DNA from: Desulfobulbus oligotrophicus
Lineage (GTDB): Bacteria; Desulfobacterota; Desulfobulbia; Desulfobulbales; Desulfobulbaceae
Reading direction: 5' to 3'
Length of the DNA stretch: 64,000 nucleotides
NCBI RefSeq assembly: GCF_016446285.1
Contig: NZ_CP054140.1
Span: forward strand, 229,501 to 293,500
Below the pieces are notes generated by a model. The model did no database searches and was not told the DNA's origin. It saw only the letters and a list, made by a program, of their open reading frames with translations. Positions 1-64,000 of the stretch are shown piece after piece. Positions within the stretch are counted from its first letter, which is position 1. Each line of letters opens with the position of its first letter. A program made the translations under genes and the position numbers.

Positions 1-1
1 C

Positions 2-361
2 CGTGACCGCGAGGCCCTGCGGCGGGCAGTCCTGGATGGGCATCCCCGCCTCATGTTCGGCTCTGATTCCGCCCCTCATCCCAGACACCGCAAGGAATGT
101 CTCGGTTGCGCTGCCGGTATTTTTTCTGCGCCGGTGGCCCTGCCTGCCCTGGTACAGCTGTTTGAAGAGGCCGACTGCCTGGACAGACTCCCCATCTTTG
201 TCAGCACCAATGCGCAACGTTTCTACCGGATCACGCCACCGGCAAAAACCGTGCATCTCGAACGTCTTCCCTGGCAGGTGCCGAAACACTATGAAACAGT
301 TGCACCGTTTCTTGCCGAAAAAACAATAGCATGGCGCTTGAAACCGTCTGGTTCTGATTGA
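2..361 (+). CDS. pyrC: Dihydroorotase, C-terminal part (5' end outside window)
   Basis: Pyrimidine synthesis: ring closure of N-carbamoyl-aspartate to dihydroorotate. The open frame runs in from the window edge and stops with TGA at 359. It contains FGSDSAPH and RKECLGCAAG, which match the metal-site Asp region (GTDSAPH...K...GCAG) near the end of the E. coli-type class II dihydroorotase. These are followed by a typical tail with STNAQRFY and TIAWRL. Only about the last 119 residues are visible, so length and start cannot be judged. Identification is by remembered similarity to PyrC of gammaproteobacteria. Confidence 0.85.
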   Translation, partial: RDREALRRAVLDGHPRLMFGSDSAPHPRHRKECLGCAAGIFSAPVALPALVQLFEEADCLDRLPIFVSTNAQRFYRITPPAKTVHLERLPWQVPKHYETVAPFLAEKTIAWRLKPSGSD

Positions 362-720
362 ACCAAGCGGCTGAACATGGTATCGAACTGTGTCAGTCAA
401 CAGGCAAAAAAATGACGATGACCACCAATCGGCTGATTCAATTTGTTCACTTTCACCAATTGAACGAACTGCTGCACGAACATTGAAGACAGCCGGCGGT
501 GCCATCGACAAGGCTGTTCTTGAAGTTCAGGGCAAGCAGTATGGCCAACGGATCCCCACCCTCACCTGCAGAACGGGTGGGTAACCAAACAACATACCGC
601 TCTTCCCCGCCTTTCGGCCCGTCAACATCTGTACCGGCCGACTGTGATGTAACTTCCAGGTCGATCGTTGCGCCTCAGGCTCTTCGATCCTCATCATTTT
701 TTTAACCGAGGAGAATGTAC
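362..720. other. Intergenic stretch upstream of nhaB
   Basis: No convincing gene; the short open frames here have no recognisable product. A perfect 7-bp inverted repeat (CCCACCC at 555-561, GGGTGGG at 575-581, 13-base loop) could be part of a structured leader or a weak terminator for pyrC, but it lacks a T tract. A strong Shine-Dalgarno GAGGAG lies at 708-713 for nhaB. Confidence 0.4.
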
Positions 721-2343
721 ATGCCCCAGTCTTACCCCCGCGCCTTTACGCGCAACTTCCTTGGCAATTCGCCGCTCTGGTACAAACTGGTCATCCTGGC
801 CTTTCTTATTGCCAACCCGTTCATACTCAAATACTACGGCTCATTCATTGCCGGCTGGGTGCTGATCGGTCAGTTTATCTTCACCCTAGCAATGGCGCTC
901 AAGTGTTATCCTTTACCCGCAGGCGGGCTGCTGGCACTGGAGGCGGTTTTCATCGGCATGACCAATCCGAATACCGTCTACCAGGAGACGCTCAACAACT
1001 TTGAAGTCATCCTGCTGTTGATCTTCATGGTAGCCGGCATCTACTTCATGAAAGACTTCCTTCGCTTCACCTTCACCCGTATCCTGGTCCGGGTACAGTC
1101 TAAAATCGCCATCTCCCTGCTTTTCTGCTTTACCAGCGCCTTTCTTTCCGCCTTTCTTGATGCACTCACCGTGACCGCCGTTATCATTGCGGTAGCCTAC
1201 GGATTTTATGACATCTACCACCGATTTGTTTCCGGAAAAGAAGGAACCGTCCCCCATGATCTGGCCAGCGACCTGGCCCTTAAGGAAAAAGAACGGGAAG
1301 ACCTGCAGCAGTTCCGCCGTTTTCTCCGCAACCTGATGATGCACGGTGCCGTGGGCACAGCACTTGGTGGTGTGTGTACACTGGTGGGCGAGCCGCAGAA
1401 CCTTCTTATCGGCAGTGAACTGGGCTGGAGCTTTGCGACCTTCTTCATCAATGTAGCACCGGTCTCCCTGCCTGTACTGATCGTTGGTATGGGCACCTGC
1501 TACCTGGTGGAGAAAAAAGGGTGGTTCGGTTACGGCCACAAACTGCCGGGTCATATCCGTTCGCACCTGCTGGAAACAGCCATCAAAATGGAAGAAAAAC
1601 GTGGCACCAGGGGGAAGCTGCAGTTGGCGGTTCAGGCACTTGCCGGCCTCTGGCTCATCATAGCCCTGGCGTTCCATATGGCGGCAGTCGGTTTGATCGG
1701 TCTGTCGGTTATTGTTCTGCTCACCAGCTTAAACGGCATCACTGAAGAACATCAGATCGGCCATGCCTTTGAGGAGGCCCTGCCGTTTACCGCTCTCTTA
1801 GTGGTGTTCTTTGCCATTGTTGCTGTTATTCACGACCAGCACCTGTTTGCCCCGATAATCACCTATGTGTTAAGCCTTAAAGGACAGGTACAGCTGGTTG
1901 CCTACTATATTGCCAACGGCCTGCTCTCTGCTATTTCCGACAACGTGTTCGTGGGCACGGTCTATGTCTCGGAAACGAAGATTCATTTTATTGAGATGCT
2001 GGGCGCAATCGCAGATATCGGGATGAGCGGTGAAGAGTTGCTCAACAAGCTCACCGACCCGCACGTTGCCCGCAAAGAGATTCTGGGCAATCTGCCACAG
2101 GCTGCAGCAGATCAGGCGGCGGCCCTGATGCATCAGTACGACAAGCTCGCAGTGGCCATCAACACCGGCACCAACATTCCCAGTGTTGCCACCCCCAACG
2201 GTCAGGCCGCCTTCCTCTTCCTCCTGACCTCGGCACTTGCTCCGGTTATCCGGCTCTCCTATGGTCGCATGGTGTACCTTGCCCTTCCCTATACCATCAC
2301 CATGTCGCTGAGCGGTCTGGCGGCTGTCTTTCTGTTTCTGTAA
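721..2343 (+). CDS. nhaB: Na+/H+ antiporter NhaB
   Basis: Inner-membrane sodium/proton antiporter used for Na+ extrusion and pH control. The protein is 540 residues, close to the family size, with many hydrophobic segments. NhaB signatures are visible: [13 protein letters not shown] near the N-terminus, [36 protein letters not shown] and [14 protein letters not shown]. Start choice: an ATG at 715 overlaps the ribosome site, whereas the ATG at 721 lies 7 bases after GAGGAG, so 721 is preferred. It stands alone, converging on the lytic transglycosylase gene with a shared terminator between them. NhaB fits a saline habitat. Confidence 0.95.
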
Positions 2344-2377
2344 CAACCAACTCAAACAAGTACAGGAATCAAACAAG

Positions 2378-2409
2378 AAGAGGCGTATCGATTGTTCGAT
2401 ACGCCTCTT
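2378..2409. terminator. Bidirectional rho-independent terminator between nhaB and mltB
   Basis: A perfect 13-bp stem (AAGAGGCGTATCG at 2378-2390 pairing with 2397-2409) closes a 6-base loop. T-rich sequence follows on the plus strand and A-rich sequence on the other side. It lies 35 bases after the nhaB stop and about 50 bases beyond the end of the convergent gene, so it probably serves both. Confidence 0.85.
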
Positions 2410-2458
2410 TGTATTCTATCTGTCTATTATCTATCCAGACTATACGGATCGGTAAACC

Positions 2459-3625
2459 CTACAACATCTTTTTAAAGGTTACGGCCAGCTCATGCACTGC
2501 CATAGCATAGTAGGTACTGTTGTTGTAGCGGGTGATCGTGTAGAAGTTCGGGTGACCGATCAGGTACTGATCAGCCCGCTGATGCCGCAGCAGCAGGAGG
2601 CTCAGCGCGTTATCACTGCTGCAGGGACGGACCGGGGTCAGACCGGCCTGCCGCAACTCAGCTAAAGAGTATCTGCTGTCATACCCCGGCTTCAACAGAA
2701 CCGGCCGGCCATCAGAGTGTAACGGTGTCACCACAGCCTGGCCGGGTTGCCAGCCGTGCTGCACAAAGTAGTTGGCAATACTGCCGATGGCATCTTCCGG
2801 ATCCCACAGGTCCTTACGACCGTCACCGTTAAAGTCAACCGCCCACTTCAGAAAGCTGGTCGGCATAAACTGGCCAAGCCCCATGGCCCCGGCAAACGAG
2901 CCCACCGGCCTGGCCGGGTCCATCCTCTCTTTCCGGGTCATCAGCAGAAAACTCTCCAGCTCGCCGCGAAAGTACTCCCCGCGCCGTCTGTAATCAAAGC
3001 CTAAAGTGGTCAGGGCATCCAGTACCCGGTCTTTGCCGACAAAGGCACCAAAATTTGTTTCCACAGCCAGAATACCCAGGATGTACTCCTGCGGTACACC
3101 ATACATCCTGGCAGCACGCTGCAGGGGTGCCTGGTGACGCCGGGCAAACGCCACTCCGGCATTGATATGACGCTCATGAAGAAATTTAGCCCGGTAACTG
3201 GTCCAGCCGCCGACCGTGGGCCCTCTTTTGGTTGCCTGGTCCGATTGAGCGTAATAGTTGAGTGTCCAGTCCTTTCGTCGGGCCTGGGAAAGGAGGCCGA
3301 ACAGGTACTCACGTTCAAACCCGTGCTTTTGCACCATCAGCTCAACAAACTCTTCCAGATCGGGATAACCGGCAAAATCACCTGACAGCTGTCCGGCATG
3401 GTACGAACCGACACAGGCGGGTGGAGCCGGTGTCGGCGTCAAAGGTGGTTGGGCGATTTTCGGGGAGGCAACGTACACCGGCTGGTCAGCACAGGCGCTC
3501 AGACCAAAAAACGTCAATGCCAGGCAACAGAGCAGCAACTGTCGACGAAGAGCGGCAAAAGACAACAAGAAACACGGCACCTGCTGCCGGCCGGAAACAG
3601 CAAAAAAAGAAAGGGAAAAACGCAT
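2459..3625 (-). CDS. mltB: Membrane-bound lytic murein transglycosylase B (lipoprotein)
   Basis: Cleaves peptidoglycan glycan strands to 1,6-anhydro products in the periplasm. The 388-residue protein starts with a signal peptide ending in a lipobox (FFGLSAC), so it should be a lipoprotein. The SLT domain shows GILAVETNFGAFVGK with the catalytic Glu in VETNFG, then SFAGAMGLGQFMPTSF and FNGDGRKDLWDPEDAIGSIANYF, all typical of MltB. The frame can also open at a GTG at 3634; the ATG at 3625 is preferred because the signal peptide starts cleanly there. It is monocistronic between korB (same strand, 149 bases upstream) and nhaB. Confidence 0.9.
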   Translation of the reverse strand: MRFSLSFFAVSGRQQVPCFLLSFAALRRQLLLCCLALTFFGLSACADQPVYVASPKIAQPPLTPTPAPPACVGSYHAGQLSGDFAGYPDLEEFVELMVQKHGFEREYLFGLLSQARRKDWTLNYYAQSDQATKRGPTVGGWTSYRAKFLHERHINAGVAFARRHQAPLQRAARMYGVPQEYILGILAVETNFGAFVGKDRVLDALTTLGFDYRRRGEYFRGELESFLLMTRKERMDPARPVGSFAGAMGLGQFMPTSFLKWAVDFNGDGRKDLWDPEDAIGSIANYFVQHGWQPGQAVVTPLHSDGRPVLLKPGYDSRYSLAELRQAGLTPVRPCSSDNALSLLLLRHQRADQYLIGHPNFYTITRYNNSTYYAMAVHELAVTFKKML

Positions 3626-3773
3626 ACACACCACCAGGAAGTTAAAAGTTGCGCCAACTGTCCACTGTGTACCCGGTTTGGCCGACAGGTGTCAATACAG
3701 GGGAATAGCGCCGTGCCGCTGCCGGCGGCACCTGTACCTGCCCGATCACAACAGACAAAAACCGCCCGCCCAT

Positions 3774-4826
3774 CTACCGGTGCGCGGTATTCACAGCCTC
3801 CAGGGCCTGAGCTCCCGGACACAGGTCAGCCTCGGTCAGGCTGTTCAGGGGTCGTACACTTGTCTGCAGGATGTCGTGGGTGTCCTGGGAATCCGGGTTC
3901 ACGTACAGCACACCGGTGAGGATCACGCCCTGCTCCTTATGATCTTCCAGGTTGTCAATGGCCTGCCGGCGATCGGTGATGTCCGGCCCATTGGGATGCT
4001 TATGCAGGTGGATCACCGAGCTGTCATGCAGCACCACCTCCTGCACTGTATCGTCGGCATAGTCGGCAGTGATGGTCTGGCGAAACGGGACAAAATCAAA
4101 GGTACCGGTCGCTTCACTGTGCTCGCGCACCCAGTGATAGCTCTTGGTTGACTCCGGATTGTTGTTAAAGGTCACACAGGGGGAGATCACATCGATAAAC
4201 GACAGCCCGTGGTGGGAAAGCCCGGCCTTGATCAGCGGCACCAGCTGCGCCTTGTCACCTGAAAAGCTGCGGGCCACAAAACCGGCACCCAGCTGGATGG
4301 CCAGCTCGCACAGATCAATGGACTCAAGCAGGTTGACATTGCCCTGTTTACTTTTGGACCCCTTGTCGGCAGTGGCTGAGAACTGCCCCTTGGTAAGACC
4401 GTAACAGCCGTTGTTCATCACGATGTAGGTCATGTTCAGGTTGCGCCGGGCTGCGTGCACAAACTGCCCCATCCCGATGGAGGCGGTATCACCGTCGCCG
4501 GACACACCCAGGTAGATCAGATCGCGGTTGGCCATGTTGGCCCCGGTGGCAATGGAGGGCATGCGCCCGTGCACTGAGTTGAAGCCGTGCGATCTGCCGA
4601 GAAAGTAGGCCGGTGTTTTTGACGAACAGCCGATACCGGACAGTTTGGCAATGCGGTGTGGAGGCAGGGCCAGTTCAAAGCAGGCGTCGATGATGGCGTT
4701 GCAGATCGAATCATGTCCACAGCCGGCACAGAGTGTGGAGAGACCACCCTCGTAGTCACGGCGGTGAAAACCGGCGGCATTGGGCGGCAGGTCGGGATGA
4801 CGAAAGGCTGGACGGAAAAAAGTCAT
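3774..4826 (-). CDS. korB: 2-oxoacid:ferredoxin oxidoreductase, beta subunit
   Basis: Carries thiamine diphosphate for reversible oxidative decarboxylation of a 2-oxoacid (probably 2-oxoglutarate) to acyl-CoA with ferredoxin reduction. The 350-residue protein has the beta-subunit pattern: CAGCGH near residue 35, GIGCSSKTPAYF, the TPP/Mg2+ site VSGDGDTASIGMGQF, the NNGCYGLTKGQ segment and ISPCVTFNN, giving the Cys residues for the proximal 4Fe-4S cluster. Its ATG overlaps the alpha-subunit stop (ATGA), so the two are translationally coupled. The exact 2-oxoacid cannot be fixed from sequence. A 7-bp perfect hairpin without a T tract lies just downstream (3713-3731). Confidence 0.9.
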   Translation of the reverse strand: MTFFRPAFRHPDLPPNAAGFHRRDYEGGLSTLCAGCGHDSICNAIIDACFELALPPHRIAKLSGIGCSSKTPAYFLGRSHGFNSVHGRMPSIATGANMANRDLIYLGVSGDGDTASIGMGQFVHAARRNLNMTYIVMNNGCYGLTKGQFSATADKGSKSKQGNVNLLESIDLCELAIQLGAGFVARSFSGDKAQLVPLIKAGLSHHGLSFIDVISPCVTFNNNPESTKSYHWVREHSEATGTFDFVPFRQTITADYADDTVQEVVLHDSSVIHLHKHPNGPDITDRRQAIDNLEDHKEQGVILTGVLYVNPDSQDTHDILQTSVRPLNSLTEADLCPGAQALEAVNTAHR

Positions 4827-6676
4827 GATACGCCTCCTGTTTCATTGGACATTGCAGCGACGACAAGACCATGGGCAGCCAGGGTCTCTTCCAGGGTAAC
4901 GATGAGTTCACGGCCGGCGATCGGCAACCCGTTATAGTGCACCACAGAAAGAAGGGTCTGCGGCGGGACATCACCTTCATTAATAAGGAGTGTGCGCATC
5001 TGGCCGTCCCGGTTCTGCTCAATAACAATCACCAGTTCATGGGTACGGATAAAGTCCCACACCTCCTGCTGAAAGGGAAAGGCGCGGATACGCATGCTGT
5101 TTATCGGGCAACCGCGCCGGTGGAGCTGATCGATCACCTCGCGGGCAACCGGTGTGGTACTGCCGTAAAAGATCACTCCCACCCGGGCATCTTTCCGGGC
5201 AACGGTTATCTCCGGTTTGGGCAACACCTCCTTGGCCGTCTCCCACTTCTTCAAAAGACGCTGCATGTTGCGGGTATAGGCGCCGCTGTCCTCGGTGTAG
5301 GCTGAGTACTCATCACGGGAGGTGCCCCGGGTAAAGTAGACCCCCTTGTCGGGGTGGGTGCCGGGGTAGGTCCGAAAACAGATCCCATCGCCGTCAACAT
5401 CCCGGTACCGCCCCCAGCGCTCGGTCAGGGCATCGAGCTGTTCAGCATCAAGCACCTTGCCCCGGTCATAGCGATGCTGCGGATCCCAGGCAAGCGGTGG
5501 ACTGAAGTGGTCGTTCATACCCAGGTCAAGGTCGCTTAACACAATCACCGGGGTCTGCAGCCGGTCTGCGTAATCAAAGGCAGCAGCAGTCATCTCAAAG
5601 CATTCCCGCGGATCACCGGGAAAGAGCAGCGGGTGCTTTGTATCGCCGTGGGAGGCATAGGCACAGGCCAGAAGATCGGACTGCTGGGTTCGGGTCGGCA
5701 TGCCTGTGGAGGGCCCGGCCCGCTGCACATCGATCACAACCGCCGGAATCTCGGCAAAATAGGCCAGCCCCAGAAACTCGGTCATCAGGGAGATGCCCGG
5801 CCCGGAGGTGGCGGTAAAGGCACGGGCACCGTTCCAGGTGGCGCCGATGACAATACCAATGGCGGCCAGCTCATCCTCTGCCTGCACAATGGCGGCCTTG
5901 CAACGCCCGTCCTCTTCCAGACGAAACTTCTGCACGTACCTGCCAAAGGCCTCGATGATCGAGGTTGAGGGGGTGATCGGATACCAGCCCACCACTGTGG
6001 CACCGCCATAGATCGCACCCAGTGCCATGGCAGTGTTGCCGTCCATCATGATGGCGTCACCGGTGCGGTCCCGGGGCTGCACCTTCAGCCGACAGGTATC
6101 GGGATAGTGCTGACGGACATAGGTGTATCCCAGTTGCAGGGCCTGGATGTTGGGTTCTGCAAGTTGTACATTTTTCCGGTACTGGCTGTTCAAGGCATCG
6201 ACAAACGGATCAGGCTCCATATCGAGCAGAGCCGCCAGGCCGCCCACATAGACGATATTTCTCAACAGCGGCCGCATCTTGGGTTTGTCGATGGCCTCTG
6301 TGACCAGCCGGGTCATGGGAATACCAATGGTAACCACATCGTCTCGCTGAAAATCCTCGGGCAACGGTTTGGAGGAATCGTAGACAAAGTACCCGCCGCT
6401 GACAACGCTGTCGTAATCCCGGCGCAGAGTCTGGCCGTTCACCGCAACCATCAGATCAACATCGCCCCGCCGGCCGACGTACCCCTGCTCGCTGACGCGA
6501 ACCTCGTACCAGGTCGGCAACCCCTGGATATTGGAGGGAAAGATGTTTTTGGGACTGACCGGAACCCCCAGACGAAAGACAACCTTGGCAAAGAGGTTGT
6601 TGGCGCTGGCCGATCCGGAACCGTTGATCGTGGCAAAAGAAACAACAAAATCATTTATCCTGTTCAGTGGCTTCAT
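4823..6676 (-). CDS. korA: 2-oxoacid:ferredoxin oxidoreductase, fused gamma-alpha subunit
   Basis: Partner of KorB in the ferredoxin-linked 2-oxoacid oxidoreductase. The 617-residue protein has the gamma (CoA-proximal) domain in about the first 190 residues (FATINGSGSASANNLF). The alpha domain follows, with GNTAMALGAIYGG, WYPITPSTSIIEAF, AEDELAAIGIVIGA and ATSGPGISLMTEFLG, then RAGPSTGMPTRTQQSD. The start at 6676 was chosen because it makes an ATGA overlap with the upstream flavoprotein gene; the frame continues upstream to 6739 only inside that gene. The gene order flavoprotein-korA-korB is one operon. Confidence 0.9.
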   Translation of the reverse strand: MKPLNRINDFVVSFATINGSGSASANNLFAKVVFRLGVPVSPKNIFPSNIQGLPTWYEVRVSEQGYVGRRGDVDLMVAVNGQTLRRDYDSVVSGGYFVYDSSKPLPEDFQRDDVVTIGIPMTRLVTEAIDKPKMRPLLRNIVYVGGLAALLDMEPDPFVDALNSQYRKNVQLAEPNIQALQLGYTYVRQHYPDTCRLKVQPRDRTGDAIMMDGNTAMALGAIYGGATVVGWYPITPSTSIIEAFGRYVQKFRLEEDGRCKAAIVQAEDELAAIGIVIGATWNGARAFTATSGPGISLMTEFLGLAYFAEIPAVVIDVQRAGPSTGMPTRTQQSDLLACAYASHGDTKHPLLFPGDPRECFEMTAAAFDYADRLQTPVIVLSDLDLGMNDHFSPPLAWDPQHRYDRGKVLDAEQLDALTERWGRYRDVDGDGICFRTYPGTHPDKGVYFTRGTSRDEYSAYTEDSGAYTRNMQRLLKKWETAKEVLPKPEITVARKDARVGVIFYGSTTPVAREVIDQLHRRGCPINSMRIRAFPFQQEVWDFIRTHELVIVIEQNRDGQMRTLLINEGDVPPQTLLSVVHYNGLPIAGRELIVTLEETLAAHGLVVAAMSNETGGVS

Positions 6677-8454
6677 GGCTGCCCCGCTCGTGCTGATTGA
6701 TAGAAAAACTTCTGCATCTCCCAGGCCGCGGTCGGACACCGTTCGGCACAGATCGAACAGTGCAGACAGACATTCTCGTCCTTGACCATGACCCTGCCGG
6801 TATCAAGCGGTGCAGAAACATACAGAGCCTGGCTGCGGTTGGCAGCCGGTGCCTTCAGCCGGGTGCGCAGATCCTCTTCAGTGCCGTTGTCGACAAAGTT
6901 AATGCAGCTCACCGGGCAGGCATCGGCACAGGCGTCACACTCGATGCACAGTTCGGCATGAAAGACGGTCTGGATATCGCAGTTGAGACAGCGCAGCGCC
7001 TCATCATGGCCCACCTCTGTATCAAAACCGAGCTCAACCTCCACCAGCCGGTCCTTCAGGGTCTTGGCCTTGGCAACCATGGGTACGGCCTGGCGCGCAG
7101 TGTCTGTCACCCGGTTATCATAAAGCCAGTCATGGGTCCCCATCTGCTGACCGGCCAGGTTCACCTGCGGTGCCGGCCGTTGATCCAGGGGCCGGTTTTG
7201 GCAGAAGAGATCAATGGAGATGGCGGCCTCATGGCCGTGGGCCACCGCAGTGATGATGTTACGCGGTCCAAAGGCGGCATCGCCGCCGAAAAAGACCTGT
7301 GGCAGTGACGACTGCAGTGTCAGGGGATCAAGCACCGGCAGCCCCTTCTCATTAAAGACAATGCCGGCATCCGACTCTATCCACGGAAAGGCGTTGAGCT
7401 GTCCCACCGCGAGAATAACCTCGTCACAGGGGAGAAACACCGGCTCTTCGCCGGTGGACAGCAGTCGGCGCTGCCCCTGATCGTTGTATACTGCACGCAC
7501 CCGGTCAAATCGCATACCCGTAAGTTTTCCATCCTCAATCACAAAGGCCAGGGGCACATGATTGTCAATGATGGGAACATCCTCCTCCAGGGCCTCCTCA
7601 ATCTCCCAGGGCGAGGCCTTCATCTCCTGCCGCGGACTGCGAACAACAACCCGCACATCCTCACCACCCAGACGGCGGGCGGTGCGGCAGCAGTCCATGG
7701 CCGTATTGCCGCCGCCCAGCACCAGCACCCGTTGACCAATGGTATTGATATGGCCGAAGATCACCCCGGCCAGCCAGTCAATCCCGATATGAATCCGGGC
7801 ATCTCCCTCCTCACGGCCGGGCAGATCGGGCAGGTCACGACCACGCGGCGCACCTGTGCCGACAAAGACTGCATCATACCCTTTGCCAAGCATGGCCTGC
7901 ATGCTCTCAACGCGGTGATTAAAACGGGTGGTTACCCCCATATCCAGGATGTAGTTCACCTCAGTGGCCAGGACTGTTTCCGGCAGACGAAACGAGGGCA
8001 GCTGGCTGCGCATAAAGCCGCCGCCCTTTTCCTGATCATCGTACAGATCAACCGTGTAGCCGAGGGGCATCAGATCACGGGCCACGGTCAACGAGGCCGG
8101 GCCGGCACCGATCAGCGCCACTTTCTTGCCGTTTTTCCGGTCCGGTATCCGGGGAAACCGCCGGGATACCTGCAGATCACGGTTATCGGCACAGAGTCGT
8201 TTTAACCGGCAGATCGCCACCGGCTCCTTTTCCACCCGCCCTCTTCGACAGGCCGGTTCACAGGGGCGATCACACACCCGGCCTAAAACACCGGGGAAAA
8301 CATTGGACACCCAGTTCAGCATATAGGCATCGGTGTAGCGTTTTTCACTGATCAGGCGAATGTACTCCGGCACCGCAGTATGGGCCGGGCATGCGTACTG
8401 ACAGTCGATCACACGGTGAAAATATTCAGGATTTTCAATGTCTGTCGGCTTCAA
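6673..8454 (-). CDS. GltD-like FAD/NAD(P) oxidoreductase with ferredoxin domains
   Basis: Flavoprotein that probably links NAD(P)H with the ferredoxin used by KorAB; the electron path is inference. Domains in about 593 residues: an N-terminal Cys-rich Fer4_20 region (CQYACPAHTAVPEYI, GRVCDRPCEPACRR), an FAD Rossmann motif (VALIGAGPASLTVARDL, around residue 115), an NAD(P) motif (VLVLGGGNTAMDCCRTARRLG), and a C-terminal bacterial ferredoxin pair (CIECDACADACPVSC and CLHCSICAERCP). Start: no ATG is available. The TTG at 8454 has GGAGG at 8463-8467 with an 8-base gap, and was preferred over the TTG at 8493, which has no such site. It resembles the glutamate synthase small chain but no large subunit is nearby. 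Confidence 0.85.
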   Translation of the reverse strand: MKPTDIENPEYFHRVIDCQYACPAHTAVPEYIRLISEKRYTDAYMLNWVSNVFPGVLGRVCDRPCEPACRRGRVEKEPVAICRLKRLCADNRDLQVSRRFPRIPDRKNGKKVALIGAGPASLTVARDLMPLGYTVDLYDDQEKGGGFMRSQLPSFRLPETVLATEVNYILDMGVTTRFNHRVESMQAMLGKGYDAVFVGTGAPRGRDLPDLPGREEGDARIHIGIDWLAGVIFGHINTIGQRVLVLGGGNTAMDCCRTARRLGGEDVRVVVRSPRQEMKASPWEIEEALEEDVPIIDNHVPLAFVIEDGKLTGMRFDRVRAVYNDQGQRRLLSTGEEPVFLPCDEVILAVGQLNAFPWIESDAGIVFNEKGLPVLDPLTLQSSLPQVFFGGDAAFGPRNIITAVAHGHEAAISIDLFCQNRPLDQRPAPQVNLAGQQMGTHDWLYDNRVTDTARQAVPMVAKAKTLKDRLVEVELGFDTEVGHDEALRCLNCDIQTVFHAELCIECDACADACPVSCINFVDNGTEEDLRTRLKAPAANRSQALYVSAPLDTGRVMVKDENVCLHCSICAERCPTAAWEMQKFFYQSARAGQP

Positions 8455-8479
8455 GGCGTTGTCCTCCGGTAACAGGGAT

Positions 8480-8509
8480 AGAATGAAAGACAATAAGAAT
8501 ATCTGTCAA
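8480..8509 (-). promoter_or_regulatory. Putative sigma-70 promoter of the flavoprotein-korAB operon
   Basis: On the minus strand a consensus -35 TTGACA (8509-8504) is followed after 18 bases by a weak -10 CATTCT (8485-8480). Transcription would start roughly 20 bases before the TTG start codon at 8454, leaving room for the GGAGG site. Only the -35 box is convincing. Confidence 0.4.
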
Positions 8510-8760
8510 AAATTCAACAGGGAAAAACCTGCCAACAGCTGCCGGTTGTCTGGTCTTCCGCACCGGAATAGACAGTTTTTGTCGGCCTCTTCCTCTTCAG
8601 CCCAACCAGGCAACAGGAGCTGATTTTGACAAATCGGCATGACAACAGCGGCCACATGGTGTACACCACATCCAATGTTCGGCAAAAAACGTACTGCTGC
8701 ATCGGTCACCCAGCATAAAAAACAGCACCCGTGCCTGATGCACACTTATAAAAGCGACCA

Positions 8761-9441
8761 ATGATTTCAAAAGAGTTAACACGACATCCGATACAACGCA
8801 TCAGCAAAGAGGCAATCAACGAACTTCCCCTGGCCAGATGGGAAGGGCCGATACGGTTGATTACAACACCGGAGGAGGCAAAACAGGTTGCCGCTGCACT
8901 GATCGATGCCGGCCCGCTTGGCTTTGATACGGAAACCCGGCCCGCCTTTCATAAGGGGCAGAAGTTTCCGCCCAGCCTGCTGCAGCTGGCCACAGCCGAG
9001 GAGGTACTGCTTTTTCAACTCCGCTCCACCGGGCTGCCCGCCCCTCTGCGTGATATTCTCAGCACCGACGGGATCGTGAAGGCCGGGGTGGCTGTTGCCT
9101 TTGATCTCCAGACGCTTCAGGCAATTCATCCCTTTGGTGCCGCCGGCTTTGTCGACCTGGCGCAGACAGCCAAACGTCGGGGAATCGGCAACCACGGCCT
9201 GCGCGGACTTGCAGCCGTGGTCTGCGGTATCCGCATCTCCAAAACCGCACGCACAACCAACTGGGCCAATCCTGATCTCAGCCCGCAGCAGATTCAGTAT
9301 GCCGCCACCGATGCCTGGATAAGCCGGGAGATCTACCTGCGCCTCAAAAATCTCCCTGCCCGCGTTCAGTCACCAACCGATGGCGCCCCCTCTCCTGCCA
9401 ATCCCTTCACCCCCACCTCCGGTTTACCGGCACGACGATAG
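8761..9441 (+). CDS. 3'-5' exonuclease, RNase D-like DEDDy domain
   Basis: Predicted to trim RNA or DNA 3' ends. The 226-residue protein is a single DEDDy exonuclease domain: the first motif has Asp-Glu in LGFDTETRPAF, the second has Asp in AVAFDLQTLQ, and the third is YAATDAWISREIY with Tyr and Asp spaced as in DEDDy enzymes. It lacks the HRDC domains of full-length RNase D, so it is a stand-alone domain of the kind seen in several deltaproteobacteria. The last 25 or so residues are low-complexity and are encoded in DNA shared with the convergent ygjV-like gene. Confidence 0.85.
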   Translation: MISKELTRHPIQRISKEAINELPLARWEGPIRLITTPEEAKQVAAALIDAGPLGFDTETRPAFHKGQKFPPSLLQLATAEEVLLFQLRSTGLPAPLRDILSTDGIVKAGVAVAFDLQTLQAIHPFGAAGFVDLAQTAKRRGIGNHGLRGLAAVVCGIRISKTARTTNWANPDLSPQQIQYAATDAWISREIYLRLKNLPARVQSPTDGAPSPANPFTPTSGLPARR

Positions 9442-9920
9442 TAAAAACGGTAGTATCCCAGCAGGTTGCTGCTGATAAACAGGGCTTCCATGAGCACTGC
9501 CGTCGGGGTTTGGGCCAGGATATTATGCACCAGCCAGAGACTGGTCCCGATCAACATGATCTGCCGCAACCGTTTATCGTCCTTGCAAAAGGAGCTGATG
9601 GTCCCGAAAACCGCACCAAGACAGCTCAGCACACTCAGCATTCCCTGAAAAGTAAACCCGGCAACCAGCAGTGTTGCGCCAATGAAAAAGAACATCACCG
9701 GCCTGGCAGTGGTGTAATAACTGGCCAGGAAACGAATCGCGGCAAGGGCGGCAAGCCCGGTGGCGGTCCAGTAACCAAGCAGGGCAAAATGCACGGCAAT
9801 GAACAGACAGGAGACAATCAGACAGGCGATGATCTGCTGCCGCTGCTTAAACTGGAAGGACAGCAGATCAAAACAGATGGCAACACCAACAAGGATCTGG
9901 GAGATGGCAAAAGATGACAT
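9366..9920 (-). CDS. YgjV family inner-membrane protein
   Basis: Small integral membrane protein of unknown function (184 residues) with about five hydrophobic segments, starting MSSFAISQILVGVAICFDLL and containing LNF-type spacing typical of the YgjV/YesK group. Start: the ATG at 9920 lies 10 bases after the glucokinase stop; the longer open frame upstream only shadows glk. Its last 23 codons overlap the convergent exonuclease gene by 76 bases, so neither C-terminal tail is free to drift. It is the last gene of the NYN-glk-ygjV set. Confidence 0.7.
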   Translation of the reverse strand: MSSFAISQILVGVAICFDLLSFQFKQRQQIIACLIVSCLFIAVHFALLGYWTATGLAALAAIRFLASYYTTARPVMFFFIGATLLVAGFTFQGMLSVLSCLGAVFGTISSFCKDDKRLRQIMLIGTSLWLVHNILAQTPTAVLMEALFISSNLLGYYRFYYRRAGKPEVGVKGLAGEGAPSVGD

Positions 9921-9930
9921 AAGGCCCCAT

Positions 9931-11001
9931 TCAGGCAGAGGCGGAAAAGGTATCTTTGTCCGGAAGCCGGCCGGGATGTGCCGGATCGTCTGATGCAGCC
10001 TGAATCGCACAGGCTGCGGCTCCGACAAGGGCGGTCTGCGGATTGGTGATGAGGGCAACCGGGATATCCCCGAGCATTGCCTGATACCTGCCGCGGCAAA
10101 AGATGCGCATGAACCGTTGCGGCTCAAGAAACGGCTCAACTCTCGCGGCAAAACCGCCGCCGATGTACACCCCTCCCAAGGCCAGGGTTTTGAGGGCAAG
10201 GTTGGCCGCCTCATCGGCAAGGATGTCGGTGAGCAGCCGGAGAGTATGCACAGCAATGTCACAGACCGCCTCACCCCGACGGGCTGCCAGGGCCGCCTGC
10301 ACGATCACCGGTGTCTTGTCGGCAGCTTCGGCCAACTCCTGCTGCAGCCACAGCGGTACCTGCATGCGCTCGGCCAGAAAGGTGAAGAGTTCGGGAACCG
10401 CCATGCCGGAGCAGACCATCTCCACGGAAACATGGGCATGGTGCTGCTGTAAAAAACTGAGCAGTTCCATCTGTTCGTCATTCCGGGGTCCGAAACTGGC
10501 ATGCCCGCCTTCAGAGGCACAGGCAAACACTCGGCCTTCGGGAAAGACAAGAAAGGCTTCGCCCAGTCCGCTGCCCGGGGCCAGTACCGCCACTGCCGAA
10601 CCTTTTCGGCGCTTGCCCTGGTTGATCACCCGCACATCGGTTGATGCCAGGTGCGGTACGCCCATGGCGGTTGCCACCAGATCATTGACAAGCACCACCC
10701 GCTGCCAGCCAAAACGGGTCTGCAGGCCCGGCCCGTCAACAACCCAGTTCAGGTTGGTCATGTGCACGGTGTTTTCGATCACCGGACCGGCCACCCCGAA
10801 ACAGGCAGAAACCGGTTGCAACCCATTGCTATCTAAAAAACTGCGCAGCAGCTCATCAAAACAAGCCGCCTCTGCATTGCGGTAGGTCTGCTGTCGCAAC
10901 GGCGGGCCCGGTACAGCGCCGGAGGGTGCAAAAAGGCCCAGGGTGGTTTTCGTGGCCCCGATGTCCCCGGCAAGCAGCACGCCGGCTGTCGAAAGATCCA
11001 T
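9931..11001 (-). CDS. glk: Glucokinase
   Basis: Phosphorylates glucose with ATP in the cytoplasm. The 356-residue protein is of the bacterial Glk family: phosphate-1 motif LLAGDIGATKTTLGLF at the N-terminus, FGVAGPV, LNWVVDG, LVNDLVATAMGV (with the catalytic Asp in VND), LAPGSGLGEAF and SEGGHASFGPRN (the substrate-binding EGGH). Ribosome site GGAGG lies 8 bases before the ATG at 11001, at the end of the NYN gene (4-base gap), which indicates co-transcription. Confidence 0.92.
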   Translation of the reverse strand: MDLSTAGVLLAGDIGATKTTLGLFAPSGAVPGPPLRQQTYRNAEAACFDELLRSFLDSNGLQPVSACFGVAGPVIENTVHMTNLNWVVDGPGLQTRFGWQRVVLVNDLVATAMGVPHLASTDVRVINQGKRRKGSAVAVLAPGSGLGEAFLVFPEGRVFACASEGGHASFGPRNDEQMELLSFLQQHHAHVSVEMVCSGMAVPELFTFLAERMQVPLWLQQELAEAADKTPVIVQAALAARRGEAVCDIAVHTLRLLTDILADEAANLALKTLALGGVYIGGGFAARVEPFLEPQRFMRIFCRGRYQAMLGDIPVALITNPQTALVGAAACAIQAASDDPAHPGRLPDKDTFSASA

Positions 11002-11005
11002 GGGG

Positions 11006-11782
11006 TCAGGCCTCCTTCATGAAGCGTATATCCCAGGCTTCGGAGCGGTTGTTATTGGCCGGATTTTCAACCACCCGGAATTCAAAAATCCGGTACGGCT
11101 CCTGAAAGTAGTGATCCGAGGTTAAGGTTGACTTGGACAGATGAAAAAACACGGTCTCAGACTGCAGTACATTGTTGTCCAGCCGATAGTAGCGAAAGAA
11201 ACCAAAACCGCGATCCTGGTTAAAGTTGATCACTGTACCCCGCTGCCACTGATCGGCCTGTTCGCCCTGGGCACCGGCAATGGGCAGCAGGCCCGGAATC
11301 AAAAACCCGGAGATGTAGGAGTCGGCCACCTCGCGCAGCTCCTTGTTCACGTTATGAAAGCCGATCACCTCCACCCGGCAGCCGGTATTCTGCAAGGCCA
11401 CGATCAACCGTAAAAAGTCACCGTCACCGGTGAGCAGAATGATCCGGTCAAGATTGCGCGCCTGGAGCAGCGCATCAATGGCCAGATCCATATCCGCATT
11501 GGCCTTGGTGGTTATGTTGCCGTCTTCGTCTTTAAAACGGCGAACATACTTCTTGATGATCTTGAAGCCGCAGTTGCGCAGGATGTTGTGGTAGGCATGC
11601 ACCTTCTGCCGGTACTCCGGATCAGCTTTAGTACGCTCCAGATCTTCAGCCAGGTAGCAGTTGGCCCGCACCATGACGGAGTGCATGCTGTTGGCTAAAT
11701 CAACGAGCACATCGTAGCGCATACCGTAGCCGCCACTCATCTTGATATTTTCCGCATCAACGTAGATAGCTGTTTTAAGCAT
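11006..11782 (-). CDS. NYN-domain (LabA/DUF88-like) protein with cold-shock-like C-terminus
   Basis: Putative RNase or RNA-binding protein. Residues 1-165 form a NYN (PIN-like) domain: AIYVDAENIK at the start, then NADMDLAIDALL and LLTGDGDFLRLI, giving the acidic residues expected of a metal-dependent nuclease. Residues 175-258 contain RGTVINFNQDRGFGFFRY and TVFFHLSKSTL, which resemble a cold-shock/S1-like OB fold (compare [15 protein letters not shown] in the cold-shock gene of this same window). The NYN-OB combination suggests an RNA target. First gene of an operon with glk. The function of this family is not established. Confidence 0.75.
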   Translation of the reverse strand: MLKTAIYVDAENIKMSGGYGMRYDVLVDLANSMHSVMVRANCYLAEDLERTKADPEYRQKVHAYHNILRNCGFKIIKKYVRRFKDEDGNITTKANADMDLAIDALLQARNLDRIILLTGDGDFLRLIVALQNTGCRVEVIGFHNVNKELREVADSYISGFLIPGLLPIAGAQGEQADQWQRGTVINFNQDRGFGFFRYYRLDNNVLQSETVFFHLSKSTLTSDHYFQEPYRIFEFRVVENPANNNRSEAWDIRFMKEA

Positions 11783-11936
11783 AAAAAATGTCTGTGGTTA
11801 AAAATTTCCGGGCAAAGTCTCGCCTGTGTGTTGGAGAAAAATGTACACCCCTGGTGAGTATACAGCAACCACTGCTCAAACGGCCCGACCTGTTGTGCAA
11901 AGAGCCGCCCGGACAGGTGCAGCCGGTCTTGCCGTA

Positions 11937-13979
11937 TCAGCGATCGGTTGCCTCACCACGCACCACATCAGCCAGACCGATCAGGTTGTCTTTAAAAAAT
12001 TGGGCGACCAGGTAGGTTGATCCCTCAGGGGTTAAATGGCCGTAGTCAAAGGCCAGGGGAACAATGGCGTCATTGGCAAGCGAAAGCATACACCCCTGAC
12101 TGTTGCATAAAAAATCCAGCGGATTGATGAACTGCACCCCTTCCTGTCGGGCAATCCGGGCAATATCCGCATTGACGTCAATGGCTGTCTTTTTGAAATG
12201 CCTGTAGGTGCGGGTATTCACCGTGTCGCCCTGAAACCGTTTTCTCAGCATATCGGTCTGATTCACAGTGTAGGTGGGCAGATGACCCACAACGATGATT
12301 TTTTCGATACCGATCTCTTTGACAACAGCAAGGGTCTGCGCCAGCATACCCATATCCAACTGATCCCACTTGTCGGTACCGTCGTACAGGGACCAGTACC
12401 CGGCCATGATGAGGATATCGGGCCGCACCTCCTGTATCTTTTGCCGGGCATAGGCGTTCAACTCCGTACAGTGTTGGCTGTTCGTCACTGTGCAGTCAAA
12501 AATAGGTGGGCAGCCGCTGGCTGTCAACTGAGACAGGTTAAAAGCCAGCCGCTCGGCCTGCACGGCAAGCCCTTTGTATAAAGCGGCGGCATGTGAGTCC
12601 CCCCACAGCATGACCACCGGCCGCCCCGGTGTTGAGACCGAGGTACAGACGTCGGCATAGGCATCGCTTGTCTCAAGGGTTGCATCAAGAAAACAGGTGC
12701 CCCGACGGTAATCTTTGTTCCAGTTGTACTGCTGCACCTGACCGATTTCCTTGTTCAGGATATTGATCGAACGAAACGGCCAGCCGCTGTTTTGGGCGGT
12801 ACTGATACCGATACAGCCAAAGAGCACCATCAGCACGACCAGAGCCGGCGTCTTTCCAGCAGCAGGTCGACCAAAGCGCACTCTCTGTTCAACAAACCGG
12901 TAGGTCAGCCAGCTCAGCACAACAGCAAGAACAACCATTGTCAGCCGCGTGCTCAGCCTGGGGATTTCGCCCTCAATAACCCTGGCAAAGGAAAGCAACG
13001 GCCAGTGCCACAGATACAGAGGAAAACTGATCAACCCCACCCAAACCGCAAGCGGATTGGCCAGGATGGTGCGGTTGACCCATGCCCCGGGCCCGGCTGC
13101 AATCAGCAACACCGCACCGGCCACCGGGATAACAGCCAACAGGCCGGGAAAGTTGTCGTCTTTATGTATACTTGTAAATCCATAGACCAGCAGCGCAAAA
13201 CCAAGCAGCGAGAGCCAGTGGGCAACAACCCGGGAATCAGGCCGCATGGAAACAGCAGCCGAACCGGACACCTCCGTCGGGTACAGCGCTGTCTGCCCAC
13301 CAGCAGGTGACTGTTTCACAAAAAGGGTGTACCAGGCGAGTACACCACCGGCCAGCAGCTCCCAGAAACGGGTGATCGGCGAGAAGAAGGCAAAGGACAT
13401 GTCCCGATAAATCCCCAGCATGTTGGCTGTAAACGAGACAGCCACAACAACAGCTGTCAGAGCGACAACACTTTTTTTTCGTTTCCAGAACAACCGGAGC
13501 AACAGCGGCCAGATGATGTAAAACTGCTCCTCAATGGCCAGACTCCACAGATGGAGAAGCGGCTTGGTTTCTGCCGAGGTATCAAAGTAACCGGCCTCTT
13601 TCCACAGAACAAAGTTGGAAACAAACCCCGCACCGGCAGCCACATGTCTGCCCAACCGTTTGTACTCGTCGGCAAGCAGTACAAACCAGCCGATCAGGCA
13701 GCAAAACAGCAGGACAAGCAGCAGTGCTGGAAATATGCGCTTGATACGACGGGCATAAAATTCAGTAAAGCTGAAGGTACCCCTGGTCAAGTTTTCGAAC
13801 AGGATGGTTGAGATAAGAAAACCGGAGATGACAAAAAATATATCAACGCCGATGAAGCCGCCTCTGAGGCAATCCGGAAAGGCATGAAAGAGAACCACCG
13901 GTATCACGGCAACCGCGCGCAACCCGTCGATGTCGGGGCGATATGTCGGGGATGACAGACGAACGGGCGAAGAGGACAT
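11937..13979 (-). CDS. OafA/YrhL-type acyltransferase with SGNH domain
   Basis: Membrane O-acyltransferase that modifies surface polysaccharide or peptidoglycan. The 680-residue protein has an N-terminal acyltransferase-3 domain with about ten membrane segments (YRPDIDGLRAVAVIPVVLFHAF, with the family's Arg and His, and FFVISGFLIS). A C-terminal SGNH-like domain follows (MLWGDSHAAALYKGL for the Ser block, and YGHLTPEGSTYL carrying the Asp/His-type end). Start: the ATG at 13979 is preferred over a TTG at 13988; neither has a clear ribosome site. It is the last core gene before the cassette island, read away from it. The acyl acceptor is unknown. Confidence 0.85.
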   Translation of the reverse strand: MSSSPVRLSSPTYRPDIDGLRAVAVIPVVLFHAFPDCLRGGFIGVDIFFVISGFLISTILFENLTRGTFSFTEFYARRIKRIFPALLLVLLFCCLIGWFVLLADEYKRLGRHVAAGAGFVSNFVLWKEAGYFDTSAETKPLLHLWSLAIEEQFYIIWPLLLRLFWKRKKSVVALTAVVVAVSFTANMLGIYRDMSFAFFSPITRFWELLAGGVLAWYTLFVKQSPAGGQTALYPTEVSGSAAVSMRPDSRVVAHWLSLLGFALLVYGFTSIHKDDNFPGLLAVIPVAGAVLLIAAGPGAWVNRTILANPLAVWVGLISFPLYLWHWPLLSFARVIEGEIPRLSTRLTMVVLAVVLSWLTYRFVEQRVRFGRPAAGKTPALVVLMVLFGCIGISTAQNSGWPFRSINILNKEIGQVQQYNWNKDYRRGTCFLDATLETSDAYADVCTSVSTPGRPVVMLWGDSHAAALYKGLAVQAERLAFNLSQLTASGCPPIFDCTVTNSQHCTELNAYARQKIQEVRPDILIMAGYWSLYDGTDKWDQLDMGMLAQTLAVVKEIGIEKIIVVGHLPTYTVNQTDMLRKRFQGDTVNTRTYRHFKKTAIDVNADIARIARQEGVQFINPLDFLCNSQGCMLSLANDAIVPLAFDYGHLTPEGSTYLVAQFFKDNLIGLADVVRGEATDR

Positions 13980-13988
13980 GGGGCGCAA

Positions 13989-14354
13989 TAACAGGAGCTG
14001 CTACCTGAGGACAGAAAATAGAATGCTCGGCAAAGACGGTCACGTACCGACAAAGGGGTCGATTATAGACGGTCTGCTGCGGATTATCAACACGACAATA
14101 TTGCTTTTACACACAGCGCAGCAGGGCTGAACGCCAAGACACTCTGCTCTCAAGATGGTGATTTCCGGCGCACTCGTACCTGACAGACGCATCCGAAGTG
14201 ACAGGCTGTCGTACAGCACAGGCGGGGTACACACAATTGACGGCTGTTCGAGTACCTGTGAGCCGATAGCGCAGGTGGTCAAAATACTCATGCCACCCCG
14301 GACATCTTCCTGCTCCGCGCTCAGCTGCAGTTCTGAAAAAGGCTGGTACCTACC
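13989..14354. other. Intergenic border between core genome and cassette island
   Basis: No gene recognised. An 83-codon minus-strand frame (14040-14291) has a plausible GGGGTG ribosome site, but its product resembles nothing I know. No attC-like site could be made out here, so the left edge of the cassette cluster is not precisely placed. Confidence 0.4.
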
Positions 14355-14615
14355 CTATTTATGTTTCCTGTTGACCTTGAGCTGTGACTTGTGCTCGTCA
14401 TACGTGCTGACAATACCGTCTTGTTTGAGACGTTGAAGCAGTGCGCGGTCAGCTGACGTGTTCGGTATCTGCAGTCTTGCACGACCAACTTCGATCAGAT
14501 CTGGGTAATCACCATCAAGTGTGCGCAAAATCGTGAAAAGCTCATCTGTCCTTATCGATACCAAGTGAGGCTCAAGCAGCTTAACAGGATGTCCTTCAAC
14601 AACGGGCAAGATCAT
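14355..14615 (-). CDS. Hypothetical cassette protein (86 aa)
   Basis: Not recognised. The 86-residue product is soluble and charged, with a basic tail (LLQRLKQDG and SQLKVNRKHK). It starts with ATG at 14615, 28 bases after the preceding cassette gene, with no attC between them, so both may belong to one cassette. Weakly supported: it could be a chance frame. Confidence 0.4.
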   Translation of the reverse strand: MILPVVEGHPVKLLEPHLVSIRTDELFTILRTLDGDYPDLIEVGRARLQIPNTSADRALLQRLKQDGIVSTYDEHKSQLKVNRKHK

Positions 14616-14643
14616 TATGTAATTATTTTAATAGCAGTTTTCT

Positions 14644-14901
14644 TCAAAAAGTTGAAGGCTCTAGATCTTGTTCTTTCGTCCACTTTTGAGCTTTTATGAT
14701 TGTTTTCAGAGCCTCGCATGTACTTCCACTGATGATGATTTTTCTTGCTTTCGAGACTCTGGTTTGACAGGCTTTTAATGAATACCCTTTTTCATCATGG
14801 ATAATGTTTACTAAATCTGAGTACTCAATATTGTTGTCCTTGAATTTTTCGAAATATTCAACGAAACACATTTTACCAACTGAATTTAATAATCTTTCCA
14901 T
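14644..14901 (-). CDS. Hypothetical cassette protein (85 aa)
   Basis: Not recognised. The open frame extends upstream to 15099 but would then run straight through an attC site (14967-15010) and into the previous gene. A start after the attC is therefore more likely: the ATG at 14901 has AGGA about 6 bases ahead. The product (MERLLNSVGKMCFVEYFEKF...) is mostly helical with a lysine-rich C-terminal half. The AT-rich coding differs from the flanking core genes, as expected of a captured cassette. No function can be assigned. Confidence 0.5.
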   Translation of the reverse strand: MERLLNSVGKMCFVEYFEKFKDNNIEYSDLVNIIHDEKGYSLKACQTRVSKARKIIISGSTCEALKTIIKAQKWTKEQDLEPSTF

Positions 14902-14966
14902 AATCTTTCCTATCAGTTTGGCCTTGTCATCTATGACACCATCATCTTCATTTACATAACGATTTA

Positions 14967-15010
14967 GCTCAACGGGCGGCGAAGCCGTCCGCTGGAGCGA
15001 CCTGTTAAGC
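14967..15010 (-). other. Short attC recombination site
   Basis: Read on the minus strand the site begins GCTTAAC (R'') and ends GTTGAGC (R', which fits GTTRRRY). In between lies a GGACGGCTTCGCCGCC hairpin typical of attC sites. At 44 bases it is shorter than usual, and appears to have lost part of one arm, so it may be poorly active. Confidence 0.65.
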
Positions 15011-15034
15011 CGCAGCGTCACCGCACACGTATCT

Positions 15035-15808
15035 CTATAAGTACTTTTGATAAAATTTCTTAACATCTGGGTTCCTGATTCTCTGTGAGAACTCATCAAT
15101 GTTTACCCCAAGTTGCTCGTATGACTTGCTAGGAATGAGAACTCGACCGTTGGGTTGAAGTGAAAAGTTCACGATTTCGTTCGGAATGGTGCGCGTACGG
15201 GTCATAAAGCAGTCAAACACAATGCCGTTCAAAACAACGGACTGCATGATAAAATGGTCTCCATATCTCCCACGACCCATCGGAAAGAGAATGCCGGGAA
15301 GAAATTTTCCGTCCAATGTTCCTTTTGATAGGAGGATTGGAAACTCTGTGCCCGCAGGGACTATATGCTGGTCTAGCAAGTTCCGAAAATCTTCTTCATA
15401 CGGGCCAAGTTTATACAAGGAAAAAAGATTGTGCTGAGCTATGCTCATTCGCCAAAAGATCGAGAGCATCGCCATCTTCACGCTGCTGTAGTTCACTCCA
15501 TTTACCACCGTGACGGTACCCACTTGGGTCGTGCTGCAGGTCGTGTAACTATCAGATATAACTTGAGCCACAAACCGACTCAGTTCCCCCTCCCATTTTG
15601 AGAGCTTTGTCTCGCAGACGGCGCAAAGTAAATTTTCACGGTATCCCTTTTGTTCAATGGCCAGTCGCTCTTCCTCGTCGAGTGCAATAGCGGTGAATTT
15701 GTGAGTTTTTGTGTATACGCGTTTGTAGAAAAATTCAGGGATGATGTGTGATTTAAGCAATATCGATGCGGGTGTTCGACAGAGTGCACACGTACCTACA
15801 GTTGTCAC
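15035..15808 (-). CDS. HNH/treble-clef-like cassette protein
   Basis: 258 residues. The N-terminus has CALCRTPASILLKSHIIPEFFYKR, and about 45 residues later LLCAVCETKLSKWE. That CxxC...H(I)P...CxxC layout is that of a zinc-bound treble-clef/HNH nuclease fold, though the downstream His/Asn of a classical HNH motif is not obvious. The remainder is unfamiliar. Start: GTG at 15808 with GGAG 5 bases upstream; the frame continues to 15844 but into the attC site. Flanked by attC sites on both sides, so a single-gene integron cassette. Could be a nuclease or a zinc-binding regulator; function unproven. Confidence 0.6.
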   Translation of the reverse strand: MTTVGTCALCRTPASILLKSHIIPEFFYKRVYTKTHKFTAIALDEEERLAIEQKGYRENLLCAVCETKLSKWEGELSRFVAQVISDSYTTCSTTQVGTVTVVNGVNYSSVKMAMLSIFWRMSIAQHNLFSLYKLGPYEEDFRNLLDQHIVPAGTEFPILLSKGTLDGKFLPGILFPMGRGRYGDHFIMQSVVLNGIVFDCFMTRTRTIPNEIVNFSLQPNGRVLIPSKSYEQLGVNIDEFSQRIRNPDVKKFYQKYL

Positions 15809-15825
15809 TGAATCTCCTTCTTGTG

Positions 15826-15903
15826 ACCTAACGCCCCAGCTCACCGGCTGGCAGTATGCGGCGAATCCGCAGGATGGCGGTCAGGTGCAGCGCCTTGTTA
15901 GCC
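15826..15903 (-). other. attC recombination site (78 bp)
   Basis: On the minus strand the site runs from GGCTAAC to GTTAGGT (perfect GTTRRRY). Its arms AACAAGGCGCTGCACCTGACC and the central CTGCGGATTCGCCGCA give the imperfect palindrome characteristic of long attC sites in environmental integrons. It separates the zinc-ribbon cassette from the HNH-like cassette. Confidence 0.85.
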
Positions 15904-15982
15904 AATGGGTGATTGGAAGCGCTGATTTTTAATTGACATGACGGTTGCGATTTGCCCCATGATTCCTACAGCTAACTTTCAA

Positions 15983-16255
15983 TTAACCCTCAATTGCTAC
16001 ATCTCGACCACAGTAACGGCACACTTTGGCATCGGGCTTAATGAGTTCTGCACAGTGCGGACATTTTTTCATACCTTCGGCGATTTGTTGCTGCTCGATA
16101 GCGGCGTTGTCGGCCTTCATGATGAGAGCGTGCGGCAATGCGACTATGAAGAGCGCGGCGCCGTATAGCCACCATAGACCCAAAAACTTGCCTTTGCCCT
16201 TCGCAATTGTGGCCGGAATGAGACCAATAAGAACTGCAATAATTAGAACCTCCAT
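15983..16255 (-). CDS. Small membrane protein with C-terminal zinc ribbon
   Basis: 90 residues: two hydrophobic segments (LIIAVLIGLIPATIA and LWWLYGAALFIVALP) followed by a zinc ribbon KKCPHCAELIKPDAKVCRYCG with two CxxC pairs. This topology is common in small bacterial membrane proteins of unknown role. Start ATG at 16255 with a GAGGG site nearby; the frame upstream to 16354 has no support. Lies in one cassette (15904-16626) together with the next small gene. Confidence 0.65.
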   Translation of the reverse strand: MEVLIIAVLIGLIPATIAKGKGKFLGLWWLYGAALFIVALPHALIMKADNAAIEQQQIAEGMKKCPHCAELIKPDAKVCRYCGRDVAIEG

Positions 16256-16377
16256 ACTACCCTCTAAATTAACGATTGTATGTCTTGCCACCAGTGGAAA
16301 TGCTATAGAGCCACGAACTATACGGAAGCCTGGCCAATATAGTTGCCCTATCAAGAACAGCGCTCATCACCATGCCC

Positions 16378-16587
16378 CTACACAATAGACTGACACCCCC
16401 CCTGTATCCTTTCGCACATCGCATCGGGACTGTCGATGAATTCGGTTTTGTTCAACCGAACGATGAGGACCGTCTTGCCTTCCGGTAACGCGCCAATGGG
16501 AGGGATGACAAAAAACGTCAATTGTGTGTAACTGATGATGGCTACTACGACAAAGATGACGAGAGCTACACTTTTCTTGTGTTTCAC
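16378..16587 (-). CDS. Hypothetical single-pass membrane cassette protein (69 aa)
   Basis: 69 residues with one N-terminal membrane anchor (SVALVIFVVVAIISYTQLTF) and a short exported or periplasmic tail containing two Cys (AMCERIQGGC). Starts at ATG 16587, about 40 bases downstream of the attC at 16627, which is the usual position of a cassette start codon. Product not recognised. Confidence 0.55.
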   Translation of the reverse strand: MKHKKSVALVIFVVVAIISYTQLTFFVIPPIGALPEGKTVLIVRLNKTEFIDSPDAMCERIQGGCQSIV

Positions 16588-16626
16588 TTCTTACTTCTCC
16601 AAGGTAGCAGACTGATACCGATTAAG

Positions 16627-16684
16627 GGCTAACGTTTGAGCTCAGGCGCCGCCGAAGGCGGTCGCTTGCAGCGAAGGGTTAGGT
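16627..16684 (-). other. attC recombination site (58 bp)
   Basis: Minus strand: ACCTAAC (R'') ... CGACCGCCTTCGGCGGCGCC ... TGAGCTCAAACGTTAGCC (R'). Length, loop and arms are those of a classical short attC. The TAA stop codon of the upstream cassette gene lies inside R'', an arrangement often seen in cassettes. Confidence 0.88.
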
Positions 16685-17347
16685 TTCATCGCTCTTCTCG
16701 GCAGTGACCTTGAGCTTGCCATTTGCTTGCTGTTTGGCTAGCGGCTCAACACGACGATAAACAGACAACAAAATCTTGAGCTTCATCGCTGGGTTACTCT
16801 GGGTCTTGAGATCAAGGGCAGCAATTTGCTCGGCGGACAGCTTGAAGATGTTCTGGAGCTTCTCGGACTGAGTCTCGCAAAACGCGAGTTGACACTGCGT
16901 CAGTTCCAACTCCTTGTTGGATATGTCGATCTTGGTCAACTTCCTTTCGGCGCAGCCCTTCTGTATGTTTCGATAGGTTTCGTGCGCCATGTTGATTGAC
17001 GAGCAAACTGCTTTGACGATGGCCGCAATTCCAACTGCGACGACCAGTAGCTCCTGGAGTTCTATGAAACCAGGCGATGCATAGCGAATGCGTTGAATCT
17101 CCGGCCGCAGCTTCGTCGGAATCTTGTGGAAGAGTTGATTGAAAAAATTGACCGTGCTATAGCCGCCGCGCCAAGGGAACTTGCCATAGATGTAGTCGAC
17201 CTCTTCTCGCCGTGCTGCAGGCAGATTCGGAAGCAGCGAATAAATGAAGCCGTACATCTGGATGTAGTCCTTTGTGACATCTGATAGCTCCTCGAGGTGC
17301 CAGCGGCCATCAAGGCGAAGCTTGGTTTTTTCTGGTTCAAATGTCAT
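16679..17347 (-). CDS. Hypothetical cassette protein (222 aa)
   Basis: 222 residues, not recognised. One hydrophobic stretch in the middle (ELLVVAVGIAAIVKAVCSSI) could be a single membrane segment. The C-terminal half is rich in Lys, Glu and Gln and may be coiled (KLTKIDISNKELELTQCQ). Starts at ATG 17347, 17 bases after the GTTAGGC crossover box of the upstream palindromic site. It is therefore the first cassette after integrase module A. The stop is inside the next attC. Confidence 0.6.
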   Translation of the reverse strand: MTFEPEKTKLRLDGRWHLEELSDVTKDYIQMYGFIYSLLPNLPAARREEVDYIYGKFPWRGGYSTVNFFNQLFHKIPTKLRPEIQRIRYASPGFIELQELLVVAVGIAAIVKAVCSSINMAHETYRNIQKGCAERKLTKIDISNKELELTQCQLAFCETQSEKLQNIFKLSAEQIAALDLKTQSNPAMKLKILLSVYRRVEPLAKQQANGKLKVTAEKSDET

Positions 17348-17363
17348 GACGATCCCGAATTAA

Positions 17364-17401
17364 GCCTAACAAGGTATTAGCTGGGCGGAATCGTCCAGCT
17401 A
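17364..17401 (-). repeat. Palindromic attI/attC-like site A, left part (split by IS)
   Basis: Cassette-proximal part of repeat A: the GTTAGGC box (17370-17364) and the TATTAGCTGG...CCAGCTA palindrome. The sequence is interrupted at 17401 by an IS5-family element and continues at 18894. Homologous to the intact sites at 23763-23824 and 26275-26336. Confidence 0.8.
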
Positions 17402-18893
17402 GTCGGCCATGAAAAACTCTCAACGAGTTGGAATATATGGATAAAAATTGAAAAATATAGCACTGTAAATTGCAGGATATTGCACTTTTCCCCTTCAATT
17501 TCTGGTGATTTTCGATGCAGCCGAAGAAGCAGATTTCCAGCCCCCAGTTGGACATGTTCCGCAACCGTTTGGAGAGCATTCTCAATCATCGTCATGAGTT
17601 GTACCGGCTGAGTGGGCTGATCGACTGGGGAGTGTTTGAAAGCGAGTTTGGCAAGCTGTACTCTGAGGAAGGCCGGCCGGGGCTCCCGATTCGTTTGCTC
17701 GTAGGCCTGACCTATCTGAGCCATGCGTTCAACACGTCAGACGAAGAGACGGTACGGCGGTGGGTGGAGAACCCGTACCATCAATATTTCTGCGGGGAAG
17801 AGTACTTTTGTCATGAACTGCCGATCGATCCGTCTTCGTTGAGTCGCTGGCGAAAGAGGATAGGTGAGCAGGGATCGGAATTGATCCTGCAGCTCACGAT
17901 AAAGGCGGGGTTGACAAGCGGAGCGGTTGCGCCGACCAGTTTGGAGCGAGTGATTGTTGATACGACTGTTCAGGAAAAGGCGGTGGCGTTTCCGACCGAT
18001 TCACGATTGTACAACCGCAGTCGGGAACGACTGGTCAAGTTGGCTGCGGTTTGGGGCATTCGTCTTCGGCAGAGTTACTCCCGTCTTGGACGTCAGGCCT
18101 TGTTAAAGGCCGGCCGGTATTTTCACGCCCGCCAAACCCGAAGAGCCCGTCGGGAGGTAAAACGGCTGAAGACCTATCTGGGCAGGGTGTATCGGGACAT
18201 TGTGCGCAAGATCGAAGGGCAGCAGGCGCTTGGCCCAGTGCTTCTTCCCGAGCTTGCCCTGGCTGAGCGGTTGTTGACGCAGCAGAAACAGGACAAGAAC
18301 AAGCTCTACAGCCTGCATGCACCGGAAGTCGAATGCATTGCCAAGGGCAAGGCACACAAGAAGTACGAGTTCGGGGTCAAGGTGAGCGTGGCCACCACCA
18401 ATCGAGACAACTTCGTGGTGGGCATGTTGGCTGAACCTGGCAATCCCTATGATGGCCACACCCTGGGCAGGGCCATTGAGCAGGTGCAGCGGATCACCGG
18501 CTGCACCGTTCAACGCAGTTTTGTCGACCGGGGCTACCGTGGTCACAAGATCAAAGAACCCCAGGTGTTGATCTCCGGTCGCAGGCGGGGAATGACACCG
18601 CAGATGAAGAAGGAACTCAAGAGACGCAGCGCCGTTGAGCCGGTGATCGGCCATATGAAGGCGGATGGCAAGCTTGGACGCAATTACCTGCTGGGTGAGT
18701 TGGGCGATAAAATCAATGCCCTGCTCTGTGGAGCAGGGCACAATATCCGTCTTATCCTCAAGAAGTTGAGGGAAAGGTTGTTTCTTCTTTTTACCGGATT
18801 GCTTTTGGTCCTCTGGTGCCGCTTCGATGGGCAAAAAAAGGGTGCCGGAGCGATCGCCCCGGCAATATGAAAAAAGGCTTTTTCAAGGACGAC
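17402..18893 (+). mobile_element. IS5-family insertion sequence (about 1.49 kb)
   Basis: Ends are imperfect inverted repeats: GTCGGCCATGAAAAACTCT at the left against GTCGTCCTTGAAAAAGCCT read inward from the right, 14-15 of 19 matching. The flanking 6 bases CAGCTA occur on both sides (17396-17401 and 18894-18899), consistent with a target duplication, although 6 bp is unusual for IS5 (commonly 3-4 bp). Contains one transposase gene. It interrupts the palindrome of site A. Confidence 0.8.
17515..18870 (+). CDS. IS5-family transposase
   Basis: 451-residue DDE transposase. The N-terminal DUF772-type domain shows LSGLIDWGVFESEFG and GLPIRLLVGLTYLSHAFNTSDEETVRRWVENPYHQYF. Catalytic candidates are Asp in VIVDTTVQEKA, Asp in FVDRGYRGH and Glu in RSAVEPVIGHMKADGKLGRN. 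It fills most of the IS and appears intact, so the element may still be mobile. The ATG at 17515 follows an AT-rich leader; no better start is seen. Confidence 0.88.
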   Translation: MQPKKQISSPQLDMFRNRLESILNHRHELYRLSGLIDWGVFESEFGKLYSEEGRPGLPIRLLVGLTYLSHAFNTSDEETVRRWVENPYHQYFCGEEYFCHELPIDPSSLSRWRKRIGEQGSELILQLTIKAGLTSGAVAPTSLERVIVDTTVQEKAVAFPTDSRLYNRSRERLVKLAAVWGIRLRQSYSRLGRQALLKAGRYFHARQTRRARREVKRLKTYLGRVYRDIVRKIEGQQALGPVLLPELALAERLLTQQKQDKNKLYSLHAPEVECIAKGKAHKKYEFGVKVSVATTNRDNFVVGMLAEPGNPYDGHTLGRAIEQVQRITGCTVQRSFVDRGYRGHKIKEPQVLISGRRRGMTPQMKKELKRRSAVEPVIGHMKADGKLGRNYLLGELGDKINALLCGAGHNIRLILKKLRERLFLLFTGLLLVLWCRFDGQKKGAGAIAPAI

Positions 18894-18923
18894 CAGCTAA
18901 TACACTCAATGGTCTTGTTAACG
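18894..18923 (-). repeat. Palindromic attI/attC-like site A, right part
   Basis: Integrase-proximal remainder of site A after the IS insertion: CAGCTAATACACTCAATGG then GTTAACG. Joined to 17364-17401 it restores a site nearly identical to copies B and C. Confidence 0.75.
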
Positions 18924-18975
18924 ATAATAGCACAAAAACATGTCAAATTTATTATATTTCAGAATGAAATGATGC

Positions 18976-19407
18976 TTAAAAATCCAATGGGCTTTTTGCC
19001 TCTTTTGCCGTCTTGCCTGGTATGCAGTGGGTATACATCATCGTTGTTCTCACATCGGTGTGTCCCAGCATCGTTTGGATTGTCCGTATATCGTAGTCAG
19101 CTTGTAAAAGATGGGTCGCGAAACTGTGGCGAAAAGTGTGCGATTTGACCCGCTTAGTAAGTTTTGCCATCCGGGCGGCTCTTTTCAACGCGCCCTGAAC
19201 GTGCGATTCATGCAGGTGATATCGTCTCCATTCTTTTGTTCCTGGAATCGGGGTCAGTTCCTTTTTGTGGCAGCAACCATTGCGGATGAAATCTTTTACA
19301 ACAAACGGATACTTCTTTTCGAATGAACCGACAAGAATTACTCCGGCATAGCCTGTTGCCACATCTTGTTCATGGAGTTCGCTCACCACCGCCAATTGGT
19401 TTTTCAA
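18976..19407 (-). pseudogene. intI: Integron integrase 3' fragment, copy A
   Basis: About 143 codons matching the C-terminal part of integron integrases: LHEQDVATGYAGV, EKKYPFVVKDF, WRRYHLHESHVQGALKRAAR, the catalytic block [31 protein letters not shown] and the Tyr segment MMYTH. The N-terminal half with the first catalytic Arg is missing, so it should be inactive as an integrase. The 5' break is at about 19405. The stop codon is about 50 bases before the palindromic site, and the fragment points the same way as the cassettes. Longest of three copies. Confidence 0.88.
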
Positions 19408-19523
19408 CTATCTCCACCCATGTCATCAAAGAGATGCGCAGTTCGGTGGCGAGTCCGCTCGATGTGCCGGGCTGGCAGCGGGTGTTTGGGCGATTCCTGA
19501 AGGATGCAGAGATGTGCGGATGA
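19405..19523 (+). pseudogene. Possible second recombinase 3' tail, opposite strand
   Basis: A short plus-strand frame reads TISTHVIKEMRSSVASPLD, which resembles the very end of another tyrosine recombinase of the integron type (pattern T.IYTHV.....SPLD), with the catalytic Tyr replaced by Ser (TCC, one base from TAC). It starts within a few bases of the 5' break of integrase fragment A, so two truncated recombinase ends seem to meet head to head. The match is short and uncertain. Confidence 0.3.
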
Positions 19524-19750
19524 GAGATGAGTGGCGCTCTGCGCGAGCGGGCTTGCGTCATCAGGGAATTATAGGTATGCTCGCACTTTTTTCCTTTCGT
19601 TTATTCGGGTGCCCCTCATGCATCTCCCTGCTAAAGATACATGCGGAGGAAATATGGCAGTTCTCTGCAGCACAACGACCGAAATTTTTCAAACACACCA
19701 GCCGTCCGCACTCCACAGCGTTGGCCGGCGTACATAGTGACAAGATCAAC

Positions 19751-21568
19751 ATGAATACCGAAATGCTCTGGGTCCTCGGCTTGCTGGCCGCCTGCGTCGT
19801 CGCCTTCATCGCCAATCGCCCGCGCATGGACGCGGTCGCCCTTCTTGCCCTGCTCGCCCTCGTGTTGAGCGGCACGCTTGATGTCAGTGAAGCGCTGGCC
19901 GGTTTCAGCGAGCCGAGCGTGATCCTGATCGCCTCCTTCTTTGTCATTGGCGAAAGCCTGGTGCGCACCGGTATCGCCTTTCGTGTGGGCGATTGGCTGG
20001 TCACAAAAGCCGGCAACAGCGAGACGCGGCTGCTGGTGCTGTTGATGCTGGCGGTCGCCGGCCTCGGTTCGGTGATGAGTTCCACCGGCGTGGTGGCCAT
20101 TTTCATCCCGGTCACTTTGAGTGTCGCGACACGTATCGGAGTCTCCCCCAGCCGACTGATGATGCCGCTTTGCTTTGCCGGTCTGATGAGCGGCATGCTG
20201 ACCCTGGTCGGGACGCCGCCCAACCTGGTGGTCAATGGCGAGCTCGCCCGTGCCGGATACCCGGGGTTCGCCTTCTTCGACTTCACTCCAACAGGCGTTG
20301 TCGTGCTCATGGCCAGCATCGGCTACATGCTACTGACGCGGCGCTGGCTGGCGAACAAACCGGAAAAGAGCGCGCCGTCGGGCAAGCGTCGTCGGCTACG
20401 TGATCTGGCGCAGGACTACCAGCTTCTCGGACGCTCCCGCCGCCTGCTGATTTCTCACGATTCGCCGATGGTCGGCCACACCCTGGGCGAGCTGGAACTG
20501 CGCACGCGTTACGGCGCGAACATCGTCTCCATTGAACGCCAGCGCCAGTTTCGCCGTGTCATGCTGACGCCTGCGGTCAACCGCGAAATACTCGCCGGCG
20601 ATATCATCCTCGCCGATTTCGCCGACGGCGAGCCTGACATCGAGCGCTTCGTCGCCGACATGCAGTTGCAGGATTGCGGACTCAGAAACGATCTGTCGCA
20701 CGAACTCGGTCTTGCCGAACTCCTCGTCCCCCCCGACTCCATCCTGATCGGCAAGTCGATCCTCGAGTCGCGCATACGCTCGCAGCACGGTCTTAACGTC
20801 ATGGGCCTGCGCCGCAGCGGCCAGCCGCTGAGCGACAACCTGCTGCAAGAAAAATTGAAACCGGGTGATACGCTGCTGGTCGCCGGCACCTGGAAGGCGA
20901 TCCGCCTGTTGCACACCCAGTCGCACGACTTTCTCGTGCTCAATCTGCCGGCAGAGATCGACGAAGCCGCTCCTGCCGCACAGCAGGCTCCATTCGCCCT
21001 GCTCAGTCTGGCGATAACCGTCGGGCTGATGATCAGCGGCATAGTGCCCAACGTCATCGCTGCGCTGGTCGGCTGCATGCTGATGGGTGCCTTCCGCTGC
21101 ATCGACATGGAGAGCGCCTACCGCTCGATTCACTGGCAGAGCCTGATCCTGATCATCGGCATGCTCCCCTTTGCCCTGGCACTGCAAAAAACCGGCGGCA
21201 TCGACTTTTTCGTGTCCGCCCTGCTCGGCTTCACCGGCGAGGCTTCGCCGCGAGTGGTGATGGCCTCCCTGTTCGTGCTCACCGCAGTGGTCGGACTTTT
21301 TGTCTCCAACACCGCCACCGCGGTGCTGATGGCGCCGATCGGCATCGGTGTGGCGCAGCAGCTTGGTGTATCCCCTTATCCGTTCGCAATGACGATCGCG
21401 CTCGCCGCCTCCGCCGCTTTCATGACGCCGATATCGTCACCAGTGAACACCCTGGTACTCGGTCCCGGCAACTACCGCTTCATTGATTTCATCCGCATCG
21501 GTGTGCCTTTCACCGTGATTGTACTGCTGATCTGCGTCAGTGTGCTGCCGTTACTGTTCCCGCTGTAA
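19751..21568 (+). CDS. SLC13-family permease with TrkA-C (RCK_C) domains
   Basis: 605-residue membrane transporter of the divalent anion:Na+ symporter/CitT group. About five N-terminal segments include GSVMSSTGVVAIFIPV and TLVGTPPNLVVNGELARAG, the latter a helical-hairpin signature. Two cytoplasmic RCK_C domains (about residues 215-390, with SPMVGHTLGELELR and DSILIGKSILESRI) interrupt the transmembrane parts, and the second hairpin region is FVSNTATAVLMAPIGIGVA and TPISSPVNTLVLGPG. Substrate unknown (sulfate or a dicarboxylate are typical). Start: the ATG at 19751 fits the first membrane helix. It is opposite to the cassettes and visibly GC-rich in third positions, suggesting separate acquisition. 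Confidence 0.85.
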   Translation: MNTEMLWVLGLLAACVVAFIANRPRMDAVALLALLALVLSGTLDVSEALAGFSEPSVILIASFFVIGESLVRTGIAFRVGDWLVTKAGNSETRLLVLLMLAVAGLGSVMSSTGVVAIFIPVTLSVATRIGVSPSRLMMPLCFAGLMSGMLTLVGTPPNLVVNGELARAGYPGFAFFDFTPTGVVVLMASIGYMLLTRRWLANKPEKSAPSGKRRRLRDLAQDYQLLGRSRRLLISHDSPMVGHTLGELELRTRYGANIVSIERQRQFRRVMLTPAVNREILAGDIILADFADGEPDIERFVADMQLQDCGLRNDLSHELGLAELLVPPDSILIGKSILESRIRSQHGLNVMGLRRSGQPLSDNLLQEKLKPGDTLLVAGTWKAIRLLHTQSHDFLVLNLPAEIDEAAPAAQQAPFALLSLAITVGLMISGIVPNVIAALVGCMLMGAFRCIDMESAYRSIHWQSLILIIGMLPFALALQKTGGIDFFVSALLGFTGEASPRVVMASLFVLTAVVGLFVSNTATAVLMAPIGIGVAQQLGVSPYPFAMTIALAASAAFMTPISSPVNTLVLGPGNYRFIDFIRIGVPFTVIVLLICVSVLPLLFPL

Positions 21569-21596
21569 GGCCTATGCATCAGCAGCAACATTTTTT

Positions 21597-21683
21597 GCTG
21601 CCAGGCATTGTTGGATGATGCTACCCGCAAAGCACAAAAAAGCCCATGTACACATGGGCTTTTATACTCCTTGGACTGATGAG
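21597..21683 (-). repeat. Second copy of the guaA 3' terminator region
   Basis: About 87 bases (GCTGCCAGGCATTG...GATGAG) nearly identical to 26560-26655 next to guaA, minus a short internal GATGTTGGAT duplication. Contains the same AAGCCCATGT...ACATGGGCTT hairpin. Here it lies between the SLC13 gene and the transposase remnant, about 5 kb from guaA. Confidence 0.8.
21636..21663. terminator. Terminator hairpin (copy of guaA terminator)
   Basis: The stem AAGCCCATGT/ACATGGGCTT has an A-rich left side and T-rich right side in either direction. It would stop transcription from the SLC13 gene and anything coming from the right. Confidence 0.75.
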
Positions 21684-21689
21684 AAAAAC

Positions 21690-22067
21690 TAGGGACACTT
21701 CCCTGTTTTTGTGCGTGGCCTCCCCGGTTCGGGTAGCCAAGCGGATGGCATTATCAGTTTCTTCATCTTCTTCTCTGACAAAAGCTGCATACGCGCTCCG
21801 CTGCTGAGGAGAGAACCACGGCGTTGCATCCGGCAGGGGCTCGTTTATTCCGATAATGTGGGCTTTGGCGCTGGACCAGCAATATGTCTCCGCACTCACC
21901 GCCAAACCGGCCTTCAATGGATTACGCTCGATGAGCGAGCCACTGCTAATACCTTCAAATACGTCTGTCGGTCCTCGTCATCGAAAAAGACGGTGACGCG
22001 ATTATTACCGCGCTGTGTGATATGGATGCGGATAGCCAACCACTATAATGCGTGCAATTCCTGGCAT
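21690..22067 (-). pseudogene. REP-associated tyrosine transposase (RAYT) remnant
   Basis: The minus strand starts MPGIARIIVVGYPH, then shifts frame into HITQRGNNRVTVFFDDEDRQTY. After an internal deletion it resumes as IERNPLKAGLAVSAETY CWSSAKAHI with an ATRTG ending. These are the N- and C-terminal signatures of Y1/TnpA_REP transposases. The central part, with the His-hydrophobic-His pair and catalytic Tyr, is lost, so it is dead. It is bounded by a perfect 13-bp inverted repeat, AGGGACACTTCCC at the left and its complement at about 22113-22125. Confidence 0.8.
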
Positions 22068-22125
22068 GGTGCGGATAATGCTACAAAGCTGATAGCTCGC
22101 TATAGATAATATGGGAAGTGTCCCT
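21690..22125. mobile_element. Decayed RAYT element with terminal inverted repeats
   Basis: The unit is delimited by AGGGACACTTCCC near 21691-21703 and GGGAAGTGTCCCT near 22113-22125. It contains the broken transposase described separately. Its right edge abuts an attC half-site (22141-22165), so its arrival, or a later deletion, removed the rest of that attC. Confidence 0.6.
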
Positions 22126-22140
22126 GGTTTTCCTGGTTTT

Positions 22141-22165
22141 CTCCGTGTGGACTGCCGGGTTGGGC
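22141..22165 (-). other. attC half-site truncated by the RAYT element
   Basis: The minus strand reads GCCCAACCCGGCAGTCCAC just after the stop codon of the ATPase cassette gene: a good R'' box and first arm of an attC. The matching second arm and GTTRRRY box are absent. Sequence typical of the RAYT end follows instead. Confidence 0.6.
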
Positions 22166-22174
22166 CTCACGTGC

Positions 22175-23716
22175 TTATCGCCTCTTGCGTATCTTGGGTG
22201 GTAGTCCAGTGCGAGCAGCATGTTCCTGTTGGAGACTGATTAAAAAGTCCCTGTAAGACGGCCCAATTTCCCATGCCGTAGCCTGCATATCATTCCATCG
22301 GGACTTTGAAACGTAGTTTGGGTCCTCCCGAGGATATACATGTCGGTAGCCGTCCCTCTCCCTAGTGTCAGCCACGCGCGCATTCAGGAAGCCAACGTCA
22401 AATAGGTACTTCCATAACTGAAAGGCGTCGTCCTCATCTCCTGGTTTTAGCGACCGACCGAACAGTTGAAGACCAAAGTTCGCGCCGTTGCGGAGCAAGT
22501 GATCCTTAATAGTCTCTGACTTGGCCTTGAACGAGCCGTGATCGTATTCAAGATCAGAGAAGGTTCGAATGACTTGTTCAATCTGAGGGCAATCAAACTC
22601 TGATTCTTGGGCAAGGAGCGATACTCGTTGCTTAGAGAACTCGATCATTTCTTTTGCAAAGAGATCATCAGGAATCTTCCCAAACCCGGCAGTATTCGCA
22701 ACTTGAGCCAATGCATTCACAAGTTGGACTGCATCGCGTGGACGCTCTCTTGACCGAACTACTATGAGATCTGGCCAACTACTTCGCTGGTCTGTGGTCG
22801 GTATTAGAGGATTCTCAGGCTCGAAAAATAGTTTCCACGTCTCTGATGAATTAGGTGCAAGCTCACGAGCTGCCAACTCAATACGCCTTTCAATAATTTT
22901 GTGAATGTGGGTGCGTGTGGGACTAAGGAACCTGACGAGCCCGGCAAAGTGGTCTGTTTGATCTCTCTGGCCAGCGCGATCACTCGTAATGCGACGCCAA
23001 ACCTCTTCGCGAAGCGAAATCACGCAACGAAGCTGCTCGATCTTCTGTGCAAGCTCTCTGGCGGCTAACAAGAATCCCCAAATTCGATTCAAGTGTCCCG
23101 GCCTATCGGGTGCGGCAACTTGGTCTGTGTCATCAATGAATAGATAGAAGCCAGATTGTGATTCTTCTAAGTTGCTCTTGATGGCCTTCAATAGCTGATT
23201 GCGGTTAGCAACAGATGTGGTCGGTAGGAGCGATGAAATATCGACCTCAGTCAATGGCTTTGCGAGCTTTGGCAGCAAATGGGCGAGCTTGTCCACTGTG
23301 TTGCGGTCACGAAGACCAGCAGTAACAGCTTCTTCATAGAGAACCTTATCTTGTTCCGACACTAGACCGGAAACCGACGAGCCGAGGGTTCTGGCAATTG
23401 TCCGAGACAACTCCTGGAATGCTATGCGGGTCACCTCACCAACGGAGGCCGTCTCAGGAATAGCGCCGAGTTCAAGATCGAGCGGTTTTAGTTGAACAGC
23501 AGGCACACTTGTTAACTTAAAGACCGCCATTGAGAAGTCGATGATTGCGCTCTTTCCACTACCCTTCTTGCCGATCAATACGCGCGGACTGAATGGCGGA
23601 GGTGAAATAATGTCAGCGTACTCATCAAGTTGAACGAAGGCTTTTCGCAGAATGTGCCGCTCTCCTTCTGTTGTTCCCGTTGGAAAGTACTTAAGCAACG
23701 TCTCTAGTGACTTCAT
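22175..23716 (-). CDS. P-loop ATPase (Sll1717-like), cassette-borne
   Basis: 513 residues. Walker A is VLIGKKGSGKSAIIDF near residue 50 and Walker B is GFYLFIDDTDQVAAPD near residue 190. A later RSRERPRDAVQLVNALAQ segment resembles the Arg-containing C-terminal part of STAND-like or KAP-type ATPases. No obvious effector domain, membrane segment or nuclease motif is fused. I recall similar stand-alone proteins grouped as Sll1717-family ATPases; their role is not settled and they are often found in variable regions. Starts at ATG 23716, 47 bases from the GTTGGGC crossover box, so it is a large single-gene cassette directly after integrase module B. Confidence 0.7.
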   Translation of the reverse strand: MKSLETLLKYFPTGTTEGERHILRKAFVQLDEYADIISPPPFSPRVLIGKKGSGKSAIIDFSMAVFKLTSVPAVQLKPLDLELGAIPETASVGEVTRIAFQELSRTIARTLGSSVSGLVSEQDKVLYEEAVTAGLRDRNTVDKLAHLLPKLAKPLTEVDISSLLPTTSVANRNQLLKAIKSNLEESQSGFYLFIDDTDQVAAPDRPGHLNRIWGFLLAARELAQKIEQLRCVISLREEVWRRITSDRAGQRDQTDHFAGLVRFLSPTRTHIHKIIERRIELAARELAPNSSETWKLFFEPENPLIPTTDQRSSWPDLIVVRSRERPRDAVQLVNALAQVANTAGFGKIPDDLFAKEMIEFSKQRVSLLAQESEFDCPQIEQVIRTFSDLEYDHGSFKAKSETIKDHLLRNGANFGLQLFGRSLKPGDEDDAFQLWKYLFDVGFLNARVADTRERDGYRHVYPREDPNYVSKSRWNDMQATAWEIGPSYRDFLISLQQEHAARTGLPPKIRKRR

Positions 23717-23762
23717 CAGTGACTCCAGAACGGAAGGGGATTTCGATGCAAGGATTATTGAG

Positions 23763-23824
23763 GCCCAACAAGGTATTAGCTGGACGGGATCGTCCAGCTA
23801 ATACACTCAATAGTGTTGTTAACG
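23763..23824 (-). repeat. Palindromic attI/attC-like site, copy B (intact)
   Basis: Minus strand: CGTTAAC, then AACACTATTGAG, then a near-perfect palindrome GTATTAGCTGGACG/CGTCCAGCTAATAC, then CTTGTTGGGC. The outer TAACAA and TTGTT boxes are complementary, like R''/R', and the end fits GTTRRRY. It lies about 53 bases after the stop codon of integrase fragment B and 46 bases before the ATPase cassette gene. Could be attI of a reversed integron or the attC of a cassette carrying the integrase end. Confidence 0.8.
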
Positions 23825-23876
23825 ATAATAGCACAAAAACATGCTAAATCTATTATATTTCACGGTGAAATAATGC

Positions 23877-24169
23877 TTAAAAATCCAATGGGTTTTTTGC
23901 CTCTTTTGCCGTCCTGTCCGGTATGCAGTGGGTATACATCATCGTTGTTCTCATATCGGTGTGCCCCAGCATCGTTTGGATTGTCCGTATGTCGCAGTCA
24001 GCTTGTAAAAGATGGGTCGCGAAACTGTGGCGAAAAGTGTGCGATTTAACGCGCTTAGTGAGTTTTGCCATCCGTGCGGCTCTTTTCAACGCGCTCTGAA
24101 CTTGCGATTCATGCAGGTGATATCGTCTACATTCTTTTGTTCCTGGAATTGCCGGTATGTCTTGTAATA
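23877..24169 (-). pseudogene. intI: Integron integrase 3' fragment, copy B
   Basis: Nearly the same as fragment A from RRYHLHESQVQSALKRAAR through HTFRHSFATHLLQADCDIR and TTMMYTHCIP to the stop. The similarity to copy A fades upstream of PGTKE (about 24150). The frame is cut by an IS630-family element whose left end is near 24170. The N-terminal catalytic half is missing. Confidence 0.85.
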
Positions 24170-25262
24170 TTAACAAGTTCATAAATTAGCGGACACATGG
24201 TATATTCTGCTCACGAACGAATTCGATGGACGTAAAATAAATCGCAAGGCCCTTGAAGAGATCCGCATACGTGCTGTGAAGCGTGTTGAAGCGGGCGAGA
24301 GCCCCGAAGTTGTCATCAAGGCGTTGGGTCTTACTCGACCTCGCATCTACGAATGGATTGCCAAGTATCGAGAAGGAGGAATCGAGGCACTGAGGAGCAG
24401 CAAGGCGAGTGGCCGCCCTTCGAAGCTGGCCGGCAAGGATTTGCAGAAAATCTATCGCTTGGTTGTCGGCAAGGATCCTCGACAAGTGAAATTTCCCTTT
24501 GCGCTTTGGACAAGGAGTATGGTGCGAGAACTGATCAGCCGGGAGTTCAGTGTTCGATTGAGCGATGTCTCTGTTGGCCGATTGCTGCACAAACTGGGCC
24601 TGAGCCCGCAACGTCCGATCCATCGCGCCTATCAACAGGACCAGACGCTTGTCGTCGACTGGATGGCCAAGGATTTTCCTGCGATCAAAAAACTGGCCAA
24701 GCAGGAAGGTGCTGCTATCTATTTTGGAGACGAGGCCTCTGTTCGATCTGACTATCATTCCGGAACCACCTGGGCTCCTAAGGGGAAGACACCGGTGGTT
24801 GCAACGACCGGTGCCCGTTTCAAGGTGAATGTGCTCTCCGCGATCAGCCCCAAAGGGGAGCTGCGGTTTATGGCTACGGAGAAAACAGTGAACTCCGAAG
24901 TGTTTTGTGAATTCCTCGACCGATTGATTGCCAATGCCACGGCACCTGTCTTTTTGATTGTCGACAATCATTCCGTTCATCGCTCGGAGAAAGTTCGAGA
25001 GTTTGTCCGAAATACAAAAGGTAAATTGAGACTCTTCCACTTGCCGCCCTATTCCCCCGAGCTGAACCCCGATGAACTTGTATGGAACTATTTGAAAAAC
25101 CATAACATAGGGCGCATGTCGCATGGCGGCAAAAAAGAATTCCAAGAACGAGTTGCCACCATCATGCAATCGCTTTAAAAGCTCACGGATAAGGTGAAGG
25201 GATTCTTTCGCCATCCTATCATCAAATACACCGAAATGTTCGGTGATTTATGTACTGATTAA
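24170..25262 (+). mobile_element. IS630-family insertion sequence (about 1.09 kb)
   Basis: Ends show imperfect inverted repeats (TTAACAAGTTCATAAAT at the left against TTAATCAGTACATAAAT read inward from the right). TA lies on both outer sides (24168-24169 and 25263-25264), as expected from IS630/Tc1-type TA target duplication. Contains one transposase gene. Boundaries are my alignment by eye. Confidence 0.65.
24276..25178 (+). CDS. IS630-family transposase
   Basis: About 300 residues: an N-terminal helix-turn-helix (VIKALGLTRPRIYEWIAKYREGG), a winged-helix part, then a DDE_3 catalytic domain with Asp in IYFGDEASVRSD, Asp in LIVDNHSVH and the final acidic residue in LPPYSPELNPDELVW. Homologous coding continues upstream of the GTG at 24276 (TNEFDGRKINRKALEEIRIR, from about 24213) without an ATG, so the true start is probably a rare codon near 24204-24207. 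Appears otherwise intact. Confidence 0.88.
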   Translation: MKRVEAGESPEVVIKALGLTRPRIYEWIAKYREGGIEALRSSKASGRPSKLAGKDLQKIYRLVVGKDPRQVKFPFALWTRSMVRELISREFSVRLSDVSVGRLLHKLGLSPQRPIHRAYQQDQTLVVDWMAKDFPAIKKLAKQEGAAIYFGDEASVRSDYHSGTTWAPKGKTPVVATTGARFKVNVLSAISPKGELRFMATEKTVNSEVFCEFLDRLIANATAPVFLIVDNHSVHRSEKVREFVRNTKGKLRLFHLPPYSPELNPDELVWNYLKNHNIGRMSHGGKKEFQERVATIMQSL

Positions 25263-25318
25263 TACCAAAATACTTGATGCGTGACGGAGAGTACCCCAAT
25301 CCCCGTATCTCTTTTTTT

Positions 25319-25340
25319 CCGGTGAAATGACTGGTTATGT
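25319..25340 (-). other. attC half-site next to the IS630 region
   Basis: The minus strand reads ACATAACCAGTCATTTCACC immediately at the stop codon of the following cassette gene. This is a plausible R'' box and first arm. No complementary second arm follows before the IS630 element, only about 55 bases of unrelated sequence, so the site is truncated. Confidence 0.5.
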
Positions 25341-25844
25341 TCTTTTAAGGTCTCGCTTTGCAACTTCAACAAGTTCTTTTAATGCTTTATCGTGTTCTTG
25401 ATATTCTTGCTCATAGAATTCAAATCTGGGTTCATTAAAGTAATCAAACTGTTCCCTTCTTCTTAATTCTTGTAGAATATCAATAGCTTCTTGTGATATA
25501 TAGAAAGCACCTATGTCAGTAGCTTTATTTAATGAAGATGAAGCTCTTATATATTTTTGAAGTAATTCCCGTTCTCGTTCATCAGATAATCCAGTACCTT
25601 GCCCATAGTCTTCTTTATGTATTCGGAAGTATTTAATCATGTCATATAGAGCTACAATAATCTCTTCATATGCTTTTTCACGTCTTGTGATTTGAGATTT
25701 GAAGCTCTCAAGTTTTATGTCATATTCATGCTTAACAGAAGCTTTTAGCCTTTCTAACAACCAATTACGGCCTAAATACATTATTAAAGCAGCCAAGCTA
25801 ACACTACTGATCGAACTGAGTAGTGCTAATATGATATTTTCCAT
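25335..25844 (-). CDS. Hypothetical membrane-anchored coiled protein, cassette-borne (169 aa)
   Basis: Not recognised by name. One N-terminal membrane segment (IILALLSSISSVSLAALIMYLG) is followed by a long charged helical region (KHEYDIKLESFKSQITRREKAYEEI...), a type seen repeatedly in integron cassettes and phage-like islands. Possible ATG starts at 25859, 25853 and 25844; the last is chosen because the first lies inside the attC crossover box. AT-rich coding. It is bounded upstream by an attC and downstream by an attC half-site. Confidence 0.6.
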   Translation of the reverse strand: MENIILALLSSISSVSLAALIMYLGRNWLLERLKASVKHEYDIKLESFKSQITRREKAYEEIIVALYDMIKYFRIHKEDYGQGTGLSDERERELLQKYIRASSSLNKATDIGAFYISQEAIDILQELRRREQFDYFNEPRFEFYEQEYQEHDKALKELVEVAKRDLKRT

Positions 25845-25855
25845 ATATCTCATGA

Positions 25856-25928
25856 ACATAACGACTTGAGTGAATTTCCGAATCTGGAGCTTGCAGATTC
25901 TAACTCTGCCCCATTCTCAAAGTTAGCT
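25856..25928 (-). other. attC recombination site (73 bp)
   Basis: The minus strand runs from AGCTAAC (R'') through AGAATCTG/CAGATTC, a central stem with a CAAGCTC loop, to CTCAAGTCGTTATGT (R'). The TTTGAG and CTCAAG arms pair. Separates the two AT-rich membrane-protein cassettes. Confidence 0.78.
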
Positions 25929-26004
25929 CTACCTGCTGATTATGCATAAATCCTTTTTGCTATTATGGACTGCTTTGTATGAAAATAAATTTCAGGATAA
26001 AAGC

Positions 26005-26232
26005 TCATTTCCATTTATTTCTTACAAAATCTTCCGCCTCTGATAGTCTCCTCCATCTTTCTTTGACTTCTCCTTTCCACATCGCTATACCAATCATAGC
26101 AAGTACAATGGCTATTAAAGGACGTTGTTTATTTAGGGCTACTATAGCCGAAATAATCCAAAACAAACTTGATGAGAGCCAAGTGAGTTTTTCAATTTTT
26201 AGTTTTAGCAATTTTACTGTTTTTTCTTTCAT
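26005..26232 (-). CDS. Small membrane protein, cassette-borne (75 aa)
   Basis: 75 residues with two hydrophobic segments (LSSSLFWIISAIVAL and LIAIVLAMIGIAMW) and a basic C-terminus. Starts with ATG at 26232, 43 bases from the crossover box of site C, which makes it the first cassette after integrase module C. Product unknown. Confidence 0.5.
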   Translation of the reverse strand: MKEKTVKLLKLKIEKLTWLSSSLFWIISAIVALNKQRPLIAIVLAMIGIAMWKGEVKERWRRLSEAEDFVRNKWK

Positions 26233-26274
26233 CTTGTTCTTTAAGTACCATTATTAATGCCCATTCTTTTTTTG

Positions 26275-26336
26275 GCATAACAAGGTATTAGCTGGACGGA
26301 ATCGTCCAGCTAATACACTCAATAGTGTTGTTAACG
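26275..26336 (-). repeat. Palindromic attI/attC-like site, copy C (intact)
   Basis: Almost identical to copy B over the whole palindrome and the CACTCAATAGTGTTGTTAACG arm, but ending GTTATGC at the cassette side. Positioned about 50 bases after the stop of integrase fragment C. Confidence 0.8.
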
Positions 26337-26385
26337 ATAAAAGCAAAAAACATACCAAATTTATTATTTCACAGTGAAATGATGC

Positions 26386-26536
26386 TTAAAAATCCAATGG
26401 GTTTTTTGCCTCTTTTGCCGTCTTGCTCGGTATGCAGTAGGTATACATCATCGTTGTTCTCACATCGGTATGCCCCAGCATCGTTTGGATTGTCCGTATG
26501 TCGCAGTCAGCTCGTAAAAGATGGGTCGCGAAACCT
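26386..26536 (-). pseudogene. intI: Integron integrase 3' fragment, copy C
   Basis: The last 50 codons of the same integrase: [28 protein letters not shown] and the shared C-terminal PLDF. Homology to copies A and B ends abruptly at about 26536, followed by sequence leading into the guaA terminator. The residue after the catalytic-Tyr segment is changed (YTY for YTH). Confidence 0.8.
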
Positions 26537-26559
26537 GCCTCGGAAATCTCAAGTTCAAT

Positions 26560-26655
26560 GCTGCCAGGCATTGTTGGATGATGTTGGATGATGCTACCCA
26601 CAAAAACAAAAAAGCCCATGTCAACATGGGCTTTTCTACTCCTGGGGCTGATGAG
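26560..26655 (-). repeat. guaA downstream region, original copy of the duplicated segment
   Basis: Matches 21597-21683 with a 10-base internal tandem duplication (TTGGATGATG repeated). Includes the guaA terminator. This copy lies directly after the guaA stop, so it is probably the source. Confidence 0.75.
26611..26635 (-). terminator. Rho-independent terminator of guaBA
   Basis: Minus strand: AAAAGCCCATGT, a short loop, ACATGGGCTTTTTTG, then further Ts. Strong stem with a T tract about 45 bases after the guaA stop codon. Confidence 0.88.
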
Positions 26656-26679
26656 AGGTAATGAAGGCTTAGGGCGCAA

Positions 26680-28230
26680 TCACTCCCACTCGATGGTGGC
26701 CGGCGGTTTGGACGAGATATCGTACACCACCCGGTTGACGCCGCGTACCTCGTTGATGATGCGGTTTGAGATACGGCCGAGCAGCTCGTAGGGCAGCTGC
26801 GACCAGTCTGCGGTCATGGCATCGCGGCTGTCCACCGCCCGAAGCGCAATCACATGCTCGTAGGTCCGGCTGTCGCCCATGACTCCCACGGTCTGAATGG
26901 GCAAAAGCACGGCAAAGGACTGCCACACCTTGCGGTACCAGCCGCTGTCCTTCATCTCTTCCAGCACAATGGCATCGGCCCGGCGGAGGATGTCCAGCCG
27001 CTGGGCAGTGACCGGCCCCATGATGCGGATACCCAGGCCCGGTCCGGGGAAGGGCTGGCGGTAGATCGCCTCCTCGGGCAGCCCCAGTTCCAGCCCCAGC
27101 TCACGCACCTCGTCTTTGAAGAGTTCGCGCAGGGGCTCGATCAGATCAAGCTGCATCCGCTCGGGCAGGCCGCCGACGTTGTGGTGCGATTTGATGGGTG
27201 CCTTGCCCCGGAAGGACACCGACTCGATCACATCCGGATAGAGGGTTCCCTGGGCAAGATAGCGCACGTTTGCCAGTTTTCTGGCCTCAGCCTCGAAAAT
27301 TTCAATAAAGCCGTAGCCGATGCGTTTCCGCTTCTCCTCCGGATCGGCAATACCCTCCAGAGAGGAGAGGAAAAACTCGGTGCCGTTGACATCAATGACC
27401 TGCAGGCTCGTTTTTTCCCGGAAGAAGCGAAGCACACTTGCCGATTCGCCGGTGCGCATCAGCCCGGTATCAACATAAATACAGGTAAGCTGATCACCAA
27501 TGGCACGATGCACCAGGGCCGCCACCACCGAAGAGTCCACACCGCCGGACAGGGCGCAGATCACCTGATCATCACCCACCCGGGCACGAATTTCCGCCAC
27601 TGTGTCCTCGATAAAGGACTGCATGGTCCACTCCGGCCGACATCCGCAGAGACCGAAGATAAAGTTGCGCAGTACATCAGTGCCGATCAGGGTATGGACA
27701 ACCTCAGGATGAAACTGGATGGCAACAAAGGGCTTTTCCAGATGCCGCAGGGCGGCACAGGGTGAGTCCGGGCTGGTGGCGGTGACGGCAAAACCCGGGG
27801 CAGGTTCCTTAATCCGGTCGCTGTGGCTCATCCATACCTGAAAACGGGCCGGGGCAATCTCCAGGCCGGCAAACAACCCGCCGGTGTACTCCACTGTGAG
27901 CCTGGCCTTGCCGAACTCCTGTTTATCAGCACGTTCCACCTGCCCGCCCAGTTGCACGGTCATCAGCTGGGCACCGTAGCAGATGCCGAGAACAGGCACC
28001 CCGAGCTCGTAGATACCCGCATCACTGAACGGCGCATCCTCGTCATGCACACTGGCCGGACTGCCGGAGAGGATGATACCGGTGGGCTGCATGGCCCTAA
28101 GCTCAGCAAGCGGCAGGGTATAGGGGTGAATTTCACTGTACACCTTCTGTTCGCGGATACGGCGGGCGATCAGCTGCGTGGTCTGCGAACCGAAATCAAG
28201 GATAATTATTTTCTGGGCATGAGTGGACAT
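26680..28230 (-). CDS. guaA: GMP synthase (glutamine-hydrolysing)
   Basis: Converts XMP to GMP with ATP and glutamine. The 516-residue protein has an N-terminal class-I amidotransferase ([19 protein letters not shown], catalytic Cys in [10 protein letters not shown], His/Glu in [11 protein letters not shown]), an ATP pyrophosphatase domain with the P-loop [16 protein letters not shown], and a C-terminal dimerisation domain ending [10 protein letters not shown]. Sits 31 bases after guaB in an operon. Confidence 0.97.
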
Positions 28231-28261
28231 GGCTGTTGCTCAGTCTGTGGTTGACAAGATG

Positions 28262-29722
28262 TTAGAGACTTTCAGTTCGATAGTTGGGTGCTTCTTTGGT
28301 GATGATAACATCGTGCACGTGTGATTCGCGTAGTCCAGCGGTGGAGATCTGGACAAATTGGGCTTTCTGATGCAGCTCCTCAATGGTGGCTGCACCGGTA
28401 TAGCCCATGCCGGAGCGCAAACCACCGAGCAACTGATAGACCATCTCTGAAATCGGCCCACGGTACGGCACCTTGCCCTCAATACCCTCCGGCACCAGCT
28501 TGCTGCTCTGATCCTGGAAATACCGGTCACCGGAACCATCTTTCATGGCACCGATCGAACCCATGCCCCGGTACCCCTTGTACTTACGCCCCTGATACAG
28601 AAACGTCTCGCCCGGGGTTTCGTCCGTACCGGCAAAGAGCGAGCCGACCATGACCGAGTGGGCACCTATACCAATGGCCTTGCAGATATCACCGGAAAAC
28701 TTGATACCACCGTCTGCTATCACCGGAATGCCCTTTTTGGAGGCAGCCTGCACACAGTCGTGCAAGGCACTGAGCTGCGGCACACCGACACCGGCCACGA
28801 TGCGGGTGGTGCAGATTGATCCCGGCCCGACACCGACCTTGACACCGTTGGCACCGGCCTTGATCAGCGCTTCGGCCGCCTCGCCGGTGGCAATGTTGCC
28901 GGCGATCACCGACAGGGAAGGAAAACTCGACTTCAGTTTGCGAAGTGCCTCAAGAATACCGGCAGAATGACCGTGCGCCGAGTCGAGCACAACCACATCC
29001 ACCTTGGCCCTGACCAGCGCCTCGGCCCGCACGAGCAGATCCGGCCCGATGCCGAGGGCGGCACCGGCCAGCAGACGGCCCATGGTGTCTTTGGCGGCAT
29101 TGGGATACTGTCTGATCTTTTCAATATCTTTAATGGTGATCAGCCCTTTGAGCCGGCCGTCATCATCAACGATCAGCAGTTTTTCAATACGGTGCTCATG
29201 GAGCAGGGCCTTGCTGTGCGGCAGATCTATGCCCACTGGTGCGGTGACCAGTTTTTTACTGGTCATCACATCGCTGACCCTGAGGCCGTCATCTGAAACA
29301 AAACGAAGGTCACGGTTGGTGACAATGCCCACCAGTTTGTCACCGTCAATGACCGGCAGGCCGGAAATACGGTAGGTGCGCATGATCTGCTGTACTTCAG
29401 CAACGCTTTGGTGAGGAGTAACCGTGATGGGGTCATCGATCATACCGGATTCTGATTTCTTGACCCGTTCAACCTCCCTGGCCTGTTGTTCGATACTCAT
29501 GTTCTTATGGATAATGCCGATGCCGCCTTCCCTGGCCATGGCAATGGCGGTCTGGTGTTCGGTCACTGTATCCATGGCTGCACTGAGCAGTGGAGCCTGC
29601 AAATCAATGGTATCGGTTAAACGGGTTTTGAGCGACACCTCCGATGGTAAAACCTCGGAGGCTCCCGGCACAAGGAGAACATCGTCAAAGGTGAGCGCAA
29701 AGGGAATGGAATGTTGCAACAT
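28262..29722 (-). CDS. guaB: Inosine-5'-monophosphate dehydrogenase
   Basis: NAD-dependent oxidation of IMP to XMP, the step before GuaA. The 486-residue protein has a TIM barrel ([12 protein letters not shown]) with two CBS domains inserted at about residues 95-200. The active-site loop is [18 protein letters not shown] with the catalytic Cys, and the flap has [10 protein letters not shown]. Full length with ATG at 29722. First gene of guaBA. Confidence 0.97.
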
Positions 29723-29906
29723 GAGTTTTTACTTTCTCCTGCAGTGGAAACAAATAGTCTGCCCGTTCACCTGCATCAGGCGGCTGGTTGCCATTGTGGT
29801 GAACGGGTTTGCTGAGCCGGGTTCCGGCTGACTGACCGGCCCGGGATCTTTACAGTTTAATCTCGTCTTTTGTCTGGAAGAATGACCGGATACGGTATTG
29901 CCTGCT

Positions 29907-29935
29907 AAAGTAATAACGGAACAGATTCCGGTCAA
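29907..29935 (-). promoter_or_regulatory. Possible guaBA promoter
   Basis: Minus-strand TTGACC (29935-29930) follows a run of Ts. A TACTTT hexamer (29912-29907) lies 17 bases further on. It would give a leader of roughly 180 bases before guaB. Only weakly consensus. The rest of 29723-30135 shows no gene. Confidence 0.3.
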
Positions 29936-30135
29936 AAAAAAAATCGGCCGGGCGCCAAAAGCCTGTGTTTTTACGGCTCATTTACAGCGGCATCCCGGGT
30001 AGATAAAAGAAATCACTGGATTTTAACGGTCTTTCCTGCTTAAATATGCAGTTCATTGAGATCAGCACCGCAACGGTTGCTTTTTTGTGTATCATTTTTT
30101 CTGACCGCCTCCACCCTGACCAGACCTTTGTACCT

Positions 30136-30753
30136 ATGGCTAAGATCGTATCAATAAATCCGTCCAACCCTCAGCCGCGCCTCATTGCGCAGGCGGTTGA
30201 AATCCTGCAGCAGGGCGGTGTCATCTGCTATCCGACCGATACCATGTACGGCATCGGCTGCGACATCTTTAATCAGAAGGCTGTCAAGCGTGTGTATCAG
30301 ATAAAAAGACGCCCGAAAAATAAACCCTTTACCTTTATGTGTGCCTCACTGACAAACATCAGCCACTATGGCCATGTGGGGAACACCGCCTATCGGCTGA
30401 TGCGGAAAAATCTGCCGGGCCCGTACACCTTTGTTCTGTCCGGTACCAAACTCGTGCCAAAGATCATGTTAACCAAGCAGAAGACCGTGGGTATCCGTGT
30501 GCCTGACCACCCGGTCTGCCTGGCCATCATCGAGGCCCTGGAAAACCCCTTACTCAACACCAGTGCAACCATTGAGGACGAAGAACAGTCCATCACCAAC
30601 AGCTACGATGTTGATGAACTCTTCGGCAAACAGGTTGATCTCATCATCGACAGTGGTGAAATTGTTCCACAGCCCTCCACAGTGATCTCTCTGCTGACCG
30701 ACCAGCCGGAGATCCTGCGTGTCGGCAAGGGTGACACCGAACCCTTCCTCTGA
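30136..30753 (+). CDS. YciO/Sua5-YrdC family protein
   Basis: 205 residues of the YrdC-like double-stranded-RNA-binding/threonylcarbamoyl-AMP synthase fold: GGVICYPTDTMYGIGCDIFN, IKRRPKNKPFTFMC, MRKNLPGPYTFVL, KTVGIRVPDHP, PQPSTVISL and a PFL end. It aligns with E. coli YciO over its full length when started at the ATG at 30136 (MAKIVSINPSNPQPRLIAQA). The frame upstream to 30046 has no counterpart. YciO is related to, but functionally distinct from or weaker than, TsaC; the exact role is uncertain. Confidence 0.85.
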   Translation: MAKIVSINPSNPQPRLIAQAVEILQQGGVICYPTDTMYGIGCDIFNQKAVKRVYQIKRRPKNKPFTFMCASLTNISHYGHVGNTAYRLMRKNLPGPYTFVLSGTKLVPKIMLTKQKTVGIRVPDHPVCLAIIEALENPLLNTSATIEDEEQSITNSYDVDELFGKQVDLIIDSGEIVPQPSTVISLLTDQPEILRVGKGDTEPFL

Positions 30754-30782
30754 TCACCACTGTCCCGACCCCGCAAAACAAA

Positions 30783-30814
30783 AAAGACCGAACCCCCTGG
30801 GATCCGGTCTTCAA
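30783..30814 (-). terminator. Terminator downstream of the HU/IHF gene
   Basis: On the minus strand GAAGACCG...CGGTCTTTTTTG forms a stem of at least 7 bp with a T tract, 18 or so bases after the HU gene stop. It also lies after the yciO-like gene and may stop both. Confidence 0.75.
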
Positions 30815-30831
30815 CTCACCGACAAAAACCA

Positions 30832-31119
30832 TTATTCAGCTTCGTCGATCAACATTTCCTTCAACGACTTACTCATGGTGAAATGCAGCGTCTTGCGCGC
30901 TGGAATATCCATCATCTTGCCGGTTTTCGGATTTTTAGTGGTGCGTGGTTTACGAGTGCGCACCGAAAAACTTCCAAACCCTCTGATTTCAACACGCCGT
31001 CCCTCTGTCAATGCCTGGGATATTTCCTCAAGTATTATTTCAACCGCCTGTGTAATGTCTTGTTTATAATAGTCGCCGAGTTGCTCGGAAACCTGGTTAA
31101 TTAATTCACGCTTAAGCAT
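30832..31119 (-). CDS. HU/IHF-family DNA-binding protein
   Basis: 95-residue histone-like protein: MLKRELINQVSEQLG, then the signature GFGSFSVRTRKPRTTKNPKTG in the DNA-wrapping arm, and a short C-terminal helix. The arm sequence (TTKNPKTGKMMDIPA) is closer to IHF than to typical HU, but which partner it uses cannot be told. It sits after rpsA, like the ihfB-rpsA neighbourhood of many proteobacteria, which supports an IHF-beta-like role. Confidence 0.88.
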   Translation of the reverse strand: MLKRELINQVSEQLGDYYKQDITQAVEIILEEISQALTEGRRVEIRGFGSFSVRTRKPRTTKNPKTGKMMDIPARKTLHFTMSKSLKEMLIDEAE

Positions 31120-31192
31120 GATTCGTATCCTTATAGTAAACTAACCGCATGCTGATAGGATGAATACATCACCGTCCACGGATAAAAGTAAC

Positions 31193-31226
31193 AGGTTCAC
31201 ACCCGCTCTAGCAGCAGGTATGAACC
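31193..31226 (-). terminator. Possible terminator after rpsA
   Basis: Inverted repeat AGGTTCA (31193-31199) and TGAACCT (31220-31226) about 35 bases after the rpsA stop; read on the minus strand it is followed by a modest T-rich run. Confidence 0.45.
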
Positions 31227-31259
31227 TTGATGGATGATTCGAACTCTATACAGCCCGAT

Positions 31260-32996
31260 TTATTTATTGGATTCTTCGTTGGCAGCCGCCTTCAGCAAGT
31301 CACCAAAAGTTGATGGTGCAGCACTTTGTGACTTCTGCAGGTACTCTTCAGGAACAGCACCCTGATTGTCTTCCTTCTCCTGCAGGGCCTTTACAGAGAG
31401 TCCGATCTTGCGGTCGTCTGCAGAGACATTGATGACCATGGCCTTCAATATATCATTGATGTTGAACATGCCCACCGGCGTCTTGACCTTGTCTTTTGAG
31501 ATCTCAGACACATGCACCAACCCCTCAATGCCCTCTTCCAGCTGCACAAAGACACCGAAGTCGGTTACGTTGGTAATGGTGCCCTCGACAGTTGAGCCGA
31601 TGGGATAGTTGCTTGCCGCCGCCTGCCATGGATCTGGCTCCAGCTGCTTGATACCAAGAGAGAATCGTTCGTTTTCCTTGTCAATCTTAAGGACCACCGC
31701 GTGGATGGTTTCACCCTTGGCGTACTTTTCGGACGGATGCTTGATCCGTTCGGTCCAGGACAGGTCGGACACGTGGATCAGGCCGTCAATACCTTCCTCA
31801 ATGCCGATGAAAATACCAAAGTCAGTGATATTTTTGATTTTCCCCTCGATAACGGAGCCGACAGGATAGCTCTCCTCAACCACATCCCACGGGTTGGGCT
31901 GCAGCTGTTTCATGCCGAGGGAAATACGCTTGGTCTCAGCCTCGACCTTGAGCACCTGCACTTCGATCTCATCGCCGACACCGACGATTTTGGAAGGATG
32001 CCGTGGTTTTTTCGACCAGCTCATCTCCGAGATATGCACCAGACCTTCCACACCCTCTTCCAGCTCAACGAACACACCGTAATCCGTGATGGAAACGACC
32101 TTACCCATAACCCTTGATCCGGGGGCATACTGTTCGGGAACACGCTCCCAGGGATCGGTTTTCAGTTGCTTGACACCCAGGGAAACCCGGTCGGAATCTT
32201 TGTCGTACTTGAGAATTTTAACCTCGATCTCCTCACCGACGTTATACAGCTTGGAGGGATGCGAAACCCGTCCCCAGGAGAGATCGGTGATGTGGCAGAG
32301 GCCGTCCATACCGCCAAGGTCAATGAACAGACCGTAGTCCGTGATATTGGTGATGGCGCCGCGAATGATCTGCCCCTCTTCCAGGGTGTTGCGCATCTGC
32401 TCGCGCAGGGCGACACGCTGACTTTCAAGAATGGCCCGACGGCTGATCACAACGTTGTTGCGCTTGCGGTTGAACTTGAGGATCTTAAACTCAAAGGTCT
32501 CACCAATAAGGGCATCCAGATCCTTAACCGGCCGCAGATCGATCTGCGAATACGGAAGAAAGGCCGGCACACCGATATCAACAGACATACCGCCCTTAAC
32601 CCGGTTATCGATACGGCCCTCAATTGTCCCGTCTTCTTCCTGAATTTCGGCAATCTGTTCCCAAACTTTGATGGCAATAGCTTTTTCGCGGGAGAGGAGC
32701 AGACCGCCCTCATCCTTCCGTTTTTCGATGAAGACTTCAAACTGGTCGCCGATGCTGACCACGCAGTCAGGGTCTTCATGACGAAATTCAGAAAGAGGAA
32801 TGTAGCTTTCCGCCTTATCGCCGACATCGATCAGCGCGGCATCGCTCGTCAAGCCGACAACGGTACCGATGGCAACCTCACCGACATTGATAACGGTGCT
32901 GTTGTCTCCCTGTTCAAACAATTCCGCAAAACTGATTTCCTCATCAAAGTTCGTGTCATCTGCCGCAAAAGCGGGTTGAGTTCCGTTTTTTGTCAT
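31260..32996 (-). CDS. rpsA: 30S ribosomal protein S1
   Basis: mRNA-binding ribosomal protein made of six S1 (OB-fold) repeats in 578 residues. Repeats are visible as GEVAIGTVVGLTSDAALIDVG, GMSVDIGVPAFLPYSQID, ITNITDYGLFIDLGGMDGL, VSITDYGVFVELEEGVEGL, IKNITDFGIFIGIEEGIDGL and ITNVTDFGVFVQLEEGIEGL. Start: the ATG at 32996 has AGGA 7 bases upstream and gives the normal length. The open frame continues to 33107 without support. Confidence 0.96.
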   Translation of the reverse strand: MTKNGTQPAFAADDTNFDEEISFAELFEQGDNSTVINVGEVAIGTVVGLTSDAALIDVGDKAESYIPLSEFRHEDPDCVVSIGDQFEVFIEKRKDEGGLLLSREKAIAIKVWEQIAEIQEEDGTIEGRIDNRVKGGMSVDIGVPAFLPYSQIDLRPVKDLDALIGETFEFKILKFNRKRNNVVISRRAILESQRVALREQMRNTLEEGQIIRGAITNITDYGLFIDLGGMDGLCHITDLSWGRVSHPSKLYNVGEEIEVKILKYDKDSDRVSLGVKQLKTDPWERVPEQYAPGSRVMGKVVSITDYGVFVELEEGVEGLVHISEMSWSKKPRHPSKIVGVGDEIEVQVLKVEAETKRISLGMKQLQPNPWDVVEESYPVGSVIEGKIKNITDFGIFIGIEEGIDGLIHVSDLSWTERIKHPSEKYAKGETIHAVVLKIDKENERFSLGIKQLEPDPWQAAASNYPIGSTVEGTITNVTDFGVFVQLEEGIEGLVHVSEISKDKVKTPVGMFNINDILKAMVINVSADDRKIGLSVKALQEKEDNQGAVPEEYLQKSQSAAPSTFGDLLKAAANEESNK

Positions 32997-33252
32997 GGAG
33001 TTTCCTGTGATCGCCAATACTGGTCTTAAAAAGAATAATGGATCGGACGAAAAGACTAGCCTTGTCCCTGTTAGTAAAGATAAATTGTTTACCAGAGATT
33101 TTTTCAAAAAACAACTGTTTCCTCTTGAAAGAAGGTATTTCTTTCAATCGGAAAAACAGGATGAACGGACACGTTGTGCCCGGTAGCAGTCCGATAAAAC
33201 AGTGGTACAGACCGGAAGGCGATCCGGAAAAGGCGGCCGGCAGGCAGCAGAT

Positions 33253-33963
33253 TTACTGTTTGCCGTAGACGCTCAACTCCTCGAGCACAGGGCCGAACAA
33301 CTCCTCGTACATGGGGATTGCCTTGCGCAAAATAACATCGAAATGACGAAGATCCGCCGTATTGACGGTGAGATTGGCACTGTAGGCCAGGGCCTGCAGG
33401 TTGTACAGGGTGTGGAGTGTCTTGCCGATGAGAATATAGTAGATGTAGCGTCGGCGATCCATGGACAGCCGGCACATGTGCCTGTGAAACACCGACTGTT
33501 CAAGAGGGCCCTCAAGCTCAATATCAAAGACAACACAGGCAAAGTTGACAAAACGCATCCGCTCAATGGCATCGGCAACCGTTTCCACCATGAACACCTG
33601 ATACCCCACAGCTTCCAGCGCCTCACCGATCTGCTGCCGCTGCCCATCATGCTGATGCAGCACAAGCGCCATGGGGATATCTTCCACCTTCTCCTCAGTG
33701 TCAAAGAGGCCGGCGGCAAGCCAGTCCAGATTTGGTGGTGGCGGCGGCTGCACGCGGCCGACGGCCGATGGTGGCGATGGTGCAGCTCCAGCCGCAGATG
33801 GTACAGTTCCGGCCGCATCCAGATTGATGGTACCCCGGCAGTGAGGACATTTCAAAGCCAGCTGTTTCCCGGGTGTCAGTTGAGCCAGGGCCTGCTCCAG
33901 ACGGGCTACCTGCTCACTGGTAAAGGAAAGTGCCTGCCGGCAGTTCGGACAATGGGTCAGCAT
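33253..33963 (-). CDS. Zinc-ribbon protein with degenerate receiver-like domain
   Basis: 236 residues. The N-terminus is a zinc ribbon (MLTHCPNCRQALSF...LKCPHCRGTINL), followed by a Pro/Ala-rich linker. A C-terminal domain of about 130 residues begins like a response-regulator receiver (MALVLHQHDGQRQQIGEALEAVGYQVFMVET and FACVVFDIEL) but lacks a normal phospho-acceptor context. Located 73 bases after a pilT-type gene on the same strand, so a role in pilus or motility control is plausible but unproven. Confidence 0.65.
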   Translation of the reverse strand: MLTHCPNCRQALSFTSEQVARLEQALAQLTPGKQLALKCPHCRGTINLDAAGTVPSAAGAAPSPPSAVGRVQPPPPPNLDWLAAGLFDTEEKVEDIPMALVLHQHDGQRQQIGEALEAVGYQVFMVETVADAIERMRFVNFACVVFDIELEGPLEQSVFHRHMCRLSMDRRRYIYYILIGKTLHTLYNLQALAYSANLTVNTADLRHFDVILRKAIPMYEELFGPVLEELSVYGKQ

Positions 33964-34036
33964 GAAGTACGTTCCTTAAAAAAAATTATGTTCAAAATGA
34001 AACCGGATTGCAAACAATGGCCCCTTGCTGCGCTGC

Positions 34037-35212
34037 TCACCACCGCTGGTAAGGATCGACCTCTTCCTCCTCCATGCGCAGGTTATCGATATCTGAGGTA
34101 CGCTCACCGCGTGCAGCCTTCACCGTGTCCATGCCCCGTTTAATTTCACTGCGGTGAGAGGCGTAGAGGATCGCGGACTCTTCGGTGATGAGTCCGGTTT
34201 CAAACAACTCGAGCAGGTGCTGGTCAAAGGTGCGCATATCTTTGGTGGAACCATCCCGGATGACATTGTAAAATGTCTTCTCCTCGGTTTCACCGTTGAT
34301 GATCAGGTCTTTGATACGCAGACTGGTGCAGAGAATCTCCAGTGCTGCGACCCGTCCACCGCTGATACGCGGTAAAAGCCGCTGGCTGACAACCCAGCGG
34401 ATGGCATCGGCCAGCCGATTGCGGATCTGCGGCTGTTCATCGGTCTCAAACATGCCCAGGATACGGTTGATGGTCTGACCGGCATCAATGGTATGCAGGG
34501 TGGAAAACACCACATGCCCGGTTTCCGAGGCTGTCAGAGCAATCTCCAGGGTCTCCCGGTCCCGGATCTCACCAACCAGGATGACCTTGGGAGCCTGACG
34601 CAGAGCCGCCCGGAGGCCGTTGGCAAAGGTGTCGAAGTCGTCACCCATCTCCCGCTGGTTAAAGGTGGCCTTCTTGTGCGGGTGGATATACTCAATCGGA
34701 TCTTCCAGGGTAACGATATGCACCGGCCGTTCTTCATTGATCTTATTAAGAATTGCGGCCATGGATGTTGTCTTTCCCGTGCCGGTGGCACCGGTGAACA
34801 GGATCAGTCCGTTTACCTCCCGGGCCATCTTGCCAAAGGCATCAGGAAAATTAAAGGCCTGAATTGACGGGATTTTTGTTTCCAGTTTTCGTAAAACCGA
34901 GGAATAACATCCTTTCTGAGAAAAGATATTGACCCGGAAACGGACCTTGTCATCCAGGGAATAGGAGAGGTCGCAGGAGCCTTTGGTGACCAGATCCCGG
35001 AGCAGCCGGCGATTACCGCCGATGAGGTTGAGCGCAAAAACTTCAGATTGAAATGGCGTCAGCTCTGTGACCGGCGGGGTGACATCCACCGGGACAAGCA
35101 CACCGTCACTTTCCACCTGAAGAGATTTGCCGACAGTGATGTTCAGATCAGACACCCGCGCATGCCTGTTGAGCATGGCGGTAATCCAATAGTTAATCTC
35201 CTGTTGCTTCAT
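34037..35212 (-). CDS. pilT: Type IV pilus retraction ATPase, PilT/PilU family
   Basis: Cytoplasmic hexameric motor that disassembles type IV pili. The 391-residue protein has Walker A (LFTGATGTGKTTSMAAILN), an Asp box (HIVTLEDPIEYIH), Walker B (PKVILVGEIRDRETLEIAL) and a His box (GHVVFSTLHTIDAGQTINRI). The C-terminus is longer than in minimal PilT (acidic MEEEEVDPYQRW), which leans toward the PilU or PilT2 branch. No pilin or pilC gene lies nearby. Confidence 0.88.
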   Translation of the reverse strand: MKQQEINYWITAMLNRHARVSDLNITVGKSLQVESDGVLVPVDVTPPVTELTPFQSEVFALNLIGGNRRLLRDLVTKGSCDLSYSLDDKVRFRVNIFSQKGCYSSVLRKLETKIPSIQAFNFPDAFGKMAREVNGLILFTGATGTGKTTSMAAILNKINEERPVHIVTLEDPIEYIHPHKKATFNQREMGDDFDTFANGLRAALRQAPKVILVGEIRDRETLEIALTASETGHVVFSTLHTIDAGQTINRILGMFETDEQPQIRNRLADAIRWVVSQRLLPRISGGRVAALEILCTSLRIKDLIINGETEEKTFYNVIRDGSTKDMRTFDQHLLELFETGLITEESAILYASHRSEIKRGMDTVKAARGERTSDIDNLRMEEEEVDPYQRW

Positions 35213-35314
35213 AGCGTATCCTGGTATTGAATTGACAAAAGCATTTTATTACGTTTTATCGCTTCACAGTGATGAAAGACAAGAAAAAAATAGTTTTGCC
35301 TTGAGGTGACGATT

Positions 35315-37144
35315 ATGGCGAACCCATTACGGAGTGCGGTGACAACAGAGGGAAGAAGGATGGCCGGAGCCCGGGCACTCTGGCGGGCCAACGGCAGGCG
35401 GGAAGAACAGATGAACCGACCGGTGATTGCCGTGGTCAACTCCTTTACCCAGTTTGTTCCCGGGCACGTGCACCTTCACGACATCGGCCAGAGGGTCAAA
35501 CAACAGATCGAAGCCCTAGGATGCTTTGCCGCTGAGTTCAACACCATCGCCATTGACGACGGTATCGCCATGGGACACGACGGCATGCTCTACTCCCTGC
35601 CGTCCCGAGAGCTGATTGCCGATTCGGTTGAGTACATGTGCAATGCCCACAAGGCCGACGCCATGGTCTGTATCTCCAACTGTGACAAGATCACCCCGGG
35701 CATGCTCATGGCGGCGATGCGCCTCAACATACCGGCGATCTTTGTCTCCGGAGGACCGATGGAGGCCGGACGCGCCGGCAACAAACCCATCGACCTGATC
35801 GACGCGATGATCCTGGCCGGTGACGAAACAGTAAGCGAGGCCGAGGTCGCCGAGGTCGAACGTTCTGCCTGTCCGACCTGCGGCTCCTGTTCCGGCATGT
35901 TTACCGCCAACTCGATGAACTGTCTTAACGAGGCACTGGGTTTGGCATTACCCGGAAACGGCACCGTGGTTGCCACCCACGCGACCCGGCTCACTCTTTT
36001 CGAACAGGCGGCACAACGGATCGTTGCCATGTGTGAAGCCTGGTACGACTGCGGTGACGACCGGGTTCTCCCCCGATCCATCGCCACCAAAGCCGCCTTC
36101 CGCAATGCCATGGCCCTTGACATCGCCATGGGTGGCTCGACCAACACCGTCCTGCACATCCTCGCCATTGCTCATGAGGCTGAGGTTGACTTCACCATGC
36201 AGGATATTGATGAGCTGTCCCGCCGGGTACCCAACCTGTGCAAAGTTGCACCAAGCTCCCACTATCACGTCGAAGATGTCAACCGTGCCGGCGGCGTACT
36301 GGGCATTCTGGCTGAACTGGATCGCGGCGGTCTGCTTGACACCTCGGTACACCGGGTCGACGGCATGACCCTGGACCAGGCACTGGCCCATTATGACATC
36401 ATGCGTCCCGATGTTCAGGAGGCGGCACGTACGCTTTATCGCAGTGCTCCTGCCGGCAGACGCAACCTGGTGATGGGTTCGCAAAACACCTTCTACGACG
36501 AACTGGATACCGACCGGGTACATGGTTGTCTTCGCGATATTGACCACGCTTACTCGCAAGACGGCGGCCTGGCTGTTCTGTACGGCAACATTGCGGAAAA
36601 GGGCTGCATTGTCAAGACAGCCGGAGTGGACACCTCAATCCTCCACTTCATGGGGGCAGCCAAAATGTATCACTCTCAGGACGAGGCCTGTGACGCCATC
36701 CTCGGCGGCGATGTTCAGGCCGGCGATGTGGTGTTCATTCTCTACGAAGGCCCGAAGGGAGGCCCCGGCATGCAGGAGATGCTCTACCCCACCTCGTATC
36801 TTAAATCCCGGCACCTGGGCGCGGCCTGTGCGCTTGTCACCGACGGTCGATTCTCGGGCGGAACCTCAGGGCTGTCGATCGGCCATGTTTCACCCGAAGC
36901 AGCCGCCGGCGGCGCCATCGGCCTGGTTCGTAACGGTGATCGTATCGATATTAATATTCCCGAACGCTCTATCTCGCTGCTGATCAGCGAGGAGGAGATG
37001 CTTGCACGCCGTCGGGAAGAAGAGGCGCGGGGGAATCTGGCCTTCACCCCGGATAGAACTCGAACGGTTTCCACCGCTCTTCAGGCCTATGCACGCTTTG
37101 CCGCCTCTGCAGACAGGGGGGCGGTCCGCATTCTCACCCCGTAA
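35315..37144 (+). CDS. ilvD: Dihydroxy-acid dehydratase
   Basis: Iron-sulfur enzyme of valine, leucine and isoleucine synthesis. The 609-residue protein matches E. coli IlvD over its full length: [61 protein letters not shown] (cluster cysteines) and [20 protein letters not shown]. The ATG at 35315 has GAGGTGA about 6 bases upstream; an in-frame GTG at 35306 is less likely. Divergent from pilT and closed by a strong terminator. Confidence 0.96.
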
Positions 37145-37194
37145 GGTGCAGGGCAGCGACGGCCTGCAAAGACACGGACAGAAAAATCACTGCA

Positions 37195-37222
37195 CCCGGC
37201 GTAGCCCACGCCGGGTTTTTTT
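37195..37222 (+). terminator. ilvD rho-independent terminator
   Basis: Perfect 8-bp stem CCCGGCGT/ACGCCGGG (37195-37202 and 37208-37215) with a 5-base loop and seven Ts, 50 bases after the ilvD stop. Confidence 0.93.
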
Positions 37223-37240
37223 GCTTGCGCACTGCAAACA

Positions 37241-37279
37241 AAAACCCCGCGAACACGCTCTATAAACGTATTTGCGGGG
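37241..37279 (-). terminator. Cold-shock gene terminator
   Basis: Minus strand: CCCCGCAAATACG pairs with CGTGTTCGCGGGG with two mismatched positions, followed by a TTTTTG tract. It lies 19 bases after the cold-shock gene stop. Confidence 0.85.
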
Positions 37280-37297
37280 TAACAAGACGGCCAACGA

Positions 37298-37498
37298 CTA
37301 TAGCTTGTTTACATTTTCTGCAGCCGGTCCCTTGGCTCCACTGACAACCTCAAAAGTAACCCGATCACCTTCTTTCAGGGACTTGAAACCCTGGCCCTGA
37401 ATCGCAGAGTAGTGCACAAACACGTCTTTGCCACCGTCCTGCTGAATAAAGCCAAATCCCTTAGAATCATTGAACCACTTCACTGTTCCCTCTGCCAT
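37298..37498 (-). CDS. Cold-shock domain protein (CspA family)
   Basis: 66-residue RNA chaperone of the CspA type: [15 protein letters not shown] (RNP-1 KGFGFI), DVFVHYSAI (RNP-2) and the usual EGDRVTFEV. Strong ribosome site AAGGAGG 7 bases before the ATG. Single-gene unit with its own terminator. Confidence 0.95.
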
Positions 37499-38058
37499 AG
37501 CCGTTCCTCCTTGTGTGACGACCTAACTCAGGCCCGTATCCGGACCATTTTACGAATAAGGGTTCATCGTACAGCTGCCATCCCGGTGCTGCTCCAACAG
37601 CACTTCAGACGATGGAAGCATACGGCATGCCCCCTAAAAAAACCTGGATGATGCAGCGCGCGCTGCAAAGCATGATACACACACCGCAATAACCGGCTGT
37701 GCTCTATTGCCACCATTAGTATGTACCTGAAATGCACGATATGGGGCCTGAGCAAAAACGAAAAAGGGCCCATGAAAAAGACAGCGGTGAGTGAGAGAGG
37801 GACTTTCATTCAGCAAAACGATGTGCGAACATAACGGTACAGCAGGCAGAGGAAAATGTTCTCAACGGGGAACAACATGAGTGGAAATGAAAAGTAACTG
37901 TAAAACACAGGTATTTTAACTGTCCTGCCTGAGTAAGTGGGGCTGCCTTTCGGCACTGATATACTGTGGAGGTTCTACCGTAAAACACAGTGGAATGCCA
38001 GCTGTTTTTCACTGTCTGCAGTATTTCTTTTAACAGGCGGGCTGTGGTTCCCGCCTCT
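37499..38058. other. 560-bp gap between the cold-shock gene and glyQ
   Basis: No gene recognised. It presumably holds the cold-shock promoter and leader. An inverted repeat GGCGGG/CCCGCC near 38036-38064 lies at the very end of glyQ but has no T tract. Nothing resembling glyS was found here. Confidence 0.5.
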
Positions 38059-38934
38059 TCAGGCTGTCTGTTTGAGGAGCGGATGTCCCATATCCTCCCG
38101 CAACTTGACATATCGCTGGGCAACCAAACGGACGATATGGCGTATTCTGCCGATATACCGTGTGCGCTCGGAAACGCTGATCGCCTGCCGGGCATCGAGC
38201 AGATTGAAGGTATGTGAACACTTGAGGCAGTAATCGTAACTGGGAAGAATCAGGTTTTTTTCAGCCAGCCTCAGGGCCTCACGCTCATAGGTGTCAAAGG
38301 CGATCATCAGATCAGGAACGCTGGCCTCTTCAAAGTTAAAAACAGAGTACTCTTTTTCCGCCTGGTGGAAGATCTCCCCATAGGTGACATCCCGGTTCCA
38401 GGCGATATCGTAGACGGAATCCACCTTCTGCAGGTACATGGCAATCCGTTCAAGCCCGTAGGTGATCTCAACAGTGACGGGTTTCAGGTCAATGGAACCG
38501 GCCTGTTGGAAATAGGTGAACTGAGTGATCTCCATCCCGTCCAACCAGACTTCCCAGCCCAATCCCCAGGCACCAAGGGTTGGTGATTCCCAGTCATCCT
38601 CAACAAAGCGGATATCGTGCTCAAGAAGGTTGAGGCCGAATCTCTCAAGACTTTCCAGAAACATCTCCTGAATATTGGCCGGAGATGGCTTGATCACCAC
38701 CTGATACTGGTAGTAGTGCTGCAACCGGTTAGGATTTTCGCCGTACCGTCCGTCGGTCGGGCGCCGCGACGGTTGAACATAGGCGGCCTTCCAGGGCTCC
38801 GGTCCCAGGGCGCGGAGTGTTGTGGCGGGATGAAAGGTACCGGCCCCCACTTCCATATCATAGGGCTGCATGACAACACAGCCCGCGGTTGCCCAGTAGC
38901 TGTTCAAGGTGGCAATGATATCCTGAAAATACAT
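38059..38934 (-). CDS. glyQ: Glycyl-tRNA synthetase, alpha subunit
   Basis: Catalytic alpha subunit of the alpha2-beta2 glycyl-tRNA synthetase, 291 residues: [37 protein letters not shown] at the N-terminus (class II motif 1 area), [21 protein letters not shown], and [19 protein letters not shown]. In most genomes glyS follows directly; here the next gene downstream is an unrelated cold-shock gene, so the beta subunit must lie elsewhere. Divergent from uvrA. Confidence 0.95.
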
Positions 38935-39075
38935 GATAAATTCTTTCCAGTATTGATTGTTGGTAGATCATGGCTACAAGTGTGCAGCAATCTACCACAG
39001 CCTGAAGCACGGGTAAATGAAATTATCGGCATCGGGCCGCAGGGATACAGGGCAGCGCCTTGACAGGAGTATTGC

Positions 39076-41904
39076 ATGGAACCACAATTTTTACGCATTC
39101 GCGGGGCGCGGATGCACAATCTGAAGAACATCTCTGCCGACTTGCCGCGTAACAAGCTGATCGTCTTTACCGGCCTGTCCGGTTCAGGCAAATCGACACT
39201 GGCCTTTGACACCCTTTATGCCGAAGGGCAAAGACGCTATGTTGAATCACTCTCCACCTATGCCAGGCAGTTTCTCGGCCAGATGGACAAACCCGATGTT
39301 GACCTGCTTGAAGGGTTGTCACCGGCCGTATCCATCGAACAGAAGACCACCAGCAAAAATCCGCGTTCCACCGTTGGTACAGTGACCGAGATCTATGATC
39401 ACCTTCGCCTGCTCTTTGCCCGGGCGGGACAACCGCACTGCCCCCAGTGCGGCCAACCGATCCGATCACAGTCGGTGCACGATATCCTGGAGGCCCTGCT
39501 CAACCGGCCGGAAGGAGAAAAACTGCTGCTCCTGGCTCCGGTTATCAAACACAAAAAAGGGCAACATGAGCAGGTGTTGCAGCGGCTGCGCAAGGAGGGC
39601 TTTGTTCGGGCAAGGGTGGACGGTGAGATCCGCTCTTTAAGCGAGGAGATTGTTCTTGATAAAAACAAGTACCACTACATCGAGGCGGTGGTGGACCGGC
39701 TGGTTATCAAATCTTCCATTCGCCGGCGATTGGACGAATCAGTAAGTACCGCCCTCACACTCAGTGGCGGCACCCTGCTGGCGTTTTTCCCGGACAGCGA
39801 CGAAGAGGTACTCTTCAGCGAGTCCGCCGCCTGTCACCAGTGCTCCATCTCGGTGCCTGAACTTTCCACGCAGCTGTTTTCCTTTAACAATCCCCAGGGC
39901 GCCTGTCCGGTCTGCAGCGGTCTCGGAGTCAACCAGTTCATCGATGAGCGGCTGATTGTTCCGGACCCGACCCTTTCTCTGCTCGATGGTGCCATTGCCC
40001 CCTGGACCCGTCGTCGACTCTCCACACAGTCACACCACTGGATAGAAGCATTCTCCCGGCACTACGGTTTTGCACCGGACACCCCTTTTGCCGACCTGCC
40101 GGCCAAGGCCCGGAAGGCGTTACTGCAGGGGACCGGTCGGGAAAAGCTGGAGTTCATCCATACCCGTGGCCGCCGCACCCTGGTGTCGCAGATCGCCTTT
40201 GAAGGAATCGTTCCCCGGCTCAACCGGTTGTTTCGCGAAACCACCTCCAACCGTTTACGCGATGAGATCGAGGAGTTCATGACGGAACAGAACTGTCCGG
40301 CCTGCCGGGGAGCACGCCTCAAACCGGAAGCCCTGGCAGTACGGGTCGGCCGCTGGTCCATCATTGAACTGTGCCGCCTGGCCATTGAACAGCTGGTGGT
40401 GGAACTAGAGACACTTACCTTTGAGCCCCGTCAGACGGTCATTGCCACCCCGATCCTTAAGGAGATCCGTGAACGGCTCTCCTTTCTCCAGGGCGTGGGG
40501 CTTGGTTACCTGTCGCTGGACAGAAAGGCCGGTACTCTGTCCGGGGGAGAGGCGCAACGTATCCGGCTTGCCTCACAGATCGGCTCCGGCCTGGCCGGCG
40601 TCCTCTATATCCTTGATGAACCCAGTATCGGGCTGCATCAGCGCGATAACAACAAGCTCATCAAAACGCTGATCAACCTCCGGAACCTGGGGAACACGGT
40701 GATTGTGGTCGAACACGATTCCGACACCATCGCCAATGCCGACCATGTTCTCGACATCGGTCCCGGTGCCGGTGTTCACGGCGGCGAAATCCTCTACTCC
40801 GGGCCGGTACCGGGCCTGCTCGACTGCGAGCTCTCCCAGACCGGCGGTTATCTTTCCGGCCGTTTAAAAATCGACGTACCGGCAAAACGGCGGCCGGCAA
40901 CCAAACGGGCCATTGAAGTGCGCGGCGCCACCATCAACAACCTGCAGAAGCTGTCTGTCAGCTTCCCGTTGGGACTGATGACCTGCGTCACCGGCGTCTC
41001 CGGTTCCGGCAAGAGTTCTCTGGTGATCGAAACCGTCTTTCGTGAGGCTGAACGGTATTTTGCCGATAAAAAGGGGTACCTGCGCGGCCCCCATGTTCTG
41101 CACGGTCTGGAGCAGCTCGACAAGGTGATCGACATCGACCAGAGCCCCATCGGTCGTACCCCGCGCTCCAACCCGGCCACCTATACCGGGGTGATGACAC
41201 CGATCCGTGAACTCCTGGCCCGTCTTCCCGAATCCCGTGCCCGCGGTTACAAGCCCGGTCGCTTCAGCTTTAACCTCAAGGGTGGACGCTGCGAGGCATG
41301 CGAGGGTGACGGCGTCCTCCGCATTGCCATGCACTTTCTCCCTGATATCTATGTAACCTGTGAACGCTGTCAAGGGAAACGCTACAACCAGGAAACGCTT
41401 GATATTCGCTACAAGGAGAAGAACATAGCTGAAATCCTGCAGATGACCGTGGAAGAAGCGCTGGAGTTCTTTCAAAACGTACCGCCCATTGCCGGCCGCC
41501 TGCAGACCATTGTTGATGTGGGTCTGGGGTACCTTTCTTTAGGCCAGAGCTCGGTGACACTGTCCGGCGGTGAGGCACAGCGGGTCAAACTGGCAAAAGA
41601 ACTGAGTCGCCGCTCCACCGGCCAGACCCTCTACATCCTCGATGAACCAACAACCGGTCTGCATCCCGCCGATATCCAGCACCTGCTGCGCGTGCTCGAT
41701 CGGCTGGTCAGCAGCGGCAATACAGTGGTTGTGATTGAACACAACCTGGATGTGATTAAAACAGCCGACCATGTGATCGATATCGGCCCTGAAGGCGGCA
41801 GCGGCGGCGGGCAGGTCATTGCCACCGGCACTCCGGAGGCGGTTGCCCGCATCCCCGATTCCTACACCGGCATGTTTCTGAAACAATTTCTGAACAACGA
41901 CTAA
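39076..41904 (+). CDS. uvrA: UvrABC excinuclease subunit A
   Basis: Damage-recognition ATPase of nucleotide excision repair; 942 residues. Two ABC modules: Walker [19 protein letters not shown] near residue 35 and [17 protein letters not shown] near residue 640, with ABC signatures [12 protein letters not shown] and [12 protein letters not shown]. Zinc modules are CHQC...CPVC (about 255-280) and CEAC...CERC (about 740-770). Start ATG at 39076 with GGAG about 8 bases before it. Confidence 0.97.
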
Positions 41905-42023
41905 CGATTTTTCATTGTCTTTCCAAACTGTCGCCTGTTAGGATGCCCGGCAGAGCATCAACCCGAACCGGCGGCCGTCTCACCAACGCCTGTTTTTATT
42001 GACTTTTACCACAAGGACATACC

Positions 42024-42488
42024 ATGTCAGACCAGATCCCTGAACAGCAGGAAATTCCGATTTTCCGCATGCAGAAGATGTACATTAAAGATTTTTCCTT
42101 TGAGAGTCCCAACAGTCCCAAGATCTTCCTGGTCCGCGATCAGAATCCCAAGGTGGACTTCAACCTGCAGTTGAAAAATCAGAAACTCGACGACGACCAC
42201 AGTGAAGTTTCCATTGCCATCACTGCCAAAGTACTGGATAAAAAGAATGATGACTCGGTCATGTTCATCGTTGAAATCGAACATGCTGCCGTTTTCCTGA
42301 TGAAGAACATTCCCGAGGAACACCACGACCGGGTACTGGCGGTCGACTGTCCGCTCATGCTCTTTCCCTTTACCCGGCAGATCGTCTGTCAGGCGGCGGT
42401 GGACGGCGGTTTCATGCCGTTTTTAATGGAGCCCATCAACTTCATTGCCCTGTACGACAATGCCCAGCAACAGGAAAAGGATGCATAA
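42024..42488 (+). CDS. secB: Protein-export chaperone SecB
   Basis: Tetrameric cytoplasmic chaperone delivering preproteins to SecA; 154 residues. Family features: FRMQKMYIKDFSFESPNSP near the N-terminus, then CPLMLFPFTRQIVCQAAVDGGF and FMPFLMEPINFIALY. Stand-alone gene after uvrA, with an AAGGA site before the ATG. Confidence 0.93.
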   Translation: MSDQIPEQQEIPIFRMQKMYIKDFSFESPNSPKIFLVRDQNPKVDFNLQLKNQKLDDDHSEVSIAITAKVLDKKNDDSVMFIVEIEHAAVFLMKNIPEEHHDRVLAVDCPLMLFPFTRQIVCQAAVDGGFMPFLMEPINFIALYDNAQQQEKDA

Positions 42489-42735
42489 CGAACAGACAAC
42501 CATTTTCAGGAAAAGCACATAAAAAAAGCAGCGGAACCCATGGCCCTTTTTACTGTTCAACACAATAAAGAAGGCGATAACAGATATCTCTTACCCGTCT
42601 TCCGGTGTCACCGCCGGTAACAGAAAACAGGCAGCGCCTGCACAACTTCTTTTGAAAAAGTGCAGGCCCGGCCTTTCCTGAGCATACAGACAACAATCAA
42701 CCGCTGCGGTTGATGACAGACCCGGGGAGATCATC

Positions 42736-43275
42736 ATGCTGTATTCAACAGAACACAAAACTTCACTTGGAACAGTCACTCTGGTCAGCGACGGCGACAG
42801 CCTTGTCGGCCTCTGGGCCGACGGCCAGAAATACTTTGCCGCCACCGTGCAGAACAAGGTCCTGACGCCGTCAGACCTGCCTGTCTTTACCCTGGTCAAG
42901 CAGTGGCTGGACAGGTACTTTGCCGGAGAAAAACCGGCGATCTCGGAACTGCCGCTGTCTCCCCGGGGAAGTGCCTTCAGAACAGCGGTCTGGGATATGC
43001 TGTGTGCCATTCCCTACGGACAGGTGACCACCTATGGTGCCATTGCCAGGGCAATGGCGGCCAAGCTGCACAAGGAAAGGATGTCCAGCCAGGCAGTGGG
43101 CGGAGCAGTGGGGCACAACCCCATCTCCATCATTATCCCCTGCCACAGGGTTGTCGGCTCGAACGGCAGCCTGACGGGTTATGCCGGGGGTATCGATAAA
43201 AAAATACAGCTTCTGGAACTTGAAGGGGTGGATACTTCGCAGTTTTTCATTCCGAAAAAAGGCACGGCTCTGTAA
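42736..43275 (+). CDS. ogt: Methylated-DNA--protein-cysteine methyltransferase
   Basis: Suicide repair of O6-alkylguanine and O4-alkylthymine. The 179-residue protein has the active-site IIPCHRVVGSNGSLTGYAGG with the acceptor Cys, and a helix-turn-helix segment IPYGQVTTYGAIARAM. Lacks an Ada regulatory domain. Five bases separate it from the alkA-like glycosylase, forming an alkylation-repair pair. Confidence 0.93.
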   Translation: MLYSTEHKTSLGTVTLVSDGDSLVGLWADGQKYFAATVQNKVLTPSDLPVFTLVKQWLDRYFAGEKPAISELPLSPRGSAFRTAVWDMLCAIPYGQVTTYGAIARAMAAKLHKERMSSQAVGGAVGHNPISIIIPCHRVVGSNGSLTGYAGGIDKKIQLLELEGVDTSQFFIPKKGTAL

Positions 43276-43280
43276 CACCG

Positions 43281-43952
43281 ATGTTTTTTGAATACGGAGA
43301 ACAGGAAACAGCCTATCTCAAGAAAAAAGATCAGGCCCTGGCCGGGGTCATTGACGAAGTCGGGCACATCCACCGGGAGGTCATACCCGATCTGTTCGCA
43401 GCGCTTATCCATGCGATCATCGGCCAGCAGATCTCCACCAAGGCGCATACAACCGTCTGGCAACGCGCCCAGACCATGTTTGCGCCAATAACACCGGAAC
43501 ACATCGTCTCTCTTCCGGTGGACAGGCTGCAAACCTGCGGCATCTCCATGAGAAAGGCCGTGTACATCCATGAAATGGCCGCAACCGTCTTAAACGGCAG
43601 CCTTGACCTGGACGAACTGCACGCTCTGGATGATGACGCCGTGTGCAAACGCCTGTGCACAATCCGCGGTATCGGCGTGTGGACGGCGGAGATGCTGATG
43701 ACCTTTTCCATGCAGCGCCCGGATATCTTAAGCTGGGGCGATCTGGCTATCCAGCGTGGCCTCAGGATGCTCTATCGACATCGGGCCATCACCCCGGCCC
43801 TGTTTACAAAGTACAGAAGGCGATACTCCCCGTACTCCACCGTGGCCAGCCTCTATCTCTGGGCTCTGGCCGGGGGCGCCTGCAGCGGATATACTGATCC
43901 GGCGCCCGGAAAGAACGCTCTCAAAAAAACCGGATCAACACCGGACAGATAA
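43281..43952 (+). CDS. DNA-3-methyladenine glycosylase, AlkA-like
   Basis: HhH-GPD base-excision glycosylase (223 residues): LFAALIHAIIGQQISTKAH, then the hairpin LCTIRGIGVWTAEMLM and catalytic Asp in SWGDLAIQRGLR. Lacks the N-terminal domain of E. coli AlkA, as in short bacterial forms. Co-transcribed with ogt. Confidence 0.88.
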   Translation: MFFEYGEQETAYLKKKDQALAGVIDEVGHIHREVIPDLFAALIHAIIGQQISTKAHTTVWQRAQTMFAPITPEHIVSLPVDRLQTCGISMRKAVYIHEMAATVLNGSLDLDELHALDDDAVCKRLCTIRGIGVWTAEMLMTFSMQRPDILSWGDLAIQRGLRMLYRHRAITPALFTKYRRRYSPYSTVASLYLWALAGGACSGYTDPAPGKNALKKTGSTPDR

Positions 43953-43973
43953 AAAAAACTGCAGCGAGATGCC

Positions 43974-44333
43974 ATGATTTTTGTTCTGCTTGAAGTGATC
44001 ATTAAAAAAGAGGGGATGCAACAGTACCTTGCCCTGGCGGCGGCTCTGAGAGACGAACTTGCACAGGCCGAGGGGTTTATCCGCTCAGAACGATTCCAAA
44101 GCCTGACCGATGAGCGCAAGCTGCTCAGCCTGTCGGTCTGGGAAAGTGAACAGGCTGTGGAACAGTGGCGGAACACCGCAAAACACCGCTTGAGTCAACA
44201 GCAGGGCCGTGCAGCTCTGTTCGACAGCTATACGCTGACCGTTGCCGCAAAGATCAGATCGTACACCAAAGACGATCGCACAGAAACACCCGGAGACTCA
44301 AAAGAGTTCTTTGCCGGACCCTCTTCAGACTGA
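43974..44333 (+). CDS. Antibiotic biosynthesis monooxygenase (ABM) domain protein
   Basis: 119-residue small dimeric alpha/beta-barrel protein: MIFVLLEVIIKKEGMQQYLALAAALRDE, GFIRSERFQSLTDERKLLSLSVWESEQAVEQWRN, the usual ABM pattern. Such proteins may be monooxygenases or stress proteins; the substrate is not predictable. Follows the repair pair by 21 bases and may share its transcript. Confidence 0.75.
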   Translation: MIFVLLEVIIKKEGMQQYLALAAALRDELAQAEGFIRSERFQSLTDERKLLSLSVWESEQAVEQWRNTAKHRLSQQQGRAALFDSYTLTVAAKIRSYTKDDRTETPGDSKEFFAGPSSD

Positions 44334-44421
44334 AGCGGAAGAAAGGCTGCGAACAGATCCGGCTACAGACGGGCATCGACTGTGTTTTCTTTGACCTTAA
44401 CCCTTTTTCAAGGAGTTTCCC

Positions 44422-45612
44422 ATGTCGCACGTTCTCATCATTGGTGCCGGCGGTGTCGGCAGCGTTGTTGCCCATAAGTGCGCCCAGGTGCCGGAGGTCT
44501 TCTCCCGTATCACCCTGGCCAGCCGAACCCTGTCCAAATGCGAAGACATCGCCCGATCCGTCAAACAGCGTACCGGCATACGCATTGCCGTGGAACAGGT
44601 GAATGCCGACGATGTGACCGCAACCAGCGCTCTCATCAGACAGCTCAGCCCCGACCTGGTTCTCAACGTTGCCCTGCCCTATCAGGACCTGCCGCTGATG
44701 GACGCCTGCCTGGCAACCGGCGTTGACTACCTTGATACCGCCAATTACGAACCACCGGACGTGGCCAGGTTCGAGTATAAGTGGCAGTGGGCCTATCAGG
44801 ACAGCTTTACCGAAAAAGGCATCATGGCTCTGCTTGGTTCCGGTTTTGACCCGGGCGTGACCAACGTGTTCACCGCCTGGGCGGCAAAACATCACTTTGA
44901 CGAGATCCACCAGCTCGACATCATCGACTGCAACGCCGGAGACCATGGGCAAGCCTTTGCCACCAACTTCAATCCGGAAATCAACATCCGGGAAATCACC
45001 CAGCGCGGGCGATACTTTGAACACGGAGAGTGGGTGGAAACCGACCCCCTGTCCTGGTCCATGACCTTTGATTTTCCCGAGGGGATCGGCCCGAAAAAAT
45101 GCTACCTCATGTTTCACGAAGAGCTGGAATCTCTGGTGCGAAATATTAAAGGGCTTAAACGGGCACGTTTCTGGATGACGTTTTCCGACCAGTACCTCAC
45201 CCACCTGCGGGTACTGGAAAACGTCGGCATGACCCGGATCGACCCGGTGCTGTATCAGGGGCAGGAGATCGTGCCCATTCGATTTTTAAAAGCGGTTCTG
45301 CCCGAACCGGCCTCGCTCGGCCCCCTGACCAAAGGACGAACCTGTATCGGGTGTCTCATGAAAGGGATAAAAGACGGTAAAGAAAAACAGCTCTACATCT
45401 ACAACATCTGCAGCCATGAAGAGGCCTATCGTGAGGTCGGTTCCCAGGCAATCAGCTACACCACCGGGGTACCGGCAATGATCGGCGCCAAGATGATGTT
45501 GCAGGGGTTGTGGAAACGACCCGGTGTCTGGAATATGGAAGAGTTCGATCCAGACCCCTTTATGCATGACCTCAATACCTATGGTCTGCCCTGGACCGTG
45601 GTTGAACTGTGA
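44422..45612 (+). CDS. Carboxynorspermidine/carboxyspermidine synthase (saccharopine dehydrogenase family)
   Basis: NADPH-dependent condensation of aspartate semialdehyde with a diamine to make carboxynorspermidine or carboxyspermidine. The 396-residue protein has an N-terminal Rossmann motif (VLIIGAGGVGSVVAHKCAQ), DYLDTANYEPPD, GSGFDPGVTNVF, and the family's LDIIDCNAGDHG segment. Ribosome site AAGGAG before the ATG. Its stop overlaps the GTG start of the decarboxylase gene, so the two steps are coupled. Confidence 0.93.
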   Translation: MSHVLIIGAGGVGSVVAHKCAQVPEVFSRITLASRTLSKCEDIARSVKQRTGIRIAVEQVNADDVTATSALIRQLSPDLVLNVALPYQDLPLMDACLATGVDYLDTANYEPPDVARFEYKWQWAYQDSFTEKGIMALLGSGFDPGVTNVFTAWAAKHHFDEIHQLDIIDCNAGDHGQAFATNFNPEINIREITQRGRYFEHGEWVETDPLSWSMTFDFPEGIGPKKCYLMFHEELESLVRNIKGLKRARFWMTFSDQYLTHLRVLENVGMTRIDPVLYQGQEIVPIRFLKAVLPEPASLGPLTKGRTCIGCLMKGIKDGKEKQLYIYNICSHEEAYREVGSQAISYTTGVPAMIGAKMMLQGLWKRPGVWNMEEFDPDPFMHDLNTYGLPWTVVEL

Positions 45613-46802
45613 GCACAACCGAAAACAACCGCTATAACGGTCGGCTCGCCTGCCGTTTTAATCCTGCCGAAGTGGCAACCCCGGCCTTTGTGGTTGATGA
45701 GGGATTGCTTGCCGACAATCTCACCATCCTGGCCCGGGTCAAAGAGCAGACCGGCTGCAGGATCCTGCTGGCCCTGAAATGTTTCGCCATGTTCAGTGTC
45801 TTTCCTCTGCTGCGGCAGGTACTGGACGGGGTGTGCTGCAGTTCACCGCACGAGGCCCGGCTGGGAAGAGAAGAGTTCGGCCGGGAGGTGCACAGTTTTG
45901 CCGCGGCCTACTCGGAAGAAGATATCAAACAGCTGGCCGTGACCTCCGATCACCTGATCTTCAACTCCTTTGCCCAGTGGCAACGATTCCGCCGGCCGGC
46001 TGAAGCCTCAGCCGGGGCTGCCGGTCGGCATCCGGCATTCGGCCTGCGGATCAACCCGGAACATTCCGAAGGCGCCATTCCGCTGTACGATCCCTGTGCG
46101 CCGGGGTCACGGCTCGGCATCCGTCGGGCCGACTTCCGCACCGACCTGCTGGACGGTATCAGCAGTCTGCACTGGCACAACCTCTGTGAACAGGATGCCG
46201 ACTGCCTGCAACGAACTGTTGATGCGGTTGAACAGCGTTTCGGCGATATCATCCCCCGCATGCGCCACGTCAACTTCGGCGGCGGCCACCATATCACCCG
46301 GCCCGGCTATCGGCTTGACCTGCTCATCAATACGATCAATCGTTTTCAAAGGCACTGGAATGTGCAGGTCTATCTTGAACCCGGCGAGGCGGTTGCCCTT
46401 AATGCCGGTTACCTGGTGACCACAGTGCTTGATGTGGTGCAGGCTGACCTGCCGATCGTCATCATCGACGCATCCGTACCGGCACACATGCCGGATGTGC
46501 TGGAGATGCCGTACCGGCCGCACATCGTCGGATCCGACGAGCCCGGCAAAAAGGCATGGACCTGCCGGATCGGCGGCCTCTCGTGCCTGGCAGGCGATGT
46601 TGCCGGGGAATACTCCTTTGACCGGCCCCTGACTTTGGGATCAAAACTGGTGTTCACCGACATGGCCATTTACACCATGGTCAAGACCAACACCTTCAAC
46701 GGTGTGCAGCTGCCCTCCATAGTGCGCTATCATCCGGACAGTGATCAGCTCAGCCTGGTTCGCCGGTTCGGCTACGAAGACTTCAAGAACCGGCTCAGTT
46801 AA
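45609..46802 (+). CDS. nspC: Carboxynorspermidine decarboxylase
   Basis: PLP enzyme of the alanine-racemase fold (397 residues) that converts carboxy(nor)spermidine to (nor)spermidine. The PLP Lys is in LLALKCFAMFSVFPLL; other signatures are CCSSPHEARLG, HWHNLCEQDAD, VNFGGGHHITRPGY and VYLEPGEAV. Starts with GTG overlapping the synthase stop. With its partner it forms the spermidine or sym-norspermidine route common in Desulfobacterota. Confidence 0.94.
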   Translation: MSTTENNRYNGRLACRFNPAEVATPAFVVDEGLLADNLTILARVKEQTGCRILLALKCFAMFSVFPLLRQVLDGVCCSSPHEARLGREEFGREVHSFAAAYSEEDIKQLAVTSDHLIFNSFAQWQRFRRPAEASAGAAGRHPAFGLRINPEHSEGAIPLYDPCAPGSRLGIRRADFRTDLLDGISSLHWHNLCEQDADCLQRTVDAVEQRFGDIIPRMRHVNFGGGHHITRPGYRLDLLINTINRFQRHWNVQVYLEPGEAVALNAGYLVTTVLDVVQADLPIVIIDASVPAHMPDVLEMPYRPHIVGSDEPGKKAWTCRIGGLSCLAGDVAGEYSFDRPLTLGSKLVFTDMAIYTMVKTNTFNGVQLPSIVRYHPDSDQLSLVRRFGYEDFKNRLS

Positions 46803-46942
46803 CCTGCCCTGTGCAGCCTGCCGCACGTGCCCCAAACCACCAGACAAAATATTGACAGATTGCGGCAGGTTGAATAGGGTAGCCTGCACCTTTACAGGCA
46901 GATCAGCCGCATTGGATCAACACACACTGAAGGAGCCCAGCC

Positions 46943-48136
46943 ATGGTCGATATGCTCTACACCCCCAGAAGTGAAGTTGACGCCCGCATCGCAGCCTTTC
47001 AGGCTACCCTGGACCAGCTGCATCTTGACGGTGCCCTGATCATTCATCACACCAACCTCTTCTACCTCAGCGGCACCTCACAGGCAGCCCACCTGTTTAT
47101 ACCCCGCTCCGGCAAACCGCTGCTCATGGTGCGCAAGAGCTTTGAGCGTGCCTGCCGGGAATCTCCCCTTGAAGATATTGTAGCGGTCAAAAGCCTGAAG
47201 ATGATCCCGGGGATCCTGAAAGAGCGGGGCTATACCGCTGCTAACATCGGCCTTGAGCTGGATGTTATCCCCTATACCACCTGGCAGTTTTACACAAAGA
47301 TTTTCAATCACAGCACCTTTACCGACATTGCCGACTCCCTGAAACGTATACGGACCATCAAGTCTGCATACGAGATCGATCTTTTGCAGAGGTCCTGCAC
47401 TGCTCTTGACGAGGTCTTTGCGGAGGTGCCGGCCTGGCTGCGGGAAGAAATGACTGAAATCGAACTGGCCAGCCTGTTTGAGGCGGGTATACGTCGACGC
47501 GGTTACGGCGGCTGCTCCAAGATGCGGGCCTTTAATCAGGATTTTTTCATGGGCCATGTGGTGAGCGGTGCCAGTGGTGCCGTGCCGACCTACTTCGACG
47601 GCCCGGTGGGCGGCCACGGCCTGACCCCGGCCAACAACCCCCATGGCGCGGGCTGGCAGGTTATCCGCCGCAATGAAGTTGTGTACATCGACTACACCTG
47701 CGTTATCAACGGCTATACCGCTGACGAGACACGAGTATTTGTCATCGGTGATGTTGCCGATCATCTGCGCCGGGCACATGTCGCCAGCCTTGCCATCCAG
47801 GCTGAACTGGTGAACATGATCAAACCGGGCGTACCGTGTGAAGCAGTGTACAACAGATCGCTTGAACTGGCTGAACAGGCGGGGCTGGCGGATCACTTCA
47901 TGGGGATCGGCAGCAGCCGGGTTCGCTTTATCGGCCATGGCCTGGGGCTGGAACTTGACGAATACCCGATCTTTGCCAACGGTATTCAGATGCCGCTGGC
48001 CGAAGGCATGACCTTTGCGCTCGAACCGAAATTCGTCTTTGCCGATGGTGCCATCGGCACTGAAAACACCTATGTTCTCAGACACAACGGCCCCCAGGTG
48101 TTAACACATGCCGTGGAAACGATCACCCGGGTCTGA
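46943..48136 (+). CDS. M24-family aminopeptidase (Xaa-Pro peptidase type)
   Basis: 397-residue pita-bread metallopeptidase with an N-terminal creatinase-like domain. Metal ligands expected for M24 are visible: Asp in VVYIDYTC, Asp in YTADETRVF, His in FIGHGLGLELDEYP, Glu in FALEPKFVF and Glu in IGTENTYVL. AAGGAG precedes the ATG. Directly after the polyamine genes; whether it acts on dipeptides or an amide-linked compound is unknown. Confidence 0.88.
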   Translation: MVDMLYTPRSEVDARIAAFQATLDQLHLDGALIIHHTNLFYLSGTSQAAHLFIPRSGKPLLMVRKSFERACRESPLEDIVAVKSLKMIPGILKERGYTAANIGLELDVIPYTTWQFYTKIFNHSTFTDIADSLKRIRTIKSAYEIDLLQRSCTALDEVFAEVPAWLREEMTEIELASLFEAGIRRRGYGGCSKMRAFNQDFFMGHVVSGASGAVPTYFDGPVGGHGLTPANNPHGAGWQVIRRNEVVYIDYTCVINGYTADETRVFVIGDVADHLRRAHVASLAIQAELVNMIKPGVPCEAVYNRSLELAEQAGLADHFMGIGSSRVRFIGHGLGLELDEYPIFANGIQMPLAEGMTFALEPKFVFADGAIGTENTYVLRHNGPQVLTHAVETITRV

Positions 48137-48337
48137 ACAGAGACGACTGAAAAAAGCTGACCGTAACCGGATCTTTGACACAACAGAAAGAGAGCACAAT
48201 GCCGGAAGCCATATCGTCTGCCTGTGCACGGTTGCCATCGCAGCAATAGCAAGCTTTTTTTCTTGACTCCCCAGGGGATTTCCGGCAGCCTGTCTATAGA
48301 GCTGAACTTTTTTTAACGACCTATCTTCCCGTGTACA

Positions 48338-48952
48338 ATGGTCACTTTTGTGAACAACTTTTTCAGATTACAGTCAAAAAAAGACGCGGCATCCCAACCG
48401 GGATCGCACAGAAGCAACGAGACCGTCAGCTCACCTCCTCCTCCGGCAATGCAGGGTGATATCGGTATTATTGCCCTGGAAAACGTCTTTCAACTCTTTG
48501 ACCTCGCCGCCCTGACAGGCAAGCTTGAAATCGAATCACCCACTGACTGCGGTATCTTTTACTTTCGCAACGGTGCCCTCATTCACGGTCTGCTTCGTAT
48601 CAACCAGCGAAAAATCGGCCAACTGCTGCTGGAAGCCCAGGTCATTACCCAGGAACAGCTCGACGAATGTCTGCACCTGCACGAGCAGTCCAGCAACCGG
48701 CAGCGCTTTGGGCAGCTGCTTATTGAAAAAGGGTATGTCAAACCCGGGTGGCTGGATAAATCTCTGCTGACCCAGGTCAAGGAAGCCTTTTTTGCGACCC
48801 TGTCCTGGCAGGAGGGCAGCTTTCGTTTCTATCCCAACCAGCTGCCGGAAAAGGGTGCCACCCAGTTTTATACCCGCATCGATCATCTTCTTCTCGAAGG
48901 CATGATGGCCATCGACGAACATGGTGCTCCGGACGGCGGCGATGACGAATAA
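48338..48952 (+). CDS. DUF4388 (PATAN)-domain protein
   Basis: 204 residues: a Ser/Pro-rich N-terminus, then the DUF4388 core (IIALENVFQLFDLAALTGKLEIES, GIFYFRNGALIHG), then a segment like the N-terminal domain of type II/IV secretion ATPases (IGQLLLEAQVITQEQLDECLHLH and FGQLLIEKGYV). Such proteins are found in signalling and gliding/motility systems of deltaproteobacteria. The start could also be the internal ATG before QGDIGIIAL. Function not known. Confidence 0.75.
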   Translation: MVTFVNNFFRLQSKKDAASQPGSHRSNETVSSPPPPAMQGDIGIIALENVFQLFDLAALTGKLEIESPTDCGIFYFRNGALIHGLLRINQRKIGQLLLEAQVITQEQLDECLHLHEQSSNRQRFGQLLIEKGYVKPGWLDKSLLTQVKEAFFATLSWQEGSFRFYPNQLPEKGATQFYTRIDHLLLEGMMAIDEHGAPDGGDDE

Positions 48953-49250
48953 GTGCAACTTTAAAACCTGCGCCCCCGGACTGTCTTACAGGCGTCGAAC
49001 ACCCGCCTATCTCGCGTTTTTCATCACTTTCTGTTCGATTATCTGATGTTCCTGTAGTATAGAGCTATCACTTTTCCTGTCTGCTCCGGCAACGGCTCAT
49101 CTGGAAGCATCCCCACCGATCGCAACGCCGACAACCGGTGCATACACGCGCAGTAACCACACCGCGCCGACAATGGCCCAGGGTACCACACGCATATTGC
49201 GTTGTTTTGATTCGAATCTTGTACTGATGACGGGAGGATGCACAGATCCA

Positions 49251-50699
49251 ATGGAACAAGACGCCATCTTTGAGCGACTGCTGCAAATCATCACCAATTA
49301 CCGGCAACAACGAACCACCGACTGCTTTGTCGACTACCTGGAGCCCGACGAACTTCGGCAACGACTCCGACTTGAGGAGGATCGCGGTCGTGGAGACTGG
49401 GACGCTCTGTTTTCCTGGGTTGAGGCCTATCTGGCGTATGCTGTAAAAACCACGCATCCCGGCTATGTCAACCGTATGTGGGCCGGCGCCAACCTCCCTT
49501 CAGTCATCGGGGAGATCATTGTCGCCTGCACGAACACCTCGGCCTGCACGTACGAAACTGCGCCGGTGTCCACCCTGATGGAAAAGTACATGCTTACCAC
49601 CATGCTCAGACTGGTCGGCTTTGAGCAGGGGTGCGGCCAGATGACCACCGGTTCGAGCAATGCCAATATGATTGCCATGATGGCCGCCCGCAATACCGCT
49701 CTGCCGGACATCAAAAACAAGGGACTGTCCGGCGGACCGCCGCTGTTTGCCTTTGTCAATGCAGATGCGCACTACTCCATGGACCGGGCCGCCAACATTC
49801 TCGGAATCGGCACTGATCAGCTGCGTAAAGTCGCTGTGGATGAGCACGGCCGCATGGATACAGTCTCCCTGGAAAGGCAGCTTGCCGATGTTCAGGCTCG
49901 GGGCGGCCTGCCGTTTTTCGTGGCCGCCACCGCCGGAACCACGGTCCGCGGTGCGTACGATCGTGTTGAACCTCTGCTGGCGTTACGCCGGAAGTACGGT
50001 TTCTGGCTGCATGTTGACGGTGCCTGGGGCGGAGCGGTGATCTTCAGTGACGAACTTCGCCGCCGATTCCTGCCGGATCTTGAACAGGCGGACTCCTTCA
50101 CCCTCGACTTTCACAAGATGCTGGGCACGGCGCTGATGTGCAATGTACTGCTGTTTAATCGGCATCAGGATGTCTTGCGCAGGGTGTGCAGTGCCGGTGA
50201 CGAAAGTTACATCTTCCACGGCGGGGAAAACGGCGAAATCAGAGATCTCGGTACCCTGTCCCTGCAGTGCGGTCGCCGTGTTGACAGTCTGAAGTGGTTC
50301 CTTGACTGGAAATTTTATGGTCAGGCCGGATTTGCAGAACGCGTCGAGCACTACCTCGATCTCTGCCGGTATGCGGAACAGCAGATTAAACGCTTGCCGG
50401 AACTTGAGATGGCGGTCCCCAGAGAATCGTTTAACGTCTGTTTTCGATTCCGCACCCCGAACGGCACTCCGGCAGCCCTGTTCAATCAGAATTTGCGCGA
50501 GCAGATGCATCACAGCAAACGCGCCCTGATCGGTACCGGCTTTGTCAACGGTGAACTCGTGCTCCGGCTGTTGATCACAAACGTCAATGTCGACAAGCCT
50601 GAAATCGACCGGTTCCTCACCGCTGTGATCGAAACCGGACGAGAACTGCTCCAGCAAAAAAACAGTCTCCAGCACAACAATACAGCGAGGCGGCCATGA
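49251..50699 (+). CDS. Group II PLP-dependent amino-acid decarboxylase
   Basis: 482 residues related to glutamate, cysteine-sulfinate, diaminobutyrate and aromatic amino-acid decarboxylases. Signatures: QMTTGSSNANMIAMMAARN, VNADAHYSMDRAANILGIG (His stacking on PLP), AATAGTTVRGAYD, LHVDGAWGGAVIF (Asp) and the Schiff-base Lys in SFTLDFHKMLGTAL. Start: the ATG at 49251 follows GGGAGG at a slightly long distance; an upstream frame to 49173 lacks similarity. The substrate is not deducible. The polyamine context makes L-2,4-diaminobutyrate (giving 1,3-diaminopropane for norspermidine) one candidate. Confidence 0.85.
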   Translation: MEQDAIFERLLQIITNYRQQRTTDCFVDYLEPDELRQRLRLEEDRGRGDWDALFSWVEAYLAYAVKTTHPGYVNRMWAGANLPSVIGEIIVACTNTSACTYETAPVSTLMEKYMLTTMLRLVGFEQGCGQMTTGSSNANMIAMMAARNTALPDIKNKGLSGGPPLFAFVNADAHYSMDRAANILGIGTDQLRKVAVDEHGRMDTVSLERQLADVQARGGLPFFVAATAGTTVRGAYDRVEPLLALRRKYGFWLHVDGAWGGAVIFSDELRRRFLPDLEQADSFTLDFHKMLGTALMCNVLLFNRHQDVLRRVCSAGDESYIFHGGENGEIRDLGTLSLQCGRRVDSLKWFLDWKFYGQAGFAERVEHYLDLCRYAEQQIKRLPELEMAVPRESFNVCFRFRTPNGTPAALFNQNLREQMHHSKRALIGTGFVNGELVLRLLITNVNVDKPEIDRFLTAVIETGRELLQQKNSLQHNNTARRP

Positions 50700-51472
50700 G
50701 CGACAACGAGTATGCGATGACCCAGAAAGAGGCTGCTGATTTCCTTGATGTTTCTATTAAGTCCATCACTCGCTACCGCAAGCGCGGTCTTCCCTTTAAG
50801 ATGATACTCAACCCGGCCACCGGCAAACAGGAGGTCCGTTTTCGCCGACCGGATCTGGAAAAATGGAGCGACGGCCGCCGACTGATGGCCACCTATGCCC
50901 GGGACGCAGAGCCAACCGCTCCACCGCCCCCTGCCCCTGTTGCCTCACCAGCCGCCGCAGACGACAGCTACCTTGATGAACTGCTGCAGTCCTATAAAAA
51001 TCAGATCGGCCTGCTTCGTGACCAGCTCGAAGACATGCGCGAACAACTGGCACGGCGTGACCGGCAGATTGACGATCTGATGCGAATGATGGTGGGTTTA
51101 CAGTTAGAGTATAAACCAATGCCGCTCGCCCCGGATGAGCAACCTCAGGACGACCGCCTGTCCGCAGACCGTCCGTCTGATCTGTACGAAGCCATCGTGC
51201 TGCCTGCCGATTTCACATCTCTGCACACAGCTACCCCAGCGTCTCCCCCGCCGGATCGACAGGAAGTATGGCATCCCAAAAAAACGTTCAGCCGTGAACA
51301 GCTGGCTGCTTCGGTGCAACGACTCCGGCAAAAGGGGAAAAGCTATGAAGAGATCGCCCGGGCCCTTGATCAGATCCAGGCGGCCCCCCCTTCGGGCCGG
51401 CTCGAATGGAGCGCCTCCGAAGTACAGTCCCTCTTACCCCCCCTGGTGGACAACACGCTCGCCATGGACTGA
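50696..51472 (+). CDS. Helix-turn-helix protein with coiled coil
   Basis: 258 residues. The N-terminus is a MerR/excisionase-like helix-turn-helix (MTQKEAADFLDVSIKSITRYRKRGLPF...KQEVRFRRPDLEKW). A Pro/Ala linker, a predicted coiled coil (SYKNQIGLLRDQLEDMREQLARRDRQIDDL) and a C-terminal segment with KTFSREQLAASVQRLRQKGKSYEEIARAL, possibly a second helix-turn-helix, follow. ATGA overlap with the decarboxylase stop suggests a shared transcript. Likely a DNA-binding regulator. Confidence 0.7.
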   Translation: MSDNEYAMTQKEAADFLDVSIKSITRYRKRGLPFKMILNPATGKQEVRFRRPDLEKWSDGRRLMATYARDAEPTAPPPPAPVASPAAADDSYLDELLQSYKNQIGLLRDQLEDMREQLARRDRQIDDLMRMMVGLQLEYKPMPLAPDEQPQDDRLSADRPSDLYEAIVLPADFTSLHTATPASPPPDRQEVWHPKKTFSREQLAASVQRLRQKGKSYEEIARALDQIQAAPPSGRLEWSASEVQSLLPPLVDNTLAMD

Positions 51473-51576
51473 TCCGCACAACAGCGGGCACCAATGCCGG
51501 GCTCCCGTTTTTCTGCACAACCTTTATTCACGGCTTGACTTCACCGGAAGCGACGGGTACGATGGCTCGCACTGAC

Positions 51577-51738
51577 ATTCAGGTGTCCAGATCAACGGAT
51601 GAAAAGGGAATCCGGTGCAAAACCGGAACGGGCCCGCCGCTGTAACCGGGGACAGATCCCGCACGAACGTCACTGCTCCGTCAGGAATGGGAAGACGCGG
51701 GACGAGGTCGATCCGGAAGTCAGAAGACCTGCCTGAAT
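51577..51738 (+). promoter_or_regulatory. Cobalamin riboswitch
   Basis: All hallmark elements are present: closing stem ATTCAGG/CCTGAAT, GATGAAAAGGGAATCCGGTG, the GCCGCTGTAACCGGGG core near 51639, GTCACTG, GGGAAG, and the B12 box AGTCAGAAGACCTGCC at 51718-51733. It precedes the B12 operon and should shut it off when adenosylcobalamin is bound. Confidence 0.96.
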
Positions 51739-51798
51739 TATGGATCCCGCGTCTGCAGGCACAGGAACGGGACAGGCTCCAGCGGTAAGCACGGGATA

Positions 51799-51832
51799 TC
51801 CTGGATCATAAAGAATGATCCGGGATTTTTTT
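51799..51832 (+). terminator. Riboswitch-controlled terminator
   Basis: An 11-bp stem TCCTGGATCAT/ATGATCCGGGA with a 5-base loop and a T7 tract, 60 bases after the riboswitch and 75 bases before cbiK. This is the likely expression platform for premature termination. Confidence 0.9.
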
Positions 51833-51907
51833 ATTTCAGCCTCCCGGTTCAGCCCGGCATGCACCAGTACTGCTGCTCTGGTATGCCTCCAACCGAGAAA
51901 ACCCATC

Positions 51908-52810
51908 ATGCATGAGAACAAAGCGATTGTCCTGGCCACGTTCGGCACAACAGTGGAAACAGCCCTTTCCGGACTGCTGTCCATTCGTCGGGCCATGACT
52001 GAGGCGTTTCCACAGATTCCGGTCAGGATGGCCTTTACAGCCAATCAGATCCGGCAGATCTGGCAGCGTCGTGCCCAGGACCCCATCTATCTGAACACGC
52101 ATCCGGAAGTTCCCGACGAGATCCTTAAAGTCCAGGGTGTCCTGGCGGCCATAGCCAATCTCCAGGACCGGGGTGTCGACACTTTGATCGTCCAGTCGAC
52201 CCACATTGTCCCGGCTGAGGAGTTCCACGACCTCGGCGCCTATGTTCGCGGACTGACCTCGATCAGTACCATGAAGCCGAGATGGCGACCTTTTAAAACC
52301 ATTGCCCTGGGCCGACCGCTTTTGGGCAGCTATCACCTCCAACGCCCCTACGCCGACGACATCCGCCGGGCTGCTGAAGCATTATCCGACGACGCTGCCC
52401 TGGCTCGTGACAAAAAAGCCGCCCTCGTCTACATGGGCCACGGCAACCACTTCTTTCCCTCCGGTGGCCTGTATCTTGAATTTGCCGCCCGCATGCGTCA
52501 GCTGTATCCCGATGTGCTGACCCTGATTGCCACAGCGGAAGGTTTTCCCGATCTTGACGACATCCTCACCGATCTGTGCCACCATGGGGTTCAGCGGGTG
52601 ATACTCAAGCCCTTTTTACTGGTTGCCGGTGAACACGCCGCCAACGATCTCGCCGGACCGGAAGAGGACTCCTGGCTGTCAAGGCTTACAGCACAGGGGT
52701 TTGAAGTCACGCCTGTGCTTACAGGGTTGAGCCAGTGTCCGGCTCTGGTACAGATATTTATAGACCATGCGGCAGAAGCCGCTGCCGATGCGGGAGTCGA
52801 GTTGCACTGA
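51908..52810 (+). CDS. cbiK: Sirohydrochlorin cobaltochelatase CbiK
   Basis: Inserts Co2+ into sirohydrochlorin, the first committed anaerobic corrin step. 300 residues of the CbiK type: VLATFGTTVETA at the N-terminus, IVQSTHIVPAEEFHDL, catalytic His in ALVYMGHGNHFFPSGG and the metal-site GEHAANDLAGPEEDSW. The ATG at 51908 is used; an upstream in-frame ATG at 51815 falls inside the terminator. With this start there is no signal peptide, unlike the periplasmic CbiK of some Desulfovibrio. Its stop overlaps the permease start. Confidence 0.93.
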   Translation: MHENKAIVLATFGTTVETALSGLLSIRRAMTEAFPQIPVRMAFTANQIRQIWQRRAQDPIYLNTHPEVPDEILKVQGVLAAIANLQDRGVDTLIVQSTHIVPAEEFHDLGAYVRGLTSISTMKPRWRPFKTIALGRPLLGSYHLQRPYADDIRRAAEALSDDAALARDKKAALVYMGHGNHFFPSGGLYLEFAARMRQLYPDVLTLIATAEGFPDLDDILTDLCHHGVQRVILKPFLLVAGEHAANDLAGPEEDSWLSRLTAQGFEVTPVLTGLSQCPALVQIFIDHAAEAAADAGVELH

Positions 52811-53850
52811 TGACCAGACCAACCATGACAGCGTGGCTGCTGCCACTGGTCATAGCCGTGATGGCGGCAATTGCCTTCTCGGCAACCCTCGGTTTTCTCC
52901 AGGTCTCAGTTTCAGATGTGGTGGCTGTTCTCTTTGCCAGGCTGAGCGGTCAGGCACCGCCTGCAGATATCGACCCGGTTGCCGCCACGGTGATCACTGA
53001 TGTCCGTCTGCCCCGCATACTGGCCTCCGTCCTGGTCGGCGGCCTGCTCGGTGTCAGCGGGGCCGTCTTTCAGGCCATTCTGCTCAACCCGCTTGCAGAC
53101 TCGTACACCCTGGGCATCTCCACAGGAGCAGCCTTTGGAGCCTCGCTCGTCATTGTCTTGCAGATCTTCGGCCTTTCTCTACCCACCAGCGTGACTGTTC
53201 CGATCTTTGCCTTCGGCGGCGCCGTGGGCACCCTGGCCGTGGTTCTGTTTTTAGCATCCGGGGATCGACGACTCTCCTCCACAAGTCTTATTCTGGCCGG
53301 AGTCATTGTGGCGGCTATCTTGTCGGCAGCCATCGGTTTTCTGAAGTTCCTTGCCGATGAACAGGTCGGCCTGATCGTTTTCTGGCTCATGGGCAGCCTT
53401 GCCGGAGCCTCCTGGTCCAGTATCGTCCTGCTGGCACCCGCGGCCCTGTTCGGCACCCTGGTGGCTGTCTACTACAGTCGCGACCTCAACATCATGGCCA
53501 CCGGCGACCGCACAGCCACTTCCCTCGGGGTGCATGCCGTGCGCATTCGGCTCTCCCTGCTCGTTGTGACCTCACTGATGACCGCGCTTGCTGTTTCGGT
53601 CTCCGGTATCATCGGCTTTGTCGGCCTGATCGTTCCGCATATGCTCCGCCACCTGGTCGGTCCGGACAATCGGCTCCTGGTGCCGCTGGCCTTTTTTGCC
53701 GGCGGCCTGCTTCTCCTGGTGGCCGACACCTTAACCCGGGCCGTGCTGCCGACGGAGGTGCCGATCGGCGTGTTGACCGCCCTGCTCGGCGGGCCGTTTT
53801 TCTGTATCCTTTTTAAGCGAAGGCAACGGGATGGCGCAGCCGTATTCTGA
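52810..53850 (+). CDS. FecCD/BtuC-type ABC permease
   Basis: 346-residue inner-membrane permease with about ten helices. Family signatures: DVRLPRILASVLVGGLLGVSGAVFQAIL, LADSYTLGISTGAAFGA, FWLMGSLAGASW, and SGIIGFVGLIVPHMLRHLVGPD, the coupling region to the ATPase. TGATG overlap with cbiK and a 20-base overlap with the ATPase gene show one transcript. Under a B12 riboswitch it most likely imports a corrinoid, but a cobalt chelate cannot be excluded. Confidence 0.9.
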   Translation: MTRPTMTAWLLPLVIAVMAAIAFSATLGFLQVSVSDVVAVLFARLSGQAPPADIDPVAATVITDVRLPRILASVLVGGLLGVSGAVFQAILLNPLADSYTLGISTGAAFGASLVIVLQIFGLSLPTSVTVPIFAFGGAVGTLAVVLFLASGDRRLSSTSLILAGVIVAAILSAAIGFLKFLADEQVGLIVFWLMGSLAGASWSSIVLLAPAALFGTLVAVYYSRDLNIMATGDRTATSLGVHAVRIRLSLLVVTSLMTALAVSVSGIIGFVGLIVPHMLRHLVGPDNRLLVPLAFFAGGLLLLVADTLTRAVLPTEVPIGVLTALLGGPFFCILFKRRQRDGAAVF

Positions 53851-54649
53851 TCACCAGCACCATCCGCTCTGGTCGCTGACCAACATCAACTTCAGCTACG
53901 GCAACCAGCCGGTGCTGCACAACATCAGTCTGCAGCTCGAACACGGCTACTGTACCGGTATCCTCGGGCCCAATGGCTGCGGCAAGACCACGCTGCTTGA
54001 TCTTCTTGCCGGGCTGCGCACCCCGAATAGCGGCACCATCACCTTCCGGGGACAGCCGCTGCAGCTCTGGCCCAAAAAACAGCTGGCCCGCCTGCTGTCG
54101 CTGGTTCCGCAGGATTTCATGGTCCGGTTCGGCTTCTCGGTGCGTGAGGTTGTCGAGATGGGACTGCATCCCCACCTGCATCGCTTTGCCCTCCCGAGCC
54201 AAACTGATCAGATGCTCATTGAGGCAACGCTGCAGGCCACCGGTGTCGCCGCCCTGGCCGATCGCCCGATCACTCAACTCTCGGGCGGTGAAAAACAACG
54301 GGTGGCGGTGGCACGTGCCCTTGCGCAACAACCGGAGGTGCTTCTGCTTGATGAGGCAACGTCCAATCTCGACATACACCACAGCCTGGAGATCCTGCAT
54401 CTTATCCGCAACCGTTTTCACCAGCAGGGGTTGCAGGTGGTGGCGGTGATGCACGACCTGAACCTGGCGGCCTTTTTCTGTGATCAGCTCATCTTTCTCA
54501 AAAACGGCAAGGTCGTCTGCCAGGGTCCAACCAACGATGTTCTCACACCGGCCACCATCGAATCCGTGTATAACGTCGAGGCGGAAGTCTCTGTCAGTAC
54601 CTTTACCAACAGTCGGCAGGTCAGTTTCAGACTGCCGCGCTCTTTGTAA
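53831..54649 (+). CDS. ABC transporter ATPase (BtuD/FepC-like)
   Basis: 272 residues: Walker A GILGPNGCGKTTLLDLL, Q-loop LVPQDF, signature QLSGGEKQRVAVARALAQ, Walker B VLLLDEATSNLD and switch His in VAVMHDLNLAAF. Energises the adjacent permease. Starts inside the permease gene end. Confidence 0.92.
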   Translation: MAQPYSDHQHHPLWSLTNINFSYGNQPVLHNISLQLEHGYCTGILGPNGCGKTTLLDLLAGLRTPNSGTITFRGQPLQLWPKKQLARLLSLVPQDFMVRFGFSVREVVEMGLHPHLHRFALPSQTDQMLIEATLQATGVAALADRPITQLSGGEKQRVAVARALAQQPEVLLLDEATSNLDIHHSLEILHLIRNRFHQQGLQVVAVMHDLNLAAFFCDQLIFLKNGKVVCQGPTNDVLTPATIESVYNVEAEVSVSTFTNSRQVSFRLPRSL

Positions 54650-54667
54650 CCTCAACACGTTCAGCCC

Positions 54668-55606
54668 ATGCAAACCAGACACCTTGTTACCATCATCCCC
54701 TGTTTCCTCCTGCTCCTGCTCCTGCTCCTGCCGGCTTCCCAGGTCTTTGCGACCTCGATTATGGACAGCGATAAACGGACCGTGGTCTTCTCGCAACCAT
54801 TTAAACGGATCATCTCGCTCTATCCGGCCCACACCACCAATCTGATGGAACTCGGCCTGAACCGGGAGATCATTGCCTGCGGCTTAAACGACAACCAGCT
54901 GCCGGGCCGGCCGAAAATCCATTTTTCAGATGACCCGGAACGGTTACTTGCCCTCAAGCCGGACCTGGTCCTCATCCGGCCGATGATCCATCGCGGCTAT
55001 CCCACCCTTGTCCGCATCCTGGAGAAAAACAATGTCCGGGTGGTCTCGCTGCAACCCACAACCAAAGCGGAACTCTTTGACTACTGGAATGCTCTGGGCC
55101 GACTCACCGGTCGTGAACAAGAGGCAACCGCCATGATTGCGACCTTTAACAAACGACTGGCCGCCATACGCACATCCCTGCAAAGCGTGCCGCAGGACAA
55201 ACGTAAACGAGTCTACTTTGAGGCCATTCATCGCCAGATGAAGACCTTTGCCCCCACCTCAATCGCCATGTTTGTCCTTGAATCGGCAGGCGGCATCAAT
55301 GTGGCCGCCGATGCCAAACAGGTACGTGAAACAAATATCGCGGCCTACGGCAAGGAGCGGATTCTCGCCAAGGCCGATCATATCGACCTCTACCTTGCCC
55401 AGAGCGGCCGGATGAACCCGGTGAGCGTCGATAACATCATCAAAGAACCAGGTTTTGCAGCCATTAAGGCAGTGCGTGAGAATCAGGTATTTCTTGTTGA
55501 TGAAAACATGGTATCACGACCGACCATGGGGCTGCTGGACGGCATAGCCTTTGTCCGTTCCCTGCTCTATCCGGATTACGGTCAGGAAGGGATTGCCCGT
55601 TTATGA
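54668..55606 (+). CDS. Periplasmic substrate-binding protein of the B12-operon ABC transporter
   Basis: 312 residues with an N-terminal signal peptide (LLLLLLLLPASQVFA) and the two-lobed BtuF/FepB-type fold: RIISLYPAHTTNLMELGL, LLALKPDLVLI, RVVSLQPTTKAELFDYWNALGRLTG and DGIAFVRSLLYPD. A BtuF-like vitamin B12-binding role fits the operon; iron-chelate binding is an alternative. The stop overlaps the cbiA start. Confidence 0.88.
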   Translation: MQTRHLVTIIPCFLLLLLLLLPASQVFATSIMDSDKRTVVFSQPFKRIISLYPAHTTNLMELGLNREIIACGLNDNQLPGRPKIHFSDDPERLLALKPDLVLIRPMIHRGYPTLVRILEKNNVRVVSLQPTTKAELFDYWNALGRLTGREQEATAMIATFNKRLAAIRTSLQSVPQDKRKRVYFEAIHRQMKTFAPTSIAMFVLESAGGINVAADAKQVRETNIAAYGKERILAKADHIDLYLAQSGRMNPVSVDNIIKEPGFAAIKAVRENQVFLVDENMVSRPTMGLLDGIAFVRSLLYPDYGQEGIARL

Positions 55607-57012
55607 ACTGTTCTGGCCTGCTCATCGCCGGTACCCATTCAGGGTGCGGCAAAACAACCGTTACCCTTGGCCTGATGGCTGCTTTGGCCCGCCGTGGGTT
55701 AAAAGTCCACCCTTTCAAGACCGGCCCCGACTTCATCGACCCTGCGCTGCACCGGATGGTCACCGGCCGGGTGTCACGCAACCTTGATATTCGTATGTGC
55801 GGAGAAGCCTTTGTGCGCCACACCTTTGCCCAACACACCTCCCCTGACGGTATCGCGGTGGTTGAGGGCGTCATGGGGCTTTTCGACGGTGGTGAAGGCT
55901 CGGCGGCAACGCTTGCAAAGACCCTCGGCCTGCCGGTCCTGCTGGTTGTTGATGCCCGTTCGGCAGCTGAAAGTGTAGCCGCTGTGGTACACGGGTTCAA
56001 TACGCTGGATCCTGAAATCAGGTTGGCCGGGGTCATCTGCAACCGGGTCGGGTCTGCCAGACACCAGACAATGATCGCCGATGCCATGCACACACACTGC
56101 CCGGTCCCGGTGGTCGGGTTTCTGCCGCGTCAGGCAACCATCACCCTGCCCTCCCGTCACCTCGGTCTGTACGTGGATGAAGACCACCCGCTGTCACCCC
56201 AGGCTCTTGACCAGCTCGTCAGCCTCATCGAATCTCATCTCGACCTGGGGCTGGTCCTGCGGACTGCCGCAGACTGTGCAGCACAACCTGATACCACCTG
56301 GAGCGCCCCCCCACCGGTTACCGACAGGCCCGTACAAATCGGGGTGGCCAGGGATGCAGCCTTTTCATTTTACTATGAGGACAATCTGGATCTCCTCCGG
56401 GCCGCCGGTGCAGAACCGGTCTTTTTCAGTCCTCTCAACGATGAGCGACTCCCCTCCGGTATTACAGGACTTTATCTGGGCGGCGGGTATCCGGAGCTCT
56501 ATGCCCACCGTCTCAGTACAAACAGCAATATGCTCAGGCAGATCCGCCACTTTGCCGAAGCCGGCAGACCGATCTATGCCGAGAGCGGTGGTTTTCTCTA
56601 CCTCTGCCAATCAATCACCGACCAGGAAGGTGCCACCCATACCCTGACCGGACTCTATCCCTTTGCCGCACAGGTGCACTCTCAACTGCGCCGTCTGGGG
56701 TACCGCCAGGTTCAGGTACAGACCGACTGCCTGCTGGCACCACAGGGGACGGAACTGTACGGCCACGAGTTCCACTACTCAAGCATAACAATCAACGATA
56801 CGACTGCAGACACGGCCTTCCGCTTGCCGGACGGCCGCCGGGAAGGGTATCGTACCTGCTCCGATCACACCCTGGCCGGTTTTGTCCACCTGCACTGGGG
56901 CCGCACCCCTGCGGCAGCAAGTCGATTTGTCCGGATATGTCAACAGGTTGACGCCGGCACAGACGCCGGACTCCTGCTGCAGGCTGCAGCTCCCACTCCT
57001 CAACCCCTCTAG
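55603..57012 (+). CDS. cbiA: Cobyrinate a,c-diamide synthase
   Basis: ATP- and glutamine-dependent amidation of the a and c side chains of (cobalt) cobyrinate. The 469-residue protein has an N-terminal P-loop (IAGTHSGCGKTTVTLGLMAAL), VEGVMGLFDG and a C-terminal amidotransferase-like domain (LYLGGGYPELYA, GHEFHYSS). The usual nucleophile motif ECGG reads AESGGFLYL here, a Ser (AGC at 56584) in place of the expected Cys. If real, glutamine hydrolysis would be impaired and free ammonia might be used. Confidence 0.92.
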   Translation: MNCSGLLIAGTHSGCGKTTVTLGLMAALARRGLKVHPFKTGPDFIDPALHRMVTGRVSRNLDIRMCGEAFVRHTFAQHTSPDGIAVVEGVMGLFDGGEGSAATLAKTLGLPVLLVVDARSAAESVAAVVHGFNTLDPEIRLAGVICNRVGSARHQTMIADAMHTHCPVPVVGFLPRQATITLPSRHLGLYVDEDHPLSPQALDQLVSLIESHLDLGLVLRTAADCAAQPDTTWSAPPPVTDRPVQIGVARDAAFSFYYEDNLDLLRAAGAEPVFFSPLNDERLPSGITGLYLGGGYPELYAHRLSTNSNMLRQIRHFAEAGRPIYAESGGFLYLCQSITDQEGATHTLTGLYPFAAQVHSQLRRLGYRQVQVQTDCLLAPQGTELYGHEFHYSSITINDTTADTAFRLPDGRREGYRTCSDHTLAGFVHLHWGRTPAAASRFVRICQQVDAGTDAGLLLQAAAPTPQPL

Positions 57013-57019
57013 GTTCTCC

Positions 57020-57640
57020 ATGGTCACACTACAACCAATTGCTCCGCAAGACATTGAGGCTGAAAGTTTTCGCATCATTGAACATGAACTCGGCACCACT
57101 GACTGTACACCGGAGGAGTTTGCCGTGGTCCGACGCATCATCCATGCGACCGGTGATTTCAGTTTTGCCGAAACCCTTCGTTTTCATCCCCAGGCCATCA
57201 GTGCCGGCCTTGCCGCCATCCGCAGCGGAAAGAACATCCTGGTTGATGTCAACATGGCGGCCAGCGGCGTTTCCACAGGCCTGCTCGCCCGTTTCGGAGG
57301 CCGGGTCATCTGCCGGATAGCAGAGGCCGAGACCGCAGCCATGGCCAAAGCCAACACCACCACCCGTTCCGATGCCGCCATAAGCCGGAGTGTGGCCGAC
57401 AACATCGGCATTGTTGCCGTGGGCAATGCCCCCACCGCACTGCTCAAGGTCATGGAGCTGATCGATCAGGGTCTGTTCAATCCGGATCTGGTGATCGGTG
57501 TGCCGGTCGGCTTTGTCAATGCCGCCGAATCCAAGGAGATCCTGGTCCGGCAGCCTTATCCGTTCATCACGACCCTGGGCCGTAAAGGCGGTACACCGGT
57601 GGCGGTTGCCGCCGTCAACGCCCTCCTGCGGCTTGCCTGA
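57020..57640 (+). CDS. cbiC: Cobalt-precorrin-8 methylmutase
   Basis: Moves the C11 methyl to C12 to give cobyrinate. 206 residues of the CbiC/CobH family: EAESFRIIEHEL, VRRIIHATGDFSFAETLRFHP (catalytic His in RIIHATGD), ILVDVNMAASGV, and VIGVPVGFVNAAESKE. The ATG at 57020 is chosen; the upstream frame belongs to cbiA. Confidence 0.95.
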   Translation: MVTLQPIAPQDIEAESFRIIEHELGTTDCTPEEFAVVRRIIHATGDFSFAETLRFHPQAISAGLAAIRSGKNILVDVNMAASGVSTGLLARFGGRVICRIAEAETAAMAKANTTTRSDAAISRSVADNIGIVAVGNAPTALLKVMELIDQGLFNPDLVIGVPVGFVNAAESKEILVRQPYPFITTLGRKGGTPVAVAAVNALLRLA

Positions 57641-57647
57641 GGTGACC

Positions 57648-58736
57648 ATGGGCGCTGCAGGCAGAAAAAGACCGCTGCGCAGCGGGTACACGACCGGTGC
57701 CTGCGCAGCAGCCGCAGCCAAGGCAGCGGTTCTCGGTCTGTTGGGCACACCCGGACAAACTGCCGTGGAGGTCCCCTTTCCCGACGGCTCCCGGCACAGT
57801 TTTGCGCTCTGCCGGGTTGACAGCAGGGCGGACAGCGCACTGGCCACAGTGGTGAAAGATGCGGGCGATGATCCGGATGTTACCAACGGCGCTGAAATCG
57901 GGGCGCGGGCCCGCTGGATTGAAGCCGGTCACTTACAGCCGGTCATTCTGATAAGCGGCCCTGGTGTCGGCACTGTCACCAAGCCCGGCCTCCCGGTTCC
58001 TGTGGGCCAACCGGCCATTAACCCGGTCCCGCGGCAGATGATCCTTGCCGCAGTGGCGGAGGCCCTGGACGGATCAGACCAGAAGCACTCCCTGGAGGTG
58101 GAGATCTTTGTCCGTGACGGAGAGATCCTGGCTGAAAAGACCCTCAACCGGCGACTCGGGGTGATCGGCGGCCTCTCCATTCTCGGCACCACCGGTATTG
58201 TCCGCCCGGTATCAGCCAAGGCCTGGACCGACACCATCGAGGCCTCAATGCAGGTGGCGCGGGCAGTCGGTCTGTCTGAGGTGATCCTGTCCACCGGCCG
58301 CACCTCGGAAGCAGCGGTCCAGAGACTGTTGCAGTTGCCGGAAGAGGCCCAGGTGATGATGGGCGATTACCTGCACTACTCCTTAAAGGCTGCCCAGCGT
58401 CATGGCTTCTCTTGTATCCATCTCGCGGCTATGTGGGCCAAGATGGTGAAGGCTGCTCTGGCTGTACCGCAGACCCATGTTCGCAACGGTGCTCTGGAAA
58501 CCCGCCATGCCGCCGAACTGCTGGCGCGCCTCGGCCTTGAGAAAAACAGCGCTGATGAGCTGCGCCTTGCCAACACTGCCCGCGAAATCTATGACCGTCT
58601 CATGGCACAGGGTCGGGACGATCTGGTTGCCGCCGTCTGCACACAGGCCAAAATCCAGGCAGAGCAGTGGTCCGGCCTGCCGGTGCATGTCTATCTGGTG
58701 ACGTCTGATCAAGGAGTTGCACATGTCACGCATTGA
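57648..58736 (+). CDS. cbiD: Cobalt-precorrin-5B C1-methyltransferase
   Basis: C1 methylation in the anaerobic pathway. 362 residues: LRSGYTTGACAAAAAKAA at the N-terminus, KDAGDDPDVTNGAEI, ISGPGVGTVTKPGLPVPVGQPAINPVPR, and ILSTGRTSEAAVQ. The ATG at 57648 with GAGGTGA just ahead; upstream frame overlaps cbiC. Presence of CbiD, CbiG and CbiK marks the oxygen-independent route. Confidence 0.95.
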   Translation: MGAAGRKRPLRSGYTTGACAAAAAKAAVLGLLGTPGQTAVEVPFPDGSRHSFALCRVDSRADSALATVVKDAGDDPDVTNGAEIGARARWIEAGHLQPVILISGPGVGTVTKPGLPVPVGQPAINPVPRQMILAAVAEALDGSDQKHSLEVEIFVRDGEILAEKTLNRRLGVIGGLSILGTTGIVRPVSAKAWTDTIEASMQVARAVGLSEVILSTGRTSEAAVQRLLQLPEEAQVMMGDYLHYSLKAAQRHGFSCIHLAAMWAKMVKAALAVPQTHVRNGALETRHAAELLARLGLEKNSADELRLANTAREIYDRLMAQGRDDLVAAVCTQAKIQAEQWSGLPVHVYLVTSDQGVAHVTH

Positions 58737-59931
58737 ACTGATTGGTATCAGCGGTACAAGCCTGAGCAGCGAGCAGTGGACCGTTCTCCGCCACTGCTGC
58801 GCCATTGCCGCCTCCCGCCGCCATCAGCCCCTTGTTGTCGATATTCCGGTGCTGCTTATTGCTATCAGCCCGGTGGCGACCATGCTCAACCAGGTGGAAG
58901 AACTCCTGGCCATGGGTGATGTGGCGGTGCTGGCCAGCGGTGACCCCCTGTTTTTCGGCATCGGCCGCACCCTGCTTGACCGGTTCGGTCCGGATCAGAT
59001 CCGTGTTCATCCGGCCCTGTCAGCCGCCCAGTTGGCCTGTTCCCGTTTTTGTGTCCCCTGGGACGATCTGACCGTTCTCAGTCTGCACGGCCGCTCAGCG
59101 GACAATGTTGTCGGCCAGGTGCTGCGCCATCCCCGAACCCTCCTGTTCACCGACAACCAAAACACCCCTGACCGGATAGCGGCACGGTTGATCAGCGCAC
59201 TGACAGACTGTGATGATCATGAACGTCTTGCCGCTCTTCACATGCGGGTGGCACAAAACCTGGGCTTGCCCGATGAACAGCTCATCGACGGTAGTTTAGC
59301 TGCTATGGCTGAGCGTACCTTCAGCTCTTTGAACATGGTGCTCATTGAACAGCCGGTACCGCCCGTAAAAACCTGCTTCGGGCTTTCTGAAAACGATATT
59401 CAACACTCCCGGGGTCTGATTACCAAAGACGAGATCCGTGCTGCTGCCCTGCACCGGTTACAGCTTCCCGCCACCGGTATTTTCTGGGATATCGGCGGCG
59501 GTTCCGGGTCGATCTCCCTGGAGGCATCTCGTCTCTGTCCGGATCTTGCCATCTATACCGTTGAAAAAAAGGCAGAGGAACAGGCCAACATCCGCGCCAA
59601 CATTCGCCGCTACGGCAGCTATTCCATCCGGCCGATCAACGGTGAGGCACCGGAAATACTTGCCGGGCTGCCGGACCCGGATCGAATCTTCATCGGTGGC
59701 AGCGGCGGCCAACTGGAAGCGATTCTGGCAACCGCGACTGCCCGGCTCAAACCAGAAGGAAGAATCGTCATCAGTGCCGTGCTCGAACAGACGGCGACCA
59801 CTGCCATCACCTGTCTGCAGGAGCTGGGCCTGCAGGTGCATACCAGCACGCTGACCGTTACCCGGCAGCAGTATCCCGGCGAGGCAGTGAAGAACCTCAA
59901 CCCCATAACCCTTATCACAGGTACCACATGA
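58723..59931 (+). CDS. cbiET: Fused precorrin-6 methyltransferase/decarboxylase (CbiE-CbiT)
   Basis: C5 and C15 methylation with C12 decarboxylation. 402 residues: an N-terminal CbiE-type tetrapyrrole methylase (GDVAVLASGDPLFFGIGRTLL) and a C-terminal CbiT-type SAM methyltransferase (FWDIGGGSGSISLEASRL, YTVEKKAEEQANIRANIRRYG). The Gly-rich first motif of the CbiE part (GISGTSLSSEQWTVL) is atypical. The ATG at 58723 has AAGGAG upstream; the last 14 bases of cbiD overlap it. Confidence 0.93.
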   Translation: MSRIELIGISGTSLSSEQWTVLRHCCAIAASRRHQPLVVDIPVLLIAISPVATMLNQVEELLAMGDVAVLASGDPLFFGIGRTLLDRFGPDQIRVHPALSAAQLACSRFCVPWDDLTVLSLHGRSADNVVGQVLRHPRTLLFTDNQNTPDRIAARLISALTDCDDHERLAALHMRVAQNLGLPDEQLIDGSLAAMAERTFSSLNMVLIEQPVPPVKTCFGLSENDIQHSRGLITKDEIRAAALHRLQLPATGIFWDIGGGSGSISLEASRLCPDLAIYTVEKKAEEQANIRANIRRYGSYSIRPINGEAPEILAGLPDPDRIFIGGSGGQLEAILATATARLKPEGRIVISAVLEQTATTAITCLQELGLQVHTSTLTVTRQQYPGEAVKNLNPITLITGTT

Positions 59932-60695
59932 ACAACGCTTCCCCTCTTTCCTCATCAAATGGTCACCTGTACCTGGTCGGCGTCGGACCGGGAGATCCGG
60001 AGCTCATGACCTGCAAGGCGGTCCGTGTTCTGAGCCGAACCAGGGTATGGGCCGTGCCCTCGGCCAGACAGAACGGAACCAGCAGTGCCCGACAGATCGC
60101 GGAACAGATGGTACCGGACACCGACCGCACCATTCTCTCGCTCTGTTTTCCCATGAAAAAGGTCTATCTCGGTCAGGAAACCGACGAACAGCTGCTGGAC
60201 GCCTGGCGGCAGTCGGCCGAGGAGGTCATGCATCATCTTGACCGCGGCGAGGATGTGGCCTTTCCCACACTGGGCGATGTTACCCTGTACTCCACTGCCT
60301 TCTACCTGCTGCCCATGATTCAGGAGCAGCGGCCGCAGACAGAGGTCACGGTGATACCTGGCATCACGGCCATGGCCGCCTGCGCCGCATCGCAGAACAG
60401 CCCCCTGGCCCTGGGTGATGATATCCTGACCGTGGTACCCGCTGCCTTTGAAGATGATCGTTTGCGGCATATCCTCCTGACCATGGATGCCGTGGTACTG
60501 ATGAAGGTGCACCGCCGTATCGATGCCCTGCTTGATCTCCTTGAGGAACTCGGGCTTGTGGACTGCGCAGTACTGACCGAACGCTCCGGTCTTCCCGATG
60601 AACGGGTGTATACCGATGTCCGCCGGGCCCGCGGCCAGAAACTGCATTACTTCTCCACCATGGTCATCCGCAAAAAGAAGGTACAGGTTATCTGA
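59928..60695 (+). CDS. cbiL: Cobalt-precorrin-2 C20-methyltransferase
   Basis: 255-residue tetrapyrrole methylase: LYLVGVGPGDPELMTCKAVRVL, GEDVAFPTLGDVTLYSTAFYLL (the LGDV.LYST signature of CbiL/CobI) and VIPGITAMAACAAS. ATGA overlap with cbiET and a one-base overlap with cbiF. Confidence 0.94.
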   Translation: MNNASPLSSSNGHLYLVGVGPGDPELMTCKAVRVLSRTRVWAVPSARQNGTSSARQIAEQMVPDTDRTILSLCFPMKKVYLGQETDEQLLDAWRQSAEEVMHHLDRGEDVAFPTLGDVTLYSTAFYLLPMIQEQRPQTEVTVIPGITAMAACAASQNSPLALGDDILTVVPAAFEDDRLRHILLTMDAVVLMKVHRRIDALLDLLEELGLVDCAVLTERSGLPDERVYTDVRRARGQKLHYFSTMVIRKKKVQVI

Positions 60696-61474
60696 TGGAA
60701 GCAACACATCCGCAATGTAAAGGCACTCGTTATCCCGTGGTTTTCCTCGGCGCAGGTCCCGGAGACCCGGAACTGATCACCCTCAAGGGACGTCGCCTGC
60801 TCGATACCGCAGATATCGTGGTGTATGCCGGCAGCCTGGTCAACCCTGCACTGCTCAGCGGCATAGCAGCGGTCTGCCATGACAGTGCAGCACTTGACCT
60901 GAAGAAGATCATGCAGCTGCTGGTAGAGGGGCACACCGCCGGTTTGCGAGTGGTACGGCTCCACACCGGTGACCCGGCCATCTACGGTGCCATCCGGGAG
61001 CAGATGCAGTGGCTTGATCGGGTACAGATCCCCTATGAGGTGGTGCCCGGCGTCAGCTCCGCCTTTGCCGCAGCCGCGGCGCTGAAAAAAGAACTCACCG
61101 TTCCCGAGGTCACCCAGACAGTGATCCTGACCCGTCAGGCCGGGCGCACGCCGGTGCCGGAACGTGAATCGCTGCACCGCCTGGCCCAGGCCCAGGCAAC
61201 CATGTGCATCTTCCTGAGTGTTTCCATGATGGGGGCGGTGGTTGAAGAGCTGATTGCCGGAGGATATCCAGTGCAGACCCCTGTTGCCGTGGTTGAACGG
61301 GCCAGCTGGCCGGATCAGCAGATCCTGCACGGTACTCTGGAGAATATCGCCGATCAGGTGCAGACGTCCAACATCAAAAAAACCGCCATGATCGTGGTCG
61401 GCCCGGCCTTAGCCGACGAGATCACTACTGCGTCCAAACTCTATGCCCACACCTTCTCCCACGAGTACCGCTGA
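60695..61474 (+). CDS. cbiF: Cobalt-precorrin-4 C11-methyltransferase
   Basis: 259-residue methylase: VVFLGAGPGDPELITLKGRRLLDTADIVVYAGSLV, RLHTGDPAIYGAIREQM, VVPGVSSAFAAAAAL, and LTRQAGRTPVPERESL, all CobM/CbiF signatures. Overlaps cbiG by 32 bases. Confidence 0.95.
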   Translation: MEATHPQCKGTRYPVVFLGAGPGDPELITLKGRRLLDTADIVVYAGSLVNPALLSGIAAVCHDSAALDLKKIMQLLVEGHTAGLRVVRLHTGDPAIYGAIREQMQWLDRVQIPYEVVPGVSSAFAAAAALKKELTVPEVTQTVILTRQAGRTPVPERESLHRLAQAQATMCIFLSVSMMGAVVEELIAGGYPVQTPVAVVERASWPDQQILHGTLENIADQVQTSNIKKTAMIVVGPALADEITTASKLYAHTFSHEYR

Positions 61475-62495
61475 TTTAGCGACAGACCGACGCTGTGCCG
61501 TCCTGGCGATCAGCCGTGGCGGCTGTGAACGCGGGGCTCGCCTGGCCGACCGTCTGCACGGAGACTTCTTTGCCTGCAAAGGACGGCTCGCCGCAGTGAT
61601 GCAAGAGGTTTGGCATCGCTATCCTGCAATTGTCTGCATCATGGCCACCGGTATTGTCATCCGCACCATTGCCCCGCTCCTGCGCGATAAATACCACGAT
61701 CCTGCCGTGGTGGTGTGCGATGAGCTGGGCCAGTTTGCCATCTCCCTGCTCTCCGGCCACATCGGCGGTGCCAACGATCTGGCAGAGCGGGTGGCCGGGA
61801 TCACCGGCGGCCAGGCGGTCATAACCACGGCCTCCGATGTCCTGGGATACACTCCCCTTGACCTCTGGTGCCGGCAGTGGCAACTGACGCCGGTCAGCAC
61901 CGATGCTCTGACCCGTACCATGGGACGACTGGTCGACCAGGGACACGTCACCCTATGGAGCCGCTATCCTCTGCCACGCCTGCCGGAAGATCTCAGGCAG
62001 ACATCCGACCGTTCCCGGGCCGACCTGTCCATTGACAGCCGCCTGGAGCCGACCGGGAACGGCACTCTCCTCTTTCCCCGATCCCTGGTGTTTGGTATCG
62101 GCTGCAACCGGGGAACACCGGCAGAGGTAATTGCCGCCGCTGTCACGACAACCTGTCAGCAGCACAACCTGGCCCCGCAGGCCATTGCCCGCCTGGCCTC
62201 CATCGACCTTAAACAGGACGAGGTCGGGCTGTGCGAGTATGCCCGCCGGCACGACCTGCCCCTTGATTTTTACACCAAAGACCAGCTCAACCAGGTGGAG
62301 GGTGTCAGTGTCTCGCCGGCAGTGCAGCGGGCCACCGGCGCCAAGGGTGTCGCTGAACCGGCGGCCCTGCTCAGTGCCGGGGTCGACAGCACCCTCCTGG
62401 TTCCAAAAATAAAATGGCCGGCTGTAACCACTGCCGTGGCGGAAATCGCCGATCCACTCATCGTTTCAACACACAAGGAAGCAACAGCACCATGA
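61443..62495 (+). CDS. cbiG: Cobalt-precorrin-5A hydrolase
   Basis: Opens the lactone ring and releases acetaldehyde. 350 residues: an N-terminal CbiG domain (CIMATGIVIRTIAPLLRDKYHDPAVVVCDELGQF and LLSGHIGGANDLAERVA), a middle region, and the C-terminal CbiG_C domain (VFGIGCNRGTPAEVI, LASIDLKQDEVGL, AEPAALL). Overlaps cbiF and cbiH. Confidence 0.94.
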   Translation: MPTPSPTSTADLATDRRCAVLAISRGGCERGARLADRLHGDFFACKGRLAAVMQEVWHRYPAIVCIMATGIVIRTIAPLLRDKYHDPAVVVCDELGQFAISLLSGHIGGANDLAERVAGITGGQAVITTASDVLGYTPLDLWCRQWQLTPVSTDALTRTMGRLVDQGHVTLWSRYPLPRLPEDLRQTSDRSRADLSIDSRLEPTGNGTLLFPRSLVFGIGCNRGTPAEVIAAAVTTTCQQHNLAPQAIARLASIDLKQDEVGLCEYARRHDLPLDFYTKDQLNQVEGVSVSPAVQRATGAKGVAEPAALLSAGVDSTLLVPKIKWPAVTTAVAEIADPLIVSTHKEATAP

Positions 62496-63262
62496 CAACC
62501 GCACAACACAGCTCAGAGGGAACACTCACCGTTGTTGGTATCGGTCCCGGTGCCATCGATCTCATGGCCCCCAGGGCGCAAACCGCGCTGGAACAGGCAG
62601 AGATTGTGGTCGGATACCGCACCTATCTCGATCTGGTCCGGTCCTGTCTCAACCCAGCAAGTACCGTGCTCTCCTCAGCCATGATGCAGGAGATCGACCG
62701 TTGTCGCAAAGCCCTGGAACTTGCTGAAGAGGGAAAGCGGGTGGCGCTGGTCTGCGGCGGCGATCCCGGCATCTACGCTATGGCGGGCCTTGTTTTTGAA
62801 CTCGCCCGAACCATGAACACCTCGGTACCCATCGACATCATCCCCGGTATTGCCGCCCTGAACGCCTGTGCCGCCATCCTCGGCGCACCGCTGATGCACG
62901 ATTTCGCCGCCATCAGTCTCTCAGACCTCATGACTCCCTGGGAACTGATCGAACAGCGCCTGGCAGCGGTGGCTCCGGCGGATTTTGTTGTGGTCATCTA
63001 CAACCCCAAGTCCAAAAAGCGCACTGACCAGATCGTCAGGGCCCGCGACATCCTGCTTGCCTCCCGGGCCCCGGACACTCCGGTGGGCATCGTCAGCGGC
63101 GCCACCCGTGAACACGAGACCGTGCGGCTGACCACCCTGGCAGCAATGCTGGATGAAGAGATCGGCATGCAGACCACGGTGATCATCGGGAACTCGCAAA
63201 CCTTTGTCTGGCGGGATAAGATGATCACACCGCGGGGATACAGCCGCAAGTACGGCCTTTAG
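62492..63262 (+). CDS. cbiH: Cobalt-precorrin-3 C17-methyltransferase
   Basis: 256-residue ring-contraction methylase: VVGIGPGAIDLMAPRAQTALEQAEIVVGYRTY, VCGGDPGIYAMAGLVFEL, DIIPGIAALNACAAILGAP, and VIYNPKSKKRTDQ. ATGA overlap with cbiG; last gene of the riboswitch operon seen here. No cbiJ, cbiP, cbiB or late cob genes follow. Confidence 0.95.
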   Translation: MTTAQHSSEGTLTVVGIGPGAIDLMAPRAQTALEQAEIVVGYRTYLDLVRSCLNPASTVLSSAMMQEIDRCRKALELAEEGKRVALVCGGDPGIYAMAGLVFELARTMNTSVPIDIIPGIAALNACAAILGAPLMHDFAAISLSDLMTPWELIEQRLAAVAPADFVVVIYNPKSKKRTDQIVRARDILLASRAPDTPVGIVSGATREHETVRLTTLAAMLDEEIGMQTTVIIGNSQTFVWRDKMITPRGYSRKYGL

Positions 63263-63306
63263 GTCGTGTAAACAGCAACAAAAAATATCTGCAGAAGGAG
63301 CGGACA

Positions 63307-63513
63307 ATGCCGTATGTCAACATCAAGATCACCAGAGAAGGCGCAACCTCCGAACAGAAGGCAGCTCTCATATCCGGTGTGACCAGGCTGCTGCAGGAGG
63401 TGCTCAATAAAAACCCCGCCACCACCGTGGTTGTTATTGATGAGGTGGACACCGACAACTGGGGAATCGGTGGTGAACAGGTGACCCTGATCCGACAGCA
63501 ATCCCGCCGCTGA
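63307..63513 (+). CDS. 4-oxalocrotonate tautomerase family protein
   Basis: 68-residue protein with the catalytic Pro right after the initiator Met (MPYVNIKITREG) and VVVIDEVDTDNWGIGGEQV, as in the DmpI/YwhB tautomerases. AAGGAG about 8 bases before the ATG. Forms a hexamer in relatives; substrate unknown. Confidence 0.88.
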   Translation: MPYVNIKITREGATSEQKAALISGVTRLLQEVLNKNPATTVVVIDEVDTDNWGIGGEQVTLIRQQSRR

Positions 63514-63826
63514 CCGGGCAGCCCCCCTGTCTGTTTGTTCCGCCTCAGAGCCGGGCAGCAGGCAGGGACCACACTTTCGCACAGCAGGTACATCCGCACG
63601 GGCGCTGATCCGGTCCTGCCTGGCTCAACCCGGCAACAATCACGCAGCCGCTCAATACTCTGCCTGCAATCAACCCTGGAACACCCGTACCAATCCTTGA
63701 CGATCTGCACAATTTATGGAACCCTGTCTGTGTTTCTTACAGACCACTGTCCGTACCTGTTGCAGAATCTGCAGCAGGTGCTTTTAAACGTTCAACACAG
63801 GCCGGCACGGCAAGGGGAGGCAGACT
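63514..63826. other. Intergenic region before the flavoprotein gene
   Basis: No gene recognised; short open frames here lack ribosome sites or similarity. Contains a strong GGGGAGG ribosome site at its right end for the next gene. No clear terminator or promoter. Confidence 0.4.
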
Positions 63827-64000
63827 ATGCGTTTTGTTATTATTGGTGGTGATGCGGCCGGAATGAGTGCCGCCAGTCGAGCCAAGCGCCACAATCCGGA
63901 CCTGGAGGTCGTTGTCCTTGAAAGGGGTCAGGATGTTTCCTACAGCGCCTGCAACATTCCCTACAATATCGCGGATCCGGACAGAGTCATAGAAGACCTG
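63827..64000 (+). CDS. CoA-disulfide reductase/NADH oxidase-like flavoprotein (3' end outside window)
   Basis: The visible 58 residues begin with the FAD Rossmann motif VIIGGDAAGMSAASRAKR, followed by LEVVVLERGQDVSYSACNIPY, which has the Cys-Asn-Ile-Pro-Tyr redox motif (SYSACNIPYNI) of CoA-disulfide reductases and NADH oxidases. The frame runs off the window, so C-terminal rhodanese-like fusions cannot be seen. Confidence 0.85.
   Translation, partial: MRFVIIGGDAAGMSAASRAKRHNPDLEVVVLERGQDVSYSACNIPYNIADPDRVIEDL

Follow-up and report, generated by a model that had tools for sequence, protein, structure and literature searches.

The window analysed here is a stretch of 64,000 nt from Desulfobulbus oligotrophicus (GCF_016446285.1, NZ_CP054140.1, positions 229,501-293,500 of the forward strand), and all coordinates are relative to it. 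At three places on its minus strand, a truncated C-terminus of an integron integrase (IntI) is followed, after a gap of about 50 bp, by a near-identical palindromic site and then by genes that differ from place to place, with remnants and genes pointing in the same direction. We call these modules the 26.3k, 23.8k and 18.9k copies. The original prediction had described this repeated arrangement, and it holds: the IntI stop precedes a 63-bp site by 51 bp (23.8k copy) or 48 bp (26.3k copy), and module blocks are 91-93% identical among the window copies. The palindrome, GTATTAGCTGGACG-4nt-CGTCCAGCTAATAC, lies at 23773-23804 and 26285-26316. Its two half-patterns occur three times each in the window, against 0.09 and 0.00 expected by chance, and the palindrome is thus not a chance occurrence.

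Features below lie on the minus strand unless stated otherwise. In the 26.3k copy, an IntI C-terminal remnant of about 49 aa (26386-26535; 81.6% identity to an intact IntI by tblastn) is followed by a sigma-54-type promoter-like motif, TGGTATG-N4-TTGCT (26342-26357; GG-N10-GC; 11/12 to the relaxed consensus, offset -20), and by the putative attI site (26275-26337; 93.2 bits with covariance model R1, plus pattern; hairpin 26285-26316), which ends in the cassette junction G^TTATGC (26275-26281). The first cassette ORF (75 aa, 26005-26232) and a second ORF (174 aa, 25335-25859) have no Pfam match. After the first ORF comes a weak attC-like site (25856-25928) with R''/R' boxes and a partial stem; its R'' mismatches the junction, and a later scan did not call it. 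In the 23.8k copy, the remnant spans 23877-24149 by homology, the ORF itself extending to 24182, and on its 5' side lies a plus-strand transposase ORF (24276-25178; Pfam DDE_3), which we take to be IS630-like. A degenerate promoter-like motif, AG-N11-GC (23830-23846), precedes the site (23763-23825; R1 88.5 bits; hairpin 23773-23804; junction GTTGGGC). The next gene (513 aa, 22175-23716) is AAA_16-like, below cut-off, and the attC scan gave no convincing attC after this copy.

In the 18.9k copy the palindrome is interrupted by an insertion sequence (17402-18892, plus strand, ends placed by eye; transposase ORF 17515-18870), which is flanked on either side by CCAGCTA, a target duplication of about 7 bp. 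The 5' part of the site (18893-18927) includes one CCAGCTA copy, the 3' part (17364-17401) ends in the junction GTTAGGC, and the stem has one mismatch. The IntI remnant (18976-19407, 143 aa, 81% identical to the IntI of Desulfoprunum benzoelyticum) reaches 138.9 bits over positions 173-313 of the TIGR02249 profile, below the cut-off because it is a fragment, and a degenerate motif, GA-N11-GC, lies at 18929-18945. Correcting the original prediction, the complete module, insertion sequence included, spans 17364-19407. The first cassette ORF (222 aa, 16679-17347, no Pfam match) is followed by attC 1 (16627-16684, ACCTAAC...GTTAGCC), which matches three of the four junction bases, and the array continues with attC 2 (15826-15903, GGCTAAC...GTTAGGT) and attC 3 (14954-15010, GCTTAAC...GTTATGT).

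The 3.10-Mb genome has five intact palindromes, every one adjoining an IntI remnant, and the split copy brings the total to six. No intact integrase of this type was found in this genome, and the window holds remnants only. The equal orientation of the three modules, their spacing of 2.5 and 4.9 kb and their 91-93% identity could point to a recent local tandem duplication inside the D. oligotrophicus genome. Yet the window modules resemble the genome's other copies (89-94% identity) at least as closely as they resemble one another, and in a weakly resolved tree the six copies intermix with three from a sister genome; of 200 bootstrap trees, none unites the six apart from these. We therefore reject recent tandem duplication, which has only a very small probability. 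The original proposal of a locus repeatedly duplicated or merged from three integrons proved too narrow on the same evidence. The window copies are probably decayed fossils of reversed integrons, and the arrays in this genome are probably frozen.

To place the remnants among their relatives, we surveyed 257 genomes of the order, with sites found by covariance model R1. All nine near-full-length IntI with at least 71% identity (query included) carry the palindrome 3' of the gene; seven are uninterrupted and two are broken near the C-terminus. The 31 other IntI matches in these genomes, at 47-63% identity, had no site adjoining, and in one relative (L066), 66% identical over the C-terminus, the 75 nt from the stop to an assembly gap contain no motif and no site. 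Outside the order, the hairpin site adjoins an IntI tail in three of four site-bearing genomes. The IntI of four intact relatives score 360-381 bits against TIGR02249 (cut-off 265), and the best match of solved structure is IntI4 (2a3v), with which the D. benzoelyticum IntI aligns over residues 191-493. Site-bearing IntI form one group with support of 100/99, comprising 8 of 30 rows. Judged by profile and structural match, the site-bearing IntI are integron-type tyrosine recombinases. No hairpin attI accompanies the other long IntI that we examined; a strict attC scan around eight of them found none, in flanks that for seven of the eight reached just 37-441 nt on the 5' side and about 1.5 kb on the 3' side.

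Gene order in the window and at a locus with an intact integrase (L064, D. benzoelyticum) has intI pointing toward attI and along the direction of the cassettes, which bears out the predicted reversed organisation. Scanning 6.5-7.0 kb on the 5' side of four intact intI genes turned up no attC-like site. On the 3' side, attC-like sites follow two of the four by a strict scan (L064 and L075) and three by a looser scan judged by eye, which adds L076. The classical orientation, with attI 5' of intI, is rejected because the palindrome is 3' in all nine cases and no attC-like site was found within 6.5-7.0 kb upstream of the four genes. The counter-example named in the original prediction, an intact integrase with a normal attI at its 5' end and no palindrome at its 3' end, was looked for in the 257 genomes, and the prediction was not refuted: in nine of nine the palindrome was 3'.

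The site as we reconstruct it begins with TAAC, continues with a hairpin whose stem reaches at most 14 bp and whose GGACGnATTCCGTCC core is conserved, and closes with CTTG^TT. Homology among the copies of the D. oligotrophicus genome ends at CTTGTT. If IntI recombines at G^TT, the bases after GTT would belong to the first cassette and would match its attC. The four bases following GTT are a perfect complement to the start (R'') of the first downstream attC at 13 of 27 sites, against a mean of 1.0 and a maximum of 6 in 10,000 shuffles. This test used uncurated calls from a home-made attC finder, and false first-attC calls were kept in it (one inside an insertion sequence, one a neighbouring attI, and one shared by sites G225a and G225c). 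Perfect matches include two sites (G037b and G003c) with no IntI match within 300 bp and one (G070b) with an IntI tail only; the other 14 of the 27 first-attC calls do not match perfectly. Loss of a cassette would likewise break such a match. Attachment sites, or pads, are followed by attC-like calls in 27 of 43 cases, some of them false, and at several relatives' sites no attC was found downstream. The position of the palindrome in nine of nine IntI, the homology stop at CTTGTT and the complementarity between junction and attC all mark it, in line with the original proposal, as the attI at which a reversed integron inserts its cassettes.

Our reading of the stem relies on a named-structure count over 40 sites, with an RNAalifold result given beside it. 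In the count, two-sided base changes fall at 7 pairs in 22 cells, whereas slid controls reach at most 11 cells; shuffles equalled the number of two-sided pairs in 6 of 500 trials and the pair types in 77 of 500, and kinship of the sequences inflates such conservation counts. RNAalifold keeps only 6 of the stem's 14 pairs, its covariation term being weak (-0.36), and proposes a short helix inside the promoter-like motif. Pair 54/86 is unpaired in 26 of the 40 sites, 60/80 in 13 and 62/78 in 9; the perfect palindrome of the window is thus not typical. The named-structure count shows a maintained attI stem, with bases changed on both sides of its pairs. Set against the features of an attC site (R''/R' boxes, L boxes and a maintained stem), the picture is mixed: the 3' GTT box and an R''-like TAAC are conserved and the stem is maintained, but about 14 nt separate this TAAC from the stem, and symmetric L boxes were not apparent. 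In the literature, attI sites are called non-palindromic (PMC3053210) and poorly conserved (PMC3053210, PMC3607928), and single-stranded attI1 is not recombined by IntI1 (PMC2117344), so that a folded attI would differ from the attI studied most closely. In this clade the attI may fold during recombination.

In another reading, the hairpin is an ordinary attC and intI itself a cassette gene, the apparent attI being the attC of that cassette. Cassettes do consist of a gene and then a stem site with GTTRRRY at its end, the stem is attC-like and maintained, and pads occur at several places per genome. Such a cassette should also begin after a 7-mer made up of GTT and the complement of its own R'', and one exact 7-mer of this kind was found within 600 nt 5' of intI in one of nine near-complete genes (G037a; about 0.3 expected over the nine by shuffling). 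The remaining eight lack it, the scan found no attC-like site in 6.5-7.0 kb upstream of the four intact genes, and the conserved stretch reaches beyond the stem on its 5' side, as far as the promoter-like motif, even in pads with no IntI match, which an attC would not need. We consider this reading unlikely. Less likely still is that the hairpin is an RNA element, a terminator of intI or a stabiliser of a 5'-UTR, and its position at the junction secondary. A strong stem does stand shortly after the intI stop, and an mRNA started from the promoter-like motif would have it right at its 5' end, but on the integrase strand no T-run directly follows the stem (12 sites, by eye), the conserved sequence runs on to CTTGTT and stops at the recombination point, and the matching of junction and attC requires a recombination site there. 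A dual role of the hairpin, as RNA element and recombination site, is possible.

Between the intI stop and the hairpin attI lies the second conserved element. The sigma-54 consensus is TGGCACG-N4-TTGCW, and among 42 non-redundant sites 27 carry a motif matching it at 10/12 or better (0.06 expected), while 28 have the strict form GG-N10-GC at -18 or -19. Its distance to the attI site is fixed: for 36 of 42 sites the motif fits best at offset -19 or -20. As controls, 13 IntI genes that lack the hairpin have 3' flanks with motif scores of 6-9. Within the window only the 26.3k copy has the strict form, the other two having N11 and no GG. Pads with no IntI match likewise show conservation from the stem into this motif, and an rpoN gene is present. 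We infer that the motif may be a sigma-54-dependent cassette promoter. Alternatively, the block could be an accessory integrase-binding element of the attI and no promoter at all: attI1 carries extra IntI sites beside its core, and a fixed distance to the site would suit such an element. The block is unlike the GTTRRRY core site, and it reaches at least 10/12 to the sigma-54 consensus in 27 of 42 sites; we hold the accessory-element reading to be possible but doubtful. Cassette promoters are described as sigma-70-like (PMC8876359).

Pads are often multiple. The 43 attI sites fall in 17 of the 257 genomes, and 12 of these 17 have at least two. In G037, a single contig, an intact intI lies at 435-436 kb and a second pad at 2.54 Mb. 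Sites G160a and G160b share 99% identity across 1.2 kb, both on short contigs, and might be a single locus represented twice in the assembly. Some sites have no adjacent integrase, and six of the 12 multi-pad genomes (G000, G024, G093, G150, G151 and G225) lack an intact IntI of the clade. In most comparisons the right ends of integrase-less pads coincide with the junction (with a scatter of the blastn ends of at most about a dozen bases), and no mobile element was identifiable at their boundaries in the blastn comparisons. With adjacent intI decayed or absent in several cases, one integrase could serve several pads, and the integrase may thus be supplied in trans. More tentatively, and with the odds against it, these genomes might hold a 'distributed integron', in which one integrase serves several pads, each hairpin is recombined single-stranded in the manner of attC, and each pad has its own sigma-54 promoter with the hairpin heading the mRNA.

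We propose, with a probability of roughly 0.8 for the explanation as a whole, that the repeats in the window are decayed members of a clade of Desulfobacterota reversed integrons with a hairpin attI; the original interpretation is thereby supported in part. The ancestral unit would have run in one direction: intI (encoding a long IntI of about 480 aa), 30-70 bp with a sigma-54-type -24/-12 motif, attI, and cassettes each terminated by attC. IntI would recombine the attC of a cassette circle at G^TT of the hairpin attI, and cassettes would probably be transcribed from the sigma-54-type promoter, so that transcripts would begin at attI and carry the hairpin at their 5' end. Pads would also have multiplied in genomes, in several of which the neighbouring intI has decayed or is absent.

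Reverse (unusual) integrons, with intI transcribed toward attI, are described in Treponema denticola and relatives (PMC3607928, PMC6557892). As far as those descriptions go, both systems have attC cassette arrays and an intI directed toward attI and along the cassettes, while the conserved hairpin attI, the sigma-54-type motif and several pads per genome set the present clade apart, as do its taxa and its long IntI. Archaeal integrons have an attI 'immediately downstream' of intI and the canonical insertion point, as here; a hairpin attI, a sigma-54 motif and pads lacking an integrase do not appear in the available description (PMC9668308). Class 1 and Vibrio integrons share the IntI family (TIGR02249), the G^TT insertion point and the attC structure, but their intI diverges from the cassettes, where here the direction is the same; their attI is described as non-palindromic (PMC3053210) and their promoters as sigma-70-like (PMC8876359), in contrast to the hairpin attI and sigma-54-type motif of this clade. 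CALIN, or cassette clusters without an integrase (PMC9668308), likewise place arrays away from an integrase gene, but some integrase-less arrays here, unlike CALIN as outlined there, are headed by an attI and a promoter-like motif. The likeness to the long IntI of 'clade 15', about 120 aa above the usual length (PMC2426708), is by description one of length, and other long IntI examined here lack a hairpin attI. In the accessible parts of the open-access literature searched, we met neither a hairpin attI nor a sigma-54 promoter for cassettes, nor genomes with more than one attI pad. A maintained attI stem, a sigma-54-type motif 5' of attI and multiple sites per genome go beyond the reversed integrons described.

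The conserved hairpin makes attI searchable by covariance model, as was done here, and the clade offers natural examples for direct assay of the questions of folded attI and sigma-54. Where the usual picture is of one attI beside one intI, our results suggest that one chromosome can hold several integron expression platforms, and that loss of the integrase leaves platform fossils. If a distributed integron does exist, it would tie cassette expression to an activator-controlled signal.

The three repeated modules originally proposed for the window are real: each comprises a minus-strand remnant of the IntI C-terminus, followed after about 50 bp by a palindromic site and then by minus-strand genes that differ from one module to the next. 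The whole genome, a single contig of 3.10 Mb, carries six such modules, at about 116.7k, 212k, 248k, 253k, 256k and 1,557k, and no intact integrase of this type was found in it. When the six copies are aligned, their common sequence stops at CTTGTT and gives way to unlike DNA; only the 5′ part of the split 18.9k copy entered this alignment, its 3′ part being read separately. That copy is interrupted by an insertion sequence inside its palindrome (window 17402-18892; transposase ORF 17515-18870), likely flanked by a 7-bp target duplication, CCAGCTA. Another copy of this insertion sequence, 93% identical, lies downstream of the 1.557-Mb site (2811-4307 of its extracted locus, L032), with a likely 7-bp target duplication of TAGGATA.

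Intact IntI of this type occurs in relatives, and the palindrome lies after its stop codon in Desulfoprunum benzoelyticum and in three other surveyed genomes (G070, G037 and G003). When 257 genomes of the order were scanned with a covariance model of the site, 46 matches came up, of which 43 remained once three opposite-strand echoes were dropped; these 43 are spread over 17 genomes, 13 genera and 5 families. For 27 of them there is an IntI match no more than 300 bp away on the 5′ side, and for the other 16 there is none; by eye, some of the 16 (for example, sites G070b and G151b) retain the last IntI codons. In a search that did not depend on the site, the D. benzoelyticum IntI was used as a query against these 257 genomes, and 43 matches had an E-value of 1e-90 or below. 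Counting the query, nine are near full length and at least 71% identical, and all nine have the site: seven are uninterrupted (G132, G037, G212, G003, G070, G230 and G160) and two have a disturbed C-terminus (G140 and G240). Three IntI fragments, two pieces in G179 and one in G151, likewise have it, and no site match was found at the remaining 31 places, where identity is 47-63%.

The site-bearing IntI form one group (support 100/99; 8 of 30 tree rows) that belongs to the long IntI, the majority of which are without the site. Of 395 genomes sampled across the phylum, seven had a site match: the window's own, two further members of its order, and four from two other families. In three of these last four, the site is preceded by an IntI tail 21-28 residues long, and in the fourth it is at a contig end. 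Among 25 IntI loci from a family search (L039-L063), no site match was better than E 0.8. Counting against the association is one locus (L066), 66% identical over the C-terminus, with neither site nor motif in the 75 nt from stop codon to assembly gap. The palindrome is very probably an attI.

Cassettes very probably enter at the GTT of the site. As is established for integrons, the bases that follow GTT once a cassette has integrated derive from its own attC and complement the R″ box of that attC. Comparing each junction with R″ of the first attC-like call after the site gave perfect four-base matches at 13 of 27 sites and agreement at 73 of 108 positions; across 10,000 shuffles the means were 1.0 perfect matches and 40.0 positions, and the highest values 6 and 59. 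This test was uncurated, and the 14 imperfect attC calls include some false ones; the other 16 of the 43 sites lacked either an attC call or an intact GTT and fell outside it. Among the perfect matches are G037b and G003c, which have no IntI match closer than 300 bp, and G070b, with an IntI tail only. These provide the strongest evidence that attI sites with and without an adjacent IntI, here called pads, have both been insertion sites.

On the evidence of its base pairing, the site is a maintained hairpin. Among 11 distinct sites, four stem pairs are changed on both sides (reached by 6 of 500 shuffles), and no shuffle of 500 reaches the covariation score. Over 40 sites, 86.8% of stem cells are paired, with two-sided changes in seven pairs (6/500 shuffles) and 22 cells (0/500), while slid versions of the stem show at most 11 such cells. 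Pair types are not unusually numerous, as 77 of 500 shuffles reach their count. RNAalifold retains only 6 of the stem's 14 pairs and credits them with little covariation, and most sites have the outermost pair broken; the window's near-perfect palindrome thus represents an extreme of a weaker, conserved stem. Classical attI has been described as non-palindromic (PMC3053210), and single-stranded attI was reportedly not recombined by IntI1 (PMC2117344).

At least two pads occur in 12 of the 17 site-bearing genomes, the split copy counted. The clade's IntI is uninterrupted in five of these 12 (G037, G003, G070, G160 and G230), broken in G140, and intact in none of the remaining six. In G225, three pads have about 200 bp of upstream DNA in common; IntI has no match within 300 bp of them, and the one copy translated contains no long open frame. 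There, each of three cassette junctions is preceded by a shared module, about 265 bp long and 92-95% identical, its right end at CTTGTT and its left end fairly sharp; no element able to move it was found in the two loci concerned (L124 and L128).

Distances among the window's copies are about equal to those to the genome's distant copies, and on a weakly resolved tree they are intermingled with those of G024, a genome of the same genus. The ancestor may plausibly have been an integron linked to guaA, as copy 26.3k adjoins the gene we take from its sequence to be guaA, and at 1.557 Mb a guaA fragment (L032 about 5368-5474; 93% over 107 bp to window 26870-26976) is joined to the IntI remnant through the shared GGCAACAG. 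The tail of a second integrase that faces the opposite way (THVIKEMRSSVASPLD; window 19409-19520, plus strand) adjoins the truncated IntI of copy 18.9k; this arrangement recurs beside the 116-kb copy (L030 about 4174-4242, minus strand), and a similar tail occurs in L080 (11579-11680).

Other elements accompany these loci. Transposase-like pieces, which from their translation we presume to be REP-associated (Y1), are shared by three places near integron remnants (window 21723-22133; L031 5293-5773; L030 5991-6489). A hairpin with a T-run near the guaA 3′ end recurs, 82% identical and 5 kb off, after the citrate-transporter-like gene (the window's two copies being at 21596-21684 and 26559-26656). 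By eye, five of nine loci (L111, L077, L075, L116 and L112) have a TTGAC-N9-GTCAA-like inverted repeat in the intI promoter region, imperfect in two, that is possibly a repressor operator. After the D. benzoelyticum cassette array (L064 about 12000-13900) stands a reverse transcriptase, by eye presumably of group II intron type, placed like group IIC-attC introns.

Orientation by itself is not new, since reverse integrons are known in Treponema and, by citation, in Acinetobacter, Chlorobium and Blastopirellula (PMC3607928, PMC6557892), and in archaeal integrons, too, attI is downstream of intI (PMC9668308). The present loci share their orientation with the Treponema type and their attI position with archaeal integrons. 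In the open-access literature on integrons, in so far as it was covered, we found no description of a hairpin attI, multiple pads or a sigma-54-type motif.

Such a motif, GG-N10-GC, immediately precedes the site on its 5′ side, in pads both with and without an IntI match; in 28 of 42 non-redundant sites it stands at -18 or -19. Scored against the canonical sigma-54 consensus, 27 of 42 sites agree in at least 10 of 12 positions, against 0.06 expected from mononucleotide shuffles, and none reaches 9/12 on the reverse strand; the 150-nt 3′ flanks of 13 hairpin-less IntI genes score 6-9 of 12. A relaxed consensus, picked after data inspection, matches 34 of 42 sites against 1.31 in dinucleotide shuffles, its best match falling at -19 or -20 in 36 of 42; the sites are related, and these motif counts are non-independent events. 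The window's genome has an rpoN gene. Four copies with an extra spacer base in the motif (the window's 18.9k and 23.8k copies, the 1.557-Mb copy and G024c) may be inactive as promoters. If the motif acts as a promoter, transcripts would begin near TAAC, and the hairpin would stand at the head of the mRNA.
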